Of a stretch of 64,000 bases of DNA, positions 1 to 64,000 are shown in pieces (the first letter of the stretch is position 1; every line of letters begins with the position of its first letter). The stretch covers positions 1 to 64,000 of the forward strand of contig JAIXQH010000025.1 of the NCBI GenBank assembly GCA_027484055.1. The letters run 5' to 3'. Origin of the DNA: Verrucomicrobiaceae bacterium (GTDB taxonomy: Bacteria > Verrucomicrobiota > Verrucomicrobiia > Verrucomicrobiales > Akkermansiaceae). The translations under genes were made by a program, and so were the position numbers. The notes below the pieces were generated by a model. It was given only the letters and a program-made list of their open reading frames with translations. It ran no database searches and had not been told where the DNA came from.

Positions 1-98
1 GGCGACTGATCCGGGATCATGAAGTGAAGATTGAACACTCGGAAGCCATGATCTACCTGTCGATGAGCAAGCGAATGCTCGCAAGAATCGCGAACTAG
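1..98 (+). CDS. transposase C-terminal end (IS5-like), cut by the window edge
   Basis: Only the last 31 codons are inside the window, in the frame starting at base 3 and stopping with TAG at 96-98. The peptide contains SEAMIYLSMSKRMLARIA, which resembles the extreme C-terminus of IS5-family DDE transposases, where a serine-glutamate-alanine-methionine segment leads into a Leu/Arg-rich end. The catalytic residues lie outside the window, so completeness and activity cannot be judged. The family assignment rests on a short match. Confidence 0.5.
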   Translation, partial: RLIRDHEVKIEHSEAMIYLSMSKRMLARIAN

Positions 99-105
99 AT
101 ATTTT

Positions 106-120
106 TAAGACAGTCTCTTA
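106..120. repeat. possible right terminal inverted repeat of the insertion sequence plus TTA target site
   Basis: Just after the transposase stop the sequence runs TTTAAGACAGTCTC and then TTA (118-120). Read inward from the element edge this is GAGACTGTCTTAAA, the kind of end seen in IS5-family elements, some of which duplicate a 2-3 bp TNA target. The matching left end is outside the window, so this is a tentative element boundary near base 117. Confidence 0.3.
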
Positions 121-163
121 TGCCCAAGAATCAAACCGTCCAACAGGTGTGGGGGAATAAGTC

Positions 164-1936
164 TTATTTGGGCTTAGATTTGTCCTTATGCCCCTTATCT
201 TTTCCTTCTTCTTTAGGAGATGGCGGCTTATCTCCTAGAGCGGGTCTTGGGTCGCTCGGTTGAACCTGCTTCGGCTCTTGTTTTGACTCTCGCTTAGGCT
301 GCTGTTTGCGTTCTTGCTTCCGCTGCGGGTGGGACTCCTGCTTGGGTTCCTGCTTGGGTTCCTGCTTGGGTTCCTGCTTGGGTTCCTGCTTGGGTTCGGG
401 TTTTGGCTTCTGTTCTGACCCCTGCTTTGGCTCCTTTTTGGAGGATGGCTTCAAGTCCATTCCAGTTTTATCAGGATGATCTGTTTGCTTGGTTGAAGGT
501 AACTCCGGTCTCAACTGTTTTTTATCTGCCGAATCCTTGTTCTCTGGGTCTTGGTTTCTATCGCTAAATTTTTTGTTTTTATCGCGTTCTGTTGGCGTTT
601 GATTTTCATAACGATTCGGCGGGGCTTGATCCCCGGATAATTGCGCAGGCGATTTCGCAATTATAGGCGTTCGGGTGAATTTTTGACGCTTCACATTGAT
701 CTTATTGTCCGGTCCGTGGGTAGCCTCATCCGCTTCACGGTTTTCTAATTGGCTACGCTCTTTCGCACTGACTCGGACCTCCTGATTCTGTTCAGAAATT
801 TTTTTACGGTCCTGTAGGTTCACGGTCTGAAATCGCTTATCCTTTTCACCATTCACGTATTGTGGCAGTGCTTGGGCGTATTCATAGTTCCGCTTCTTAT
901 TTTTCTGCTGAACATGTGATCCTGCTTGTAACGCTTCCCACGTCCGTGACGGACGCGCGCCTTTGTGATTTCGATAGTATTCAAAATCATCACGTCGGCC
1001 TTTCGCCCAGTCACGATCATCTCGATTGCGCCATCGATCTTGTGCGTAAAGAGGATCATATCCACCCCAGCTAGAACGGTACGAAAGTGAAGCGACAAAC
1101 CCATCGCTTTGATACTTTGGCTCATAGTAATCTCCAAAGTAGTAATGGCCATACTTTGGACGAATGAAAAGGTGGTCAGCAAATACGTTTAGCGCGATTA
1201 CTACCAATGGAGTGTAAGAGTAGTTTGGCCTATTGTAATACTCATGGTTGAATCTTACCGGTGCGAACACCACACCTCGGAGCGGGATATCGTAGTCCCA
1301 GTAGCCGTCAATAAAAACATAGCCCCGTGGTGTCCATTGGTAATGAGCGGGGCTCCAGAACCAGTTTTGTTGTCCCGCCTGCCAATAGCCAGGCCTCCAT
1401 GCGAAGCGATTTTCGTGGTCCACCCAATTCCCTGACACCCAAATGTGATTACGTGAAGGTGCCTCGACATTTGGACCCGATTCGATCAACCTAGGGGGCT
1501 TCGGATAATACGAGACTTCCTTTAACTGAGAGTCCGCCCAGTAGCCGGATGTCCATTGCCATTTATTTTCTACCTCACCCCAATAGCCTGGGATCCATTG
1601 CCTACCCGGGGGCATGTTGCGCCATATACCGCTGATCCAGAGAAAGTCCGTGGCCTCGTCGTCCCAGCCCCAATATCCCGGGATCCACGATACGTTATCC
1701 CCACTGGGTCGCTGGTCAGGTGGCACTTCTTCGATTGGTGAGGGAGGGGCTATTTGCACCATCACGCCTGGTTCTGGATCTTGACTTGCATATGCAGCGA
1801 ACGCCTCGTGAACTGGTCCTCGGGTCAATTCTTCCACCCCCTTTTCCGAAGCTTGAGAGCTTGTTGAAGTGATTAAAGCAGTCAATGCTATCACCCAACA
1901 AATAGAGCTAAGGATTGATAAATGGTTAATTTTCAT
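164..1936 (-). CDS. secreted WGxW (YXWGXW)-repeat protein with a Lys/Pro/Gln-rich tail
   Basis: 590 residues with an N-terminal signal peptide (hydrophobic stretch about residues 8-25, Ala-rich cleavage region). Residues about 80-225 hold six or seven copies of a W-x-P/S-G-Y-W motif (WIPGYWGW, WTSGYWAD, WRPGYWQA and others), the pattern of YXWGXW-repeat proteins of unknown function in Gram-negative envelopes. A Tyr/Arg-rich segment follows. The last 200 residues are low-complexity and charged, with tandem QEPK units. It is the last gene of a leftward cluster after the ElaB-like, Dps-like and 75-residue genes, 44 bp after the latter. Periplasmic or outer-membrane location is inferred; the molecular role is unknown. 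Confidence 0.8.
   Translation of the reverse strand: MKINHLSILSSICWVIALTALITSTSSQASEKGVEELTRGPVHEAFAAYASQDPEPGVMVQIAPPSPIEEVPPDQRPSGDNVSWIPGYWGWDDEATDFLWISGIWRNMPPGRQWIPGYWGEVENKWQWTSGYWADSQLKEVSYYPKPPRLIESGPNVEAPSRNHIWVSGNWVDHENRFAWRPGYWQAGQQNWFWSPAHYQWTPRGYVFIDGYWDYDIPLRGVVFAPVRFNHEYYNRPNYSYTPLVVIALNVFADHLFIRPKYGHYYFGDYYEPKYQSDGFVASLSYRSSWGGYDPLYAQDRWRNRDDRDWAKGRRDDFEYYRNHKGARPSRTWEALQAGSHVQQKNKKRNYEYAQALPQYVNGEKDKRFQTVNLQDRKKISEQNQEVRVSAKERSQLENREADEATHGPDNKINVKRQKFTRTPIIAKSPAQLSGDQAPPNRYENQTPTERDKNKKFSDRNQDPENKDSADKKQLRPELPSTKQTDHPDKTGMDLKPSSKKEPKQGSEQKPKPEPKQEPKQEPKQEPKQEPKQESHPQRKQERKQQPKRESKQEPKQVQPSDPRPALGDKPPSPKEEGKDKGHKDKSKPK
341..400. repeat. 12-bp tandem repeat, five units, in-frame
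   Basis: The unit CTTGGGTTCCTG is repeated four times exactly (341-388), followed by one copy with two changed bases (389-400). On the coding (minus) strand it gives the tetrapeptide QEPK repeated in the tail of the WGxW protein. Because the unit is a multiple of three, copy-number slippage would change tail length without breaking the frame. Confidence 0.9.
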
Positions 1937-1980
1937 GTTTCGGTCAATTATGCTAAACGTAGAGTTTTAGATGCGAATGT

Positions 1981-2208
1981 CTAGCTGCAACAAATCTCAT
2001 GGTGCCATTCCCGTGACTCGTAAAGTTCTAGCTTGGCGTCTCCCCCATTTGATCTGGTAAGTTCATGAATTGAACACTCGCTAGTGACTACACATTCAGG
2101 GTTGAGCTCGTGCAGCGGGCCGCGCATGACGATAGTCCTTGGGTAATTTTCTAGCGGTTCATCCTCTAGGGGCGCTGTGCAGGTGAGGGTGATACCTTGT
2201 GAGTTCAT
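1981..2208 (-). CDS. small protein of unknown function
   Basis: 75 residues, not recognised. It starts 3 bp after the stop of the Dps-like gene and ends 44 bp before the WGxW gene, all on the same strand, so it fits as a member of that operon. The peptide is acidic, has five Cys, and lacks a signal peptide or membrane segment. No clear ribosome-binding site precedes the ATG. Support is positional only, and it could be a chance frame. Confidence 0.45.
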   Translation of the reverse strand: MNSQGITLTCTAPLEDEPLENYPRTIVMRGPLHELNPECVVTSECSIHELTRSNGGDAKLELYESREWHHEICCS

Positions 2209-2211
2209 GAC

Positions 2212-2733
2212 TTAGGCGGTTATTGGGTTGTGGGCTTCCGCGAACCAAAACCACTGATCTATTCCTCGGGAAATCTCAGTAAAAAGATTGGCGGTTACGC
2301 CATCGTCCAATTCAGCTGCCTCGTTGGTGCTGGCCCTGACCTGTTCAGCGAAGACGGACAAGGCTGTCGCTACCGCATCCGTGTGTGATATTCCCTCTGA
2401 TAACTCTATTGTGTATGCTGGGAGACGCGTATGGCTAGCCGCAAGTCGAAGCGTTCCTTCCGCCAAACCACCGAGCTGCACAATGTGTTCGGCGAGTTGA
2501 TCGAGGTGATTTGCCGCCGCCTCATGAATTTGGTCGAATAGCCCAAGCATAGCGACGAAAGGCGGCCCCATAGAATTCCAGTGTGCCTGCTTAAGTTGAA
2601 TCATCAGGTCAATACTTGAGACGAGTCTCAAATTAAGCAGGTCGATCAATTCCATGCGGTCACTCAGCGGGAGGCCCACCCTTGTTTTATAGAAAACTGG
2701 GTAGTCTTGTGGTGCTGTAAGCTCTATCTCCAT
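2212..2733 (-). CDS. dps: Dps-like ferritin (DNA protection during starvation family)
   Basis: 173 residues, the usual Dps length. The family signatures are present: KQAHWNSMGPPF around residue 48, NHLDQLAEHIVQLGG around residues 75-89, and a C-terminal FTEISRGIDQWFWFAEAH. Dps dodecamers oxidise and store iron at a ferroxidase site shared between subunits. In E. coli the ligands are H51 and H63 from one subunit and D67, D78, E82 from the other. Aligned by eye, H51, D67, D78 and E82 are kept, but the H63 position (V-H-E-M-L-D in E. coli) reads M-L-G-L-F-D here. The site may therefore be altered. The gene lies 25 bp after the ElaB-like gene, consistent with a stress operon. Confidence 0.85.
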   Translation of the reverse strand: MEIELTAPQDYPVFYKTRVGLPLSDRMELIDLLNLRLVSSIDLMIQLKQAHWNSMGPPFVAMLGLFDQIHEAAANHLDQLAEHIVQLGGLAEGTLRLAASHTRLPAYTIELSEGISHTDAVATALSVFAEQVRASTNEAAELDDGVTANLFTEISRGIDQWFWFAEAHNPITA

Positions 2734-2758
2734 GAAATCAATTCAAATTCATCGGCCA

Positions 2759-3052
2759 CTACGAGTCACGCTCTTTACGCCGGGCGCAAAGGTAGCCTAC
2801 AAGAACCCCGACACCGATGCCTATAAGGATGGTTTGGTAGAGGTTGTTTTGCATCAGTTGTTCTGCAGCGTCGCGATCCCTCAGCGCCCGCCTGTAGGTA
2901 TTTTCAAATAACACCTTCCCACCTTCTAGAGAATGGATAACGCCTTTCCGCGCCTCGTCGTAGGCACCTATCGCCCCAGATTCTAGGCTTTCGGTGGTAT
3001 CACGTATTAGATTTTTAAAATCTTCTTTAACTTCCGACATTGGGTAGCTCAT
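2759..3052 (-). CDS. ElaB/YqjD/DUF883-family membrane-anchored protein
   Basis: About 97 residues. The amphipathic charged body (residues about 5-70) is followed by a single C-terminal membrane helix (YQTILIGIGVGVLVGYL) and a basic RRKE tail. This is the layout of ElaB/YqjD proteins, inner-membrane stationary-phase proteins reported to associate with ribosomes. A longer frame begins at 3115, but that ATG overlaps the palindrome at 3115-3129. I therefore prefer the ATG at 3052 (next Met at 3040). It is first in the leftward stress cluster with dps. Confidence 0.75.
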   Translation of the reverse strand: MSYPMSEVKEDFKNLIRDTTESLESGAIGAYDEARKGVIHSLEGGKVLFENTYRRALRDRDAAEQLMQNNLYQTILIGIGVGVLVGYLCARRKERDS

Positions 3053-3114
3053 TGGTTGATGGAGTTGCTTTGTTGAATTACAAATCAAGTTATATTCGTA
3101 GAGCTTGTTAACCA

Positions 3115-3129
3115 TAGGGTATATCCCTA
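3115..3129. promoter_or_regulatory. palindromic operator candidate, site A (TAGGGT-ATA-TCCCTA)
   Basis: A 15-bp inverted repeat, one mismatch from the perfect TAGGGT-N3-ACCCTA at 8008. It is 63 bp before the chosen start of the leftward ElaB/Dps operon, in the region between two divergent operons. The same spacing and half-sites recur at 3217 and 8008. Binding by a NarL/LuxR-type regulator encoded nearby is inferred. Confidence 0.6.
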
Positions 3130-3216
3130 CTTCCGATGATATTATCGCAGAGAGTCATCAACCAAGATCAGCACACCCAGCCACTTTTGCAGTCAGCACC
3201 GCCTTTTTCAAGAGGG

Positions 3217-3231
3217 TAGGGTTTTACCCCA
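3217..3231. promoter_or_regulatory. palindromic operator candidate, site B (TAGGGT-TTT-ACCCCA)
   Basis: A 15-bp inverted repeat with one mismatch to the perfect copy at 8008, sharing its TTT spacer. It lies 71 bp before the ATG at 3302 of the rightward signalling operon, 102 bp from site A. Its position suits autoregulation of the two-component operon. Confidence 0.6.
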
Positions 3232-3301
3232 TTGAATCATTTCGGGGGTCTTGAGATTATGCGCGGATAACCTCTCTTTGCCTTTAAATGTCAGCTCATT
3301 C

Positions 3302-5365
3302 ATGAATTCAGCCCCCGAATTAAGCATTGATTCTCTCAGCAGCGAAGCCCAACTCATCACCGGGGCCCTGCAAAACGCGATTCTGAAAAGTGAAAACTTC
3401 TCCAGTATTGCCACCGACGCGAAGGGAGTCATCCAGCTCTTCAACGTGGGGGCAGAACGGATGCTTGGTTACACCGCTTCAGAAGTGATAAACCGGATCA
3501 CCCCGGCGGATATTTCCGATCCTGAAGAGGTTATTGCACGCGCGATGGTGCTAAGCATTGAGCTTGGCACACAAATCACCCCAGGTTTCGAGGCTTTGGT
3601 TTTTAAAGCGTCTCGCGGAATCGAGGACATTTATGAACTCACCTATATCCGCAAGGACGGAAGTCGTTTTCCAGCCGTGGTCTCGGTGACCGCGTTGCGA
3701 GATGATCAAGGTGGGATCATCGGCTATCTACTCATCGGAACAGATAATACCGCGCGGATGCAGGTGGAGGAAGAACGAGTCAAGCTGGAGCAAAGTTTGC
3801 GCGATCAACAGTTTTACACGCGTTCATTGATCGAATCCAATATCGACGCCCTGATGACGACTGATCCTTCCGGGGTCATCACCGATGTGAATAATCAAAT
3901 GGAGACTCTCACAGGACTCTCACGCGACGAACTGATCGGAGCATTCTTTAAAAACTATTTTACGGATCCAGCGCGGGCCGAGGAAGGCATCAAGCGCGTG
4001 CTCAGCGAGGGCAAGGTTACTGACTATGAACTCACCGCCCGTTCCAAGGCGGGTATAGAGACCGTCGTTTCATATAATGCCACTACGTTTCATGATCGCG
4101 ATGGTATCCTTCAGGGAGTATTCGCCGCAGCCCGTGACGTGACCGAACGTAAGCGCTGGGATAAGGTGCTTCAGGAGAACACTTTAGAACTTGAGACGGC
4201 AAAAGCCATCGCCGAGAAGGCCAATCTCGCCAAGTCCGACTTTTTATCCAGCATGAGCCATGAACTGCGCTCACCGCTCAATGCCATACTCGGCTTCGCA
4301 CAGTTGATGGAGACAGACCTTCCAGGGCCGACTCCAAGTCAGAAAGCTAGCATCGAACAGATTCTCCACGCTGGCTGGTTTCTTCTCGAATTGATCAACG
4401 AAGTCCTAGATCTAGCTGTAGTCGAATCGGGGCGACTTTCGCTCTCACTGGAACCGATTTCTCTGGCGGAAGTGTTAACCGAGTGCCAAGACATGATCGA
4501 TCCCCAAGCTCAAAAGCGTGGGATTCACATGACCTTTCCAACATTCAAATGCCCGTGCTTTATCAAAGCGGATCGCACTCGCCTCAAACAAGTTCTCATC
4601 AACCTCTTATCTAACGCCATCAAATATAACCGAAATGGCGGTTCCGTCATTGTCGAATGCACAGAAACTACCGCAAGCTGCATCCGCATCAGCGTGAAAG
4701 ATACCGGTGCAGGACTATCCCCCGGCCTACTCGCGCAGTTATTCCAAGCCTTCAATCGGCTCGGTAAAGAGGCTACGGCGGAGGAAGGCACTGGTATAGG
4801 CCTAGTGGTTAGCAAACGTCTAGTCGAACTGATGCAGGGGACAATTGGCGCGACGAGTCAAGTCGGGGTCGGAAGCATTTTCTGGATCGAACTACTCCAT
4901 GAAAAAGACGCTCATTCTGATTTAATTAAAAAAGCAGCTACCAAGTTCACATTACCTCCTATTCCGTTGGGAGCACGGAAAAATGTGGTGCTCTATGTGG
5001 AGGACAATCAGGCGAATCTCCTATTGATTGAGCAACTCATCGCCCGGTGTTCAGACATGAAACTGCTCACCGCTAAGAATGCCCTAGACGGAATCGCACT
5101 CGCCATCGCCCAAATGCCAGACATGATTTTGATGGACATTAATCTACCCGGCATCAGCGGAATCGAAGCCATGAAATTACTTCAACTCAACCCCAGCACG
5201 GCACATATTCCCATCGTTGCCCTGAGTGCGAATGCGATGCCTTCGGACATTGCTAGAGGACTCACTGCCGGATTCCATCAATACATCACCAAACCCATCG
5301 ACGTGAATGAATTCATGAAAACACTCCACAACACTCTGGAATTCACAATAAAGCGCGAGAAATAA
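3302..5365 (+). CDS. PAS-PAS hybrid sensor histidine kinase with C-terminal receiver
   Basis: About 687 residues from the ATG at 3302; a 17-codon longer frame opens at 3251, close to the operator at 3217. Order of domains: PAS (about 35-150, with PAC), PAS (about 175-285), short coiled coil, HisKA with the phospho-acceptor His320 in SSMSHELRSPLNAI, HATPase_c with DTGAGLSP and GTGIGLVVSKRL, then a receiver with phospho-acceptor Asp612 in LMDINLPG and a conserved TKP Lys. No membrane segment or signal peptide is seen, so it is a soluble cytoplasmic sensor; the PAS ligand is unknown. It heads an operon with a pseudo-kinase, a second kinase and a NarL-type regulator. Confidence 0.88.
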   Translation: MNSAPELSIDSLSSEAQLITGALQNAILKSENFSSIATDAKGVIQLFNVGAERMLGYTASEVINRITPADISDPEEVIARAMVLSIELGTQITPGFEALVFKASRGIEDIYELTYIRKDGSRFPAVVSVTALRDDQGGIIGYLLIGTDNTARMQVEEERVKLEQSLRDQQFYTRSLIESNIDALMTTDPSGVITDVNNQMETLTGLSRDELIGAFFKNYFTDPARAEEGIKRVLSEGKVTDYELTARSKAGIETVVSYNATTFHDRDGILQGVFAAARDVTERKRWDKVLQENTLELETAKAIAEKANLAKSDFLSSMSHELRSPLNAILGFAQLMETDLPGPTPSQKASIEQILHAGWFLLELINEVLDLAVVESGRLSLSLEPISLAEVLTECQDMIDPQAQKRGIHMTFPTFKCPCFIKADRTRLKQVLINLLSNAIKYNRNGGSVIVECTETTASCIRISVKDTGAGLSPGLLAQLFQAFNRLGKEATAEEGTGIGLVVSKRLVELMQGTIGATSQVGVGSIFWIELLHEKDAHSDLIKKAATKFTLPPIPLGARKNVVLYVEDNQANLLLIEQLIARCSDMKLLTAKNALDGIALAIAQMPDMILMDINLPGISGIEAMKLLQLNPSTAHIPIVALSANAMPSDIARGLTAGFHQYITKPIDVNEFMKTLHNTLEFTIKREK

Positions 5366-5424
5366 GCCATACAGCGCTATGAAATGAAATATCGCACGTT
5401 TCTATTTTAACGATTCACCACGTC

Positions 5425-6147
5425 ATGTATCCCCCCAACATCAAACGCTTTACTGAGAACTATCTCACTGGGCTACGAAGTTACCTTACAGCGGACCTCC
5501 CAACGAGCTTCCAAACTGCGCATGAGCTCGGTAGCGATGCGCTCACCCATGGCCTAGGAATCTTAGGTTTAGCAAGGATTCATGACGTTGCATTTACTTC
5601 ACTGCTTTCCCCGAACATCTCTGCCATAGGCGATGAAGAACTCGGATTACGAGCCAACATGTTTTTTACGGAGGTGATTCTACCCATTGAAAAAACGCAT
5701 GCCACTGCCTTAAACACCCGGGTAAAGATTGAACAAGCGTCAGACCAACTCAGCCAGCACACTCGGGCGCTGAATCACTCGAATCGCGAAATACAGGAGG
5801 AAATCATCATCCGCCGCCATGCGGAAGTCGCTCTTAAATCTTGCGAAAAAGCGGCCATTCTAGAACGGGAAGAATCGTTGATTCTCAAACAAAAATTGCA
5901 GGACATCATGCGTAAAATCCTGCTTGCGGTAGAGGAGGAGCGTTCCAAGATGAGTCTGGCTCTACAGCGTGAAGTCGCTCAAGTCCTTCTGGTCATCAAA
6001 ATCAGACTACTCGCCCTAGAAAATAAGGCATCTGCCAATCAAGTGAGCTTATCTCAAGAAATCACTGCCTCTCATTGGCTTGTCGCGTCCGCCTCAAGGA
6101 CCCTCAATCATCTAATCCGTGAATTCAGCAGTCATCATGATTCATAA
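5425..6147 (+). CDS. pseudo-histidine kinase: RsbU_N-like domain, coiled coil and degenerate DHp, no ATPase domain
   Basis: 240 residues, paralogous over its whole length to the N-terminal two thirds of the next gene product. Residues about 10-95 match the four-helix RsbU N-terminal-like domain (similar LGLARIHDVAFTSLL and FFTEVILPIEKTH). About 95-165 is a coiled coil, and about 165-235 corresponds to HisKA_3. There the usual E-L-H-D is replaced: the phospho-acceptor His aligns with Gln181 and the following Asp with Arg182. The ATP-binding domain is absent, and the stop falls just after the DHp helices. It therefore cannot autophosphorylate or carry the phosphate in the normal way. It overlaps the next gene by 11 bp. 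A heterodimerising or antagonist role is inferred. Confidence 0.7.
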   Translation: MYPPNIKRFTENYLTGLRSYLTADLPTSFQTAHELGSDALTHGLGILGLARIHDVAFTSLLSPNISAIGDEELGLRANMFFTEVILPIEKTHATALNTRVKIEQASDQLSQHTRALNHSNREIQEEIIIRRHAEVALKSCEKAAILEREESLILKQKLQDIMRKILLAVEEERSKMSLALQREVAQVLLVIKIRLLALENKASANQVSLSQEITASHWLVASASRTLNHLIREFSSHHDS

Positions 6148-7285
6148 ACGCGCCAACCTGTCGCGACTCTATCATGCGGCTTTACTTGAACATATTAATC
6201 AAGGCCCCAACGCCAGCCTAGATTCCGCACGTGCCATCGGCTACCAAGCCGTAGCGACTGGCCTTGAAACGCTCGATATCGCAAGAATCCATGAAATTGG
6301 CATCACCACCCTCATCCTGCCAACGTATTCCCCTGAGACCAGTGGAGTTTTATTGGGTCGCGCAGCAGCATTTTTTGCTGAGGCAATTGTCCCGATAGAA
6401 AACACCCATCGCGGAGCCTCCGAAGCGAATATCCAACTCAATCAGATTGTCAAAGCACTCGGTCAGCGCACGCTTGAGCTCGCGGAATCTGTCAATGAAC
6501 TCAAGCTCGAAATCGTCCATCGTAAAGCGGTGGAAGACGCGCTGAAGACCAGCGAACTCACCACCAGCAAACTACTTGCGAATTCCCTGCAAATGCAAGA
6601 AGAGCTGCGTCATCTCTCGCGCCAGCTACTTTCTGTCCAAGAGGAGGAACGCCGCCGGATCAGCCGTGAGCTTCACGACGTGATTGCCCAGACCCTCAGC
6701 AGCATCAATGTCCGCTTGGCTGAATTAAAAACAGAGTCGGAAACGAGTCGAGATCTACTATGGCAGAAGATCGAAAGCACACAGATCCTCGTTGAAAAGT
6801 CAGTGGAAATCGTCCACCGCTTCGCCCGTGAACTGCGCCCTTCTGTGCTTGATGATCTTGGCCTAATCCCAGCTCTTGAGGCTTACCTGCTGAGCTTCAT
6901 GAAAGAGACCGGCATTCGTGTGAAACTAACTGCATTTGGTGGAATTGAAAAATCGGATAGTGCCACCCGCACCATCCTTTACCGAATCGCCCAAGAAGCC
7001 CTCACGAACGTTGCTCGCCACGCCCACGCCACTCACGCGGAAGTTCGGATTCTGGATCACGCCGGAACCATCCGCATGGAGATTATAGACGATGGGATTG
7101 GCTTCGAGGTGGACGGGAAATCCTGTGCTAAAAAAACCATCCGCCTCGGACTTCTTGGCATGAAAGAGCGCATCGAAATGATCGGTGGCAGCTTCTGCAT
7201 CGAATCCGCACCAGGTAAGAGCACCACCATCCGTGTGGACGTGCCGCCAACTCCCACTACCCCACCGAACTCTAGAATGCCATGA
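6137..7285 (+). CDS. NarL-type sensor histidine kinase with RsbU_N-like sensor domain
   Basis: 382 residues from the ATG at 6137, the Met that aligns best with the paralogue; an in-frame ATG at 6119 would add six residues. Residues 1-95 form the RsbU_N-like helical domain and 95-160 a coiled coil. HisKA_3 follows with EEERRRISRELHDVIAQ (phospho-acceptor His180). The C-terminus is HATPase_c with an N-box (EALTNVARHAHA), DDGIGF and LGLLGMKER. In the RsbU phosphatase this helical domain binds an activating kinase-like partner; here it probably receives a protein or cytoplasmic signal. The stop overlaps the start of the response regulator (ATGA at 7282-7285), which is almost certainly its partner. 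Confidence 0.88.
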   Translation: MIHKRANLSRLYHAALLEHINQGPNASLDSARAIGYQAVATGLETLDIARIHEIGITTLILPTYSPETSGVLLGRAAAFFAEAIVPIENTHRGASEANIQLNQIVKALGQRTLELAESVNELKLEIVHRKAVEDALKTSELTTSKLLANSLQMQEELRHLSRQLLSVQEEERRRISRELHDVIAQTLSSINVRLAELKTESETSRDLLWQKIESTQILVEKSVEIVHRFARELRPSVLDDLGLIPALEAYLLSFMKETGIRVKLTAFGGIEKSDSATRTILYRIAQEALTNVARHAHATHAEVRILDHAGTIRMEIIDDGIGFEVDGKSCAKKTIRLGLLGMKERIEMIGGSFCIESAPGKSTTIRVDVPPTPTTPPNSRMP

Positions 7286-7959
7286 GACTCATTAAGATTC
7301 TTCTCGTAGAAGACCATCAAATATTCCGCGAAGGCCTGCGTGCTTTGCTCAAGTTAGAAGCGGATATCCAGATCATCGGCCAAGCTGAAAACGGACGTCA
7401 GGCGGTCTCGCTCGTGGACGAACTGAACCCCGAAATTGTCGTCATGGACATCGCCATGCCGCTGCTCAATGGACTGGAAGCTACGCGACAGATCCTCAAA
7501 AATCATCCCAGCACCAAGATCATCCTCCTCTCCGCTCACAATGATGAGGCTTACGTGCAGAAGGCCATATCGCTCGGTGTCAAAGGCTATTTAATTAAAC
7601 AAACTGCCGCCCGCGCCCTCTCAGAAGCGATCCGCAAGGTCGCCTCCGGAAAAACATTTTTTAGCCCACACCTGACCAAACGCCTCGACGATCCAGTCCT
7701 ACAAACCCCAACTAACGCTTCTCCCAACTCTCCAGCAGCGACGGAACTCACCTCACGGGAATCCGAGGTTCTCCAACTCATCGCCGAGGGGAAAGCGAAC
7801 AAGGAGACCGCCGACGAGCTAAATATCAGTATCAAGACGGTTGAGAAACACCGCCAGAGCCTCATGGCCAAACTCCAAATCCACGATACGGCGGGCCTCA
7901 CTCGCTACGCCATCGCCCAAGGGATCATTGAGAGCAGCGTTCAAGTGACGATTTTATAA
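7282..7959 (+). CDS. NarL/FixJ-family response regulator
   Basis: 225 residues. Receiver domain 1-120 has the acidic pair Glu10/Asp11, phospho-acceptor Asp56 in VVMDIAMP, and Lys106 in GYLIKQ. A linker leads to a LuxR-type HTH (about 152-215) with LTSRESEVLQLIAEG and the recognition region SIKTVEKHRQSLM. It is translationally coupled to the kinase (4-bp overlap). The HTH is nearly identical to that of the regulator at 13686, so the two may bind the same DNA. The TAGGGT palindromes at 3115, 3217 and 8008 flank this operon and are the obvious candidate targets (inference). Confidence 0.92.
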   Translation: MRLIKILLVEDHQIFREGLRALLKLEADIQIIGQAENGRQAVSLVDELNPEIVVMDIAMPLLNGLEATRQILKNHPSTKIILLSAHNDEAYVQKAISLGVKGYLIKQTAARALSEAIRKVASGKTFFSPHLTKRLDDPVLQTPTNASPNSPAATELTSRESEVLQLIAEGKANKETADELNISIKTVEKHRQSLMAKLQIHDTAGLTRYAIAQGIIESSVQVTIL

Positions 7960-8007
7960 AATGAGGATGGAGTCATCACGCAGCAGGCATTCCGTGATTT
8001 TCGAAAG

Positions 8008-8022
8008 TAGGGTTTTACCCTA
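8008..8022. promoter_or_regulatory. palindromic operator candidate, site C (TAGGGT-TTT-ACCCTA)
   Basis: A perfect 15-bp inverted repeat, 94 bp before the ATG of the outer-membrane barrel gene and 49 bp after the response regulator. An AT-rich promoter-like stretch follows (8030-8060). It is the best-conserved of the three sites in this window. Confidence 0.65.
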
Positions 8023-8116
8023 TAGTCTGATCAATCATAATTATTGATATTACATAAATCCGCCGACTTTAAGATTTATCTTTAATGAGGCAGAGAACAA
8101 AACAACTAACTATTAC

Positions 8117-8680
8117 ATGAAAAAAAAGATGAAAACACTCAGTCCATTCGGCTCACTGGCACTCCTATGCATTGCCGGAATCAGCTCCGCATCCGCAGCC
8201 ACCACGTCCTCAAAAGACGGCACGATGCAAACGACTTCCAGCGAGACTCGTCCAGACGGCTTACCGATGCTTGACACCGGAGTCCAAGAGCTGGGCCTGA
8301 GCGGCAAGCTCAACTGGGAAGAGGACACCGTCTATAGCTTTGACATTAGTTACGGTCGTTTTTTCACCCCCAACTGGCTCCTAGGTGGCGAGGCAGGCAT
8401 CAGCGGTGTTGATAGTGATAAAGATTACCGCGCCGGTCTGTTTGCGGAATACAACTTCCTGACTAACACGAAGTGGGTGCCGTTCATCCGCGCGACTGCT
8501 GGCTACGTCCACCCGAACACCGGTGACGACGGTGGACTGTTCGATCTCGACGCGGGCATTAAGTATTTCATTCGTTCCAATCTCGCAATCTCAGGATCTG
8601 TCGGTGGCGGATGGACCACCAATGGTGATTCCAATTTTGAGAAACAAATTAATCTTGGTCTGAAATTCTATTTCAACTAA
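8117..8680 (+). CDS. outer-membrane beta-barrel protein (small porin-like or OmpW-like fold)
   Basis: 187 residues. The signal peptide has a Lys-rich start (MKKKMK), a hydrophobic core and an Ala-rich cleavage region near residue 28; Met5 is an alternative start. The mature part alternates hydrophobic and polar residues in strand-length blocks (YSFDISYGRFFTPNWLLGGE, DYRAGLFAEYNFL, IKYFIRSNLAISGSVGGGW) and ends in a phenylalanine-containing strand (LGLKFYFN), as expected for barrel insertion by the Bam machinery. No specific substrate can be named. It stands alone between site C and a strong terminator, so it is likely a single-gene unit under the same control as the stress operon. Confidence 0.75.
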   Translation: MKKKMKTLSPFGSLALLCIAGISSASAATTSSKDGTMQTTSSETRPDGLPMLDTGVQELGLSGKLNWEEDTVYSFDISYGRFFTPNWLLGGEAGISGVDSDKDYRAGLFAEYNFLTNTKWVPFIRATAGYVHPNTGDDGGLFDLDAGIKYFIRSNLAISGSVGGGWTTNGDSNFEKQINLGLKFYFN

Positions 8681-8689
8681 GACAACCTA

Positions 8690-8722
8690 GGCAGCACGGA
8701 TGTTGGCCGTGCTGCCGCTTTT
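8690..8722 (+). terminator. Rho-independent terminator after the barrel gene
   Basis: Perfect 10-bp stem GGCAGCACGG (8690-8699) with CCGTGCTGCC (8707-8716), 7-nt loop, followed by GCTTTTC. It lies 10 bp past the stop codon. Confidence 0.8.
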
Positions 8723-8821
8723 CACAAGAGCGCTTGTCATAGAGGGTCGCGAAATCAGCGCCTACATCGACTTATCAATTTATAAGTTTTCTCAAAGGCT
8801 GGAATTCCTATTCATTCAGTC

Positions 8822-11542
8822 ATGGACCAAAAAACCCGCTCGTCTCAAGCCGCCAAGAAGCCGAGCACAGTGAGCATCACGGAGGCTCTGGCAGTTACGC
8901 CAAGCGCGACATTCCTGATCGTCGGCATCGGAGCCTCTGCCGGCGGGCTTGAGGCACTGGAGTCCTTCTTCCAACAAGTTCCCGCCAACAGTGGCATGGC
9001 ATTTGTGATCGTCCAGCACCTAGACCCGACGCGCAAGGGACTCATGGTCGAGCTTCTGCAACGCTGCACTCAGATGAAAGTCGTGCAGGTGAAAGACCGC
9101 CTCCGTGTGCAACCGGACTGCGTTTATGTGATCCCACCGAACAAGGACATGTCCATCTTACACGGCGTGCTGCATCTATTCGCAACAGCAGGGGCGCGCG
9201 GATTGCAGCTCCCGATTGACTATTTCCTCCGTTCCCTCGCTCAGGACCAGCAGCAAGCCAGCATCGGTGTGATCCTCTCGGGTATGGGGTCGGATGGCAC
9301 CTGCGGACTGCGAGAGATCAAGGAGAAGGCCGGCCTAACCTTGGTGCAGGAACCGACAAACGCGAAATTCGACAGCATGCCTCGTAGCGTGATCGATGCC
9401 GGACTCGCAGACATCGTGGCTCCAGCCCATGAATTACCGGGAAAAATTATGTCCTTCATCAAGCGTACACCACTGATAGTGGATGAAGGACAAGTGACGG
9501 ATGGACGCTTGCAAGGCGGTTTAGAGAAAATCCTCATCCTTTTGCGCACGCGGCTGGGGCATGACTTTTCCTTCTACAAGAGCAACACGCTTTACCGCCG
9601 TATCGAGCGGCGCATGGGCATTCACCAAATCGACAAAATCGCCAGCTACGTACGTTATTTACAGGATAATCCTCAGGAACTGGATTTGTTGTTCAAGGAA
9701 ATGTTAATCGGTGTGACATCATTTTTCCGAGATCCACGAGTCTGGCAGTTACTTCGCGACGAGACGATCCCCGCCCTGTTAGCCTCTCGCCCCTCCGGCA
9801 CTCTGCGGGCTTGGGTTGCGGGATGCTCGACCGGAGAAGAAGTCTATTCACTCGCCATTGTGTTTAAAGAGGTGATTGAAAAACTCAAGCCGGAGAAGAA
9901 TTTCAAGCTCCAGATCTTCGCCAGCGACCTCGATTGCGACGCGATCCACAAAGCACGCCAAGGCCACTTTCCTGAAACCATTTCTACAGATCTATCCGCC
10001 GACCAACTGCACCGCTATTTCACGAAAGAAGATAGCGGCTACCGGATTCGCACCGAGATCCGCGAAACGGTGGTCTTCTCCTCACACAGCCTGATCATGG
10101 ACCCACCGTTCACCAAGTTAGATTTCTTGAGTTGTCGGAATCTGTTGATCTACCTGACGCAGGAGATGCAGAAAAAGCTCTTCCCTTTGTTTCATTACTG
10201 CCTCAATCCCGGCGGTATCCTCCTGCTCGGCAGCGCAGAGACCATCGGTCAATTCACCGACTTGTTTGCCACAGTGGACAGTAAATGTCGCGTTTTCCGA
10301 CGTTCGGACACGATTTTACGCTCGGAGGCCCTCGAGTTTCCATCCTCCTTCGCCCCCAGCACCACCGATGGCAGTGGTGTAAAGGTCACCATGAAAACGT
10401 CCCAGAATCTCCAAACCCTCGCCGAGCAATTGATTCTCCAGCGCCATAGCCCACCGTCGGTGCTCACCACCGCGACGGGTGACATCCTCTACATCAGCGG
10501 ACGTACCGGCCAATTTCTGGAACCCGCTGCGGGCAAGGCAAACTGGAATATTTTCGCTATGGCCCGTGAGGGCTTGCGCTACGAACTCACCACCGCCTTC
10601 CACCAAGCCCTCAAGCAAGATGGTCCAGTCTATCTTAAGGACTTGAAAATCAGCACCGACGGCGGCGAGCGCTACACCCACATCAGCGTCGAAAAACTCG
10701 CGGACTCGGCCCCTCTCTGCGGCATGGTGATGATTGTTTTCACCGAGATTCCAGCGCCCGCCATCTCGACGCCAGCCCTCAAATCCGATAAATCACCCCA
10801 CACCCGCCAGCGCCCAGCAGAGATTGAGCGCGAGCTCCAACAAGCACGCTCCGAGCTCCAGAGCACCCGCGAGCAAATGCAAACCTCTCACGAGGAACTC
10901 AGATCCACCAACGAGGAACTCCAGTCCACCAATGAGGAGATGCAATCCACCAACGAAGAGCTCACCACCTCCAAGGAGGAAATGCAGTCACTCAACGAGG
11001 AAATGCAAACCGTGAACACCGAGCTGCAAAACAAAGTCGAGGAACTTTCACGCTCGAATAACGACATGAAAAACCTCCTTAACAGCACAGACATCGCCAC
11101 CCTTTTCCTCGACAACACCTTAAAAGTCCGCCGCTTCACCACCCAAGCCAGCAAGATCATCAACCTCATCCCCGGTGACATCGGACGCCCCATCACCGAT
11201 CTATCCTCGGACCTCATTTACCCAGAACTGCCAGCTGATGCCCACGAAGTGCTAAGAAAGCTCGGCATCTCAGAAAAGCCAATCAGTGCCCGGGATGGGC
11301 GCTGGTTCACCGTACGGATCATGCCCTATCGAACCTTAGATGACCGCATTGATGGGGTGGTGATCACCTTTTGGGACATCAGCGTGGCCAAGGCGCTTGA
11401 GGGAAAAATGCAGGACATCCAGGACAACCTCGAACAGCGCCTCGCGAAAAAGACTGCGCCCGCCACCATCGCGAGTGAGCCAAAAAAACCGCCCCAAGCC
11501 AATAAAAGCCACCCACTCCCACCCCGCAATTCTAAGCCCTGA
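8822..11542 (+). CDS. CheB-CheR fusion with coiled coil and PAS domains
   Basis: 906 residues. Residues about 32-215 are a CheB methylesterase domain with the catalytic triad Ser39 (GIGASAGG), His66 (VQHLDPT) and Asp158 (GMGSDGT); no receiver precedes it. Residues about 235-500 are CheR, with an N-terminal helical domain (YRRIERRMGI), the SAM motif VAGCSTGEEVYSLAI and LSCRNLLIYL. A PAS-like region (about 530-650), a strongly heptad-like coiled coil of repeated E-E-L-x-S-T-N (about 670-760) and a C-terminal PAS domain (about 760-870) follow. Many such fusions continue into a kinase; here the kinase is the next gene, 8 bp away. Whether a methylated target exists for this pair is unknown; the chemoreceptor at 52253 is a candidate. 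Confidence 0.9.
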   Translation: MDQKTRSSQAAKKPSTVSITEALAVTPSATFLIVGIGASAGGLEALESFFQQVPANSGMAFVIVQHLDPTRKGLMVELLQRCTQMKVVQVKDRLRVQPDCVYVIPPNKDMSILHGVLHLFATAGARGLQLPIDYFLRSLAQDQQQASIGVILSGMGSDGTCGLREIKEKAGLTLVQEPTNAKFDSMPRSVIDAGLADIVAPAHELPGKIMSFIKRTPLIVDEGQVTDGRLQGGLEKILILLRTRLGHDFSFYKSNTLYRRIERRMGIHQIDKIASYVRYLQDNPQELDLLFKEMLIGVTSFFRDPRVWQLLRDETIPALLASRPSGTLRAWVAGCSTGEEVYSLAIVFKEVIEKLKPEKNFKLQIFASDLDCDAIHKARQGHFPETISTDLSADQLHRYFTKEDSGYRIRTEIRETVVFSSHSLIMDPPFTKLDFLSCRNLLIYLTQEMQKKLFPLFHYCLNPGGILLLGSAETIGQFTDLFATVDSKCRVFRRSDTILRSEALEFPSSFAPSTTDGSGVKVTMKTSQNLQTLAEQLILQRHSPPSVLTTATGDILYISGRTGQFLEPAAGKANWNIFAMAREGLRYELTTAFHQALKQDGPVYLKDLKISTDGGERYTHISVEKLADSAPLCGMVMIVFTEIPAPAISTPALKSDKSPHTRQRPAEIERELQQARSELQSTREQMQTSHEELRSTNEELQSTNEEMQSTNEELTTSKEEMQSLNEEMQTVNTELQNKVEELSRSNNDMKNLLNSTDIATLFLDNTLKVRRFTTQASKIINLIPGDIGRPITDLSSDLIYPELPADAHEVLRKLGISEKPISARDGRWFTVRIMPYRTLDDRIDGVVITFWDISVAKALEGKMQDIQDNLEQRLAKKTAPATIASEPKKPPQANKSHPLPPRNSKP

Positions 11543-11550
11543 GCACCCTC

Positions 11551-13689
11551 ATGCCAAATAAACCGAAGATCCCGGAGACTTCTGCCGACCTCCGCCGCCG
11601 TGCCGAGCTGGACTCTTTGAATCGTAAATCCAAGCCGACCGCAGTACCCGCCGAAATCGACAGCCAACGCTTGCTCCACGAGTTAGAAGTCCACCAGATC
11701 GAGCTGGAAAGTCAGAATGCAGAACTGCGCCGTGCCCGCGAGGAGGCAGATTCTGCTCGTGAGAAATACACCGATTTATACGATTTCGCGCCAGTTGGCT
11801 ATTTCACACTCACCACCGACGCGCACATCCAGATGGCGAATCTGACGGGCGCAGTCCTCCTCGGTACCGACCGTGGCCGCCTGCTTGGCAAATCCTTCGT
11901 CACCCATATCTCGCCGCTCGAACGTGACAACTTCACCCGCACGCTCAACCAAGTCTTCGACGAGGGAACCGAGCAAACACTTGATGTGACACTGCTCCGC
12001 AAAAGCCCCCTTTCCACGGTGGCGACCCTCAATTTCAAACGCAGCCCAGATGGCCGTGAATGCAATCTCGCCGCGCTCGACATCAGCGAGCGCCGACGCC
12101 AAGAGCAGGCTCTCCTTATTTCAGAAATCCGTTTCCGCAGGCTTTTTGAAACCGCGCATGACGGGGTCCTCCTGCTCGATCCCAGCACAGGTCAAATCAC
12201 CGAGGCGAACCCCTTCATGCTGAACTTACTCGGTTACACCTATGAGCAGTTAATTGGCAAAGAACTCTATGAAATCGGCTTGTTAAAGGACCGGGCGAAA
12301 AGTCGTGAAATGGTCATCAAACTGAAGAAGACCCATGAAGTGCGTTACGAAAACCTGCCCTTGAAAGCTAGGAGCGGGAAACAACAAGCCGTCGAAGTCG
12401 TTGCCAATCTCTACGAAGAAAATGGCCGCCCCGTGATCCAGTGCAACATCCGTGACATCACAGCTCGCAAGATAGCAGAAGACATTTTGCGCCGGAGTGA
12501 AGCCCTATTTTCCTCACTCATTGGGCAAGCCCCCGTGGGCGTCTATGTCTTGGATTCCCATTTCCGCCTACTCCAAGTCAATCCTACGGCCCTGCCCGTA
12601 TTCGGCAACGTGCAGCCACTCATCGGGCGGGATCTCGCCGAGCTCCTCATCCTCATCTGGCCCAAGCGGATTGCCAACCAAGTGATATCTCATTTCAAGA
12701 ACACCCTGAAAACCGGGGAGTCCTATCAATCCCCGCACTTCACCGAGCGGCGGCGAGACGATGGCGTGAAAGAACATTATGATTGGCAGCTCCAACGACT
12801 CATCCTTCCGAATGGTGAGCTTGGCGTCGTTTGCTTCTTTAACAATATCACTGAACGCATCAAGGCAGAATCCACCCAGCGGCGGCTCGACGTCATGTCC
12901 GCCTCGAATCTGAAACTCCAACGAGAAATCGTCCATCGCCAAAAAATCGAAGAAAAACTTCACGAGACCGAGTATATGCAAAGCCGCTTACTTGAGCACT
13001 CACTCCAGCAGCAGGCTGAGCTGCGTAACCTGTCTCACAAGATCATCCACATCCAAGAAGATGAGCGGAAACGCATCAGCCGCGAGCTGCACGACGTCAT
13101 CACACAGACTCTAGTCGGCATCAACGTCCATGTGGCGGCACTGGCTAACGAAGCCACCACCGAACTCAGCAGCCTTCAGCAACGCCTAGCCAACACTCAC
13201 CTGATGGTCGAGAAATCCGTGGAAATCATCCACAAGTTCGCCCGCGAACTCAGGCCCACGGTCCTCGATGACCTCGGCTTGATTCCCGCACTTCAGGATT
13301 ACCTCAAGCGCTACACCGCCAGCACTGGCGTTCGTGTCGCTCTCAAGATTTCATCATCGATTGAAGAATCACCCGAAAATATCCGGATCATCTTCTATCG
13401 AATCGTCCAAGAAGCCCTAGCAAACGTGGCCAAGCATTCACACGCCAGCCACGTGGAAATCAACATCCGCCGCAACGTCGCGAGCACCTCCTTGCAAATC
13501 AGCGATGACGGCCAAGGCTTCGCCGTCGATGAAAAAACTCTCTCCTCCAAAGCGAATCGACTGGGCCTGCTAGGCATGAAGGAACGTGCCGAAATGGTCG
13601 GCGGTGTCTTCACCGTCGAGTCCACTCCTGGAAGCTCTACGACCCTTCGCGTCATCATTAAAAACAAACCCAAGAAACCCTCCAAATGA
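11551..13689 (+). CDS. three-PAS NarL-type sensor histidine kinase
   Basis: 712 residues. A charged coiled-coil start (LLHELEVHQIELESQNAELR, a motif common before PAS domains) is followed by PAS (about 75-175), PAS (about 190-305), PAS (about 310-430), a coiled coil, HisKA_3 with ISRELHDVITQ (His514) and HATPase_c (N-box EALANVAKHSHA, DDGQGF, LGLLGMKER). Its catalytic half closely resembles the kinase at 6137. No membrane helix is present, so it is cytoplasmic. It sits 8 bp after the CheB-CheR fusion and overlaps the regulator gene by 4 bp, so the three probably act as one pathway. Confidence 0.9.
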   Translation: MPNKPKIPETSADLRRRAELDSLNRKSKPTAVPAEIDSQRLLHELEVHQIELESQNAELRRAREEADSAREKYTDLYDFAPVGYFTLTTDAHIQMANLTGAVLLGTDRGRLLGKSFVTHISPLERDNFTRTLNQVFDEGTEQTLDVTLLRKSPLSTVATLNFKRSPDGRECNLAALDISERRRQEQALLISEIRFRRLFETAHDGVLLLDPSTGQITEANPFMLNLLGYTYEQLIGKELYEIGLLKDRAKSREMVIKLKKTHEVRYENLPLKARSGKQQAVEVVANLYEENGRPVIQCNIRDITARKIAEDILRRSEALFSSLIGQAPVGVYVLDSHFRLLQVNPTALPVFGNVQPLIGRDLAELLILIWPKRIANQVISHFKNTLKTGESYQSPHFTERRRDDGVKEHYDWQLQRLILPNGELGVVCFFNNITERIKAESTQRRLDVMSASNLKLQREIVHRQKIEEKLHETEYMQSRLLEHSLQQQAELRNLSHKIIHIQEDERKRISRELHDVITQTLVGINVHVAALANEATTELSSLQQRLANTHLMVEKSVEIIHKFARELRPTVLDDLGLIPALQDYLKRYTASTGVRVALKISSSIEESPENIRIIFYRIVQEALANVAKHSHASHVEINIRRNVASTSLQISDDGQGFAVDEKTLSSKANRLGLLGMKERAEMVGGVFTVESTPGSSTTLRVIIKNKPKKPSK

Positions 13690-14369
13690 GCCGCATCACT
13701 GTCTTACTCGCAGAAGATCACACGATCGTTAGAGAAGGTTTGCGAATTTTACTGAGTTCAGAAAGCGGCATCGAAGTAGTGGATGAAGCAGAAGATGGGC
13801 ACGCGGCCGTCGCTTTGGTCCGAAAGCTACACCCAGACATCGTCGTCATGGACATCTCCATGCCCTTACTCAACGGACTGGAAGCTACCACACAGATCTT
13901 AAAAGCGAGCCCTAACACCAAGGTCATTATCCTCTCCGCTCATAGCGATGATGCCTACGTGCAAAAAGCCATCGCCATCGGCGCGAGCGGCTACCTCGTC
14001 AAACAATCAGCAGCCCACATCCTACCCGAAGCCATCCGCCAAATTTCCGCAGGAAAGCCCTACTTCAGCCCCCACATCGCCAAGCGCATGGCGGACCAGA
14101 TTCGCAAGGCTCGTGCAAACGGCGCGCCCAGTCCCATTCCGGGGCAGCTCGTCAAACTCACCACCCGCGAAGCTGAAGTCCTGCAACTCATCGCCGAGGG
14201 TCGCTCCAACAAGGAATCCGCCAGTCTGCTCCACATCAGCATCAAGACCGTAGAAAAGCACCGCCAGAGTCTTATGGAGAAGCTCAACATTCACGACACC
14301 GCAGGACTCACCCGCCATGCCGTCGCCACCGGCATCATCGAGAGCAGCGTGCGGGTGAAGATCCTGTAA
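13686..14369 (+). CDS. NarL/FixJ-family response regulator (paralogue of 7282-7959)
   Basis: 227 residues. The receiver has Glu10/Asp11 and phospho-acceptor Asp56 in VVMDISMP. The LuxR-type HTH has LTTREAEVLQLIAEG and SIKTVEKHRQSLM. By eye it is nearly identical to the 7282 regulator in the HTH and the C-terminal tail (both end GIIESSV-x-V-x-I-L), pointing to recent duplication of a kinase/regulator pair and overlapping DNA targets. Coupled to the kinase by an ATGA overlap. A weak 6-bp hairpin (14371-14387) follows the stop. Confidence 0.92.
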   Translation: MSRITVLLAEDHTIVREGLRILLSSESGIEVVDEAEDGHAAVALVRKLHPDIVVMDISMPLLNGLEATTQILKASPNTKVIILSAHSDDAYVQKAIAIGASGYLVKQSAAHILPEAIRQISAGKPYFSPHIAKRMADQIRKARANGAPSPIPGQLVKLTTREAEVLQLIAEGRSNKESASLLHISIKTVEKHRQSLMEKLNIHDTAGLTRHAVATGIIESSVRVKIL

Positions 14370-14448
14370 AAACCTGGCGAAGGTTTCTATATCTATCATT
14401 GAATCAACCAATCAGCGGTAAAAAAAATTCGTTCCATATTCCACTGAA

Positions 14449-17280
14449 TCACCCACCAGCCAACCGCTGAATGGCGGCGACGAGTTGCGGGATTTTGATC
14501 GGCTTGACGAGGTGCTCAGAAAAACCAGCTGCGAGACTCTGCCGGACATCTGCTTCCATGCCGTAGCCACTCATCGCGATGCCGCGCAGTGGCTGGATGG
14601 CTTGGATTCGAGTCATCAATTCATAGCCGCTGGCATCCGGCAGACCGATGTCACTCACGATGAAATCAAAGCTATCTTCCCCGGCACGCCTGAGCGCACT
14701 GCTCGCATTGTCCGCCGTCGTGACCTGGAAGCCTTCCTGAGTGAGGAGGACTTTCAAGGCTCTTGAGGTGTCCGCGTGATCCTCAACGACGAGAAGGCGC
14801 AGCGCCGCAAGCTTGGCACTTTGCGGCGCACTGGGCCTTTCCAGTGCATCGACTGGGAGTGCTGTCACTGGCACTTCTATGATGAACGTGGCACCCTGCC
14901 CCGCTCCGAGGCTCTCCGCGCGGATCGCGCCACCGTGGAGCTCGATGAGAGCTTTGGAAATGGCGAGTCCGAGCCCAAGCCCGCCGAATTGCCGAGTGAT
15001 GCGAAGGTCGCCTTGCTCGAAGGCATCGAAGATCCGTGGCATCATCTCTGGCGGGATGCCCACGCCATTGTCCGTGATCCGGATTTCCGCGCGAGTCGGC
15101 GTGAGGCGCTGACTCTGGATGTGGATCTTGCCATTTCGTGCCGTGAATTTCACCGCGTTTTTGACGACATTCCACAGCACTTGCTCGAAGCGGGCGGGAT
15201 CGGCTTGGAAGAATCCGGTGTCGGCGCAAAGATCGAGTGTGAGCTGGATTTCCTGCCCGAGCAGTTGCGGGCGGCAAATCGAGCAGACGTGCTGCACGGC
15301 ACCATTGAGATCGAGCGGCTCAACGTGCAGTTCCAGCTTCCCACTGGCGATGCGGCTCACATCTAGCAAATCGTCGATGAGCTTGGTCTCCATCTCGATG
15401 TTGCGCCGGATCATGCTCATTTCCTCGCGCACGGCAGGTCGCAAGTCCAAGTCGTGTTCCAAGGCGGAGGCGATCATCAGCACCGGGGTGAGAGGCGTGC
15501 GGAGTTCATGACTCAGGATGGCGAGAAAGCGGTCTTTGCTTCGATTTGCATTCTCGGCGGCCTCTTTGGCTTGCCTCAGCTTTTGAGCCGCTTGTCTGAG
15601 ATCGGTCACGTCGAGATTGCTGCCCACCAGCCACTCGGTTTTCCCGTCGAGATTGGTCCGCACCGTTTCGACTGAGTTGATGATTCGGACTTCGCCATCG
15701 CCAACTCGGAGGATGCGGAATTCGCGGGTGCTACGTCCTTTCTGCTGCAAGGTGGCTTGCATCACAGCCTCTTGATGGGCGAGATCTTCCGAGAGCACCG
15801 CATGACTCCAGGTTTCATAAGAGACCATGCCGTCTTCGGTGGCTGGCACGCCATAAAGGCGAAACATCTGGGCATCCCACCGAATCACGTTCGTTAGGAT
15901 GTTCCACTCCCAGATTCCTACGCCCGTGGCTTCTGTCGCGAGGCGCATGCGCTCCTGGCTGGCCGTCACCGCTTCCGCCAAGCGCACCCTTTCGGTCACT
16001 TCTTGGAAATAGCAGACCACGCCATACTGGCCATCCGGCAGGGTCATACGCTGGGTCTCCCACTCATAGGTTTCCGTGATGCCGAGATCGTGGCGCAGCT
16101 CGGTGAAGCGTGGTGAAATGTAACGCTCTCCGGTCGCTAAGGTATTCCGGAAAATGTCTGCGCATTGCCCACCGACTTCCGGTCCCCAGAGGATACTCAT
16201 CACCTCATTCAGATCGCGACCAATCAATGGCTGCACCGTGGCGAAGATCGGTAGCGCTTGGGCGTTGATTTGCTGGATTTGAAGCTGAGCATCCACCACG
16301 TAGGTGCCGATGGGTGCCTGTGCGATGAGGGTAGAAAACAAGCCTGCATTCTGCCGCAGGATTTTCTCCGCTTTTTTCCGATCCGTGACATCCCGTTGAA
16401 TCGACACCCAATGAGTGACCGAACCATTCGCACCCGCCACCGGGATGATTTCAAACTCCACTTCGATCTCCGTGCCGTCCTTCCGATAGTCCGTGATTTC
16501 CACTTTCACGGATTCATTATTCTGCATCGCCACTCGGATCTTGTCGCGCTCCATGCGGCAGGACTTCTGCCCTTGGAGGAATCGCGGAGACTTGCCGAGC
16601 GACTCCTCTGCCGTGTAACCCGTCATTTTTGTAAAAGCAGGGTTCACATAGACAATGCGCGGCCCAGGCTCATCAATGAACTCGGCGTCGGTGATCATCA
16701 CCACGTCGTGCATGTTATTAATCACTTTTTCAAACAACTGCAGCCGCGCCTCTGCCGCCTTCTCGGTGGTGATATCAAACGTCGCAAGAATCGCCCGCAC
16801 GGGCCGCCGGGAGCTGCCTTCTCCTTCGAAAAACACCTGCTTGCGGACCCGCAGCCAGCGGACCTCACCCGTGGGCCACACCACTCGATGATCCATGCCA
16901 AACCAACCCGCCCCGTCCGGGTCTAACGATGCAGCGATGCGCGGTATCAACTCCGCACGGTCATCCATGTGGAAGGTCGCGTGAATCCGCTCACGCGGCA
17001 GTGCCACCGCACACTCTCCTAAGCCGAACTGCCGCGCCGATTGCTCAGAGAGGTGATTGAGCCCGGAGGTATAATCGATCTCCGCCAGTGCCAGACCGGC
17101 CACGTAGACGCCTAGGTCGCGCCACTGCTCACTGCCAGCCGCCGCATTTTTAAGAGTCTCGAGAAGCGGTTGGCGGCTCTCCCGCTTGGCTTTCCGCTGC
17201 TTTAAGAGGAAACTCAACAGCCACAGAATCGCCATGCAGGCGATACCCAGACTCATGCCTACAAGAAATTCCGTGTTCAC
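14449..17280 (-). CDS. membrane-anchored four-PAS hybrid histidine kinase with receiver
   Basis: 943 residues. One N-terminal membrane helix (about 5-27) is followed by a basic stop-transfer segment, so the sensor domains are cytoplasmic. PAS domains lie at about 60-175, 185-305, 310-430 and 440-555. The second resembles a LOV domain (KSPRFLQGQ) but has Pro where the flavin-binding Cys would be. HisKA has FLAILSHELRTPL; HATPase_c has TDNGVGIPPEMMPRIFDAFEQ and GLGLGLAISKAL; the receiver (about 820-940) has VVEDHADTSR, phospho-acceptor Asp in VSDIGLPDASG and VKPIK. There is no downstream Hpt or output domain. Coupled by 4 bp to the ChpT-like gene upstream. Confidence 0.9.
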   Translation of the reverse strand: MNTEFLVGMSLGIACMAILWLLSFLLKQRKAKRESRQPLLETLKNAAAGSEQWRDLGVYVAGLALAEIDYTSGLNHLSEQSARQFGLGECAVALPRERIHATFHMDDRAELIPRIAASLDPDGAGWFGMDHRVVWPTGEVRWLRVRKQVFFEGEGSSRRPVRAILATFDITTEKAAEARLQLFEKVINNMHDVVMITDAEFIDEPGPRIVYVNPAFTKMTGYTAEESLGKSPRFLQGQKSCRMERDKIRVAMQNNESVKVEITDYRKDGTEIEVEFEIIPVAGANGSVTHWVSIQRDVTDRKKAEKILRQNAGLFSTLIAQAPIGTYVVDAQLQIQQINAQALPIFATVQPLIGRDLNEVMSILWGPEVGGQCADIFRNTLATGERYISPRFTELRHDLGITETYEWETQRMTLPDGQYGVVCYFQEVTERVRLAEAVTASQERMRLATEATGVGIWEWNILTNVIRWDAQMFRLYGVPATEDGMVSYETWSHAVLSEDLAHQEAVMQATLQQKGRSTREFRILRVGDGEVRIINSVETVRTNLDGKTEWLVGSNLDVTDLRQAAQKLRQAKEAAENANRSKDRFLAILSHELRTPLTPVLMIASALEHDLDLRPAVREEMSMIRRNIEMETKLIDDLLDVSRIASGKLELHVEPLDLNGAVQHVCSICRPQLLGQEIQLTLDLCADTGFFQADPARFEQVLWNVVKNAVKFTARNGKIHIQSQRLTPTRAEIRITDNGVGIPPEMMPRIFDAFEQGDLRITRQFGGLGLGLAISKALIELHGGAIRAESLGAGQGATFIIEVPVTALPVDALERPSAPQSAKLAALRLLVVEDHADTSRALKVLLTQEGFQVTTADNASSALRRAGEDSFDFIVSDIGLPDASGYELMTRIQAIQPLRGIAMSGYGMEADVRQSLAAGFSEHLVKPIKIPQLVAAIQRLAGG

Positions 17281-17903
17281 AGCGAGACCCCATCTCCGAT
17301 TGCAGTGACCTGGGGGAAACTCAGTTCAAGTCCATGTCCGGATTCTTCGAACTTCAACAGACCGCCATAACACGACACGAGAGTTGATAGCTCGTCGCTC
17401 GACTCGGAATCCATGCGATGCGCTGCCAGCTCCGTGCGCCTTATTTGAAAGCAGACTCTCCCATTGCGGGCCAACCCACAAACACTGCCACCACCAGAAC
17501 CGAAGCAATGGTCAACCAGTTCAATAATCATGATGCTCACCGCTTGCTCGTCCGCTAGAAAAAGACAATCCGCCCCATCCTGCGTCCAGGTGATTTCTCG
17601 TTTCGCGGTGTGGAGCGACTGCCGTGTTTTACACTCTTCAAAAACCCAACTCAATGAAACCGGAGCCACTCCCGGTGTCCGAAGGCGCACGCCGAGGCGG
17701 TTCTGCAATTCTTCCAAGCAAGCGATCAATTTACGGCACGTCTGAAGCTCGGTCGTGTCGCTTGGATCCGCTACGGCCTGTTGCAGTAAAAGAAATTGTA
17801 GATCGAGTGCGGCTAAGCAATTCCGTTGGTCATGCAAATACCTCCGGATGTAGCGCTCACAGTCAGGGAGATGACGGCCCACCGTCGATACATTATTAAC
17901 CAC
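17277..17903 (-). CDS. ChpT/DHp-like histidine phosphotransfer or pseudo-kinase protein
   Basis: 208 residues. Residues about 15-75 form a helical pair with RYLHDQRNCLAALDLQFLLL, where His24-Asp resembles the phospho-acceptor H-box of DHp domains. Residues about 110-205 look like a shrunken HATPase_c fold ending GHGLELSFPQV, but no convincing N-box, DxGxG or GxGxGL motif is present. That layout (four-helix DHp plus degenerate ATPase domain) is that of ChpT-type phosphotransferases. It starts the operon, and its stop overlaps the hybrid kinase start (17277-17280). It could take phosphate from that kinase's receiver; both the partner and the final output are inferred. Confidence 0.55.
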   Translation of the reverse strand: MVNNVSTVGRHLPDCERYIRRYLHDQRNCLAALDLQFLLLQQAVADPSDTTELQTCRKLIACLEELQNRLGVRLRTPGVAPVSLSWVFEECKTRQSLHTAKREITWTQDGADCLFLADEQAVSIMIIELVDHCFGSGGGSVCGLARNGRVCFQIRRTELAAHRMDSESSDELSTLVSCYGGLLKFEESGHGLELSFPQVTAIGDGVSL

Positions 17904-18372
17904 TACTCAATTACACGTTTTCAACAAAATAGGTCAACCAAAAGAAAATCTAAATCAGAATTAAATAAGGAAATCCAATTGAAGTGAGGCGGGGAGATCG
18001 CAGAGAGATGCGCGGAGGGGTTTTGATCATCTACCCCCGTTTCATCAAAATCTTCTTTGTGCTCTTTGTGTTCTATGTGGTTAAAAAATTCGTCAGATGC
18101 CTACACCGCTAAAAACTATAATCAGGACAGCAACATTCCTGTCACCTCAATGAAGACCATTTTAAATAAGGAAAGCAGGAAGGCTGGAGAAAGAGCCTCC
18201 GATCTACTTCTTCCTTCCTGCATTCATGCCTTCCTCATAAAATAATCCACTCTCTAATGGCCAGAAAATCAGTTGCGTCTCAGACACTCCATTTATCTGG
18301 GAATTTGAATTCACTAAGCACCCGACGGGCCTGTCCAACAATCGATAGGTCCGCCTGCTTTGTCTGGTTTTT
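17904..18372. other. non-coding stretch with dispersed-repeat-like sequence
   Basis: No convincing gene. The left end is an AT-rich promoter region for the leftward ChpT-like gene. At about 18050-18090 is a CTTTGTGCTCTTTGTG-type repeat leading to GTGGTTAAAAAATT. From about 18165 to 18245 an imperfect palindrome brings AGCAGGAAGGC opposite CTTCCTTCCTGC. Both resemble short dispersed repeats. Short rightward frames here have no family features. Confidence 0.5.
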
Positions 18373-18738
18373 TTATGGGCCTACTTTAGCCGCAAGCGCC
18401 CGCGCGTTGTCAGGATACCGAGGATCAAATGGGTCCATTAAAATCCCCTCCCTTGGTCCTTTAGAAGCGGATCCGCCCATACGATACAGAATGGGAGCGG
18501 TGAACTTCAAATCTGAGAGTCCCGCAGCACGGAACTGCTTTACGATAGACGCCTGCTCCTGAGTTCCTGGTCCATCGATCTTGGTAATTTTCCAATCGCA
18601 AACCCATAGAGCATCCTCCAGCGGGAGAGTTTGTGGCTCACGTTTCTTAACGATTAGCCACGTTCCTCCGAACACGGTCATCGCGACCGAAAATCCTATG
18701 AGGATCGCTCCCAAAGGCCGATGTCTTCGCGTAGGCAT
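18373..18738 (-). CDS. small membrane-anchored protein of unknown function
   Basis: 121 residues, not recognised. A basic N-terminus (MPTRRHRP) precedes a single hydrophobic helix (about 9-30) and a KKRE stop-transfer segment, so it is either an inner-membrane anchor or an uncleaved signal. The remaining 90 residues are predicted soluble (DALWVCDWKITKIDGPGTQEQ, then a Gly/Pro-rich end listing Asp-Pro-Phe-Asp-Pro). It lies 49 bp after another small unknown gene on the same strand; the two may form a unit. Confidence 0.55.
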   Translation of the reverse strand: MPTRRHRPLGAILIGFSVAMTVFGGTWLIVKKREPQTLPLEDALWVCDWKITKIDGPGTQEQASIVKQFRAAGLSDLKFTAPILYRMGGSASKGPREGILMDPFDPRYPDNARALAAKVGP

Positions 18739-18787
18739 TCAATTCAATTTCTTTGATTCCGTGGCGGGCGTTTAGGTCTTGCGCTAC

Positions 18788-19150
18788 CTATTTTTTCTTG
18801 ATGCCGGCGAGCCAAATTTTCCCTTCTCGGTATCCGGCCGGAACTGTTACCTTTGTCTCCGATCCGCCCGCATTACGCTTGAACGTTATAAGAAAATCGA
18901 CGGGGATCGTTGAATCTATCTCCGCGTCAACAAGAGAATTGGGGACTTTATAATCTGGAGGAGCCGCCTTCACGGTTAAATCAGAAATGACTTCGCCTCC
19001 TTCTTTTGGACCGAGAAAACCAAAGTAAATGGTTCTGACTTCTTCTATGATTCCGCCCTTGTCCACGGCGCTCCGAATCCACTCTGAGTCACCTGATCGA
19101 AAAGAACTCGCGAATAGCCTTAAAAATTCTCCAATCACGCTCGTTGACAT
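18788..19150 (-). CDS. secreted protein of unknown function, N-terminus possibly frameshifted
   Basis: 120 residues from the first in-frame ATG (19150), not recognised; the sequence is beta-rich with a KVTVPAGYREGKIWLAGIKKK end. The frame stays open upstream and encodes FSILCIFFAISAHADVY, an obvious signal-peptide core with an AHA-D cleavage site, but no ATG, GTG or TTG opens it. In the next frame an ATG at 19221 starts MKPYYLVFLS. Joining the two frames near the T-run at about 19194-19198 gives a normal signal peptide. So there is either a 1-base indel or sequencing error, or a rare start codon. Confidence 0.5.
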   Translation of the reverse strand: MSTSVIGEFLRLFASSFRSGDSEWIRSAVDKGGIIEEVRTIYFGFLGPKEGGEVISDLTVKAAPPDYKVPNSLVDAEIDSTIPVDFLITFKRNAGGSETKVTVPAGYREGKIWLAGIKKK

Positions 19151-19221
19151 ATAAACATCTGCGTGTGCTGAAATCGCGAAGAATATGCACAGGATAGAAA
19201 AACGAGATAGTATGGCTTCAT

Positions 19222-19448
19222 TTCAATTTGTGTATGTTGATTGTGGCAACTTGAAGACTGCTGCCATGGGGTGAAGCGGTAAAGCGTTGGTTTCCGTCTT
19301 CAAACGCAGCCACGATAAGCACTTGCGCATCCTATCCCCAATCTAAAATGCGGATTAGAGGTTATCGAATCATTAAGTTCGGCATCACGGACCGCCCGGA
19401 GGGCAGGCTCTACCTTAGAGCAAGACGGCCAAAACGGGGAGCCATCAT
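19222..19448. other. non-coding stretch with a dispersed-repeat-like segment
   Basis: No gene is seen. At about 19380-19425 the sequence GGCATCACGGACCGCCCGGA continues into GGGCAGGCTCTACCTT, containing a small CCGCCCGGAGGGC-type inverted repeat. It reads like a short dispersed element rather than coding or promoter sequence. Confidence 0.4.
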
Positions 19449-19484
19449 CAAAAAAACCGCAGCTCTGTGGAGACAGAGCTGCGG
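19449..19484 (-). terminator. Rho-independent terminator for the beta-strand repeat gene
   Basis: Perfect 11-bp stem CCGCAGCTCTG (19457-19467) with CAGAGCTGCGG (19474-19484), 6-nt loop. On the minus strand the stem is followed by seven T (A-run 19450-19456). It lies about 40 bp past the stop of the leftward gene. Confidence 0.85.
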
Positions 19485-19522
19485 TATGAGTGATAGCGCT
19501 TTGAAGGCAGATGCCCCCTGAC

Positions 19523-22500
19523 TTATGGGGTCACAACATTGACGCGGAGGAAGAGTTTTCCGTCCATGGCGTTACTTGTGGGGGTAGAAACGGTCATGTC
19601 GTCTGGAAGTGCGGCATTTTCGTTCACAAGCACCGGAATGATGGCGTTCCATGTCGTCAGATCCGTGCTCCATTGACCGATCTGTGTGGTGGTGGATTCG
19701 GATTCATCGCTGCGCTTGTAGCTGAGGACCAAATTGCTGCCGTCGCTGCTGAGGGTCGGCAGGATGGCTGTCGAGCTGGCGACGGGTGAGCCACCGAGCA
19801 CAAATTCGAGCAGGTTCACGATGCCGTCACTGTCTGGGTCTCCGGTCGGATTGCCGTTGAGTGCTGGATCCACGCCGAGCCATGGGTTTTGCAGTCCAAA
19901 GGAACTGGCCCAAGTGGAGTAAGCGTCTCCAGAACCCACCTGAATTTTACCAAGTCCCGTGATTGCTCCGCCGCTATTGGTCGAGTCGTAGAGACCGTTA
20001 GGCTGAGTGACGCCGTCGATGATCAAGCTCCCGACGGTATCTGTCCCGGCATTGGGTAAGTTTAGGACAGCAGGCGAGTCAAGCTCAGCACCGATGGTCA
20101 GCGTGGCGGTATCGGATAGAGCAGGAATGCCCAAACTCAGGACACCACTCAGGACCGTGGTGGCTCCGGTGTAGGTGTTCGCACCATTTAGCGTGAGCGT
20201 ATTGGCACCGACTTTGGTCAGATCAAAGGCGCCGGTAACCGGCGGATTGATGGTGATATTCCCCGTTCCGCCGATGCTGCTGTTTGAGGCGAGCACCACC
20301 GAAGAAGAAAGGGTGAAAGTCGCGGGCTGTTCAACACCATCAATGGTGAGGACGGGGGTGCCAGTGTATCCAGTGCCAGAAGTAGCGATTGCCACGCCAG
20401 TGACGGTGAAGTTGGTGGCATTTCCCGTTAGGGTCAGCGCCGGTGTGGTACTTCCTGTTCCGGTGTTGCGGGTCATCCCGGTCGGAGCGGTGGTGTAGCC
20501 AGAGCCAGCCGCAGTGATTTCAAGTCCGGTGATGGCACCGACATCGCTTACCGATGTCACTTTGGCGATGGCACCTGTGCCACCACCGCCGGTGATGTTG
20601 ACGAGGTTGTTTACGGCATAGCCCGTGCCGCCAGCGGTGATGGTATTGATCGAAGCGGTGGTGAGTCCAAGTGTCACCCGTGCCGTGGCTCCTGTGCCGG
20701 TGCCAGTGATGACGACTCCAGAGCCGTTGCTGAATCCCGAGCCTACTCCTAGAGCCGGAATTGCTGTGGTCAGGGTGATGCTTTGGATGCCATTGGCAAC
20801 ACTTGCTGCTGTGGCCGAGCTGTTGACCAGAGAGCCACTGGAACCAATTCCTGTGCCGTTGAGGGTAATGTTTTCATTGACGCTTGCCACGCCATTGAGG
20901 TCCAACACGGCACCTGCAGAAACGATGGTCGGGCCGTTTGCTCTGTTGGTGCCGAAGATCTGCGATCCAGCCGAACCGAGCGAGTTGGCATTGCCAATTC
21001 TCAAGGTTCCCCCACTAACGGTGGTATTGCCGGAGTAGAGGTTTGCCGCCGACAAGGTGAGGATGCTTGGGCCTGCCTTGATGAAGTTGAAGTTGTTATT
21101 ATTCGCAATTGCCGAAGTGGAATTCACACCGATTACACCAGATATCGTAGCGTCAGCGGGATTGTTGATGGCGAGGGTGCCATTCGTTCCGGAGATGTTA
21201 ATGACTCGAGCGCCACCCGTATTCTGAGTAAAGGCAAGGCCAGCGAGGGTCTGGGAATTGGCGTTTAGGTCGAGGGCGGTGGAAGAGTTCGCATTTCCGC
21301 CGCCGATGAGAGTGAGGACCGTGGTGGCAGGAAGAGCGTTGGTCGTGCCAACTTTGGCGATCACCTGTTGCGAAACTGCACTGAAGGCTGTATTACCTGT
21401 ATAGGTGGACGCAGCGTTCAGGTTGATGGTGTGCGGTTGGCCCGCAGAATTCCCCCCCTCTGTGCGGAAGAGCACTCCCGACGTGGTGGCATTTCCGGTG
21501 ATGGGAGAGCTGTAGGTGTAGGTATTAACCAAGCCGAAGGAGCGAATGATCGCACCATTGGTGACGGTGATGGGGCTGTTTACCGCGTAAGTCTGGGTGT
21601 TTCCGCCAGGAAACTCGATCGAAACAGCCGAGTTATTTCCAGTGACGGAAATTGGGGCGTTGATCGTTGTGGTTTGAGATCCAACACCTTGGAGTAGCAG
21701 AGTCGCACCGCTTGCCACCGTTGCGGAGCTTCCGATATTAAGAGTGTTGGCACCCGTCGCACCGCTACGGTTGATGTAGACAGATCCGGCGTTCACCAAA
21801 AGTGGGCCGGAGATGCTGTTTGCGCCGCTGAGGGTGAGTCTTCCACTACCCGTCTTTGTAAGAGAGAAGCCGGCGCCGAAGTCGGTGATGGCTCCGCTCG
21901 CGACAAGGTTACCCGCTGTGTTCCAAGTTTGGTTAGCAGCGAGACCGATCCGAGTCGCGATGGTGTTGGTCCCAGAGGTGTTACTGGCGGTGATGCCATT
22001 GCTGCCGTTTGCTTCCAAAGTCAACATGCCGGTGCCACCGATGGTCGTATTTCCGACGAGGGAGTTGAAGCTGAGGCTATTGATGTCGAAGTCAGCATCG
22101 ACAAGATTTGACGTGAGATTCGCGGCCACCGGGGTGGTGGTGCTAAAAGTGACGTTGGTTTGATAGCTTGGTACTGCGCCGGTACTGACTGCACCTGCGA
22201 TGTCGGTGTTCCAGTTGCTGGCATTCGACCAGCTGTCCGTGCCGCCTGCCCAGAAGGCCGCAGATGGTCCGGTACTGGCTTGGGTGGTGGTCAGCTGGAG
22301 ACTGGCTCCGGACACTCCAAGGGCGAAGGTGGAGCCGAAGGCTTTGGTCGTAGCGAGTGTGAATTGACCGACATCTGCCATGGAAGAGGTCCCTTGGATG
22401 AGGTCATAGGTTCCAGCGTCGATGCGTGTTGCGGCACCGCCAATTTGATTGAGCGAAATAACCGCAGCACCGGCCGTGGTCACAGAAGTATCTGTACCGA

Positions 22501-23419
22501 CGACGAGTTTGTCTGTGCCGGTAGCCCCTGATCCGAGGTCGAATCGGAGGCTGTTCGCGCCAATGGCACCAGTGATCGAGAGCGTATTTGGCAGTGTGAG
22601 TGTTCCGACAGAGCCATTAGTGAGGTCGAAGCCACCTGTGCCGCTGACCACGACAGTGGCGGTAGGTTTGGTGAACGTACCCGTGCCACCGAGTGCGCCA
22701 CCAGAAATGGTCACGGCTTGAGAAGCGTTATTACCATTGATTCGAAGGAGACCAGCAGTGATGGACGTGTTACCTGCGTAAGTGGAGTTCCCATTGACCG
22801 TCCATGTGCCAGTGCCTGACTTGGTAAGTGCCTGAGTCGCAGTACCCGGGAAGCTGCCAACCAGAGACAGGCCACCTGTGATGATGCCGGGATTCGCTCC
22901 CGTAAGTGCTAGAGTGTTTGTCTGGGCCGTCGCCATCGAGTCTGCGCGATAGACCACACTAGCGAGGGTCATTAGCGCACCATTAGCGGCGCCGCCCGTG
23001 GTGAAGGTTTTTGTGCCGTTGAAAAAGACGTGGATCGGATTTGATATCGAAATATTTGATGAACTACTGTTCGCCAAAACGGTAGCTTGAGCTGTGAATT
23101 GGAAGACACTGCTACCGCTGATTGAGTAAGGAAGAGAGGTTGAGTCGAAGACTAGGCTGGACGGATTATTGCCATTGGAGAGATCCCAAGTGACGGCGGT
23201 CCCGATGGTGCTGGTTCCGGAAAATACCAGGCTTTGTCCGGCTGGAGGGACGGTGTCGGTGGACCAATTTGCAATCGTGGAAGCTTTTGCATCCGCGCCG
23301 CCACCATCCCAAGTGAAAGTGGCTGCCGAGGCGCTAAGGCCTGAGGCGAGTAGGATGAATGAGGCTTGGAGGACACTACAAATTGACTGATGGAATGGGC
23401 TTTTTAGATTAGGTTTCAT
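19523..23419 (-). CDS. large secreted protein with autotransporter-associated beta-strand repeats
   Basis: 1298 residues from the ATG at 23419, where a clear signal peptide begins (hydrophobic FILLASGLSASA before TFTWDGGG). The open frame extends 100 codons further but runs into the fbp gene and is low-complexity there. Typical repeat motifs recur: LTLSGANTYTG-like (ILTLSAANLYSGNTTVSGG, LTLNGANTYTGATTVLSGV), GTGTFTK, and TFTWDGG at the N-terminus. Such proteins form long beta-helices at the cell surface. The C-terminus carries DPDSDGIVNLLEFVLGGSP, seen in other verrucomicrobial exported proteins, and ends FLRVNVVTP. No autotransporter barrel and no PEP-CTERM tail is present, so how it is anchored is not evident. 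Confidence 0.85.
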   Translation of the reverse strand: MKPNLKSPFHQSICSVLQASFILLASGLSASAATFTWDGGGADAKASTIANWSTDTVPPAGQSLVFSGTSTIGTAVTWDLSNGNNPSSLVFDSTSLPYSISGSSVFQFTAQATVLANSSSSNISISNPIHVFFNGTKTFTTGGAANGALMTLASVVYRADSMATAQTNTLALTGANPGIITGGLSLVGSFPGTATQALTKSGTGTWTVNGNSTYAGNTSITAGLLRINGNNASQAVTISGGALGGTGTFTKPTATVVVSGTGGFDLTNGSVGTLTLPNTLSITGAIGANSLRFDLGSGATGTDKLVVGTDTSVTTAGAAVISLNQIGGAATRIDAGTYDLIQGTSSMADVGQFTLATTKAFGSTFALGVSGASLQLTTTQASTGPSAAFWAGGTDSWSNASNWNTDIAGAVSTGAVPSYQTNVTFSTTTPVAANLTSNLVDADFDINSLSFNSLVGNTTIGGTGMLTLEANGSNGITASNTSGTNTIATRIGLAANQTWNTAGNLVASGAITDFGAGFSLTKTGSGRLTLSGANSISGPLLVNAGSVYINRSGATGANTLNIGSSATVASGATLLLQGVGSQTTTINAPISVTGNNSAVSIEFPGGNTQTYAVNSPITVTNGAIIRSFGLVNTYTYSSPITGNATTSGVLFRTEGGNSAGQPHTINLNAASTYTGNTAFSAVSQQVIAKVGTTNALPATTVLTLIGGGNANSSTALDLNANSQTLAGLAFTQNTGGARVINISGTNGTLAINNPADATISGVIGVNSTSAIANNNNFNFIKAGPSILTLSAANLYSGNTTVSGGTLRIGNANSLGSAGSQIFGTNRANGPTIVSAGAVLDLNGVASVNENITLNGTGIGSSGSLVNSSATAASVANGIQSITLTTAIPALGVGSGFSNGSGVVITGTGTGATARVTLGLTTASINTITAGGTGYAVNNLVNITGGGGTGAIAKVTSVSDVGAITGLEITAAGSGYTTAPTGMTRNTGTGSTTPALTLTGNATNFTVTGVAIATSGTGYTGTPVLTIDGVEQPATFTLSSSVVLASNSSIGGTGNITINPPVTGAFDLTKVGANTLTLNGANTYTGATTVLSGVLSLGIPALSDTATLTIGAELDSPAVLNLPNAGTDTVGSLIIDGVTQPNGLYDSTNSGGAITGLGKIQVGSGDAYSTWASSFGLQNPWLGVDPALNGNPTGDPDSDGIVNLLEFVLGGSPVASSTAILPTLSSDGSNLVLSYKRSDESESTTTQIGQWSTDLTTWNAIIPVLVNENAALPDDMTVSTPTSNAMDGKLFLRVNVVTP

Positions 23420-23552
23420 AAAATGGAGGTATGGGAATGCGTGGAATCGACAACGTACATCGTAAATACGCTGGCAGTCTCCATAAATCCAATCAATAAG
23501 CCATCCCGCATCTACGTGATTTGGAATGCCGAGTTTTGTTATTGCGGTGGCC

Positions 23553-25490
23553 TTACTTGGTGGTCGGGCGTTGTTGGATTTCGTTATTCCGATAGGCGTC
23601 GATGAGCTGCTCAAGGAAGGAAATGGCGCAGCGCAGTTCGCGGCCGCGCTGGCTGTCGGCCACCAGTTTGGGCTGTGTCCATTCGCGGACGACGGTGATG
23701 CTGGGGATGATGTCGGCACCGTCTTGCACGGCAGCTTCCACGGACTCGAAGTGGTGATGTCGGGCGAGGAAGGTGCGGTGAGGCTCTAGGACCAAAGTGT
23801 AGCCGTGGTCGCCGTAGGCTTCGGAGAAAGCTCCGTCGATGGAAATGGCCTTGGCGCTGGCCTTAATCGGGGATTCCCCCTTGTCCAGCTTGACTGGGAC
23901 GTGACCGTTGATGATGAGTCCCAGCTCGGGGTTAACGCCGAATTCCGCGAGGATTTTTTCACAAAACCACGGCTCGTTGAGCAGTTCGAAATACGCATTC
24001 TTGTGCTCGTGATGCGGCGTGGTGTCGGCGATGAGGTCGCGCTCGAGGGTGGCGATGTGATCTTTCCCGAACAGGGGCGAGTGCGGCCCGCACCAGAGAT
24101 ACCAGAGTAGATCGAGGTCATTCCGCGCGGGGCTGCCGACCATGAGGCGGTTCACGACTTGCTCGATTCCCTCGAACATCGCCCGGCCGATGACTGGCTC
24201 GCCGTCGATGAGCATGGGTAGGAAATTCCCCTTCGTATCCACAGGCACACAGCCGTGGAAAATGAGTTGTTCCTCGCGCGAGAGGACCATGCAGCCACGG
24301 CGCACCATCCAGCGCATTTGCTCCCAGAGCTTTTGGCTGGCGGTGAAGGAGACTTTTAAATGGTTGAGGCAGGTGCGCTCCGCCTCGGTCAATTCGTAGG
24401 GATCGGCGGGGTCGACTGTCGGAAAATGCGTGTCGCGGAGGTCGTAAATCACGCCATCCACCTCGATGGTGCCCGCCGCGTGGTCGATGCGGTGAAGCAG
24501 CATTTGCCGCTGCATGCCCCACTCCGGGTGGCGGGCGATGAGTTGCCCCTCCAGTTTCCACTGCATGATGGCGATGGCTTTTTGCATCCTGGCGACAACG
24601 ACTTTTTCCCGCAGGCTCTGCCCCTTGGGCATGAAGCTGGTGGCGGGATCGTTTGGGTAAACGGCCCGGGTCAGCGCCTCGAGTGGGAGGAGTGGAATGC
24701 CGTAGCCTTCTTCGAGTTGGAGGACTTGTTGGTAACGCAGCGAGACTCGCAGGACGTGGCAAATGAGGGATTCGTCCCCCAAACAAGCCCCGAGCCAGGC
24801 GATGTCATGGTTCCCCCAGACGAAGGAAACGTTTGGCTGCTGCATCAAGTAGTCGAGGACACGGTCACCACGGGGGCCACGGTCCCAGCAATCTCCGGCG
24901 ATGATGAGTTCCCCCACGGTCAAATTCCGGATCAGGCGGCAACTCATGTGGATGATGTGAAAAATCCGCTTTCGGCGCACGAGAGTGTCCACGATCGCCT
25001 CGAAGTAAGCGCGTTCCCGCTCGGTCGATGGTTCATGGAGGATTTCCCCGAAGAGCTCGCGGTATTCTGCGGGAAACAAACGAGTCACATGCTTGATGCC
25101 GTGGCGTGAGGCGAGTACGCGGACCACGTCGAACAAACTCTCCAAGGTCACTGAGGCATAGGCTTTTTGCTGATCCTCATCACGCAGGGCACGCTCCATC
25201 TGGGCGACGACTTCTGCAGGATAGAAGATGAGTTTGATGAATTTCTCGAATTCGGCGGGCGACATTTTATCCTTCACCAATTGCTCGACGAGTGGCCGGA
25301 GGGTGCCCGAGGCGTTGTTGATGACGTGCCGAAGCTTTTTATCCTCGCCGTGGATGTCGCTGATGACGTGGATTGTCCCCTTCGGCAAGGTGAGTTCCGC
25401 CGAGAAACGGGCGATTTCTGCGATGGCGCAGTCGATGTTAGGCACCTCGCGAGAAAGCGGGTTTAGGACGGTCGAAGATGGGCTTTTCAT
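23553..25490 (-). CDS. fbp: fructose-1,6-bisphosphatase class III
   Basis: 645 residues from the ATG at 25490 (a 15-codon longer frame starts at 25535). The length and sequence fit the class III enzyme first known from Bacillus. Metallophosphatase motifs are visible: HVISDIHGEDKKL (about 45), AGDCWDRGPRGDRVLDYL (about 205) and VWGNHDIAWLGACLG (about 235), plus the class-specific FIKLIFYPAEVV. It hydrolyses fructose-1,6-bisphosphate to fructose-6-phosphate in gluconeogenesis. It diverges from the nucleotidyltransferase gene at 25639. The leftward beta-strand repeat gene starts 133 bp after its stop. Confidence 0.9.
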   Translation of the reverse strand: MKSPSSTVLNPLSREVPNIDCAIAEIARFSAELTLPKGTIHVISDIHGEDKKLRHVINNASGTLRPLVEQLVKDKMSPAEFEKFIKLIFYPAEVVAQMERALRDEDQQKAYASVTLESLFDVVRVLASRHGIKHVTRLFPAEYRELFGEILHEPSTERERAYFEAIVDTLVRRKRIFHIIHMSCRLIRNLTVGELIIAGDCWDRGPRGDRVLDYLMQQPNVSFVWGNHDIAWLGACLGDESLICHVLRVSLRYQQVLQLEEGYGIPLLPLEALTRAVYPNDPATSFMPKGQSLREKVVVARMQKAIAIMQWKLEGQLIARHPEWGMQRQMLLHRIDHAAGTIEVDGVIYDLRDTHFPTVDPADPYELTEAERTCLNHLKVSFTASQKLWEQMRWMVRRGCMVLSREEQLIFHGCVPVDTKGNFLPMLIDGEPVIGRAMFEGIEQVVNRLMVGSPARNDLDLLWYLWCGPHSPLFGKDHIATLERDLIADTTPHHEHKNAYFELLNEPWFCEKILAEFGVNPELGLIINGHVPVKLDKGESPIKASAKAISIDGAFSEAYGDHGYTLVLEPHRTFLARHHHFESVEAAVQDGADIIPSITVVREWTQPKLVADSQRGRELRCAISFLEQLIDAYRNNEIQQRPTTK

Positions 25491-25638
25491 GATTCGGGTG
25501 CAGTGATTGAGGCATAATCTATCCAAGCTGACCAATGCTTTCTCCTCCGTTGGCGGCAGCCTTTGCCTACCTCATAAAAATCGACTAAAGCTCCCGTAGT
25601 TCTTGAAATTTCGTGTTTTCAGCGTCAGACCCAGCTGA

Positions 25639-26526
25639 ATGAATAAAGCTTTCATCCTCGGAGCAGGGCTAGGAAACCGCTTGCGCCCACTCACCGAGTG
25701 GCTGCCCAAGCCACTCGTGCCGCTCTTTCACCGCCCCCTCGCGGCGTGGGCCGTGGAGGCTTGTAAACGCTGCGGGATCGATGATTTCGCCATCAACACA
25801 CACCATCTCCCGCAGGCGTGGGACTCATTCTCGGTGGAGGCGGATCTGACCTATTTCCACGAGCCTATCTTGCTGGAAACAGGCGGCGGTTTAAAAAATA
25901 GCGCCACGTGGATCGGCCAAGATTCCATCCTCGTGCATAATGGTGACATTTTCACAACCTTACCGCTGGAACGACTCATCCTAGCTCATGAGGCGTCGGG
26001 CCTACCGGTCACGCTGGCGCTGCGCTCTGAAGGCGAGGCCCGGCACATCGCACTCGACCCGACTGGTACACGTGTCTGCGACATTCGCCAAACCTTAGGA
26101 AATGGGGTGGGCACGCATGTGTTTAGCGGGATTTATTGCGTTAATCCTGAGTTTCTCGACCTCTTACCCGTGGGGGAAAAGGTCTCCGTCATTCCCGCAT
26201 TTCTCGAACTCGCACGGCGCGGTGAACTCGGGGCGACCGTGCTTGATGAAGGAGTCTGGATGGATCTGGGGGATCGAAATGCCTACCTTCAAGCGCACCG
26301 TGAACTCGCACTCGGCCCAGAAATCCACCCGGATGCCATTGTCGAGGCTGGCGCATGCGTCGAGCACTCAATCATCGGCCCGGGCGCACGCGTCGAAGCG
26401 GGTGCCGTGGTGCGTGATTCCGTCGTTTGGCCAAACTCCTGGGTCACCGGATCTGCGAGACTCAATCGCTGCATCGTTTACACCGAGCACCCGGTGAGCG
26501 GGCCTCACCAAGACCAAGATCTCTGA
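25639..26526 (+). CDS. sugar-phosphate nucleotidyltransferase
   Basis: 295 residues. The N-terminal Rossmann-like domain has the nucleotide-binding signature AFILGAGLGNRLRPLTEWLPKPLVP, with Gly-x-Gly-x-Arg and the Lys-Pro pair. HNGDIFT carries the metal-binding Asp, and GGGLKNS matches the loop of NDP-sugar synthases. The last 60 residues (DAIVEAGACVEHSIIGPGAR, VVRDSVVWPNSWV) are hexapeptide repeats forming a short left-handed beta-helix. It resembles mannose-1-phosphate guanylyltransferase or glucose-1-phosphate transferase relatives; the substrate cannot be fixed from sequence. The stop directly abuts the stop of the convergent SMP-30 gene (TGATCA at 26524-26529). Confidence 0.85.
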   Translation: MNKAFILGAGLGNRLRPLTEWLPKPLVPLFHRPLAAWAVEACKRCGIDDFAINTHHLPQAWDSFSVEADLTYFHEPILLETGGGLKNSATWIGQDSILVHNGDIFTTLPLERLILAHEASGLPVTLALRSEGEARHIALDPTGTRVCDIRQTLGNGVGTHVFSGIYCVNPEFLDLLPVGEKVSVIPAFLELARRGELGATVLDEGVWMDLGDRNAYLQAHRELALGPEIHPDAIVEAGACVEHSIIGPGARVEAGAVVRDSVVWPNSWVTGSARLNRCIVYTEHPVSGPHQDQDL

Positions 26527-27378
26527 TCAGCCGGTAAACGCGTGTGCCGGGAGGCCTTTGACCCCGAGTCCACGGATCACGAAGAGCCGCCCGGCATCTT
26601 TCTCGACCACGGATTTATGAATGCCAGTGGTGACATAGAGGTCGGCTAAATCCGGCCCGCCAAAGGCACAGGCGGTCGTTTCTAGACAGGGAAGGTCGAC
26701 GCGGCGGAGCTCTTCACCTGTCTCTGGGCTGAAGCACGCGACGCAAGCGCCGTGGCAGAATGCGATCCACAGATTCCCCGCTGCATCGAGGGTCATGCCA
26801 TCGGGCGATGCCTCGTGATGGGCGGTGGAAATGACGCTGCGAAGGTTCCGCAAGTGGCCGTTTTCGTAGTCGAACGCGAGCACTTCCTTCCGTGGCGTGT
26901 CGATGTAATAGACGCAGGAGCCATCGGCCGACCAAGCAATGCCGTTCGAATTCGTCACCGGACCGAAGGCCTCATGCAGAGTCAGGTCCGGGTCCAAGCG
27001 GTAAAGCCGGGCGTCTCCGGTTTTTTTCACAAGGCTGATGGTGCCTGCGAAAAATCGTCCATCGGGTGAGCATTTCCCGTCGTTGAAGCGATTGTTGGGC
27101 TTCTCGGGTTCTGGATCGGCGATGGGGCTGAGCAGGCCGCTTTGGAGATCAAGAAAATAGAGCCCGTGATCACCAGCGACGACTAGTCCACCACTTTCGC
27201 GGGGAACAACGGTCCCGACGCGCTGCCCTACGTTCCAAGTGCGTTCACCGCCATTTTCTGGATCGAAGGAGTGGATGCAGTGCCCCTCGATGTCCACGTA
27301 ATAGAGCAGCCCATGCCACCAGATGGGGCCTTCGCCCCATTGGGAAGTGATGCTTCCGACCGTTTCGATGTGAATCAT
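26527..27378 (-). CDS. SMP-30/gluconolactonase/LRE family protein
   Basis: 283 residues from the ATG at 27378 (a six-codon longer frame starts at 27396). The six-bladed propeller hallmarks of the family are present: GEGPIWW with the metal-binding Glu near the N-terminus, NRFNDGKCSPDGRFFAGT (metal-binding Asn), TNSNGIAWSADG and HEASPDGMTLDAAGNLWIA. Members hydrolyse sugar lactones such as gluconolactone with a divalent metal. No signal peptide, so cytoplasmic. The substrate is unknown; no sugar-oxidation operon surrounds it. Confidence 0.88.
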   Translation of the reverse strand: MIHIETVGSITSQWGEGPIWWHGLLYYVDIEGHCIHSFDPENGGERTWNVGQRVGTVVPRESGGLVVAGDHGLYFLDLQSGLLSPIADPEPEKPNNRFNDGKCSPDGRFFAGTISLVKKTGDARLYRLDPDLTLHEAFGPVTNSNGIAWSADGSCVYYIDTPRKEVLAFDYENGHLRNLRSVISTAHHEASPDGMTLDAAGNLWIAFCHGACVACFSPETGEELRRVDLPCLETTACAFGGPDLADLYVTTGIHKSVVEKDAGRLFVIRGLGVKGLPAHAFTG

Positions 27379-27472
27379 ACCCCATGCTAGAAGCACTCTG
27401 TCAGGCAGACCAAGGTAAAATCATCAAAGCTCAGGCTTTCATTTTTCAGCACTGGCTGCCAAGCTGCTAGGC

Positions 27473-28408
27473 ATGTCCGGCGGTGCCCCGAGTGGCGTGA
27501 TAAAACTATGGCTCCACCTACTCGCCTCCTGCGGAATAGGCGCGTGGATTTCTCCTCTCGTCTATAATGCCGGAAAAGCATTGGCAGAGGTGTCTTCCGT
27601 CAAACAGACGAACGGCCTGCTAGAATGGCTAGCTGGAGTGTGCCGTGCGGCTGATTTCCCCAGCTTCTTCACAGCCAGCATCGTCGCCTGTGCCGTGCTA
27701 TTTCTGCTACCGCTGCTCGAAGGCTTACCGAGCGGTGCCGGGGATCGCAAGCTGGGGCACCCCTTGTTGAAAAACCCACGGCAAGTGCGGGATGCTGCGT
27801 TCGGATTTCTCGGGTTACTTGGGGTGTTATTCGCCATCGCTGCGGCCTGTATCTTACTGACCGATGTCATCTGGCAGCCACCCGGCCATGAGCTGGGAAT
27901 GAGGCTCGCCCGCTTCCTCATCCTCGCCATTGGCTGGGCGCTGGTGCAGGAACTATGGTTCCGGGGCGTGGCGCTGGGGGTCTTTCTGAGGGCGATGCCG
28001 CCGCTGGCTGCAGTCGGGGTGGCCACGGTCTATTTCGCGATCGCGCATTTCCTCGTTCCTCCCACCGGCATGAGCGTGCTGGATCCAGATGCGTCTGGCA
28101 TCGGCTTCGAGCTATTGGGGAAAATCTGGGGCCAATTTTTCGAGACACGCGTTTGGATCGCCTCCTTGCTTCCGTGGCTCACTCTTGGCCTAGTTCTCGC
28201 CGCCTTACGGCTCCGCACGGCTTCCTTGTGGCTGCCGCTTGGGATTCACAGCGGCTGGATTTTTGGCAACACATTGCTGTGCCGATTCACCGTGTCGACA
28301 CCGAGTCCATTACTGCAAGGCATGATCAGCGTGGGCGCTATTTCACTCGTGGGTATCCTCGCTCACCTCCTTTACCCGACCGATGAATTCAGGGAAAATG
28401 CATCCTAA
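27473..28408 (+). CDS. CPBP-family (CAAX/Rce1-type) intramembrane protease homologue
   Basis: 311 residues with about seven or eight hydrophobic helices. The family motifs are at about 160-200: QELWFRGVALG in place of EExxxR and a conserved His in YFAIAHFLV. The first Glu of the motif, the one assigned to catalysis in Rce1, is Gln here, so activity is doubtful. The N-terminal 80 residues are clearly related to those of the gene at 29119-30111 (matching SP-x-x-Y-x-AGK-x-LA and LLEWL-x-G-x-C). The two paralogues flank comF. The 3' end overlaps comF by 11 bp. Confidence 0.82.
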   Translation: MSGGAPSGVIKLWLHLLASCGIGAWISPLVYNAGKALAEVSSVKQTNGLLEWLAGVCRAADFPSFFTASIVACAVLFLLPLLEGLPSGAGDRKLGHPLLKNPRQVRDAAFGFLGLLGVLFAIAAACILLTDVIWQPPGHELGMRLARFLILAIGWALVQELWFRGVALGVFLRAMPPLAAVGVATVYFAIAHFLVPPTGMSVLDPDASGIGFELLGKIWGQFFETRVWIASLLPWLTLGLVLAALRLRTASLWLPLGIHSGWIFGNTLLCRFTVSTPSPLLQGMISVGAISLVGILAHLLYPTDEFRENAS

Positions 28409-29138
28409 GCTGCATATTTGGCAACGGGTCTTGGATCTTTTGTATCCACCGTGCTGTGTGCTCTGCGAGGTGAAATTGACAAATGGTCAGGCTCTCTGCC
28501 ACACCTGCGACGATGCATTGCCACGCTTGCGGCCCCCATTTTGTCAGTTCTGCGGCGAGGGCTTCCCGGGACTGATCGAGCAAGATTTCGCCTGCCCCAA
28601 CTGTGCAAAGCTCAAGTTTTCCTTTGAATTTGCACGTCCTGCGATGGTGCGGGATGAACGCACGCTGGAAATGATCCATCGCCTCAAGTATGGCCGTGAG
28701 TTGCACCTTGCGAAAGATTTGGGACGGCTTGCCTCTGAGGCGATTCACGACCCACGATTCACCCAAGCACTCATTGAAAAATGGCCGCTTGTGCCGGTGC
28801 CACTGCATCACAAGCGCCTGCAAGAACGGCATTTCAACCAAGCGGCCGAGATCTCCCGCAGCCTCGCCGACTGCAGTGGTTTGCCACTCGTTCTAGCCCT
28901 AAAAAGGATTCGTCATACGGAACATCAAACCGCTCTCACCCGTGCCCAGCGTCTAAAGAACCTCCGTGGCGCTTTTGTCCTGAGCCGGGCAGGTCAGCAT
29001 TTAAGACGCCGTGGCATCAAAGGCATCATCCTCGTGGACGACGTCCTGACCACCGGCTCCACCGTCAATGAATGCGCGAAAGCCCTGCGCCACTCAGGAT
29101 TCCAGCACATCTTCGTGGTCACCGTGATGCGAGGATAG
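28398..29138 (+). CDS. comF: ComF-family phosphoribosyltransferase-like protein
   Basis: 246 residues from the ATG at 28398 (a frame five codons longer starts at 28383). An N-terminal four-Cys zinc ribbon (CCVLC ... CHTC and CQFC ... CPNC) is followed by a type I PRTase fold. It has VPVPLHHKRLQERHFNQA, typical of ComF, and the PRPP-binding loop IILVDDVLTTGSTVNE. In naturally competent bacteria ComF acts in DNA uptake and recombination on the cytoplasmic side. No other competence gene is nearby, though a pseudopilin is encoded at 63237. Its 3' end overlaps the convergent CPBP gene by 20 bp. Confidence 0.9.
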   Translation: MHPKLHIWQRVLDLLYPPCCVLCEVKLTNGQALCHTCDDALPRLRPPFCQFCGEGFPGLIEQDFACPNCAKLKFSFEFARPAMVRDERTLEMIHRLKYGRELHLAKDLGRLASEAIHDPRFTQALIEKWPLVPVPLHHKRLQERHFNQAAEISRSLADCSGLPLVLALKRIRHTEHQTALTRAQRLKNLRGAFVLSRAGQHLRRRGIKGIILVDDVLTTGSTVNECAKALRHSGFQHIFVVTVMRG

Positions 29139-30111
29139 GACAGCTTCCGGCCCATTTGAATTGATGAAACAGCGCATGACAAAGTCCGATCGTAAGCACC
29201 AAGGTGATCAAAGGGGCCAAGCCTGAACGCAAAGTATCACCCACCCACCAACTGCTCACCCCATGGAGCTCTATGCGGGTGTGAAGCAGATTAAATCCTT
29301 TAAAGGCGATGATCCATCCCGCGTGCAGGCCCATCGAAAACCACAACACCCCTGTCCTCAGCCGCGCCCAAGCCAGAATCATCCCTACGACAAAAAGCGT
29401 GGCGAAATCCGTCACTAAAAATCGTGGATCCGAGAAATGAAAAATGATCTTCCCCAACAACTCAAATCCCGCCCAGCACGCAGCCGGGTCTCCAATCACC
29501 GCTCCATCCGGTAATTTCACAAAGTGAATCAACGCGAAAAGTAACGAACTCCCCACGCACGCGCTCAGCGGACGGGCACACTTGAGCCAAAGCCCGAGTA
29601 AAACTCCGCGGAAAAGCCACTCTTCCACCAAGGGCACCGCCACCGCCGGAATTAGGACTTTTTTCAGTAATTTACCCAAAGCCGGTGGATCTACCGCTGG
29701 CATGTAAGCCCCGTAAAGCTGCAAGAGCAAACCCACTCCCCACAAGGTTGTCCCTGCCATCACGGTGCCGATGAGGATCTGGATTACCGCCATTTTCCAA
29801 CCCACCTTCTTCTGGCTCGATTCTAGCGCCGATTCCCGCCCTGCTCGCAGCCTGCGGATTCTCCAGAACATCATCGGCAGCAATACCACAGCCGCTAAGG
29901 CAAGAGCACGACTGAAGAATCGACTGAACTCCGCCTGCTCACACGAGCCCCCCAGCCATTCCAGCAGTATAGGGAGCTCTTTCGCCCTAGACTCCGCCGC
30001 CAGCCATTTTCCAGCCGCATAGAGGCTTGGAGACATCAAAGCGGCGAGAATCAGCGACGACAGCACCCAGGTGACTGCCGCTCCCGCTTCAGATTGGATA
30101 AATCGCTTCAA
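29119..30111 (-). CDS. CPBP-family intramembrane protease
   Basis: 330 residues with about eight hydrophobic helices. It carries the complete motif VEEWLFRGVLLG (EExxxR) and a His in FALIHFVKL, so it is likely an active intramembrane metalloprotease, unlike its Gln-substituted paralogue at 27473. The substrate is unknown; bacterial members process or modify membrane proteins and some give immunity to bacteriocins. It converges on comF. Confidence 0.85.
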   Translation of the reverse strand: MKRFIQSEAGAAVTWVLSSLILAALMSPSLYAAGKWLAAESRAKELPILLEWLGGSCEQAEFSRFFSRALALAAVVLLPMMFWRIRRLRAGRESALESSQKKVGWKMAVIQILIGTVMAGTTLWGVGLLLQLYGAYMPAVDPPALGKLLKKVLIPAVAVPLVEEWLFRGVLLGLWLKCARPLSACVGSSLLFALIHFVKLPDGAVIGDPAACWAGFELLGKIIFHFSDPRFLVTDFATLFVVGMILAWARLRTGVLWFSMGLHAGWIIAFKGFNLLHTRIELHGVSSWWVGDTLRSGLAPLITLVLTIGLCHALFHQFKWAGSCPILASR

Positions 30112-30193
30112 TGGGTCTTGGTGTTACAGCTCGCTAAGTCGCTTGTCCAGAATCGCTTGGATACTCCAATAGAGTCTCCCTTATTTTACCCAC

Positions 30194-30217
30194 TTATTAT
30201 AATTGGAATAATTCTTG
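30194..30217. promoter_or_regulatory. AT-rich inverted repeat before the fur-like gene
   Basis: TTATTATAATTGGAATAAT contains opposed TTATT and AATAA arms, loosely like PerR/Fur boxes. It lies 35-60 bp before the fur-like ATG and could be an autoregulatory site. Several positions deviate from the known boxes. Confidence 0.3.
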
Positions 30218-30251
30218 ATTGCGACGCATTCGCAAGTAGCTTTCCGCCGCC

Positions 30252-30680
30252 ATGGTCAGCAAAAACACAGAACACCCTGAAGAAATCGAGATTCCTGAGG
30301 AAATTTCTGGCCTCCGCATGACCCGCCAGCGGCAGGAGGTCTACCGCATTCTCCAGCAAGAGCGGAACCACCCGACCGCCAACGACGTCTTCATGAGGGT
30401 CAAGGACCGCCTGCCGAACATCTCGCTCGCTACGGTTTACAACTGCCTCGAAGCACTCGTGCAGCACGGCATCATCCGCCAAGTCAACTTCGAGCGAGAG
30501 TCATCCCGCTACTGCCCAAACCTCAGCGAGCACGGCCATTTTCACGACCAAACCACCGGCGTCATCCACGACATCGACTTCAAACCCGGAATTCGCCTCG
30601 CCGACCTCCTCAACCTCCCTCCCGGAGCTGTCATCGAGGATGTCGAAATCACCCTCCGCGGCAAACTTGCGAATATCTAA
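30252..30680 (+). CDS. Fur-family transcriptional regulator
   Basis: 142 residues. Winged-helix domain: RMTRQRQEVYRILQQERNHPTA and ISLATVYNCLEALVQHGII, the Fur/PerR recognition region. The dimerisation half keeps HGHFHDQTTGVIHDIDF, but the C-x-x-C zinc site of classical Fur is missing (D-Q-T-T instead). It is the first gene of a cluster running into sufCBD, so control of Fe-S cluster assembly by iron, peroxide or cluster state is likely (inference from context). Two or three metal-binding His remain. Confidence 0.87.
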   Translation: MVSKNTEHPEEIEIPEEISGLRMTRQRQEVYRILQQERNHPTANDVFMRVKDRLPNISLATVYNCLEALVQHGIIRQVNFERESSRYCPNLSEHGHFHDQTTGVIHDIDFKPGIRLADLLNLPPGAVIEDVEITLRGKLANI

Positions 30681-30684
30681 TTTC

Positions 30685-30981
30685 ATGGCCCAAATCGCTA
30701 TCAGCTCTTTTGTTCTTTGTGTCGCGCTTTTCATAATAGCTCGTCACGAGGCCGAAATTTCACTACCGATCATTCTGATGATCACCGTCGGGGTGAGTCT
30801 GATTTCAATACTTCTGTCACTTGCCATCGGGCCGTTCGCGTTCCTGGTGGCACTGTTTATCCTCGCATACGCCATCCGACGTTTCTGTTACATCAGTTGG
30901 CCGAAAGCATGGGCCGTCACTGGCGTTTACGCCGTCACGAACATAGCCCTAGCCATCGGAACTGTGATGTTAAAACGCTGA
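30685..30981 (+). CDS. small integral membrane protein in the suf operon, unknown function
   Basis: 98 residues from the ATG at 30685, 4 bp after the fur-like stop; a longer frame from 30640 overlaps that gene. Three hydrophobic helices (about 2-20, 27-60, 75-95) are separated by short charged loops. Not recognised. It ends 43 bp before sufC on the same strand, so it is probably co-transcribed. Confidence 0.6.
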
Positions 30982-31024
30982 AATTCATTGTCCAACACCT
31001 CCGACCAACAACCTATTTCCCATC

Positions 31025-31777
31025 ATGAGCCTGCAAATTACCAACCTCCACGCCACTCTCGAAGACGGCACCGAAATCCTCAAAGGCGTAAACCTCACCA
31101 TCCCAAAAGGTGAAATCCACGCCATCATGGGGCCAAACGGTTCCGGTAAATCGACTCTCTCCAAAGTCATCGCCGGTCACGAAAGCTACCTCGTCACCTC
31201 AGGGTCCGTCACTCAAGATGGTGAGGAAATCCTCGGAAAATCCATCGACGAGCGCTCACGCGGCGGCATTTTCCTCGCTTTTCAATACCCCTCTGAAGTT
31301 CCCGGCGTGTCCAATGCCAACTTCATCCGCGCCGCTCTCCAAGCCAGGCTCCCCAAGGGCCAAGACATCGACGCCGTCGCTTACTACAAGCACCTCTACG
31401 CCCAAATGGACCTGCTCGAAATGGACCGTAAATTTACCGCCCGCGCCGTGAATGAAGGTTTCTCCGGCGGTGAGAAAAAGCGCAACGAGATCCTCCAAAT
31501 GATCATGCTCGCGCCCGAATACTGCATCCTCGACGAGACCGACTCCGGCCTCGACATCGACGCGCTCAAAATCGTCGCCAAGGGCGTCAACGCCATGCGC
31601 TCACCAGACCGTGGCATGCTCCTCATCACTCACTACCAACGCCTGCTCGACTACATCAAACCCGACTACGTCCACGTCATGGCAGAAGGAAAAATCGTCC
31701 GCTCCGGCGGCCCCGAACTTGCACTCGAACTCGAAAAAGACGGCTACGAGTTTTTGAAAGAACCCGCACTCGCTTGA
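31025..31777 (+). CDS. sufC: SufC, Fe-S cluster assembly ATPase
   Basis: 250 residues, the normal length. ABC ATPase motifs: Walker [10 protein letters not shown] (about 37-45), the SufC signature [14 protein letters not shown], Walker [17 protein letters not shown] and a His switch ([10 protein letters not shown]). SufC powers the SufBCD scaffold that builds [Fe-S] clusters in the cytoplasm. The order sufC-sufB-sufD follows the fur-like gene. Confidence 0.96.
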
Positions 31778-31815
31778 GTCATTTCAGATCTCAAATTTCA
31801 AAATTTAAATTTACC

Positions 31816-33252
31816 ATGTCCTACGACACCACCGACGTTCTTGACACTGAAACCCGCGACGCGATCGACATCGACCGCACCAAGGGCGATTTCACCTTCC
31901 CAGAGCGGAATAAATTCGACGCTGGGCGTGGACTCACCTCTGCCACGGTTGACTACATTTCCGATGTGAAAAACGACCCCGACTGGGTTCGTGAATTCCG
32001 CCACAAGGCGCTCAAAGTATTCCAAGACAAGCCTATGCCCACCAATTGGGCGACCAAGGACTTGGAAGCCATCGACTTCGACATCATCCGCTACTACCTC
32101 TCGGACGGTGAGAAACCCAAGCGCTCTTGGGATGATGTGCCTGCCGATGTTTTAGAAACCTTCGAGCGCCTCGGCATTCCCCAGCAAGAACGCGCCTTCC
32201 TCGCCGGTGTCGAAGCCCAGTTCGACTCAGAAGCTGCCTACTCGAACGTGAAGGAAGAGCTGACGAAACAAGGCGTCATCTTCTGCAACTCGACCGAAGG
32301 ACTCAAAGAGCACGAGGAAATCTTTCGCCCATGGTTCGGCAAAGTCATCCCGACTGGCGATAACAAATTCTCCGCACTAAACTCCGCCGTATTCTCCGGT
32401 GGCTCGTTCATTTACATCCCGAAAGGCCTCAAGCTTAAGCAGCCACTCCAAGCCTATTTCCGCATCAACTCGGAAAATTTCGGCCAGTTCGAGCGCACCC
32501 TCATCATTGCCGACGAAGGCTCCGAGCTGATGTACATGGAAGGCTGCACCGCACCGAAGTTCGAGACCGCCACTCTCCACTCCGCCGTCGTCGAGTTGGT
32601 CGCGCTGAAAGGTGCGAAGATCCAGTATGTCACCGTGCAAAACTGGTCGTCCAACGTCTTCAACCTCGTCACCAAGCGCGGAATCGCCATGGAAGATGCA
32701 GAAGTCCGCTGGATCGACTGCAACATCGGCTCGCGTCTCACGATGAAGTACCCCGGCGTCATCATGAAGGGCAAACGCGCCCGCGGCGAGGTCATCTCCA
32801 TCGCCCTCGCCAACACTGGCCAGCACCAAGACACCGGCGCGAAAATGATCCACGCCGCAGATGATACGACCTCTAACGTCGTTTCGAAATCCATCTCCGT
32901 CGGTGAAGGCCGCTCCACCTATCGCGGGCAAGTCCACATCCCCAAGCATCTCAAAGGCTGCAAGAACAACACCGAGTGCGACGCCCTTCTTATCAATAGC
33001 CGCAGCCGCACCGACACCTACCCCGCCATCACAGTCAAGGGGAACCGCCACGCGACCCAGCACGAAGCCTCAGTCAGCCAAGTCTCAGATGACATGCTCT
33101 TCTACATGCAGCAGCGCGGCCTCGACGAAGGCCAAGCCATGTCGCTCGCCGTCAACGGCTTCATCAACGACCTCGTCCGTGAATTCCCCATGGAATACTC
33201 CGTCGAGCTCAAGCGCCTCATCGATCTGGAAATGGAAGGCTCCGTCGGATAA
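31816..33252 (+). CDS. sufB: SufB, Fe-S cluster assembly scaffold protein
   Basis: 478 residues from the ATG at 31816; the frame is open back to a TTG at 31774 overlapping sufC, but that extension is low-complexity. SufB features: [29 protein letters not shown], the right-handed beta-helix core with [20 protein letters not shown], and a C-terminal [21 protein letters not shown]. It forms the cluster scaffold with SufC and SufD. It is 38 bp after sufC. Confidence 0.95.
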
Positions 33253-33295
33253 TCCTGCGGCCTACTCGACCTAACATCCTCTTTGCAATTTCCCC

Positions 33296-34603
33296 ATGCC
33301 TGCCGTGCTCGAACAAACATCATCGCTCCTCGAATCCGCACCCGAAACTCCAGCCTACTTGCCTGCCTGGTTCGCCAATCGTCAGCAAGCCGCTTGGCAG
33401 CGTTTCCTCACCACCCCCGCCCCGAAGCGTGGCGATGAAATCTGGCGTTTTTCCAGCATCAAGCAGCTCGACTTCTCCAGTTTTCAGAAAGCAAGCGCCT
33501 CACGCGTGAATGAACTCATCAAGCGCTCCACCGGACTCGCCTCACCCGCCGCGAAATTCATTTTCGTCAACGACGAACTCGTCCACGCAGAATCAAATCT
33601 CCCGGCTGGCGTCACCTGTCTGCCACTCGCTGAAGCACTCGTGTCTCATAGTGATCTGGTGCAAACCCATTTCATGAAACAAACCACACGCCTCGGCTCC
33701 GCGAAATTTGCCGCCCTCCATGAGGCTTCGCTGACTAACGGTTTGTTCGTCCACGTTCCCGACCAGATCGAAGTCGCTGGCAGCATTGAGGTTCACCACT
33801 GGATCGTCGGCGAGAACACCGCCATCTTTCCCCACACCCTCATTGTCACCGGCACCAGCGCTAAAGTCCGCGTGGTGGATATGTTCCGCTCGGCAGACGA
33901 GACGCAGCCCGGTCTCGCCATCGCCATTAACGACCTCTCTGTCGGTAAAAACTCCCGCTTGGATTACGTGGCGATTCAGGCTTTCAATGAGCAGACCAAG
34001 GTCATTCAAATCAATGAAACCACTGCCGCACGCGACGCTTCCGCCACCGGATTCATTTTAAACACCGGTGCGCAATGGGCGCGGAACGAATCACTCTCCC
34101 GCCTCGAAGGCCCGGGCTCCCGCTCGAACATGCTTTCCGTCTCCATCCCAAGCGAGCACCAAGAATACGATCAACGCACCTTCCAGCACCACGTCTCCGA
34201 AGGCGCCTACTCGGACTTGCTCTATAAAAACTCCCTCTACGACGAAGCCCGTACCATTTTCTCCGGCCTCATCTTCGTGGATGAAGCCGCTCACCATACC
34301 GACGCCTATCAGACCTGCCGGAATCTACTCATGAGCGACACCTGTGAGTCCAATTCCATGCCCGGTCTGGAAATCAATGCCGACCAAGTGAAATGCTCAC
34401 ACGGCAGCACCTCCTCACAAGTCAGCGACGAGGAAATCTTCTACCTTCGCGCCCGTGGCATCGACTCCGTCAACGCTCGCCAACTCATCGCCCGAGGCTT
34501 TTCGGTGGATGTCGTGGAGCGGATTGAAAACGATGAAGTGGAAGCACTCACGCTCCAATTCATCGACGCGAAGTTCGCAAAAATTGCCCAGAAATCACTC
34601 TAA
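33296..34603 (+). CDS. sufD: SufD, Fe-S cluster assembly protein
   Basis: 435 residues. The N-terminal helical part has the SufD-type PAPKRGDEIWRFSSI, followed by the beta-helix core and the C-terminal KCSHGSTSSQVSDEEIFYLRARGI shared with SufB, including the Cys-Ser-His of the SufB-SufD interface. It partners SufB and SufC. No sufS or sufE follows. The 3' end overlaps the convergent B12-operon gene by 9 bp. Confidence 0.93.
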   Translation: MPAVLEQTSSLLESAPETPAYLPAWFANRQQAAWQRFLTTPAPKRGDEIWRFSSIKQLDFSSFQKASASRVNELIKRSTGLASPAAKFIFVNDELVHAESNLPAGVTCLPLAEALVSHSDLVQTHFMKQTTRLGSAKFAALHEASLTNGLFVHVPDQIEVAGSIEVHHWIVGENTAIFPHTLIVTGTSAKVRVVDMFRSADETQPGLAIAINDLSVGKNSRLDYVAIQAFNEQTKVIQINETTAARDASATGFILNTGAQWARNESLSRLEGPGSRSNMLSVSIPSEHQEYDQRTFQHHVSEGAYSDLLYKNSLYDEARTIFSGLIFVDEAAHHTDAYQTCRNLLMSDTCESNSMPGLEINADQVKCSHGSTSSQVSDEEIFYLRARGIDSVNARQLIARGFSVDVVERIENDEVEALTLQFIDAKFAKIAQKSL

Positions 34604-35500
34604 CCACACCACCCGCCAGAAGCGCTTAGCCGCCCCGTCGAGACTCAGCGCCTGCGCCGTCACGCCGAGCGTAGGCGCGGCAGTGACCGTGCCGAGAGAG
34701 GTCCAGACCGCGAGATCCGTGGTCGTTTCAATGCGATAAATGCTACCTGGGTTACTTTCCCAAGCAAGTTGGAACACGCCGTTTACCGGTTCAGACCGCA
34801 CGATTCTAAATACATCCTCGTTTTGGTGAATCACCCCGATGGCTTCTAAATCAAAGCCTCCAGAACCCGTCGTAGGCGTCGGGTCATAAATTGGGCGACC
34901 CACACTATCGAGCACCGTCCCGTTTCCAATGATATCCACGATGCGGACGAAGCGGACATTTTGCCGATCTAGCAAGGCTTCTCCCGCAAGTGCCGCCAGA
35001 TCGAAGGGCGTGCCGAAGCCGAGCCTGTATTTCCCCGCAAGTCCGCTGAGGTTCGTGGCGTCCACAGTGCCGAAAGCGCCCACCGCAGTGCTGCCTTCTG
35101 AGCGATTTGGAAATCGATAGAAGTTCACCCCATCGCTAGAAACCTCGACGAATGCCAACTCTAGAAACGTGTTTGAGAAGCCATTTTCAAACACCGCGAA
35201 GTCAGGGCCGCTGCCGTCACGGATCGGCCGGGGAAACGTCATCACGATCTGCCCGCCATTTCCGAGGCAGACGATGTCGCTGCCATCCGTGGTGGCTTTG
35301 CCAAAGGCTTTACGGGGTGTTTTCCAGATTTCATCCACGCCCGTGCCGTAGACTGGATTGAGATTCCCACTCGCCCATGCGACAAAGGCGGGATCGTCTT
35401 TTGAAAGCGTATCTGAGCCAATTGTGCCCACAGCCCCGGGGAAGGAACCGGCTTGGACGAAGAGGCTCAGGAGAAAGAAGTAGATAGAGATACGTTTCAT
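34595..35500 (-). CDS. secreted surface protein of the B12-uptake operon
   Basis: 301 residues from the ATG at 35500, 2 bp after the BtuB-like stop (a longer frame at 35527 overlaps that gene). A signal peptide (ISIYFFLLSLFVQAGS) is followed by a beta-rich domain with DPAFVAWASG, PDFAVFENGFSN, LAFVEVSSDGVNFYRFPN and VRFVRIVDI. That pattern occurs in exported proteins encoded beside TonB receptors. The last 80 residues (YRIETTTDLAVWTSLGTV ... FWRVVWLE) resemble C-terminal domains of other verrucomicrobial exported proteins. A role in binding or handing over corrinoids at the surface is inferred from its position under the riboswitch. Confidence 0.75.
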   Translation of the reverse strand: MKRISIYFFLLSLFVQAGSFPGAVGTIGSDTLSKDDPAFVAWASGNLNPVYGTGVDEIWKTPRKAFGKATTDGSDIVCLGNGGQIVMTFPRPIRDGSGPDFAVFENGFSNTFLELAFVEVSSDGVNFYRFPNRSEGSTAVGAFGTVDATNLSGLAGKYRLGFGTPFDLAALAGEALLDRQNVRFVRIVDIIGNGTVLDSVGRPIYDPTPTTGSGGFDLEAIGVIHQNEDVFRIVRSEPVNGVFQLAWESNPGSIYRIETTTDLAVWTSLGTVTAAPTLGVTAQALSLDGAAKRFWRVVWLE

Positions 35501-35502
35501 TG

Positions 35503-37479
35503 TTAGAAGTCGTAGCGGACGCCACATTGGAAGGTTCGGCCTGCAGCGGGGAACCAGACCCCACTGTATTTGATGGTGGCATAGGTCTCATCCAGCAGGT
35601 TGTTCACCCGGAGATAGAAGGCAAGATCCGAGCGGGCTTGATAGCGCAGCAGCAGACTCGCCACGCCGTAGGCAGGTAGCCGGTCTGCTTGATTCAGGAA
35701 ATCATTTCCCTCGTAGGAGGCACCGGTGAATTGATACTCGCCCTGCACCGTGACGGTGGAACTCGGCTTGAGGGTGAGTATCGCTACCAGCTCTTTGTTG
35801 GGCACGAGATAGATGGAATTCCCCTCATAGACTCCGTCTTGATAGGTAGCATCTAGCTGGGTGTAGCGCAGGCTTATCTCCCAGCACTCCGCTGCATAGC
35901 GCAACTCGGTCTCGATACCGAGTCGGCGGGTTTTGGCAAAATTGACATTGAGATTCCTCACATAATCGTAAGCGATCTCGCCGTCTAATTGTTGGATAAA
36001 GCCGTTGCCTCGCAATTTCCAACTAGCCATCTCGTACTCGGCTCCTAGTTCGAGATTGTCGCCCGTTTCCGCCTTCAACTGATCGTTAAACGGCACAGAA
36101 AGTGGAAAGCCCTGATAGGCCGCGATCTCATCGGTCGAAGGCAGCCGATAGAGATGATCGTAACGCAGCCAAGTGCTCCACGTCTCACCGGGCTCCCAGC
36201 GGAGGCCCAACTGGAGGGCACGGTTGATCTCATCAGTTCCACGGGAGAAGTTTAAGTCGGGATCATTCGGGAAGGTTACACTCCGCGCCGCCGCATCCAC
36301 CGCTGCCTTTTCCCAGCGCGCCGCCATGGTGAGGTGCCAACGCTCCCACGCCTCCCACTCCGCTGTCGAAAAAACACCCGCGAGGCCTCGCTCCAGCTCA
36401 GCGCTGCCAGTCCGCTGGATGCGCTGGATTTCAGCATACTGGTCGAGTGCTAAGCGATCTTGCCGAGCATTCAGACCGAGTGAGAGCGACGCTTTTTCAC
36501 CGGTCCAGCGCAGTACCGGCGCGAAGGTCCAAGTGTCCAGCAGCGTATCACTGTGGGAGCCGGGTCCTAAGTTCCACGAAAGATCCCGTCTCGAAAAAGC
36601 CAATGGCAGCTCCACCGTGACGACCTCACCTTTTCCGATCACCAATCCGCCATCAGCACGTTGGAGCGTTTGCTCTGAAAAATACTGATTCCCAGCCCCC
36701 GACTGGGCATAGATCGACTGCCGCGGGTCCGCCTCATACTCTGCGGTCGAGAGCGGACCGGGAAAGCCCGTGAATTGATTCGCCCATGACAGCCCTGCAC
36801 GCAGCTCATGGTTTTTGGCAATTTCCCGATCCCAGCGCAGCCCATAGGATTCCAGCTCACTTGCCGAATTTTCACGCCAGCCTGCCGTGTCATTTAGCTC
36901 CAGATCCACCGCCATGCCATTCCCTGCGTAGCGTCCCTCATGCGCCAGCCTGACGAGGGAATATTCCTCACTTCCGGCTGCGACTTCTAAAGACGTCTTC
37001 GGCTCCCCTGGCGATTGCGTCACTAGATTGATCACTCCTCCCACCGCATTGTCACCGAAGCGCGCGCTCTGACTGCCGCGTAAAATCTCCACCCGCTTGA
37101 TCCGGGACAGTGGCACTTCCAACAGAGAAACCCCCGACATGTCCGGCCGATTCACCGGACGACCATCGACGAGGATCAACACTCGTGATGACGAATTCTC
37201 ACCGAACCCGCGCAAGTGCAGCTCGCCATCGGCCGCATTTCCGGTCGCACTCGAAATCCGCAGCCCTCCTTGTGTCGTCAACAAATCCGCCAACGAACGC
37301 GCGCCAGCCTGCGTGATCTGCTGCTCGTCGATCACCGTCGCATCCCCCGCGAAATGATTCGGCAGGATCGTCCCCCTAGACGCCTCCACCACCAAGGCAC
37401 TCAGCACCCGCGGACCGTCCTCCGCAGATACGGAAGCGAGCAGCAGAACTGAGCACCAGAGTTGGACCGTTCGAGTCAT
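35503..37479 (-). CDS. btuB: BtuB-like TonB-dependent outer-membrane receptor
   Basis: 658 residues, close to E. coli BtuB. A signal peptide is followed by a TonB-box-like ALVVEAS, a plug domain (QQITQAGARSLADLLTTQ ... LILVDGRPVNRPDMSG ... RVEILRGSQSARFGDNAVGG) and a beta-barrel ending GRTFQCGVRYDF with a terminal Phe. It imports its ligand with TonB energy. The operon starts with a cobalamin riboswitch, so the substrate is most likely cobalamin or a precursor. It starts 7 bp after the DUF4465-like gene. No btuCDF is seen nearby. Confidence 0.88.
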   Translation of the reverse strand: MTRTVQLWCSVLLLASVSAEDGPRVLSALVVEASRGTILPNHFAGDATVIDEQQITQAGARSLADLLTTQGGLRISSATGNAADGELHLRGFGENSSSRVLILVDGRPVNRPDMSGVSLLEVPLSRIKRVEILRGSQSARFGDNAVGGVINLVTQSPGEPKTSLEVAAGSEEYSLVRLAHEGRYAGNGMAVDLELNDTAGWRENSASELESYGLRWDREIAKNHELRAGLSWANQFTGFPGPLSTAEYEADPRQSIYAQSGAGNQYFSEQTLQRADGGLVIGKGEVVTVELPLAFSRRDLSWNLGPGSHSDTLLDTWTFAPVLRWTGEKASLSLGLNARQDRLALDQYAEIQRIQRTGSAELERGLAGVFSTAEWEAWERWHLTMAARWEKAAVDAAARSVTFPNDPDLNFSRGTDEINRALQLGLRWEPGETWSTWLRYDHLYRLPSTDEIAAYQGFPLSVPFNDQLKAETGDNLELGAEYEMASWKLRGNGFIQQLDGEIAYDYVRNLNVNFAKTRRLGIETELRYAAECWEISLRYTQLDATYQDGVYEGNSIYLVPNKELVAILTLKPSSTVTVQGEYQFTGASYEGNDFLNQADRLPAYGVASLLLRYQARSDLAFYLRVNNLLDETYATIKYSGVWFPAAGRTFQCGVRYDF

Positions 37480-37486
37480 CAGCAGG

Positions 37487-38239
37487 TCAGCGACGTCTCA
37501 CCAACAGGCCGAAGCCACTCATGAACACCAGACACAAAGCCCCCGGTTCTGGCACGGCGGTGAGGTTATCGATGGCGAAATAGCCCGGCGTATTCATCCC
37601 ATAAATCGGATGATTGTCCGTAGAGCTCAGTGCAAATCCGATTTCATTCACCGTCCCGAGTGGCGAGAAGTCCACATACCGCCAATCGTTCACGAGGAGT
37701 GACCCCGTGCGATAATCCGCTAGGTAAAAATCCACAGAACTCGTCGGCACCATGTTCAGGTAGCCAGTGATCGTGAGTTTAAACCAATCCCCGGGACCAA
37801 AGGCACGCGCTGGACCCTCCCCATTTAAGATGCTCAATGCTGCATAGGTGGTATTTGTCACACTCGCGCCTAGGCCCGTGACGTTGATCGATGTGGCGAA
37901 ATTCAGCGTCACATCTCCATACACCACCGCATAGGCCGATGAGCCACCTGCGCCCGATCCGGGGTAGGCACTGGATTCGTTCGTATAACCCGGCGTTAGG
38001 GTGTCCGTTCTGTTGGAAATGGCAAATCCCGACCAATACCCGCCATAAAGTGGGGAGTAGCTGTTTGGGAAATTCACCCCGTCGCTCGTGAATTGACCAC
38101 TCACATCTGAGCCATTCCGAAATGATCCCGGAGTCGTCAGCAAGGATTCAAAGGTCACCGTCGTGGCAGAGGCCGAAGCCAAGGCAAGACCGACCAGGGC
38201 ACTCGCACTCGCGAGCACCATAGATGCGTTAATTTTCAT
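37487..38239 (-). CDS. DUF4465-like secreted protein with PEP-CTERM tail (BtuH-like)
   Basis: 250 residues. A signal peptide (LASASALVGLALASASA) leads to a domain with the DUF4465 pattern: TFES, GGYWSGFAISNRTD, SAYAVVYGD, VDFYLADYR, DWRYVDFSPLG, IGFALSSTDN and MNTPGYFAIDNL. In Bacteroidetes, DUF4465 proteins of B12 loci (BtuH) bind cobalamin at the cell surface, as far as I recall. The C-terminus VPEPGALCLVFMSGFGLLVRRR is a PEP-CTERM sorting signal (Pro-Glu-Pro, hydrophobic helix, Arg cluster), so export and exosortase processing are likely. First gene after the cobalamin riboswitch. Confidence 0.8.
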   Translation of the reverse strand: MKINASMVLASASALVGLALASASATTVTFESLLTTPGSFRNGSDVSGQFTSDGVNFPNSYSPLYGGYWSGFAISNRTDTLTPGYTNESSAYPGSGAGGSSAYAVVYGDVTLNFATSINVTGLGASVTNTTYAALSILNGEGPARAFGPGDWFKLTITGYLNMVPTSSVDFYLADYRTGSLLVNDWRYVDFSPLGTVNEIGFALSSTDNHPIYGMNTPGYFAIDNLTAVPEPGALCLVFMSGFGLLVRRR

Positions 38240-38399
38240 GTTATTTCTCTAGTGTTGATAGTCACAAAAGAGAACAGACGCCCACCGGAAGAGGGAGAAC
38301 TCCCCCGCCGTCGTTTCGGTTCCCGTCACCTTCCTTGCGCGGGAAGGCCAGCACAGTGCCGTATGTCTCGTAAAATGGAGCGGCACTCGGACGAGTTTG

Positions 38400-38575
38400 A
38401 GGCGGGGGAAGTATTCGGACTCCCGACAGTGAAATGGGAGATTTCTCGCCCATTTCGCCTCCTTCCCGCCTTCACCTCCGCTTGCACGGAGATTGGCTAA
38501 ATGGGAATTCGTCGTCGGATACCGCAGCGCGACTGTTCCGGGTTCTCACCGGATTCCATGCACCCGCATCAGGTC
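38400..38575 (-). promoter_or_regulatory. cobalamin riboswitch
   Basis: Read on the minus strand, the conserved core appears as GGAATCCGGTGAGAACCCGG followed by AACAGTCGCGCTGCGGTA (about 38556 to 38519). This matches the cobalamin-riboswitch consensus, as in the E. coli btuB leader. Further on are GGCGGGAAGGAGG, then TTTCACTGTCGGGAGTCC and GAATACTTCCCCCGCC (to 38401), matching the conserved 3' part. CCCATTT and AAATGGG near 38498 and 38450 can pair as an internal stem. Downstream, GGCGGGGG (38302-38309) is complementary to the CCCCCGCC closing strand (38401-38408) and may be the switching helix. It controls the DUF4465/btuB operon starting at 38239. Confidence 0.88.
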
Positions 38576-38978
38576 ATCGCGCACAAGTCAACAAAGCCAA
38601 CCCTCTCCGGCAAGCAGAAAGTCATTCAGCGCAATCACACAGAGCTTTATAAAAATCCGGTCTTTTTTGTTTCTTATTATGCACCTCAAATTCTGTGGTT
38701 AAGACTCTTTTCCTTCACCATAGATATATCGGACGGCCTATCAACCCCCATCACGCCGAAGATCCCTCGCGACCCATAGAAGCCGGGCCGTGCCACTCGC
38801 GCTTCCCCGGATTCTCCGAGTTCCCGTTTTTCAGTTAGACCCAAACCGTTCCTGGCATTGGTGAAAGAATGCATCCACAAAGGCGCGACTCCCCAACACG
38901 GCCCCGTCTGCATTTATAAGTCTGCATTCAGAGAGAGGCGGTGAGGAAGAGGAGATGGGCGTTCGGAGTTTTCAGAAC
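38576..38978. other. non-coding stretch upstream of the riboswitch
   Basis: No gene is supported. The part next to the riboswitch (38580-38740) should hold the promoter of the B12 operon on the minus strand; AT-rich sequence lies at about 38640-38730. The rest has no structure that I can name. Short frames on both strands lack family features. Confidence 0.5.
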
Positions 38979-39188
38979 GGCATTTGCAGTGTTGCGGGAG
39001 GCATTCGACAAATTCCGAGCGGCATTTGCAGTGTTGCAGGAGGCATTCGACAAATTCCGAATGGCACTTGCAGTGTTACATGAGCCATTCGATAAATTCC
39101 GAATGGCATTTGCAGCGTTGCATGAGCCATTCGATAAATTCCGAATGGCATTTGCAGCGTTGCAGGAGGCATTCGACAAACTCCGAAT
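38979..39188. repeat. 42-bp tandem repeat, five units
   Basis: Five head-to-tail units starting at 38979, 39021, 39063, 39105 and 39147. Each begins GGCATTTGCAGTGTTGC (variants GGCACTTGC, GCGTTGC) and continues (G/C)CATTCGA(C/T)AAATTCCGA; units 3 and 4 read TGAGCCATTC in place of GGAGGCATTC. The 42 bp may itself be two related 21-bp halves sharing GGCATT. Because 42 is a multiple of 3, several frames stay open on both strands; none has a plausible start region or signal. It lies between the B12 operon promoter region and the end of thiH. Confidence 0.9.
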
Positions 39189-39245
39189 ACCCCTCCGCGC
39201 TCTTCCCTCTGCGACCTCCGCGTCCTCCGCGTTTCGATTCCCTCT

Positions 39246-40382
39246 TCAAGAAACCGCCAGCAGTGATTCGTCCCAATCCTTCCACACCGGATCGAGATTT
39301 TGCCCGCGCAGCATGGCCGCGATTTCCGCTGGGCTGCGGGTGTCGTGGATTTGAAATTGCTCGGTGGCTTTTTCGCAGCCGGATTTTTCGCTCAGCTCGA
39401 CGCGGCGACCTTTAACGGTGAGGTGTAAATCATCGCCGCCCGCGCCGGTGTAGCCGCCGGGCTCGGTTTTCGCCCCGGCGGACATGTGGGTCACGCCGAG
39501 CGTGGCGATCGCATCCCGCAGCGGCGCTGGCTCGCGGGTGGAAACGACGATGCCGACTTGCGGAAAGAGTAGGCGGAAGACGGCGATGAGCCGGACGAAG
39601 GCTTTGTCCGGTAAATAGAGATCCGGGTCTGGCTCGTATTCATAATTTCCCGCATAAGGGCGCATCCGGGGGAAAGCGATGGTGAATTGGGCCTTCCAGC
39701 AATGGCGGTAGAGGTATTCCAAATGGGCACACAGCGCGAGCGCCTCGAATTTCCAGTTCGCCAAACCAAACAAGGCACCGATCCCGATCCGGCGAAATCC
39801 CCCGGCGTAGGCGCGCTCCGGGCAATCGAGCCGCCAGTCAAAGTTTTTCTTAGGCCCGGCGGTGTGGAGCTGCTGGTAGGTTTCGCGGTGATAGGTTTCT
39901 TGGTAAACGACTAGGCCTTCCGCGCCGTGGTGGACGATGTCGGCGTATTGCTCGTCCTCCATCGGCCCGACTTCGAGGGCGAGTGTGGGGATGAAGGGCT
40001 TGAGCGCGTCGAGGCAGTCCTGCAAGTAGCCCTCGGAGACGAATTTCGGGTGCTCCCCGGCTACGAGTAGCACATTGCGAAATCCGAGGCCGTGCAAATG
40101 CCGCGCCTCCGTGACGACTTGGTCCACGGTCAAGGTGGTGCGGAAAATGGCGGCATCGCGTGAAAAGCCACAGTATTTGCAGTTGTTGACGCACTCGTTG
40201 GAGACGTAGAGCGGGGCGAACAAGCGCATGGTTTTCCCGAAATTCCGTCGCGTCGTCTGCTGGCTCTGACGGGCGAGTTCTTCAAGCGAGCCACCCTTTT
40301 CCTCGGAAATGAGCTGGCTGAAACGCCGCATCAGCGGAGTCGGGTGCGCTAGGAGATCTGGGAAAACATCGGCAAAGGCCAT
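39246..40382 (-). CDS. thiH: 2-iminoacetate synthase ThiH (tyrosine lyase)
   Basis: 378 residues, the usual ThiH length. The radical-SAM motif CVNNCKYC (C-x3-C-x2-C) lies at about residues 64-71, with APLYVSNEC before it and GFSRDAAIFR after it. VLLVAGEHPKFV, LVVYQETYHRETY and FGLANWKFEALALCAHLEYL are typical of the ThiH/BATS family. It cleaves tyrosine to 2-iminoacetate (dehydroglycine) and p-cresol for thiamine thiazole synthesis. No other thi gene is in the window. The preceding 42-bp repeat ends 58 bp after its stop. Confidence 0.92.
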   Translation of the reverse strand: MAFADVFPDLLAHPTPLMRRFSQLISEEKGGSLEELARQSQQTTRRNFGKTMRLFAPLYVSNECVNNCKYCGFSRDAAIFRTTLTVDQVVTEARHLHGLGFRNVLLVAGEHPKFVSEGYLQDCLDALKPFIPTLALEVGPMEDEQYADIVHHGAEGLVVYQETYHRETYQQLHTAGPKKNFDWRLDCPERAYAGGFRRIGIGALFGLANWKFEALALCAHLEYLYRHCWKAQFTIAFPRMRPYAGNYEYEPDPDLYLPDKAFVRLIAVFRLLFPQVGIVVSTREPAPLRDAIATLGVTHMSAGAKTEPGGYTGAGGDDLHLTVKGRRVELSEKSGCEKATEQFQIHDTRSPAEIAAMLRGQNLDPVWKDWDESLLAVS

Positions 40383-40458
40383 GGCGGCGGACTGTGGGTC
40401 AGCATTGCTCAGTGGTCAAAGAAATCTCCGAGAAGCCCTCCGATTCCCCCCAAGCCTG

Positions 40459-42060
40459 TCACTGAGTCCGCTTCCACAGATAGAGCCAGCGCTCGGAGAC
40501 GCATTTGCCGGTTTCATCCTGTAGCTCGCAGGTCAGGTCCATGTCCCCGAGATCCTTCGGCGGCTCACAGACGAAAAATGCCCGCAGCACCTGTGGCATG
40601 TGCAGCTTGTCGCTGCGGCCGAGACCGGCAGGGAGATCGTCCACATTCGGCATGCTGACATCCGAGAGGCCGACGTGGATGAGCTTCACGGCTTGTTGGT
40701 TGATGGTGACGACGGGCTTGAGCTTGGAGATATCATCCCATTTCGGGTCACCGACCTTGGCTTGTGGCTGAAGGGGTTTCGCGAAGTCGATGGCCATCAG
40801 CACCTGGTCCGGCTTCTGGACCGGGGTGCCCGCACGAGTGGAGCGGACGGTGAAAAGGCCGGACGGCGCAGGGTCGCGCATCCAGCGAAGGCGGTATTGA
40901 AAACGATAGGATTTCCCGACTTCCAAGGTCGGCGTGGGCTCCCAGACGAGGATCACGTTGTCGTCCGTCTCGTCCTTCGTAGGCATCTCAATGAGGTGTA
41001 GCTTCCCCAGATCAAAACCCTCAATGGGCTCCACCTTCACGCTGGGGCGATTGTGATAGAGCGCTTCTGGATCTTGGTAGGAGGAAAATGAGCGATCCCG
41101 CTGCACCAGCGCCCATGAGCGAGGTTTCTCCAGGGTGAAAACGCAGTGGCGAAATTGGCCCTGAGTCGTCTCCAGTGGACGGTAGTGCAGATTGCCGCTG
41201 CCCAGCTCCATGAGTAGGCCGTCACTATCGTGCACCTCGGGCCGGAAGTCATAGGGCTTCGGGTGCGTGCTCTCGCCAAACCAGAACATGCTGGAAAAGG
41301 GTGCCAGTCCGAGCTGCGTCACCGGGCGGCGGAGGGTGATTTCCGCGGTGACCTCCATCACCGTCTCCGGCCCTGGGGCGATCACGAACTGATAGGCTCC
41401 CGCCACGCTTTCCCCACTGAGGAGCGCGCTGACTTTGAGCGACTTCGACCCATTTTCTGGCTTCTCTAGATAGAACTCCGAAAAGTCCGGGAACTCCTCC
41501 GGCACCCCCGGCAGGCCGCTATTGATCGAAAGCCCGCGTGCCGAAAGCCCATACGGTGCGTCCTTAGGAATCGCCCGGAAATAGCTCGCGCCCATGAAGA
41601 CGAGGAACTCATCCATGTAGTCCGCCGTGTTCAAGTGCGTGCGCGCCCGCCAGCCCGCATAGCCCTGAGGCGGCGGCGTACCAGCCGGGACTTTCTGCTT
41701 GCCGTAGTCGAACAAGTTCGAGTCGAACTTCATCAATTCCTCTTTCCCGCCACTGACCTCGTGGATCAGCACCATCTTCTTCGCCGTCCAACCGGGATGG
41801 AAGAAATCGATCGAAAAATCCCCTTTCGTTTCCGCCCACAGCCCGGATTCCATCTTGAAACGGATGTCCCGATGCCCGTCGTAGGTCAGATTCTTCCAGT
41901 AATCTGCCAGGTCAAGCTTGGCCGCCACATAGGGCGCGGCGGCCATTTTCCGGGCCTTTTCGCGCAAGATCTCGAAGGAAAAACTCTCCGCAGCGGCAAG
42001 CCCGGTCGCACCGACCAGCAGCGCGCACCCGACCCATAAATGACGACGATGGAAATGCAT
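40459..42060 (-). CDS. opgG: OpgG/MdoG-type glucan biosynthesis protein
   Basis: 533 residues from the ATG at 42060, where a signal peptide begins (HRRHLWVGCALLVGATGLAA then AESFSF); Met at 42072 is an alternative. The open frame continues upstream but there it overlaps ileS. OpgG hallmarks: YKxD-like DYWKNLTYDGHRDIRFK, GYAGWRARTHLN, FLVFMGASYFRAIPKDAPYGLSARGLSI, APFSSMFWFGE and FRHCVFTLEKPRSWALVQRDR. Periplasmic OpgG proteins act on osmoregulated periplasmic beta-glucans made by the glucosyltransferase OpgH, which is not in this window. It diverges from ileS with less than 100 bp between starts. Confidence 0.9.
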   Translation of the reverse strand: MHFHRRHLWVGCALLVGATGLAAAESFSFEILREKARKMAAAPYVAAKLDLADYWKNLTYDGHRDIRFKMESGLWAETKGDFSIDFFHPGWTAKKMVLIHEVSGGKEELMKFDSNLFDYGKQKVPAGTPPPQGYAGWRARTHLNTADYMDEFLVFMGASYFRAIPKDAPYGLSARGLSINSGLPGVPEEFPDFSEFYLEKPENGSKSLKVSALLSGESVAGAYQFVIAPGPETVMEVTAEITLRRPVTQLGLAPFSSMFWFGESTHPKPYDFRPEVHDSDGLLMELGSGNLHYRPLETTQGQFRHCVFTLEKPRSWALVQRDRSFSSYQDPEALYHNRPSVKVEPIEGFDLGKLHLIEMPTKDETDDNVILVWEPTPTLEVGKSYRFQYRLRWMRDPAPSGLFTVRSTRAGTPVQKPDQVLMAIDFAKPLQPQAKVGDPKWDDISKLKPVVTINQQAVKLIHVGLSDVSMPNVDDLPAGLGRSDKLHMPQVLRAFFVCEPPKDLGDMDLTCELQDETGKCVSERWLYLWKRTQ

Positions 42061-42156
42061 GCCAGCCACCATGCAGACATCCAGCCGCTTGGCAATAGCG
42101 TGGCTTTCCCAGAGGTTGACCCCACCGCAGCGCATTGCTAGCGTCCGCGCCCCGTC

Positions 42157-44871
42157 ATGAGCGCCGCACCGAATTACAAAGACACCCTCACTCTTCCGCA
42201 AACGTCGTTCCCGATGCGTGCCGACTTGGTGCAAAATGAACCTGCCCGCCTCGAAGCTTGGGAGAAGGCCGGACTCTACGAAAAAATCCTCGCCCGCCGC
42301 CGTGCGGAAAACGCCCCAACATTCATCCTTCACGACGGCCCACCCTTCGCCAATGGCGACGTCCACATGGGCACCGCGCTCAACAAGCTGCTCAAGGATC
42401 TCGTCGTGAAATCCAAGACCATGGCGGGATTTGCCGCGCCCTTCGTCCCCGGCTGGGACTGCCACGGCCTGCCCATCGAGTTCAAGGTCGTCAAGGAGAC
42501 CGCCGGTCTGGAGCCTGCGGAAATCCGCCGCCGCTGCACCGAGTTTGCCAGCAGCTTCATCGACATCCAGCGCGCCTCCTTCCGCCGTCTCGGCGTGTTC
42601 GGTGACTGGGAAAATCCCTATCTCACCATGAATCCCGGCTACGAGGCCAGCATCCTACGCGTCTTCTCCAAGCTCGTGGAAAATGGGAGTATCTACCAAG
42701 CCAAGAAGCCCGTGCAATGGTCCTACGGCGCGCAAACCGCCCTCGCCGAGGCCGAAGTCGAGTATGCCGACAAGGAAAGCCCGGCGATTTTCGTCAAGTT
42801 CCCGCTTCTTGAGAAAGCCGCCAGCATGGTCATCTGGACCACCACCCCGTGGACACTCCCGGCCAATCTCGGCATCGCCGTGCATCCCGATTTCACCTAC
42901 GTGGTCGCGAAGTTTTCCAAGGGTGAAGTCCAAGAAACCTTCGTCATCGTCCGCGAACTCGTCGCCTCCTTCACCGAAAAAACCGGCTACGTCCTCACGG
43001 AGACCCTAGAAGAAATCAAAGGCCGTTCGCTCGACCAGCTCAGCGCCCAGCACCCCTTCCTCGACCGCCACTCCAAGCTCATCCTCGCCAACTTCGTCAC
43101 CACCGACACCGGCACCGGCGCGGTTCACATCGCCCCCGGCCACGGCTCGGACGACTACATGGCGGGCCAGCAAAACGGCCTCGGCGTGCTTTCCCCGGTC
43201 GATGACGCCGGGAAATTCACCGCAGAAGTCGGCCTCGACGAACTCATCGGCGTCCACGTTTTCAAGTCGAATGCCCGCATCATCGAGATCCTCAGCGAGA
43301 GCGGCCACCTGCTTGGCCAAGAAGTTTACCGGCACTCCTACCCGCATTGCTGGCGCTCGAAAACGCCCATCATCTTCCGCGCCGTCGAGCAGTTTTTCAT
43401 CTCCCTCGACACCCTCCGCGGCCAAGCACTTTCAGAAATCGACCAGGTCGAATGGCTCCCCGCTTGGGGCCGGAATCGCATCTACGGCACCGTCGAGTCG
43501 CGCCCGGATTGGTGCATCTCGCGCCAGCGGACCTGGGGCGTGCCACTGCCCGTCTTCTTCGGCGAAAATGGCGAGGTCATCCTCTCCTCCGACCTCGCGC
43601 TCAAGGTCGCCGACCTCGTTGAAAAAGAAGGCACCAACCTCTGGTTCGAGAAATCCGACGCCGAACTCGCCGCCCTCCTCGGCCTGCCAGCGGGCGTGAA
43701 AAAATGCCGAGACACCCTCGACGTCTGGATCGATTCCGGCTGCTCACACCACGCCGTGCTCGACGCCCATCCTCAACTCCACTGCCCCGCCGATCTCTAC
43801 TTGGAAGCCACCGACCAGCACCGTGGCTGGTTCCAGAGTTCGCTCATGCTCAGCACCGGCTTCCGTGGCCACGCGCCCTACAAGACCGTCATGACCCACG
43901 GCTTCGTGGTGGATAAGGATAAGAAAAAAATCTCCAAGTCAGACGCCGCCAAGTCCGGCAAACCCACCGACGCCGCCCATTTCTACAATCAATACGGAGC
44001 CGACATCGTCCGCCTCTGGGTCTCCTCCGTGGACTGGCAAAACGAAGTCCCCTTTGGCGAAGATCTCTTCAAACAAGTCGCCGAGCCCTACCGCCGCCTG
44101 CGAAACACGCTGCGGATTCTCTTGGGAAATCTCGATGGCTTCGATCCCTCTTCATCTCCGATCTCCGATCCCCAATCTCCGATCCCTCTCCTCGACCGCT
44201 GGATTCTCGAACGTCTCCACACCGTCACCGCCGAGTGCCTCGCCGCTTACAAGACCTACGAATTCCGCAAGGTCTTCAATGCGCTGAATAACTTTTGCAC
44301 CGCCGACCTCTCCGCCATCTACATCGACGCCACCAAGGACCGCATGTATTGCGACGCCGCCACGTCCCCCCGCCGCCTCGCCTCGCAAGCGGCAATGCAT
44401 GAAATTTTCACTAGCATCGCGAAATTGCTCGCGCCCATCCTCGCCTACACCGCTGACGAGGCCTGGGAGCACGCCGCTTTCACCACCGGCAGCGTCCACG
44501 AGCAGGATTTCCCCGTGGCCAATCCCAGCTTCGCCCCCGGCGAGGCGACGCAACAAGTGTCACGGCTTTTTGAGATCAAATACGCCATCCAGACCGCCAT
44601 CGAGAGCTGCATCCAAGCCAAGGAATTCACGCGGAACAACGAGGCGGACGTCACGCTCATCCTCCCCGCGAGTGATGCAGGATTGTTGGAAATGCTCAAT
44701 GACCGTGAATTTGCCACCGAGTTTTTCATCATCGCCGGTCTAACCGCCACAGTCGGGGATTCACTCACCGCCACCGCCCGCAAGACCGAGCACCCACTCT
44801 GCCCCCGCTGCCGCAAGCACGAGCCACTGCTGGAAAGCGGTCTTTGCGAACGGTGTGATGCGGTTTGCTGA
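42157..44871 (+). CDS. ileS: isoleucyl-tRNA synthetase
   Basis: 904 residues, as for bacterial type IleRS. The class I HIGH motif reads HMGT (residues 70-73) and KMSKS reads KISKS (591-595). The CP1 editing region has TTTPWTLPANLGIAVHP, and GWDCHGLPIE and WCISRQRTWGVPLP are present. The C-terminal zinc ribbon has CPRCRKHEPLLESGLCERC. It charges tRNA-Ile and edits valine. A low-complexity Ser-Pro insert (SSSPISDPQSPI) interrupts the region before the anticodon domain. A near-copy of the last 41 bp recurs at 46317. Confidence 0.97.
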   Translation: MSAAPNYKDTLTLPQTSFPMRADLVQNEPARLEAWEKAGLYEKILARRRAENAPTFILHDGPPFANGDVHMGTALNKLLKDLVVKSKTMAGFAAPFVPGWDCHGLPIEFKVVKETAGLEPAEIRRRCTEFASSFIDIQRASFRRLGVFGDWENPYLTMNPGYEASILRVFSKLVENGSIYQAKKPVQWSYGAQTALAEAEVEYADKESPAIFVKFPLLEKAASMVIWTTTPWTLPANLGIAVHPDFTYVVAKFSKGEVQETFVIVRELVASFTEKTGYVLTETLEEIKGRSLDQLSAQHPFLDRHSKLILANFVTTDTGTGAVHIAPGHGSDDYMAGQQNGLGVLSPVDDAGKFTAEVGLDELIGVHVFKSNARIIEILSESGHLLGQEVYRHSYPHCWRSKTPIIFRAVEQFFISLDTLRGQALSEIDQVEWLPAWGRNRIYGTVESRPDWCISRQRTWGVPLPVFFGENGEVILSSDLALKVADLVEKEGTNLWFEKSDAELAALLGLPAGVKKCRDTLDVWIDSGCSHHAVLDAHPQLHCPADLYLEATDQHRGWFQSSLMLSTGFRGHAPYKTVMTHGFVVDKDKKKISKSDAAKSGKPTDAAHFYNQYGADIVRLWVSSVDWQNEVPFGEDLFKQVAEPYRRLRNTLRILLGNLDGFDPSSSPISDPQSPIPLLDRWILERLHTVTAECLAAYKTYEFRKVFNALNNFCTADLSAIYIDATKDRMYCDAATSPRRLASQAAMHEIFTSIAKLLAPILAYTADEAWEHAAFTTGSVHEQDFPVANPSFAPGEATQQVSRLFEIKYAIQTAIESCIQAKEFTRNNEADVTLILPASDAGLLEMLNDREFATEFFIIAGLTATVGDSLTATARKTEHPLCPRCRKHEPLLESGLCERCDAVC

Positions 44872-44940
44872 GAGAGCCTAACATCAAGGGGACGCATTCA
44901 CGTGCCAACGTCGGCCATGGCGCTCCCGGCTTAGGAACGC

Positions 44941-44993
44941 CGACGCCTACGTCGGCGCGAAACCCACGCACCAGCCCCGCATTGACGTGCCAA
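44941..44993. repeat. dispersed repeat, copy 1 of 2
   Basis: 53 bp beginning CGACGCCTACGTCGGCGCGA and containing CACCAGCCCCGCATT. It is almost identical to 46253-46305 on the other side of the sterol-desaturase gene. Its start forms an 8-bp hairpin with the preceding bases (CGCCGACG-CCTA-CGTCGGCG, 44938-44957). Related GTGCCAACGT...GGCGTTCCCG segments sit on both sides (44900-44935 and 44985-45015), so the whole 44880-45020 interval looks like a REP-type repeat cluster. Confidence 0.75.
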
Positions 44994-45070
44994 CGTAGGC
45001 GTTGGCGTTCCCGCCTCCTACCCTATCAGCGACCTTGCCAACCAACCGCATTTTCAGCTAGAGAAGGGCC

Positions 45071-46225
45071 ATGAAAAAACTCGTCGAGACTCACCAGAAG
45101 ATCCGCGCCGAACTGGAAGCACCAGCGGCCCTGCGGAACTTCGGGAGTGGCTGGTGGAGCGGAGCCTTGGGGATCATCCTCGCAGTCGCAGCTTTGGGCG
45201 GGATTTTATGTGTCTGGTTTCCGAGTTATTTCAGCATCCGGGAATTGGCGAAACTGCATCAAACCGGGTGGTACCGGCCCGCATTGTTGGTGGTGATCAT
45301 CCTGGCGTTTTTGTTCTCACTCTTGAGCTTGCTGCTCCGCCCGACGAAGACGCTCGGCATGACCGCGATGTTTCTCAGCCTGCTGGGTCTGACGATCTGC
45401 GGAAACGGACTCGCTCCCCTCACGACTGAAGCCACACCGTTTTACTTCGGTTTAGATTTCTTTTTACTCAGGCTACTGCTGACCGGGCTGGTATTCATCC
45501 CGTTCGAGAACCTCTTCCCGACCCGCTCAGGACAGGGCATTTTCCGCTACGAGTGGCGCGAAGACTTGTTCTACTTTTTCGTCAGTAGCATGCTGGTGCA
45601 GCTCTTGACTTGGCTCTCGCTGATGCCGGCGAACACCCTTCTAGCGGTCACCCAGTGGAGCAGCTTCCGCGCTTGGGTGGCGGCGTTGCCGTTCTTGGTG
45701 CAGGTGTTCGCAATCATGTTGTTGACCGATTTCGTGCAGTATTGGGTCCACCGGACGTTTCATCGGGTGCCGTTCTTATGGCGCTTCCACTCGGTGCATC
45801 ATTCCGCGCAGTGCATGGACTGGATGGCCGGGGCACGCATGCATTTCCTGGAAATCCTCATCCTCCGCGGCACTACCGTTATCCCCATGATCATCCTCGG
45901 CTTCAGCCCGGCGGCGGTGAATACCTATCTACTCATCGTCTATCTGTATGCCACCTTCGTGCACGCCAACCTTGGATTCCGTTTCGGGTTTCTGGAAAAA
46001 TTTCTCGTCACCCCACGCTTCCACCATTGGCATCATGGGATCGAAAAAGAGGCGATCGACGTGAACTTCGCGGTGCATTTTCCATGGTATGACAAGCTTT
46101 TCGGCACGCAGCACCTGCCCGAGGACAATCGCTGGCCGGAAGGCTACGGCATCAGCGGCAACCCGGTGCCAAGCGGGTATTGGAAGCAATTCCTCCACCC
46201 GTTCCGCAGGAAGCCGAACAAGTGA
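45071..46225 (+). CDS. sterol desaturase/fatty acid hydroxylase family protein
   Basis: 384 residues with about six or seven hydrophobic helices. The di-iron His boxes of the superfamily are all visible: HRTFH (about 229), HSVHH (about 242) and HHWHHG with an upstream His (about 317-322), plus a fourth region EKEAIDVNFAVHFPWYDKLFGT typical of the family. Members are membrane di-iron oxygenases acting on sterol or fatty acyl chains; the substrate here is unknown. It stands alone between two repeat clusters. Confidence 0.88.
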   Translation: MKKLVETHQKIRAELEAPAALRNFGSGWWSGALGIILAVAALGGILCVWFPSYFSIRELAKLHQTGWYRPALLVVIILAFLFSLLSLLLRPTKTLGMTAMFLSLLGLTICGNGLAPLTTEATPFYFGLDFFLLRLLLTGLVFIPFENLFPTRSGQGIFRYEWREDLFYFFVSSMLVQLLTWLSLMPANTLLAVTQWSSFRAWVAALPFLVQVFAIMLLTDFVQYWVHRTFHRVPFLWRFHSVHHSAQCMDWMAGARMHFLEILILRGTTVIPMIILGFSPAAVNTYLLIVYLYATFVHANLGFRFGFLEKFLVTPRFHHWHHGIEKEAIDVNFAVHFPWYDKLFGTQHLPEDNRWPEGYGISGNPVPSGYWKQFLHPFRRKPNK

Positions 46226-46252
46226 ACGAATGCGCTCCCAACTCAGGAGCGT

Positions 46253-46305
46253 CGACGCCTACGTCGGCGCGAAACCCACTCACCAGCCCCGCATTCGCGT
46301 GCCAA
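46253..46305. repeat. dispersed repeat, copy 2 of 2
   Basis: Near-identical to 44941-44993 with about four substitutions, same orientation. It begins 27 bp after the sterol-desaturase stop. Confidence 0.75.
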
Positions 46306-46316
46306 AGCAGCCTTGG

Positions 46317-46357
46317 TGGAAAGCGGTCTTTGCGAACGGTGTGACGAGGTGGTGTAG
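46317..46357 (+). pseudogene. duplicated remnant of the ileS 3' end
   Basis: 41 bp matching 44831-44871 at about 36 positions, including a 28-bp exact block starting TGGAAAGCGGTCTTTGCGAA. In the ileS frame it would read ESGLCERCDEVV-stop, against ESGLCERCDAVC-stop in the real gene. There is no open frame leading into it, so it is a non-coding scar of duplication or rearrangement. Confidence 0.7.
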
Positions 46358-46422
46358 CGGCAGGATGACGATCAATTCGAGCTGACAGTCCTCGCCATCA
46401 AGTCAGGGAAATCATTGGTATC

Positions 46423-46545
46423 AACCACAGATCAACAGGATAGACGCAGATGGAAGAGGGGATAAGAAATGCAGTTTCGGTGTTTCACTCGCGAATTCCG
46501 CCTCTTTATCTTCTTAATCTGCGTACATCCCTTTCATCTGTGGTT
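46423..46545. repeat. dispersed palindromic repeat (ACCACAGAT type)
   Basis: The left arm AACCACAGATCAACAGGATA continues to GACGCAGAT (46423-46451). The right arm runs AATCTGCGT to TTCATCTGTGGTT (46516-46545). The arms are imperfectly complementary. Similar palindromes are scattered through many bacterial genomes; no coding function is evident. Confidence 0.7.
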
Positions 46546-46592
46546 CGCTGCCATCTCACGGGCTGGCGATTCTCCCTAACTTGATCGCGGTG
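46485..46592. repeat. direct repeat flanking the GloVer gene, copy 1
   Basis: Starts TCACTCGCGAATTCCG and ends AACTTGATCGCGGTG, with GCCATCTCA between. Both edges and the middle recur at 49716-49795 after the GloVer gene; copy 1 has an extra 38 bp carrying the right arm of the ACCACAGAT palindrome. Confidence 0.6.
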
Positions 46593-46614
46593 TGAAAACA
46601 CGAGGATTTCACAC
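46590..46614. promoter_or_regulatory. 8-bp inverted repeat before the candidate small RNA
   Basis: GTGTGAAA (46590-46597) and TTTCACAC (46607-46614) are exact inverted arms with a 9-nt spacer, immediately before a TTGCCA -35-like hexamer at 46616. It could be an operator or simply part of the repeats. Confidence 0.3.
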
Positions 46615-46645
46615 CTTGCCAAATTTCATTTTTTGATAAGTATAG

Positions 46646-46758
46646 GCCGCATGTGCTGGCTCTCAGTTAGTTCTTTCAAACGAAAGCTCAGTCCGTCGAA
46701 ACCGCCTAAAGAGTCGGGGGCGCACTCCTCCGCCGCCAACTTCCTTGGCGGCTTTTTT
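46646..46758 (+). ncRNA. candidate structured small RNA or leader with its own terminator
   Basis: A TTGCCA (46616) and TATAGG (46641) pair could be a promoter (spacing slightly long). The following about 110 nt have a CTTTC-AAAC-GAAAG hairpin (about 46673-46686) and a GC-rich middle. They end in a strong terminator with GCCGCCAA and TTGGCGGC arms and six T (46732-46758). No open frame is convincing and no known RNA family was recognised. It could be a leader of the downstream gene. Confidence 0.35.
46732..46758 (+). terminator. Rho-independent terminator
   Basis: Perfect 8-bp stem GCCGCCAA (46732-46739) with TTGGCGGC (46745-46752), 5-nt loop, followed by TTTTTT. It may end a small RNA or, less likely given 507 bp of distance, the sterol-desaturase transcript. 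Confidence 0.75.
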
Positions 46759-46810
46759 ATGCCCCAAAACCGCGCATTCCGCAGTGAGCGCCACCGTGAA
46801 GAGGGTTTTC

Positions 46811-46887
46811 ACCGCCAAGCCGCCAAGGGCGCCAAGTTTTCAGAAACAAAAAACCTCTTCCCTTTTCTTACTTGGCGGCTTGGCGGT
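46811..46887. repeat. dispersed palindromic repeat with perfect 17-bp arms
   Basis: ACCGCCAAGCCGCCAAG (46811-46827) and CTTGGCGGCTTGGCGGT (46871-46887) are exact inverted copies around an A/T- and C-rich 43-bp centre. It is of the widespread non-coding palindrome type. Confidence 0.85.
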
Positions 46888-47018
46888 TCCAAATTCTTTC
46901 TCTCCCGCCCGCAACCGCACGGTTTTACTCCACAACCACCCCTTCCCCGCCATTCCAATCGAACAGGCTGAGACCGTCGCCTCATCGTTTAACTTTTTCC
47001 CGATCTCCAATCTCCGTG

Positions 47019-49700
47019 ATGAGCCCTACCCTTCCACTCTCGTTTCTCCGCCTCTGGCGGGGCTTTATTCCGGCGCTTCTGCTGTGGGCATCCGCCATCC
47101 AAACGCACGCAGTGCCAGTATTCGAGCCGGTGCAGGCGTTCGGGCTTTCTCCTGCATCCCCGGAGACCAAGTTGATCCAAGCCAGCGACGGCAATTTCTA
47201 TGGCACGACTGATGGCGGCGGCAGTAGCGGCTACGGCACGGTGTTCAAGATTACGGCCAGTGGTACGCTTGTTACCTTGATTAGTTTTACCGGAGCTAAT
47301 GGCAGCTATCCCCAAGCCGGGTTGCTACAGGGTAGCGACGGCAATTTCTACGGCACGACTTCTCAGGGCGGGAGCGGCGGCGAAGGCACGGTGTTCAAGA
47401 TTACGGCCAACGGCACGCTCACCACCTTGGTGAATTTCGACGGCACTGATGGCCTTTCTCCCCGAGCCGAGCTGGTGCAGGGCAGCGACGGGAATTTCTA
47501 TGGCACGACCTATGGCACAACCTATGGCTATAGCAGCACCAAGGGCACGGTCTTCAAGATGACGGCCAGCGGCACGCTCACCACCTTGGTGAATTTCACT
47601 GGAGATAATGGCAGATCTCCCCGAGCCGGTTTAGTGCAAGGCAGCGACGGCGATTTCTATGGTACGACTGAGCGAGGCGGCAGCCGCGACGACGGCACGG
47701 TGTTCAAGGTCACGACCAGTGGCACGCTTACCACCTTGGTGAATTTCAACGACTCCTTTGCCGGCTTTCCCCAAGCCGGTCTAGTGCTGGGCAGCGACGG
47801 GAATTTTTATGGCACAACCGTAGGTGGCGGTGACAGAAACTATGGCACCGTGTTCAAGATGACGCCCAGCGGCATGCTCTCTATCTTGGTCTATTTTGAT
47901 AGGACTAATGGCAGCGCTCCCAAAGCCGGGCTGGTGCAGGGCAGGGACGGGAATTTTTACGGTACGACTAAGCTGGGCGGCAGCCGCGGTTACGGCACGG
48001 TGTTCAAGGTGACGGCCAGCGGCACGCTCACCACCTTGGTGAATTTCACCGAAGCCGATTACTTTCCCTCCGCCGGTTTGGTGCAGGGCAGCGACGGGAA
48101 TTTCTATGGCACGAACTATGGCGGTAGCAGCGGCTATGGCATGGTCTTCAAGATGACGGCCAGCGGCACGCTCACTACCCTGGTATATTTCACCAACACC
48201 AGCGGCAGCTATCCCAAAGCCGGGCTGGTGCAAAGCAGCGACGGGAATTTCTATGGCACGACAGGAAGTGGCGGCAGCAGCGGCGGGGGCACAGTGTTCA
48301 AGATGACGGCCAGCGGTACGCTCACCACCTTGGTGAATTTCAACTACAGCAATAGCAGTATACCCCAAGCCGGGCTGGTGCAGGGTATCGATGGCAATTT
48401 CTATGGCACGACTAATGGCACGACCTATCGCGGTATCACCGACTATGGCACGGTCTTCAAGATGACGCCCAGTGGCACGCTCACCACCTTGGTGAATTTC
48501 AACTCCAGCGGTGGCAGATACCCCAAAGCCGCGCTGGTGCAGGGCAGCGACGGCAATTTCTATGGCACGACTGGTGCGGGCGGCAGCAGCGACTTTGGCA
48601 CGGTGTTCAAGATGACGGCCAACGGCACGCTCACCACCTTGGTGAATTTCAACTTCACCAATGGCAGCTATCCCAAAGCCGGGCTGGTGCAGGGCAGCGA
48701 CGGAAATTTCTATGGCACGACTGTATATGGCGGCAGCAGCGACTTTGGCACGGTGTTCAAGATGACGGCCACTGGCACGCTCACCACCTTGGTGAATTTC
48801 ACCGGCTCCAACGGCATCCATCCCGAAGCCGAGCTGGTACAGGGCAGCGACGGGAATTTCTACGGAACAACTTCTGCTGGGGGCACCGGCGACTTCGGAA
48901 CGATGTTCCGAATGACACCCAGCGGCACGCTCACCACCTTGGTCAATTTCACTGGCACCAATGGAAGCTATCCCGTAGCCGGGCTGTTGCAGGGCAGCGA
49001 CGGGAATTTCTATGGCACGACCAGCGATGGCGGTATCAGCGGTGGCGGCACAGTGTTCCAGATAACACCCACCGGCACACTCACCACCTTGGTCAATTTC
49101 ACCGGAGACAATGGCAGCTACCCCGGAGCCGGACTGATCCGTGCATTGGACGGAAATCTATACGGTACAACAGTCTCTGGAGGCACCACCTCTGACGGCC
49201 AGCCCGGTGGAGGTGGCCAGATCTACCGGTTGAGATTCGGGCCTGCTTCAACGAGCAGTGCTTATCCCACATGGGCGGCTACTCAGTTTTCCACGCCGCA
49301 ACTTGCCGATGCACTCGTCAGCGGGCCAAGTGCTGATCCAGACAAGGACGGATTGGTGAATCTCTTGGAATGCGCGTTTAACCTGAATCCCCTCACATCA
49401 GGGAACCCCATTCTAATTTCAAACACAGGTCTTTCAGGCTTACCCTTGATCTCATCCACCGGCAGCGGTGCATCCCTCCGCCTCCGTCTGGAATACCTCC
49501 GCCGCAAAGCCGCCACCCATCCCGGCCTCAGCTACACCCCGCAGTTCTCATCGACTCTTACGGGGACCTGGTCCACCGCCACAGGGCCGGAAACCGTGCA
49601 ATCCATCGACTCGGAATGGGAGCGCGTGACGGTTGAGGAAGCCACCAGCGGCGGCGACAACCGCTTCGGGCAGGTGATGGTGAGCTCTACCGAAAATTGA
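47019..49700 (+). CDS. secreted GloVer-repeat (TIGR03803-type) protein
   Basis: 893 residues from the ATG at 47019, chosen because a signal peptide starts there (FLRLWRGFIPALLLWASAIQ before THAVPVFE); the frame is open 49 codons further up but is low-complexity. The body is 14 tandem units of about 50 residues with the core GSDGNFYGTT, then GGS-x-GYGTVFKMTASGTL and TTLVNF, as in the repeat family named for Gloeobacter and Verrucomicrobia. The C-terminal region has DPDKDGLVNLLECAFNLNP and LEYLRRKA, shared with the other exported proteins here. It is probably a beta-propeller-like surface protein; the role is unknown. The high DNA identity between units favours length variation. Confidence 0.88.
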   Translation: MSPTLPLSFLRLWRGFIPALLLWASAIQTHAVPVFEPVQAFGLSPASPETKLIQASDGNFYGTTDGGGSSGYGTVFKITASGTLVTLISFTGANGSYPQAGLLQGSDGNFYGTTSQGGSGGEGTVFKITANGTLTTLVNFDGTDGLSPRAELVQGSDGNFYGTTYGTTYGYSSTKGTVFKMTASGTLTTLVNFTGDNGRSPRAGLVQGSDGDFYGTTERGGSRDDGTVFKVTTSGTLTTLVNFNDSFAGFPQAGLVLGSDGNFYGTTVGGGDRNYGTVFKMTPSGMLSILVYFDRTNGSAPKAGLVQGRDGNFYGTTKLGGSRGYGTVFKVTASGTLTTLVNFTEADYFPSAGLVQGSDGNFYGTNYGGSSGYGMVFKMTASGTLTTLVYFTNTSGSYPKAGLVQSSDGNFYGTTGSGGSSGGGTVFKMTASGTLTTLVNFNYSNSSIPQAGLVQGIDGNFYGTTNGTTYRGITDYGTVFKMTPSGTLTTLVNFNSSGGRYPKAALVQGSDGNFYGTTGAGGSSDFGTVFKMTANGTLTTLVNFNFTNGSYPKAGLVQGSDGNFYGTTVYGGSSDFGTVFKMTATGTLTTLVNFTGSNGIHPEAELVQGSDGNFYGTTSAGGTGDFGTMFRMTPSGTLTTLVNFTGTNGSYPVAGLLQGSDGNFYGTTSDGGISGGGTVFQITPTGTLTTLVNFTGDNGSYPGAGLIRALDGNLYGTTVSGGTTSDGQPGGGGQIYRLRFGPASTSSAYPTWAATQFSTPQLADALVSGPSADPDKDGLVNLLECAFNLNPLTSGNPILISNTGLSGLPLISSTGSGASLRLRLEYLRRKAATHPGLSYTPQFSSTLTGTWSTATGPETVQSIDSEWERVTVEEATSGGDNRFGQVMVSSTEN

Positions 49701-49715
49701 TGACCCGGGATTCCT

Positions 49716-49795
49716 CACTCGCGAATTCCGTCTCTTCATCAGCGGTTCAATGCCATCTCAGTTGTTGGCGAACCGCCCCAACTTGATCGCCGTGG
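49716..49795. repeat. direct repeat flanking the GloVer gene, copy 2
   Basis: Matches 46485-46592 at both ends (TCACTCGCGAATTCCG and AACTTGATCGCCGTGG) and at GCCATCTCA in the middle. It starts 15 bp after the GloVer stop. Confidence 0.6.
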
Positions 49796-49858
49796 CGGCC
49801 AATCCTGACAATTTTTCTTGCTAGCGGGGCATGAGTTAACGGGTAATAGTCAGCTCAG

Positions 49859-50395
49859 ATGTCTCATTGTTTGCATGATCCAAAAATGAGTCTCATGCGG
49901 CTTCTATCCTTCCGGTTAGGAGATGCATTGCTGGCGTTTCGTCAGGATGAAATCCGGGAAGTGCTTTTACTACCCACGCTCGTGCAGGTTCCGGAGCAGC
50001 CCGAGTTGGTGCGAGGTTTTTGTCGCGGGGCCGACCGCTTTTGGCCGGTGCTCTGCCTAGCTGGGCTGCTCGGTCTGGAGCGGAGTGCAGTCACGGCGGA
50101 ATCCGCACTGATTTTTCCGCGCCATGGGATGGGCTTAGGCGAGAGTGACTTTGCACTTCTGGTGGATGGCTTGGATGGGTCGGTGATGACCACGGATGCA
50201 CTACTGGATGCCCCGTCCCGCTACACATGGAATGCCTTATGTGCGGGAGTGGCGCAGGTCGGCGATAGGGAAATTCCCGTCCTGCAAATTGACCGACTCA
50301 TGCATGAGGAGGAGCGCTTGCGCATGGTGCGCTGGTCGCAAAAAGAGGTCGCACGCTTGGCGAGCTGGCCTGAAACCCCTGCCGAAACGCCATGA
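49859..50395 (+). CDS. cheW: CheW-like coupling protein (WspB position)
   Basis: 178 residues; the Met at 49886 is an equally possible start, since the domain begins at LLSFRLGDALLAF. It shows a CheW fold: LVQVPEQPELVRGFCRGADRFWPVLCLAGLLGL is the conserved proline/glycine-rich core, followed by FALLVDGLDGSVM and a C-terminal IPVLQIDRL. It links a chemoreceptor to CheA. It is first of seven overlapping genes whose types match the Wsp system (CheW, CheR, CheW, MCP, CheA, CheB). Its stop overlaps the cheR start by 4 bp. Confidence 0.85.
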   Translation: MSHCLHDPKMSLMRLLSFRLGDALLAFRQDEIREVLLLPTLVQVPEQPELVRGFCRGADRFWPVLCLAGLLGLERSAVTAESALIFPRHGMGLGESDFALLVDGLDGSVMTTDALLDAPSRYTWNALCAGVAQVGDREIPVLQIDRLMHEEERLRMVRWSQKEVARLASWPETPAETP

Positions 50396-51726
50396 CCCTG
50401 CTGGCTTCCACTGCCGAGGGCGAGTTCCTCAACTCGCTGATTGATCTACTGGTCCGGCGTTCAGGGATGGTGACCTTGCGTGAGCGGAGGCTGGAAGTCT
50501 TGGCAGCAACCCGTGAGTTGGCGGTGGCGACGGGATGTGCTGGCATGGGTGATTATTTGGAGAAACTCACCACTCCGGAGAATGGGAACGCCCTTGATGA
50601 GCTGATTGAGCGACTGACGATTGGTGAAACGTATTTCCTGCGTCACCCGGAAGTTTTTGCCGCGCTGGAGAGCGAGGTGTTTCCCTCCTGGTTGGCAGCG
50701 AGCGGCCCGATTCAAATCTGGTCCGCCGCCTGCTCCATCGGCTGTGAGCCATACTCACTGGCCATTGCTTGGAAGGAATTTCTGGCAGCCCGTCAGTTAT
50801 GGGGGCCGGAGCTAGCCATTTTGGGAACGGATCTGAATACGAACTACCTCCAGCAAGCAGGGGACGCGATTTACAGCTCCTGGTGTTTTCGAAATCTCAG
50901 CGCCGGGTGGATCCACACCTTCTGCGAGCCACGGGATGATAAATTCCAACTCAAGGAGCCTTATCGCAAAGGAGTGAGTTTCCAGCGCTTCAACCTGCTC
51001 GATGCACCAAGCAGCATCGGCCTTGTCGACGGCTCGCTGGATGTGATTTTTTGCCGGAATGTGATGATTTATTTTGATCAGGCGACGATTTCACGGCTCG
51101 CACAAACCTTTCATCGGCTGCTCAGACCCGGCGGATGGTTGATCCCAGGGGCGAGCGAATGCAACACCGAGCTATTCTCCTCGTTCAGCGCTGTGAATTT
51201 CGCGGGCGCGGTTTTTTACAAAAAGGAAGGGAATGCACAACCATCCCCGAGCTTGAGAAATTTTGCCCCGTGGGAGCCTCCGGTTTTCCCACCGCCGAAC
51301 AAGTCCCGGCAAGTTAGACAGGCCCCAGCCGATTCCAGCCGCGCCGAAATCGTAGCGGACATTCTGGCGGGGCGCTGCGAGCAGGCATCGGAAAAAATTT
51401 CCCGCCATCTCCAGCTTCAAAAAATGAATCCTGACTGGCATTTCCTGTTGGGACTCGTGCAGGAAATCACCGAGATCCCGGACGCTGCGGAGGCGTCTTA
51501 TCGGAAATGCCTCTACCTCTCGCGGGATCACCTCGAGGCACAGGTCAATCTCGCCCTGTTGCTCATGCGCCTAGGCCGCACCGAAGCCGCCAATCGCGCC
51601 AAACGAGTCGCGCTGCGCAGCCTGGAAAACAGCACATCCACAGCGGACTTGCTTTGCCCCCGAGGGGCCGTGTCCGTTGAGCGGATCCGCCATTTACTCA
51701 ATCCTGAAAGTTCCTCCCACGCATGA
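50392..51726 (+). CDS. cheR: CheR methyltransferase with TPR region (WspC-like)
   Basis: 444 residues. Residues about 10-85 are the CheR N-terminal helical domain (ERLTIGETYFLRHPEVFAAL). Residues about 95-275 are the SAM-binding domain with IWSAACSIGCEPYSLAI, ILGTDLNTNYL and DVIFCRNVMIYFD. The C-terminal 120 residues contain TPR-like helices (WHFLLGLVQEITEIPDAAEASYRKCLYL, HLEAQVNLALLLMRLGR), as in WspC. It methylates glutamates of the chemoreceptor encoded two genes on. Overlaps both neighbours by 4 bp. Confidence 0.93.
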   Translation: MTLLASTAEGEFLNSLIDLLVRRSGMVTLRERRLEVLAATRELAVATGCAGMGDYLEKLTTPENGNALDELIERLTIGETYFLRHPEVFAALESEVFPSWLAASGPIQIWSAACSIGCEPYSLAIAWKEFLAARQLWGPELAILGTDLNTNYLQQAGDAIYSSWCFRNLSAGWIHTFCEPRDDKFQLKEPYRKGVSFQRFNLLDAPSSIGLVDGSLDVIFCRNVMIYFDQATISRLAQTFHRLLRPGGWLIPGASECNTELFSSFSAVNFAGAVFYKKEGNAQPSPSLRNFAPWEPPVFPPPNKSRQVRQAPADSSRAEIVADILAGRCEQASEKISRHLQLQKMNPDWHFLLGLVQEITEIPDAAEASYRKCLYLSRDHLEAQVNLALLLMRLGRTEAANRAKRVALRSLENSTSTADLLCPRGAVSVERIRHLLNPESSSHA

Positions 51727-52250
51727 TCGACCGCGAACCGGAAAAACTCACCACCTTGCTGGATGCACGGGCCGCCCATTTCAGGAAGCCACGTGCGGGA
51801 GTGGCTGGAAATGACGACTCGAACGCCATTCGCGGCCTCGCCATGGCGGTGGCCGAACTGGTGTTGGTGATCCCGGAGGCGGCACTTTTCGGACTCGTCC
51901 GGCATCCCCATGTCATCCCCGTTTCAGGCCAGCCAGCTGCATGCCTCGGAATCGTGCAGTTCCGGTCCCGTTTTTTTGATGTGTTCTGCGCCTCCCGCCT
52001 GCTGGGTTGGGCGGCTCCGAGCGGGTTGATCGACCATCTCGTATTTTGCGAAATTCCCGGATTCACCTTCGCCTTGTCGGTGGGGCTGCCTCAAGGCTTG
52101 GTTTCCTACCCACCGAGCGGGGTGAATGAAATCGCCCGCCACGCCTGGCCAGCTGCCTTGCCCAAGCAGCTCGCGCCTACCACCTTTTTGCTAGACCTAT
52201 CCGAACTCACTCGCCACTCCGCATTTCAGGTAAAACAATCCAAACCATAA
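51723..52250 (+). CDS. cheW: second CheW-like coupling protein (WspD position)
   Basis: 175 residues. After a charged 35-residue start, a CheW-like domain is recognisable from AVAELVLVIPEAALFGLVRHPHVIPVSG and CLGIVQFRSRFFDVFCASRLLGW. It is diverged, and the assignment relies partly on position between cheR and the receptor gene, where wspD lies in Wsp-type clusters. Two CheW proteins per cluster are typical of this class. Confidence 0.75.
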   Translation: MIDREPEKLTTLLDARAAHFRKPRAGVAGNDDSNAIRGLAMAVAELVLVIPEAALFGLVRHPHVIPVSGQPAACLGIVQFRSRFFDVFCASRLLGWAAPSGLIDHLVFCEIPGFTFALSVGLPQGLVSYPPSGVNEIARHAWPAALPKQLAPTTFLLDLSELTRHSAFQVKQSKP

Positions 52251-52252
52251 TC

Positions 52253-53941
52253 ATGAACCAATCCCACTCCGTCAGGATGAGTATTTCACGCAAGCTGCTG
52301 CTCCTTTTCCTAGGGCTCTGCTTCAGTTTTTTCGCCCTCATTGGTTACAGCGCTTGGAGCTTCAGTGAAGTGGGCCACGAGTTATCCTTCATGGGGCAGA
52401 ATAAATTGCCGACCCTATCGGACACCTCATTGATCAAGGAATCCGTGTTCGGTCAGCAGCAGGTGATCAACAACCTAGCGGCCAATATGCTAGCCCGGGA
52501 GCGCGCTTTGGCCGATTTCTCGGCAGCTGGCGCGGTCGCCACCCGCTTGCTCGGAGAAACGACCGATGGCAAAAACCTTCGGCAATATTTGATCGAAACC
52601 CTCGCCAAGGAGAAAAGCGAAGGCCACCTCGATCAAGAAAAAGCCGATGCTCTTAACGTTGCAACCATCGCCGCCGCCTACCGGGAATTCGTCAACCGGG
52701 CGAATGACTATTTGGCCGCGACCGCCACGCCTAACAACGGCAACCAACAAACCGCACTCAACGCCGTGGACGACGCGACAGCCGAGCTTCTCAGCCGCAT
52801 CCAGAAATTCGACTCCACCACTCTGGAGTTCATGACGGAGGACACCATCGTGCTGCAGGAGAAACAGCAAAACTTGTTGAAGCTCATCGCCATCGCTGGC
52901 CTCGTCATTTTTGCCGCCTCCGTCATGATCACCCTGAGTCTCGTCAAAAAAATCACCGGCCCACTCACCGAACTCACCAGTCTTTCGGCAAAGATCGCCA
53001 GTGGCGACCTCACGGGCCAAATCGGAGCCGTCCGCACCGGCGACGAGCTGGAAATCCTCGCCGATTCCTTCGGCACCATGAGCGGGAACCTGAGGAGCCA
53101 GATCGAGGAAATGCGCAAGGGCGTGGAAATGCTCAGTTCGGCGATCAGCGAAATCGGATCATCCATTCAGGAGCAGGCTTCCAGCGCCAAGGAAGAGGCG
53201 GCGACGATCCAAGAAATCACCACCACCATGCAGGAAATCCAACAGTCCGGCACGGAAATCAGCCAGCGCGCCAAGGACGTGAGTGTCGGTGCGGAAAACA
53301 CCCTGGATGCCGGAGAAGCCGGTCTCCAAGCCGTGTTGAAAACCTCCGAAAGCATGGAGCGCATCCGCGAGCAGGTCGAGGAAGTCGCCGAAAAAATCGT
53401 CAGCCTCAGCGAAAAGACCCAGGCCATCGGCGAGATCGTCGCCACCGTCAACGAGATCGCCGAGCAGTCGAACATCCTCGCCATCAACGCCAGCATCGAG
53501 GCCGCCTCCGCCGGAGAAAGCGGCAGCCGTTTCTCCGTGGTGGCCCAGGAAATGAAGCACCTCGCGGATCAGGCGAAAACCTCCACCCGGATGGTGCGGG
53601 GCATCCTCGAGGAAATCCAAAAAGGCATCAACACTTCGGTGATGCTCACGGAGGAAGCCGTGAAACGCACCGATTCCGGTCGCGCCCAAGCCTCGGTGGC
53701 ACAGGGCAGCATCCATAAATTGGCGGAGTCGATCCAGAGCAGCGTGCAAACCTTCCAACAAATCATCGCCGGAACCGGGCAGCAGCAAATCGGCATCAAC
53801 CAGGTGGTCCAAGGGATGCAGGACATCAAGCAGGCGGTGCAGCAAACCGTCACGGGCATTTCCCAACTCGAACAGGCCACCCGCGGCTTGAATGACATGG
53901 GCGTCAATCTCCGCACCTTCGTCACCCGCTACAAACTTTGA
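52253..53941 (+). CDS. methyl-accepting chemotaxis protein (WspA position)
   Basis: 562 residues. TM1 is at about 13-33 and a helical extracytoplasmic sensor of about 170 residues follows (four-helix-bundle-like). TM2 is at about 207-230, HAMP at about 232-285 (KKITGPLTELTSLSAKIASGDL), then a long coiled-coil signalling domain with the hairpin tip EIAEQSNILAINASIEAASAGESG. It is rich in Gln/Glu pairs suitable for methylation. The protein sits in the inner membrane and controls the CheA encoded next. In Wsp the receptor senses surface contact or envelope stress; its ligand here is unknown. Confidence 0.93.
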   Translation: MNQSHSVRMSISRKLLLLFLGLCFSFFALIGYSAWSFSEVGHELSFMGQNKLPTLSDTSLIKESVFGQQQVINNLAANMLARERALADFSAAGAVATRLLGETTDGKNLRQYLIETLAKEKSEGHLDQEKADALNVATIAAAYREFVNRANDYLAATATPNNGNQQTALNAVDDATAELLSRIQKFDSTTLEFMTEDTIVLQEKQQNLLKLIAIAGLVIFAASVMITLSLVKKITGPLTELTSLSAKIASGDLTGQIGAVRTGDELEILADSFGTMSGNLRSQIEEMRKGVEMLSSAISEIGSSIQEQASSAKEEAATIQEITTTMQEIQQSGTEISQRAKDVSVGAENTLDAGEAGLQAVLKTSESMERIREQVEEVAEKIVSLSEKTQAIGEIVATVNEIAEQSNILAINASIEAASAGESGSRFSVVAQEMKHLADQAKTSTRMVRGILEEIQKGINTSVMLTEEAVKRTDSGRAQASVAQGSIHKLAESIQSSVQTFQQIIAGTGQQQIGINQVVQGMQDIKQAVQQTVTGISQLEQATRGLNDMGVNLRTFVTRYKL

Positions 53942-56514
53942 AAGAGCAACTGGCAGCCAGACTTCGCGAAGTTTTCCGCATGGAGGTGGAGGCGGATGTC
54001 GTGACCCTTCGCGATGCCTTCCAAGGCTGGCAGCAAGGGCTTCCGGAGCCGTCGCGGACTGCCAACGAAGAGGTTTACAAGCTCGCCCACAAAATCAAGG
54101 GCGCCTGCCGGGCGGTTTCATTTAATGAGGGTCAGACTTTGGGGTTCTTGATCGAGTATTTGTTCCGCGCGCTTCATGAGAAGCCGCAGGCCATTTCACC
54201 GGGGCTGGTGACAGATGCTACGGCTTGCATGGAAACCTTCATTGCAGCGCTCACTGCATTTCTCGACGGCGTTCCGGTTTCACCGCTCAGCCCAGAATTC
54301 GTGACCAACATGAACGGTCATCTCACGGCCTGCGGATCGAGCCACCAATCGCCCGTGCAGAGTCCGGCAAAGCCCGCAGTCAATCCACGGCTGCTCGCAT
54401 CGTTCCGCGCAGAAGCTGCGGAAATCCTTGAAACCCTCCACGCCTGCCTGGATTCGTCCGCCACCGGTGCCGATCAACGGGAAGTCTCCAACGACGCCCT
54501 TCGCGCTGCCCACACGCTCAAGGGCGCGGCCGGAGTGGTGAAAATACCGGACCTCGTCTCATTGGCCCATGCGCTGGAAGACGAGCTCCGCGCGATGGGG
54601 GAAAACGCGGAGGCCAGTGTCCTCGCCGAGGCCCGCCAACGCGCGAGAACCCAGCTTCACGCGATCGAGCAAAGCCTGAGCCAGCATGAAGTGACGGGGC
54701 CGCCTCCTGCTACAAAAGCTCCGGCAAGCCCGAGTCTGCCGCTTCCAGCCGCAGCTCTGCGCCCGGCAGAATCCGCCGCTTTTTTCCGCGTCGAACAGGC
54801 TCGTCTGAAAAAACTGGAGGAATCCTTTTCCGAGTTGCTCATCACCGCTCCACGCATCGAAGGGCTGACGGACGAGTCCAGCCGCCTGATGGCGGATTTC
54901 GAAGCCCTTTCCCGCGAGGAAGAGGCGCTTCGCCGTAGCCTCGGCACCTTTCTTTACCGCGCGCCGGAAAATCAGGAATACGCCCGCGCCGCCAGTTATG
55001 TGAACTTCGTCAGCCGCCATTTGCGGATGCTGTTGCGCGCGGCGGGTCGGCTCGATGGCAACCTGCGCCAGGTTCAAGTGCTTGTCGGCCAGCGGCTTAA
55101 TTCGCTCGACGACCATTTGCACTCGCTTCAGGTGACCCCGGCGGGAGAGGTGCTGGCCGGCCTCGGCCCCATGGTGGAAGAGCTGGGCCGCGAACTCGGA
55201 AAACCGGTTCAATTAACGACCTCGGGTTTCGATCTTGAAATGGACCGCCCCACCCTGCAGCGGCTTCGCGGGGCGATCATCCACATTTTACGCAACGCCA
55301 TCGACCATGGTCTGGAAACCTCTGCCGAGCGGGTGTCCGCTGGGAAACCCAGCGTCGGCAGCATCCGACTTTCACTCGCGCTTTCTGGTGGCGAGTATGA
55401 ATTGGAAATCGCCGACGACGGGCGCGGCCTCTCGACCCGGGAAATCCGCCGCCAAGCCGTGCAATCCGGATTTCTCAGCGAGGAGGAAGCCTCGAATCTG
55501 GATGATGAACGTTTGCACCGCCTAATTTTCAACCCGAACTTCAGCACCGCACGGGACCTGAGTGAAGTTTCCGGTCGCGGCATGGGGCTGTCCTCCGTCG
55601 AGGAAACCGTGCGTTCGCTGAATGGTTCGTTCACCTTGAACTCACAGCCTGGGCGTGGCCTCACCTTCAAGCTTCGTCTGCCTGCGGGCCGTTCCGGGAG
55701 CACCGCATTGCTGGTGCAAGCAGGTGGCCAGACCTTCGGCATTCCCGCTCAATTTGTCGAAAAAGTGATCCCGATTTCGGCTTCGCAGCTTCATGAAAGC
55801 GAGGGTAAGTCGCATTGGATGTCGCCGGACGGACCGGTGCCCGTCCATCGGCTTTCCGACCTACTCGACCTACCATCGGAGTCTTTTTCTGAAAGCGCGT
55901 CTCCCGCCGTGGTGATCCGGCGTGTAAGCGGCAGGGACTTGCTGGTGGTAGATACCTTGCTGGGATTACGACAAGTGGTCCTACGCGAACTGCCGCCCGC
56001 AGCAGCCGCCACGGGGCTTTTTGGCGGCTGTATTCCGCTGGATGATGGTGAGGCCGGCCTGCTTTTGGAAGTGCCCGCTTTATTTGCCCGCTCTGGCGTG
56101 CCGCGATCTTGGTCGCCTGCTCCGGTAGAAACAAACCAGGCCTCGCGAGGTGTTTCGGTGATTCTGGTGGTGGATGATTCCTACACATCGCGGACGCTGG
56201 AAGCCAGTGTCATCGAGTCCATGGGCCACCGGGTCCTCCAAGCGGCCGATGGCATGGATGGCCTCCGCATCCTCCGCAACGAACCTGTGGACCTCATCCT
56301 CAGCGACATCGAAATGCCACGGCTCGACGGTTTCGGATTTTTGACGGAAGTGAAAAAATCCGATAAACTCCGCGATATTCCCTTCATCCTCATTTCATCA
56401 CTCGAAGATCAGAATATCGTGCAAAAGGGCCTAGCCCTCGGTGCCGACAGCTACATCATCAAACGGTTTTTCGAGCAGGATGAACTGAAAGCCACGATCC
56501 AACATTACCTGTGA
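53938..56514 (+). CDS. cheA: hybrid CheA kinase with two Hpt-like domains and receiver (WspE-like)
   Basis: 858 residues starting with TTG at 53938 (TTGA overlap with the receptor stop), the only start that keeps coupling. Two Hpt-like domains: LAHKIKGACRAV (His51) and the canonical AAHTLKGAAGVV (His192). The central part has the dimerisation helices and HATPase_c with HILRNAIDHGLE, DDGRGL and GRGMGLSSVEETV. A CheW-like domain follows (TALLVQAGGQTFGIPAQFVEKV), then a C-terminal receiver with VVDDSYTSRTLE and LSDIEMPRLDG. WspE has the same CheA-REC layout, but usually one Hpt. It phosphorylates its own receiver, CheB, and probably the hybrid kinase at 57560. Confidence 0.93.
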   Translation: MKEQLAARLREVFRMEVEADVVTLRDAFQGWQQGLPEPSRTANEEVYKLAHKIKGACRAVSFNEGQTLGFLIEYLFRALHEKPQAISPGLVTDATACMETFIAALTAFLDGVPVSPLSPEFVTNMNGHLTACGSSHQSPVQSPAKPAVNPRLLASFRAEAAEILETLHACLDSSATGADQREVSNDALRAAHTLKGAAGVVKIPDLVSLAHALEDELRAMGENAEASVLAEARQRARTQLHAIEQSLSQHEVTGPPPATKAPASPSLPLPAAALRPAESAAFFRVEQARLKKLEESFSELLITAPRIEGLTDESSRLMADFEALSREEEALRRSLGTFLYRAPENQEYARAASYVNFVSRHLRMLLRAAGRLDGNLRQVQVLVGQRLNSLDDHLHSLQVTPAGEVLAGLGPMVEELGRELGKPVQLTTSGFDLEMDRPTLQRLRGAIIHILRNAIDHGLETSAERVSAGKPSVGSIRLSLALSGGEYELEIADDGRGLSTREIRRQAVQSGFLSEEEASNLDDERLHRLIFNPNFSTARDLSEVSGRGMGLSSVEETVRSLNGSFTLNSQPGRGLTFKLRLPAGRSGSTALLVQAGGQTFGIPAQFVEKVIPISASQLHESEGKSHWMSPDGPVPVHRLSDLLDLPSESFSESASPAVVIRRVSGRDLLVVDTLLGLRQVVLRELPPAAAATGLFGGCIPLDDGEAGLLLEVPALFARSGVPRSWSPAPVETNQASRGVSVILVVDDSYTSRTLEASVIESMGHRVLQAADGMDGLRILRNEPVDLILSDIEMPRLDGFGFLTEVKKSDKLRDIPFILISSLEDQNIVQKGLALGADSYIIKRFFEQDELKATIQHYL

Positions 56515-57572
56515 AAAAAATTTCCGTATTGGTCGTCGAAGACTCCCCGACGATGAGACTCCTGCTGGAGGAAATCATTAGCGCCGATCCTCGTTTGACG
56601 CTGATGGCTTCCTGCGAGTCGGCCGAGCAAGCGATCGAACGCCTAGCCACCGAGCGGCCGGACATCATTTCGATGGATATTCTGCTTCCCGGCATCGACG
56701 GGCTGGAGGCGATCCGCCGCATCCTTGCCGAGGCGCCCATTCCCGTGGTGGTCATTTCCTCCACGACTTCCAGCGCCGAGTCGCGCCATGCGATGGAGGC
56801 GCTTCAGGCCGGTGCGTTGACGGTGTTGCCGAAACCCGAGGGGCCTGACTCGCCGAATTTCGCCCGCCACTGCCGCCGCATCACCGACCAGCTTGCCGCG
56901 ATGAGCCAAGTCCGGGTGATTCGCCGCATCAAACCGCGCCTTTCCAACGAGGGGCAGTCCGCTTTTTCACTGCCGGGTTCCCTCGCCGCCAGCGGGCCAA
57001 GTCAGGCCGTACGCGCCATCGGGATCGCGGCATCGACCGGCGGCCCGGTTGCGCTGCTCGAACTGCTTGCGCCGCTGCCTGCGACATTTCCCATCCCCAT
57101 TCTGTTGGTGCAGCACATCGCTGTCGGCTTTGGGGAAAGTTTCGCGCAGTGGCTCAATGAGTCGCTCGCGCTCCGTGTCTGCTACGCGGAACACCTATGC
57201 CCCTTGTTGCCCGGCCATGTGTATCTAGCTCCGGATGGAAAACACCTCGCCGTGATGGATCATCGCTGCGTGCTGCTGGATTCCCCGCCTGTCGGAGTGC
57301 ATCGTCCCTCCGCCACGGTGCTATTTGAAAGTCTGGCGAAGGAATATGGAGCCGCTGCCGTCGGCATTATTCTAACCGGTATGGGCCAGGATGGCGCGCA
57401 GGGACTGGTGACGATGCGCCGGGCAGGTGCTTGGACCTGCGGCCAGGATGAAGAATCTTGCATGGTTTTCGGCATGCCGCAAGCTGCTGAACAAATGGGC
57501 GCATTGAGCGCATTGATGTCACTAACGGCTATTTCGAATACCCTCAACCGAATGAACTTATGCCTGAATTAG
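56511..57572 (+). CDS. cheB: CheB methylesterase response regulator (WspF-like)
   Basis: 353 residues starting with GTG at 56511 (GTGA overlap with cheA). The receiver (1-125) has Glu10/Asp11 and phospho-acceptor Asp56 in ISMDILLPG, with a KPEG Lys. The methylesterase domain (about 165-350) has [16 protein letters not shown] (catalytic Ser), LVQHIAVGF (His) and [13 protein letters not shown] (Asp). It removes receptor methyl groups and resets the array. Overlaps the next gene by 13 bp. Confidence 0.95.
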
Positions 57573-60082
57573 TCAAAATCTTGCTCGTTGAGGACTCGCC
57601 CACCCAAGCGCTGCAAGCTCAGATCTTGCTGGAAGACGCCGGCTATGAGGTTGAGGTCGTGGCAGATGCTTCAGCGGCGCTCGATGCGCTCAACCGCGAA
57701 TTGCCCGGCCTGATTCTTCTCGATTTCTTCCTGCCCGGCATGCGCGGCGACGAGTTATGCCGCCGTATCAAGAGCAACATCGCCACCCGCCACGTGCCGG
57801 TGCTCATGCTCACCGCCCAAGATGGCGATAGCACCGAAGTCCGCGGGCTGGACAGTGGCGCGGACGGCTTCCTCAGCAAGGGATCGGAAACCGAGATTTT
57901 CCTTCTCCGCATCGGCGCGCTCATCAACCGGTCACGACGGGACAGCGACCTATCCTCCCAAGCCAGCCACCGGGTCCTCAGCCGTGGGCGGATTCTTGCC
58001 ATCGACGACAGCGCAACCTATCTCGCTTACCTCCGGGCTGAACTCGAACCGGAGGGCTACATTTTTGAAACCTCGGAAAGCGGCGAGGAGGGACTCGCGA
58101 AAATCGAGACCAATACTTACGACTGCGTGCTGGTAGACCTCGTCATGCCCGGGATCGACGGACTGGAAATCTGCCGACGCGTGGAAAAAATGCGTCAGCG
58201 CGACTACAACATGATCGCCGTGCTGATGCTCACGGGGCACGAAACCAAGAGCGAACTCAGCAAGGCGCTTGCTGCCGGAGCCGATGACTTCGTCGGGAAA
58301 TCCAGCGACATCGCCGTGCTCCGCGGACGCATTCGCGCCCTGCTGCGACGGAAGTTTTTCCAAGAAGAAAACAACCGGATTCTCACGGAGCTGAAAAGTA
58401 AGGAACTCGAGGCCGCCACCGCTAAGATCGCCCAAGAGGCTGCCGAGGTCCGGGCAGAACTCGCCGAGGAACTCAAGCATACCGCCGAGGCGAGGGCCGC
58501 CCTTGTCGAAAAACTCGAGCAGTCCCATCGCGACCTCAACGCCGCTAAAGAGGCCGCCGAAACCGCCAACCGCTCCAAAAGCGAATTTCTGGCGAACATG
58601 TCCCACGAAATCCGCACCCCGCTCAATGGCGTGATCGGCATGACATCCCTCCTCCTCGAAACGGAACTCGAAGTCGAGCAGCGGGACATGGCCAAGACCA
58701 TTCAGACCAGTGGAAACGCGCTGCTCAATATCATCAACGACATCCTCGACATTTCAAAAATCGAGTCCGGCAAACTTGAAATCGAGCACATCCCCTTCGA
58801 CCTCAACAGCATCCTCGAACAGACGGTCGATGTTTTCGTCACTGCAATTTCCAACAAGCCGGTCGAGCTCAATTACGACATCGGCCCGGACGTGCCCTTC
58901 GCCCTCGTCGGTGACCCGACGCGCCTGCGACAGATCCTCCTCAACCTCGTGGGCAACGCCATCAAGTTCACGGCCTCGGGCGATGTAATCGTCTTTGTCA
59001 AAAATACCCGACCCATCTCCGACGGAGTCATCGACCTAGAAATCACCGTGTCCGACACTGGCATCGGCATCGACCCGAAGATCAAGGACCGCCTGTTCGA
59101 GCCATTCATGCAGGAAAACTCCACCGTCGCTCGTCAGTTCGGCGGCACGGGCCTGGGCCTGACCATTTCCCAGCGCCTCACGGAAATGATGGGGGGGCAA
59201 ATCCGCATCGAAAGCGAACCCGGTCGCGGCTCCAAGTTCATCGTGAGCCTCAGCCTCGCCGCAGCGGGGGACTCTCTGCCGACGCCGCCATTCGAGGGGA
59301 AATCCGCATGGCATGTTTCCGAGCATGATGCAGCGGGTGCCACCTATATTTCCAAGCTCCAGCGGCTCGGTTTCGAGGTTAGGCGGTTCACGACTTTCAA
59401 GGATCTTCTGAAACATGAAATCGGCCATGAAAGCCCGAGCCTGTTGTCCATCGACGCCCCGCTCGGTAGCATCGATCTCGGCGCGCTCAGCCGACCGATC
59501 CTTCCGGACAACACCAAGACCCAGGTGCTCATCTGGTCCAAGGCCGACGAATCTCCCGCCGCCAAGGAAAAGATCAGCGCGGGCCCGGAAAATCTTGATC
59601 CCGCCGTCTGCATCAAGCCTGCCAAGATGGCCGCACTCGTCAATCGCCTGCTGCCTTCCCATATCCCCGTAGCGTCCCATCAGGGCAGCGCGGCGGCTGA
59701 TCTGGAAAAATACGCGGATTTCAAGGTTCTCGTCGCCGAAGACAATCCGGTGAATCAAAAAGTCGCCAAGCTGATGCTGGCCAAGCTGAAGATCGTGCCG
59801 GATATGGTTCAAAACGGCCTGGAAGCCGTCGTAATGTGCCGCCATACGGACTACGACCTCATCCTGATGGACATCCAGATGCCGGAAATGGACGGTTGGC
59901 GTGCGACCCAGGCGATTCGCGAGTCAGGCAAGGCCCACCAGCCCATCATCCTCGCCCTCAGTGCGGACGTCATGCGTGAAGGCGCGAGCCGCGCCACCGA
60001 GATGGGCATGCAGGGATTTCTCACCAAGCCGATCATCCTTGAAGACCTGACGGCAATCCTGCGGAAATTCCTGATCAAATAA
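57560..60082 (+). CDS. REC-REC-HisKA-HATPase-pseudoREC-REC hybrid histidine kinase
   Basis: 840 residues. Receiver 1 (about 5-125: [25 protein letters not shown]) and receiver 2 (about 148-270: [22 protein letters not shown]) are followed by a coiled coil and HisKA with [19 protein letters not shown]. HATPase_c has [12 protein letters not shown] and [13 protein letters not shown] receiver-like region without a phospho-acceptor Asp (about 575-705) and a final intact receiver (about 720-838: [28 protein letters not shown]) complete it. It ends the chemosensory operon where wspR would be, so the array output probably enters a phosphorelay. It has no sensor domain other than its receivers. Confidence 0.9.
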
Positions 60083-60167
60083 TCGTTCAAACCTGTGAAT
60101 GCCCCGACGCGGCATTGGCGCTTGCGGCGCGGGGGCAAGTCTTTCAGTTTCCGCGCAGCTTCTCATC

Positions 60168-60728
60168 ATGACATTTCCCAAGCTCCTCCTCGTCCTCACC
60201 CTGCCACTTTACGTGCTCGACCAGATCACGAAGTTCTGGACGGTGGGGAAATTTCCGCCGCCTTCGCCCTATGGAATCACTGAGATTCCGGTCATTGAAA
60301 ACGTGTTTTATCTCGTCCGAGTCCACAATCAGGGAGTGGCCTTCGGCTTTGGAAATGGCTCGGCGTGGGCACCGATTGTGTTCATGGTAGTTCCCATTTT
60401 CGCACTGACCCTGATCCGGATTTTTTGGAAAAAGGGCGTCTTTAAGCATCTGATTTCCCAAGTCGCAGTCGCCCTTCTGCTCTGTGGAATTTTCGGCAAT
60501 CTGACGGACCGCCTCGTGCAGGGCTTTCTCTTAGAAGAGTTCCGTTCGGCCAGTATCTGGGAGCGCCTGACTCAGGGCTATGTGGTGGATTTCCTGTCGG
60601 TGCAGTTGCCGTTTTATGGCCGCTGGCCCGCGTTTAATGTGGCAGATTCCTGCATCTGCATCGCCGCGTTCCTGCTCTTCATCGGCGGCATCTACGAGGA
60701 GCGCTTAGCCAAGCATGGGAAATCCTAG
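60168..60728 (+). CDS. lspA: lipoprotein signal peptidase
   Basis: 186 residues from the ATG at 60168, where the first membrane helix begins; a longer frame from 60099 adds a non-membrane stretch. Four membrane helices and the family motifs: VHNQGVAFGFG, GNLTDRL followed by GYVVDFL (first catalytic Asp region) and FNVADSCI (second catalytic Asp). It cleaves diacylated prolipoproteins in the inner membrane. The insert between the two Asp regions (VQGFLLEEFRSASIWERLTQ) is longer than in E. coli LspA. Confidence 0.93.
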   Translation: MTFPKLLLVLTLPLYVLDQITKFWTVGKFPPPSPYGITEIPVIENVFYLVRVHNQGVAFGFGNGSAWAPIVFMVVPIFALTLIRIFWKKGVFKHLISQVAVALLLCGIFGNLTDRLVQGFLLEEFRSASIWERLTQGYVVDFLSVQLPFYGRWPAFNVADSCICIAAFLLFIGGIYEERLAKHGKS

Positions 60729-60992
60729 CGTGACGCTAAACCGGGTGGAGTCGTCCAGTGGCGCAACATCATGATGAAGGATCTGGCGAAAAGCCCGACT
60801 CGCTGAGGTAAAATTGTTGAAATCACCTTGACGGGCGGCAGCGGCGAAAAATCAATTCTTGCCAACCAGATTTTTCACGCATAAAGCCGACATGTTCATT
60901 TTGCAAAACCGCTGATGAACGCACTTCGTCTGGTCTTTTCGCCATGGTCTCAGGAAGTGTTGAATGTGATGGCGTGATAAGAATAGACAAAA
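60729..60992 (+). other. long untranslated leader region before the RRM gene
   Basis: 264 bp with no gene. The last 55 bp before the ATG can form a hairpin between CGCCAT (60940-60945) and ATGGCG (60969-60974). Long structured leaders are common for cold-inducible RNA-binding protein genes; whether this one is a thermosensor is not shown. No obvious ribosome-binding site precedes the ATG. Confidence 0.35.
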
Positions 60993-61460
60993 ATGGACAT
61001 CTACGTGGGCAACCTGCCCTACACCGCTACTGAAGAAGACGTTACTGGCCTCTTCGCCGCTTACGGACCTGTTGAACGGGTTAAAATCATCACCGACCGC
61101 GAAACTGGCCGATCCAAAGGATTCGCTTTCGTAACGCTCGGCGACCAGAGCCAACTGAACGCTTCGATCGAAGCTCTCAACGGTTACGACTATCAGGGCC
61201 GCGCGCTTCGCGTGAATGCCTCTGAGCCAAAAGAATTTAAGCCAGGTGGCGGCGGCGGTGAGCGTCGCGGCGGTGGTGGCGGCGGCTACGGCGGCGGTGA
61301 ACGTCGCGGTGGTGGTGGCGGCGGCTACGGTGGTGGCGGCGGCGGTGGTGGCTACGGCGGCGAGCGCCGTGGTGGCGGCGGCGGCGGTGGCTACAAAGGC
61401 GGCGGTGATCGCCGTGGCGGCGGTGGCGGCGGTTACAAAGGCGGCGGCGGCGACTGGTAA
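60993..61460 (+). CDS. RRM RNA-binding protein with Gly/Arg-rich tail
   Basis: 155 residues. Residues 1-80 are one RNA-recognition motif with RNP2 IYVGNL (3-8) and RNP1 KGFAFVTL (about 46-53). The rest is almost only Gly with spaced Arg, Tyr and Lys (GGGERRGGGGGGYGGG units), like the tails of cyanobacterial and verrucomicrobial RRM proteins and eukaryotic glycine-rich RNA-binding proteins. It probably binds RNA in the cytoplasm as a chaperone, often cold-induced in this family. Followed by a strong terminator. Confidence 0.93.
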   Translation: MDIYVGNLPYTATEEDVTGLFAAYGPVERVKIITDRETGRSKGFAFVTLGDQSQLNASIEALNGYDYQGRALRVNASEPKEFKPGGGGGERRGGGGGGYGGGERRGGGGGGYGGGGGGGGYGGERRGGGGGGGYKGGGDRRGGGGGGYKGGGGDW

Positions 61461-61500
61461 GCCCCTACAGCGTCTTCGCTACTCAGCGAGTGATTTACGA

Positions 61501-61539
61501 AAAGCCCGATACTCTCCTTTGAGTGTCGGGCTTTTTTTC
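61501..61539 (+). terminator. Rho-independent terminator after the RRM gene
   Basis: AAAGCCCGATACTC and GAGTGTCGGGCTTT form a stem with one mismatch and a short loop, followed by a T-run (61533-61539). The A-run on the left arm could also serve the convergent alr transcript. Confidence 0.85.
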
Positions 61540-61549
61540 CGCCGAGTCC

Positions 61550-62659
61550 TCAGTCCAAGTACTGCCTCACGACACGTGGCGTGATGCCGGTGAAAATTTC
61601 CCAGACGATGGTCTCGGCTTTTTCTGCGATTTCTGTGACCGGGATATTCGCGCCGAAGAGTTCCACCTCATCGCCCTCTAGCACCTCTACTGCGGCCGTC
61701 ACATCCACCATCATTTGGTCCATCGTGATCCGGCCTAGGATCGGCAGGCGCTGCCCGCGGATCCAGACGTCTGCCCCTTTTCCGGAAACATGCCGCGGGT
61801 AGCCGTCGCCATAACCGATGCCCACGGTGGCCACGCGGGTGGGCTTGGTGGTGACGAACTGCCTGCCATAGGACACGCCGTGGCCTGCGGGAAGTGAGCG
61901 GACGAGAGTGACTCTTGATTTAAGCGTCATCACGGTGGCGAGATTCCCTTGAAATTCTGGCAGCGGAGAGACCCCATAAAGCATAAGGCCAGGGCGAGAC
62001 AAATTGCATAATCCCTGCTCATAGCCAAGTAGGCCGGCGCTATTGGCGAGATGCCGCCACTTGAAGCGCGCTGCGCCGCCAAGGCTGTCGATGATCTCGT
62101 GAAAGCGGGCGAATTGCTTCACCGTGAACGCTTCATCCTCATCTGCTGAGGGCAAGTGCGAGCCGATGCCCTCAATTTCCAGATGCGAGAAGCTCTCAAG
62201 CTGGCGCAGAGTCTCCGGCAGATGGTCCACCACGAAGCCACCCCGGCCCATGCCCGTGTCCACGGCGATGTGGACTCGTAAACGCTTCGCTTGAAGCTGA
62301 GCGAGGCGGTTGAAATGCTCAGCCTCCTGCAGCGAGGAAATGCAGGGCGTCCAGTCCCGAGCGACGATTTCCGCACGCTCTTCACTCCAAGTGGCTCCGA
62401 GCAGGTAAATCCGCGTCTGCACGCCCGCCTCGCGAATGCGGCGGGCTTCACCGACGTTTGCGACGCCTAAAAAATCAATCTGTTGAGCGGCGAGCGTCTT
62501 GGCGATTTCCTCCAACCCGTGGCCATAGGCCCCCGCCTTCACCACGGCCATCACACGGCCACCGAGGAACTTGCGAGAGTAGGCGAGATTGCGCTTGAGC
62601 GCGCTGAGATCAATTTCAGCCCAGGCTCTCGGTGGTGATATGGGAAATGACGAAGTCAC
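61550..62659 (-). CDS. alr: alanine racemase
   Basis: 369 residues, the usual length. PLP-binding Lys41 in AVVKAGAYGHG; catalytic Tyr283 in GIGYGDGYPR; RVHIAVDTGMGRGGF and LARPG-like LSRPGLMLYG complete the family pattern. It interconverts L- and D-alanine to supply peptidoglycan synthesis in the cytoplasm. It lies 53 bp downstream of the DUF2452-like gene on the same strand and converges with the RRM gene. Confidence 0.95.
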   Translation of the reverse strand: MTSSFPISPPRAWAEIDLSALKRNLAYSRKFLGGRVMAVVKAGAYGHGLEEIAKTLAAQQIDFLGVANVGEARRIREAGVQTRIYLLGATWSEERAEIVARDWTPCISSLQEAEHFNRLAQLQAKRLRVHIAVDTGMGRGGFVVDHLPETLRQLESFSHLEIEGIGSHLPSADEDEAFTVKQFARFHEIIDSLGGAARFKWRHLANSAGLLGYEQGLCNLSRPGLMLYGVSPLPEFQGNLATVMTLKSRVTLVRSLPAGHGVSYGRQFVTTKPTRVATVGIGYGDGYPRHVSGKGADVWIRGQRLPILGRITMDQMMVDVTAAVEVLEGDEVELFGANIPVTEIAEKAETIVWEIFTGITPRVVRQYLD

Positions 62660-62712
62660 TCAGCCAGGCTAGCGGTAGATCAAACGGTTACAAGGATCAG
62701 GACGTCAAAGGC

Positions 62713-63129
62713 TTACATTTCCACTCGGCCGAAGAGTTCGCGCGAATCCACGTTTGCACCTGTTTCGACAATTTTCCACTGCCGGTCCATATTGAGGCGC
62801 ACGGTGGCGAGGTGCTTTTGCGACCACTCTTCGGGTGAAATCATCGAAAGCAGTTTCCGACCGCGCATTTCGTAGAGGTAGTAGGTGCCGCCGATGATCG
62901 GCTCAAACTGGATGTCTGCCTCGTAGACCAGCTTGTTCCAATTGAAGTGGTCGATCGTCGCGAGATAGGTCTCGCGGATTTCTTGCAACTTCTGTTGGAG
63001 GTCTCGCTCGACTTGGGAAATGCCACGAGATTTAAAGGAGGTGAGATCATTGGGGATGATCGGCGGACTTAGCGTCGAGACGGGATAGGGTAAAAAGGCC
63101 GTCGATGGCTTGGTTTCTGGCTCTGACAT
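62713..63129 (-). CDS. DUF2452-like protein
   Basis: 138 residues from the ATG at 63129 (a frame ten codons longer starts at 63159). Recognisable elements: FLPYPVSTLSPPIIPNDL near the N-terminus, a helical middle (VERDLQQKLQEIRETYLATI) and GGTYYLYEMRGRKLLSMISPEEW. These match my memory of the DUF2452 family, which has no known function. No signal peptide or membrane segment. It lies between alr and a pseudopilin gene; the terminator at 63178-63210 separates it from the latter. Confidence 0.65.
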   Translation of the reverse strand: MSEPETKPSTAFLPYPVSTLSPPIIPNDLTSFKSRGISQVERDLQQKLQEIRETYLATIDHFNWNKLVYEADIQFEPIIGGTYYLYEMRGRKLLSMISPEEWSQKHLATVRLNMDRQWKIVETGANVDSRELFGRVEM

Positions 63130-63177
63130 GTCGGTTGGTTCTAAGCAGCCTTCGCCCATGATTCCGCACCGGGCAAT

Positions 63178-63210
63178 AAAAAAACCGGAAGGCCACGAGG
63201 GACCTTCCGG
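63178..63210 (-). terminator. Rho-independent terminator after the pseudopilin gene
   Basis: CCGGAAGG (63185-63192) pairs with CCTTCCGG (63203-63210), 10-nt loop. On the minus strand the stem is followed by seven T (A-run 63178-63184). It lies 26 bp past the pseudopilin stop. Confidence 0.85.
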
Positions 63211-63236
63211 CTAGGGTTGATTTCAGGGCTTGATGA

Positions 63237-63977
63237 TCAGTTTTGCTCTTGTGGCTTGAGGCCAGAAGCGCCGGTGGCACCGCTCTTAGGCAGTGGGAAT
63301 GCGTATTTCACGTTGGTGTCAACGCCCCAGACGGTGTCGATTCCGCCTTCGTCCAGGTTTTTACCGTTCATTTTAGCGAGGCCGCTTCTTTGAATGATCG
63401 GGATGGAGGCAACGCTGTTGTCGAGCTTCAGGATGACGGCCTTACCGTCATACATTTCGAAGTCGAATTTTTGATTTAGCTCGGCGGTAAACGGAGCCAT
63501 CACGATTGGGCGGGCTGGGTTGCCAGAAGCACTGAGACCCGTGTCGTCTGCTCGCACCATCATGCCGTATCCGACTTCGCCTCTGGCGAGGGCGTTTTGG
63601 TCGTTGTTAAAGGCGTTGTCAGGCTTTTTGGTATAGACGGTTTTGCAGTAGAAAATGCCTTCCGCTTGGGCGATGCCGGAGCGGATGAGCTGACGGAAGC
63701 GGTCATTGGCGGTATTGCCGCTGCTCGCTTGGGTGTCAGTATTCGCGGCAACCACCGCAGCGGTCGCAGCGTCTGGGAAGTTTCCATACTCCGTTTCGAA
63801 CTCAAAAAGGGCGATTCCGATTTGGCGAGCATTGCTCACGGCTTCGGTTTGGTCGGCCTTTTTGCGCTGACGGATCACCATGGGAGCGGTGAGTCCAGCA
63901 AGAGCCGCGATAATCACGATAACGACGAGCAGCTCCACAAGAGTGAAACCGCGTGGCGTTTTGGGGTTAGTTTTCAT
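63237..63977 (-). CDS. type II/IV secretion pseudopilin (GspG-like)
   Basis: 246 residues. A short basic leader ends at Gly10, then FTLVELLVVIVIIAALAGL, the class III prepilin signal with the conserved Glu at +5. It should be cleaved and N-methylated by a prepilin peptidase and assembled in the inner membrane. The globular part (about 40-246) holds FEFETEYGNFPDA, typical of verrucomicrobial pseudopilins, and is longer than E. coli GspG. No other secretion gene is in the window. The start is 23 bp from the window's right edge, so its promoter is not visible. Confidence 0.9.
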   Translation of the reverse strand: MKTNPKTPRGFTLVELLVVIVIIAALAGLTAPMVIRQRKKADQTEAVSNARQIGIALFEFETEYGNFPDAATAAVVAANTDTQASSGNTANDRFRQLIRSGIAQAEGIFYCKTVYTKKPDNAFNNDQNALARGEVGYGMMVRADDTGLSASGNPARPIVMAPFTAELNQKFDFEMYDGKAVILKLDNSVASIPIIQRSGLAKMNGKNLDEGGIDTVWGVDTNVKYAFPLPKSGATGASGLKPQEQN

Positions 63978-64000
63978 AGGTTTATTGGTATTATTTTTTT

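Follow-up and report, generated by a model that had tools for sequence, protein, structure and literature searches.

The window, meaning the whole stretch of 64,000 nucleotides that was analyzed, comes from a bacterium whose closest relatives mark it as a verrucomicrobium and carries the gene for isoleucyl-tRNA synthetase (ileS) followed, after a gap of 15.3 kb, by lspA. This gap contains a gene for a membrane protein of the desaturase type, repeats on either side of it, a gene for a tandem-repeat protein, MITE-like hairpins and a chemosensory cluster (Table 1).

Table 1. Features of the ileS–lspA interval, with positions in the window.
Feature	Positions	Strand	Basis
ileS, isoleucyl-tRNA synthetase, 904 aa, ending ...LLESGLCERCDAVC-stop	42157–44871	+	ORF; Pfam tRNA-synt_1 and Anticodon_1
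ileS tail, left copy, within the working gene	44828–44871	+	repeat alignment
REP/BIME-like palindrome cluster, arms 44893–44931, 44934–44959 and 44986–45011; contains the 53-bp repeat (44941–44993)	44893–45016	+	fold, pattern search
Fatty acid hydroxylase/sterol desaturase superfamily membrane protein, 384 aa	45071–46225	+	Pfam PF04116, E 1.1e-30
REP-like cluster, second, truncated copy; second arm worn or cut	46232–46316	+	alignment, fold
ileS tail, right copy, headless; the ileS frame gives LVESGLCERCDEVV-stop	46314–46357	+	repeat alignment, codon comparison
MITE-like hairpin element, dispersed, ~195 bp, near-complementary ends	46394–46592	+	genome search, fold
Tandem-repeat protein, GSDGNFYGTT units; start codon uncertain	46872–49700	+	ORF; no Pfam family at E 1e-5
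MITE-like element, truncated copy	49715–49794	+	alignment
Chemosensory cluster: CheW, CheR, 175-aa ORF, MCP, CheA with receiver, CheB, hybrid histidine kinase	49859–60082	+	Pfam
lspA, signal peptidase II, adjoins ileS in most relatives	60168–60728	+	relatives' loci, Pfam

The 3′ end of ileS recurs behind the desaturase gene. Positions 44828–44864 and 46314–46350 agree at 34 of 37 bases, a single run of 28 included, with a genome-wide E value of 3.6e-8 and a local alignment score of 59 (maximum of 22 in 500 dinucleotide shuffles). The stop codons align, TGA at 44869–44871 in the left copy with TAG at 46355–46357 in the right, and the working gene ends in DAVC-stop where the right copy ends in DEVV-stop. 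The initial annotation had described the last 41 bp as recurring with the position of the stop conserved and two codons changed; the stop is indeed kept in place, but two is the number of altered amino acids, and every one of the final five codons differs (GAT GCG GTT TGC TGA in the left copy vs GAC GAG GTG GTG TAG in the right). The second repeat, annotated at 53 bp, sits in a longer match between 44920–44993 and 46232–46305 that is identical at 89% of 74 bases and scores 110, where the best of 500 dinucleotide shuffles reached 30. Both repeats thus lie at the coordinates first assigned to them and score far above shuffled sequence, and no further comparably strong copy of either was found in the 4.4-Mb genome. 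The change in the order of the segments from one side of the desaturase gene to the other was also correctly observed: the layout is tail–REP–desaturase–REP′–tail′, a set of nested direct repeats with offsets of 1486 (tail) and 1312 (REP) bases in which the right REP copy and the right tail overlap at a common TTGG/TGG. Nested direct repeats with these offsets cannot come from one duplication, and a single duplication for both is likewise ruled out by the nature of the 53-bp repeat.

This repeat is part of a palindromic element. The left cluster forms a long hairpin (−62.6 kcal/mol, z = −5.6) and the right copy a fold of −28.9 kcal/mol (z = −2.5); the arms alternate in orientation, with facing arms at 44934 (+) and 44989 (−). 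The arm pattern GGARCGCCRACGNNNNCGTYGGC, with one mismatch allowed, has matches in 21 of 59 genomes including our own, up to 69 in one. The four genomes G054, G037, G051 and G021 contain 69, 17, 16 and 14 matches, respectively, and none to the reversed control pattern, which gave 0 to 2 matches per strand across the 59 genomes. Matches in G054 and G013 also occur in facing pairs, as at C3:41312 (+) and 41350 (−) of G054. The palindromes of G054, G021, G037 and G051 can be written GGARCGCCGACG-NNNN-CGTCGGC, a REP-like family within the order that reaches 69 matches per genome. Judged by its pattern, the 53-bp repeat is a member of this REP/BIME-like family spread through the order. The genome under study has three matches, every one at the ileS–desaturase locus, and therefore falls short of the many extragenic copies by which REP/BIME elements are recognized; because the matches are confined to one locus, we name the element REP-like and do not speak of a REP family of this genome. 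The pattern has no match in G009, a relative discussed below. The initial annotation had suggested looking for the 53-bp repeat elsewhere in the genome. The idea that it is dispersed through this genome was rejected: the palindrome and its wider pattern match only here, apart from weak two-mismatch matches at control level, and it is in some relatives instead that related palindromes are plentiful. The local copies have a common loop and linker and are therefore copies of each other. The REP copies on both sides of the desaturase gene need not have arisen together with the copy of the ileS tail.

The junction into which the desaturase gene is set is usually closed. We compared 40 relatives, the subset of genus genomes for which the locus was retrieved, and in 34 of them lspA lies directly behind ileS: 24 of 28 in one set (exceptions G036, G030, G009 and G023) and 10 of 12 in a second (exceptions G010 and G187), where a 13th locus (L135, from G171) gave no tail and is excluded from every count. 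In G036, G030, G023, G010 and G187 the pair was likewise not found closed, and the DNA examined after ileS (647 bases in G030) contains no copy of the tail; the junction is a changeable one.

The desaturase gene is patchily distributed. Its product is a member of PF04116 (FA_hydroxylase; 107.2 bits, curated cut-off 31) and scores far below the cut-off of the NCBIfam model for the ornithine lipid hydroxylase OlsE (NF052566; 101.7 vs 475 bits). Close relatives were found in three of 260 family genomes, namely our own, G009 (87%) and G271 (76%). In G009, too, ileS and lspA are parted by this gene; the spacers differ from those in the window, and che genes are lacking. Neither the G271 locus (L087) nor nine loci from named records, mostly verrucomicrobial, contain an ileS, lspA or che match within the DNA examined. 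The initial annotation proposed that the desaturase gene entered between, or was rearranged with, duplicated ileS-flank sequence, and suggested a comparison with relatives, in which a constant layout would have counted against it. The layout is not constant, and a variable insert is borne out by its presence in two of the 259 other family genomes and by the closed pair in most relatives; the part of the proposal that does not hold is the derivation of both repeats from the ileS flank in one event, given the REP-type palindrome and the nested order. Nor does the comparison show that the desaturase gene itself gave rise to the tail copy: G009 has ileS–desaturase–lspA and no detectable copy of the tail. 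A 30-base resemblance in its desaturase–lspA spacer (shuffle P 0.02–0.05) was considered as a worn tail copy and rejected, being equalled by 65 of 945 segments of the same region and by 164 of 2508 segments of other loci.

The ileS tree (28 rows) does not place the window next to G009, whose partner there is G030 (97/94), and it requires two changes. Shared descent of the insert is therefore not simple. Together with the patchy distribution of the gene, the tree suggests that two separate uses of the site, an exchange, or repeated loss in several lines may lie behind the pattern. The possibility that ileS has a recombinant 3′ part, nearer to G009 than the remainder of the gene, was also looked at and rejected: in steps of 150 columns, identity to G009 is not raised toward the end, and the 65-base end piece, at 91% identity, is too short to weigh.

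Farther into the gap, other repetitive DNA is present. The MITE-like element has further copies at C9:10930, C22:172076 and C12:11028 and shorter ones at C3:12593 and C62:51541. Repeats at 46485–46592 and 49715–49794, on either side of the tandem-repeat gene, are two copies of this one dispersed element and were rejected as a target duplication around that gene, the product of which has 942 aa encoded by about a dozen units of 150 bases. A short CGCCAAG-type repeat at 46806–46872 has some twenty partial matches of 25–60 bases elsewhere in the genome. Rfam gave no match over 40000–50000.

The origin of the right tail turns on how it differs from the left. Over 13 aligned codons there are five differing sites (CTG/TTG, CTG/GTG, GAT/GAC, GCG/GAG and GTT/GTG), three of them synonymous and none inside the 28-base core. 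At all five, the base of the right tail is found at the same place in the ileS of the 40 relatives, and at the GAG site 35 of the 40 share it. Random changes of the left copy match the relatives equally well in 0.08–1% of trials (P 0.0008–0.01, depending on the stretch chosen), in a test of five sites that was devised after the sequence was seen. The 7 bases that follow the identical core fit an ileS profile better than do 99.8% of the positions in the window. Since the five differences are all ileS-like, a second version of ileS is favoured over a decaying copy, and the right tail resembles the severed end of another ileS allele. That version would have belonged to a very closely related strain or to an ancestor, because the right copy resembles the left far more closely (5 of 39 places different) than it does any relative (7 of 39 for the nearest of the 40, 7 or more for the others). 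Changes on the working ileS after plain copying would in part look ileS-like too.

Two further searches bear on this origin. No direct tail copy lies behind ileS in the 40 relatives, where one weak inverted match of 24 bases was seen in G026, so no second instance backs the mechanism. The DNA after the right tail (46358–46393, then the MITE-like element) matches nothing of what follows ileS in relatives, so the flank that originally lay there is unrecognizable; later insertions could hide it.

We propose, at about even confidence, that recombination left a scar here, at a point where extra DNA came to lie between ileS and lspA, and that the right tail is the end of a second version of ileS. 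Two closely related versions would once have been present in one chromosome, and a crossover would have fallen within the stretch of ~28 bases common to both. The end of one version would then have stayed on the working gene, and that of the other would have been left stranded past the desaturase gene, ~1.49 kb farther downstream. The REP/BIME-like pair that flanks the desaturase gene is a separate matter from the tail copy. We infer the crossover inside ileS, the insert that it would have accompanied and the order of these events.

The serious rival is local duplication, in which replication slippage with template switching produced the right REP and the right tail from their left counterparts, with no need for a second allele of ileS; in a variant, the right-hand repeats would be the remnant of a 1.49-kb tandem duplication (tail–REP–desaturase–REP′) whose second copy was deleted. 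Between them, these two forms are a substantial possibility that we nevertheless place short of probable. They account for the anatomy almost as well as a recombination scar does: both copies keep the orientation of their source and lie no more than 1.5 kb from it, the two right-hand repeats overlap, no other strong copy of either was found in the genome, and the abrupt loss of identity after 28 matching bases fits a cut end. Two source patches in swapped order, though, call for two switches or two events. The main point against local duplication lies in the coding-like differences described above, as an unselected copy should change at random.

Two other readings are special forms of the recombination scar. 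In one, it was the chemosensory block and not the desaturase gene that brought the tail copy, a donor segment ileS end–che–lspA having been joined by homology in lspA and by a chance joining at the right REP. G009, with its desaturase gene and no che genes, is in keeping with a separate arrival of the block, as is CheB, for which 36 genus genomes hold nothing above 34–35% (34 of them no relative at E 1e-30) and which finds its best matches, at 45–47%, in another family of the order. There is, however, no sign that lspA was imported together with the block: the identity of lspA is about what ileS predicts (residual −0.030, sd 0.044), and no relative examined has ileS followed by these che genes. 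We regard this reading as unlikely.

The other special form is site-specific insertion at the 3′ end of ileS, in the manner of e14 at icd, with the tails as attL and attR of a small desaturase element that brought its own ileS end. A direct repeat of the 3′ end of a gene, with a short identical core and then differing, coding-compatible ends, is what such an event would leave, and the insert is present or absent among relatives, most of which have ileS and lspA uninterrupted. The 1.5-kb segment between the repeats, however, has no integrase or recombinase among its ORFs, the desaturase gene being the sole credible gene. The segment is unmatched in 50,697 phage records, 72,556 plasmid records give three matches to the desaturase part only, the core is absent from the IMG/VR contigs searched, and the tail repeat occurs in none of the 40 relatives. 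With no recombinase between the repeats and no phage or plasmid match beyond the desaturase gene, we do not file the locus as an e14-type element and consider this reading very unlikely. Just as poor are the prospects of a reading in which REP–desaturase–REP′ is a small mobile cassette with no recombinase of its own. Like e14 at icd, it would enter at the 3′ end of ileS, give the gene a new end and strand that of the host, and G009 would carry a second, worn insertion at the same site.

The locus shows how an essential gene of a normally tight pair can come to lie 15 kb from its neighbour and still keep a working end, and the readable trace left behind probably reflects two versions of ileS in one chromosome. 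It is a tidy example and carries the warning that repeats flanking a gene may have two unrelated origins.

The kinds of event at this locus are already known. Excerpts of one account of e14 at icd in E. coli (PMC6379469) describe a prophage whose own sequence takes the place of the 3′ end of the gene, changing Asp to Glu, and a displaced piece of icd that remains. As far as those excerpts go, the likeness lies in the 3′ end of a gene present twice, once joined and once stranded beyond an insert, with a conservative coding difference; e14, in contrast, is a 15.2-kb prophage that displaces 163 bp of icd, compared with an interval of 1.5 kb, a repeat of ~40 bp and no integrase seen here. The MITE-like element resembles MITEs in its length, its near-complementary ends and its several dispersed copies. 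REPs are reported in the PVC superphylum, in excerpts of PMC3733652. Our locus resembles REP/BIME elements in its palindromes with stems of ~7–8 bp, loops of 4 bases and facing pairs tens of bases apart, and differs from them in the concentration of its three pattern matches at one place in the genome.
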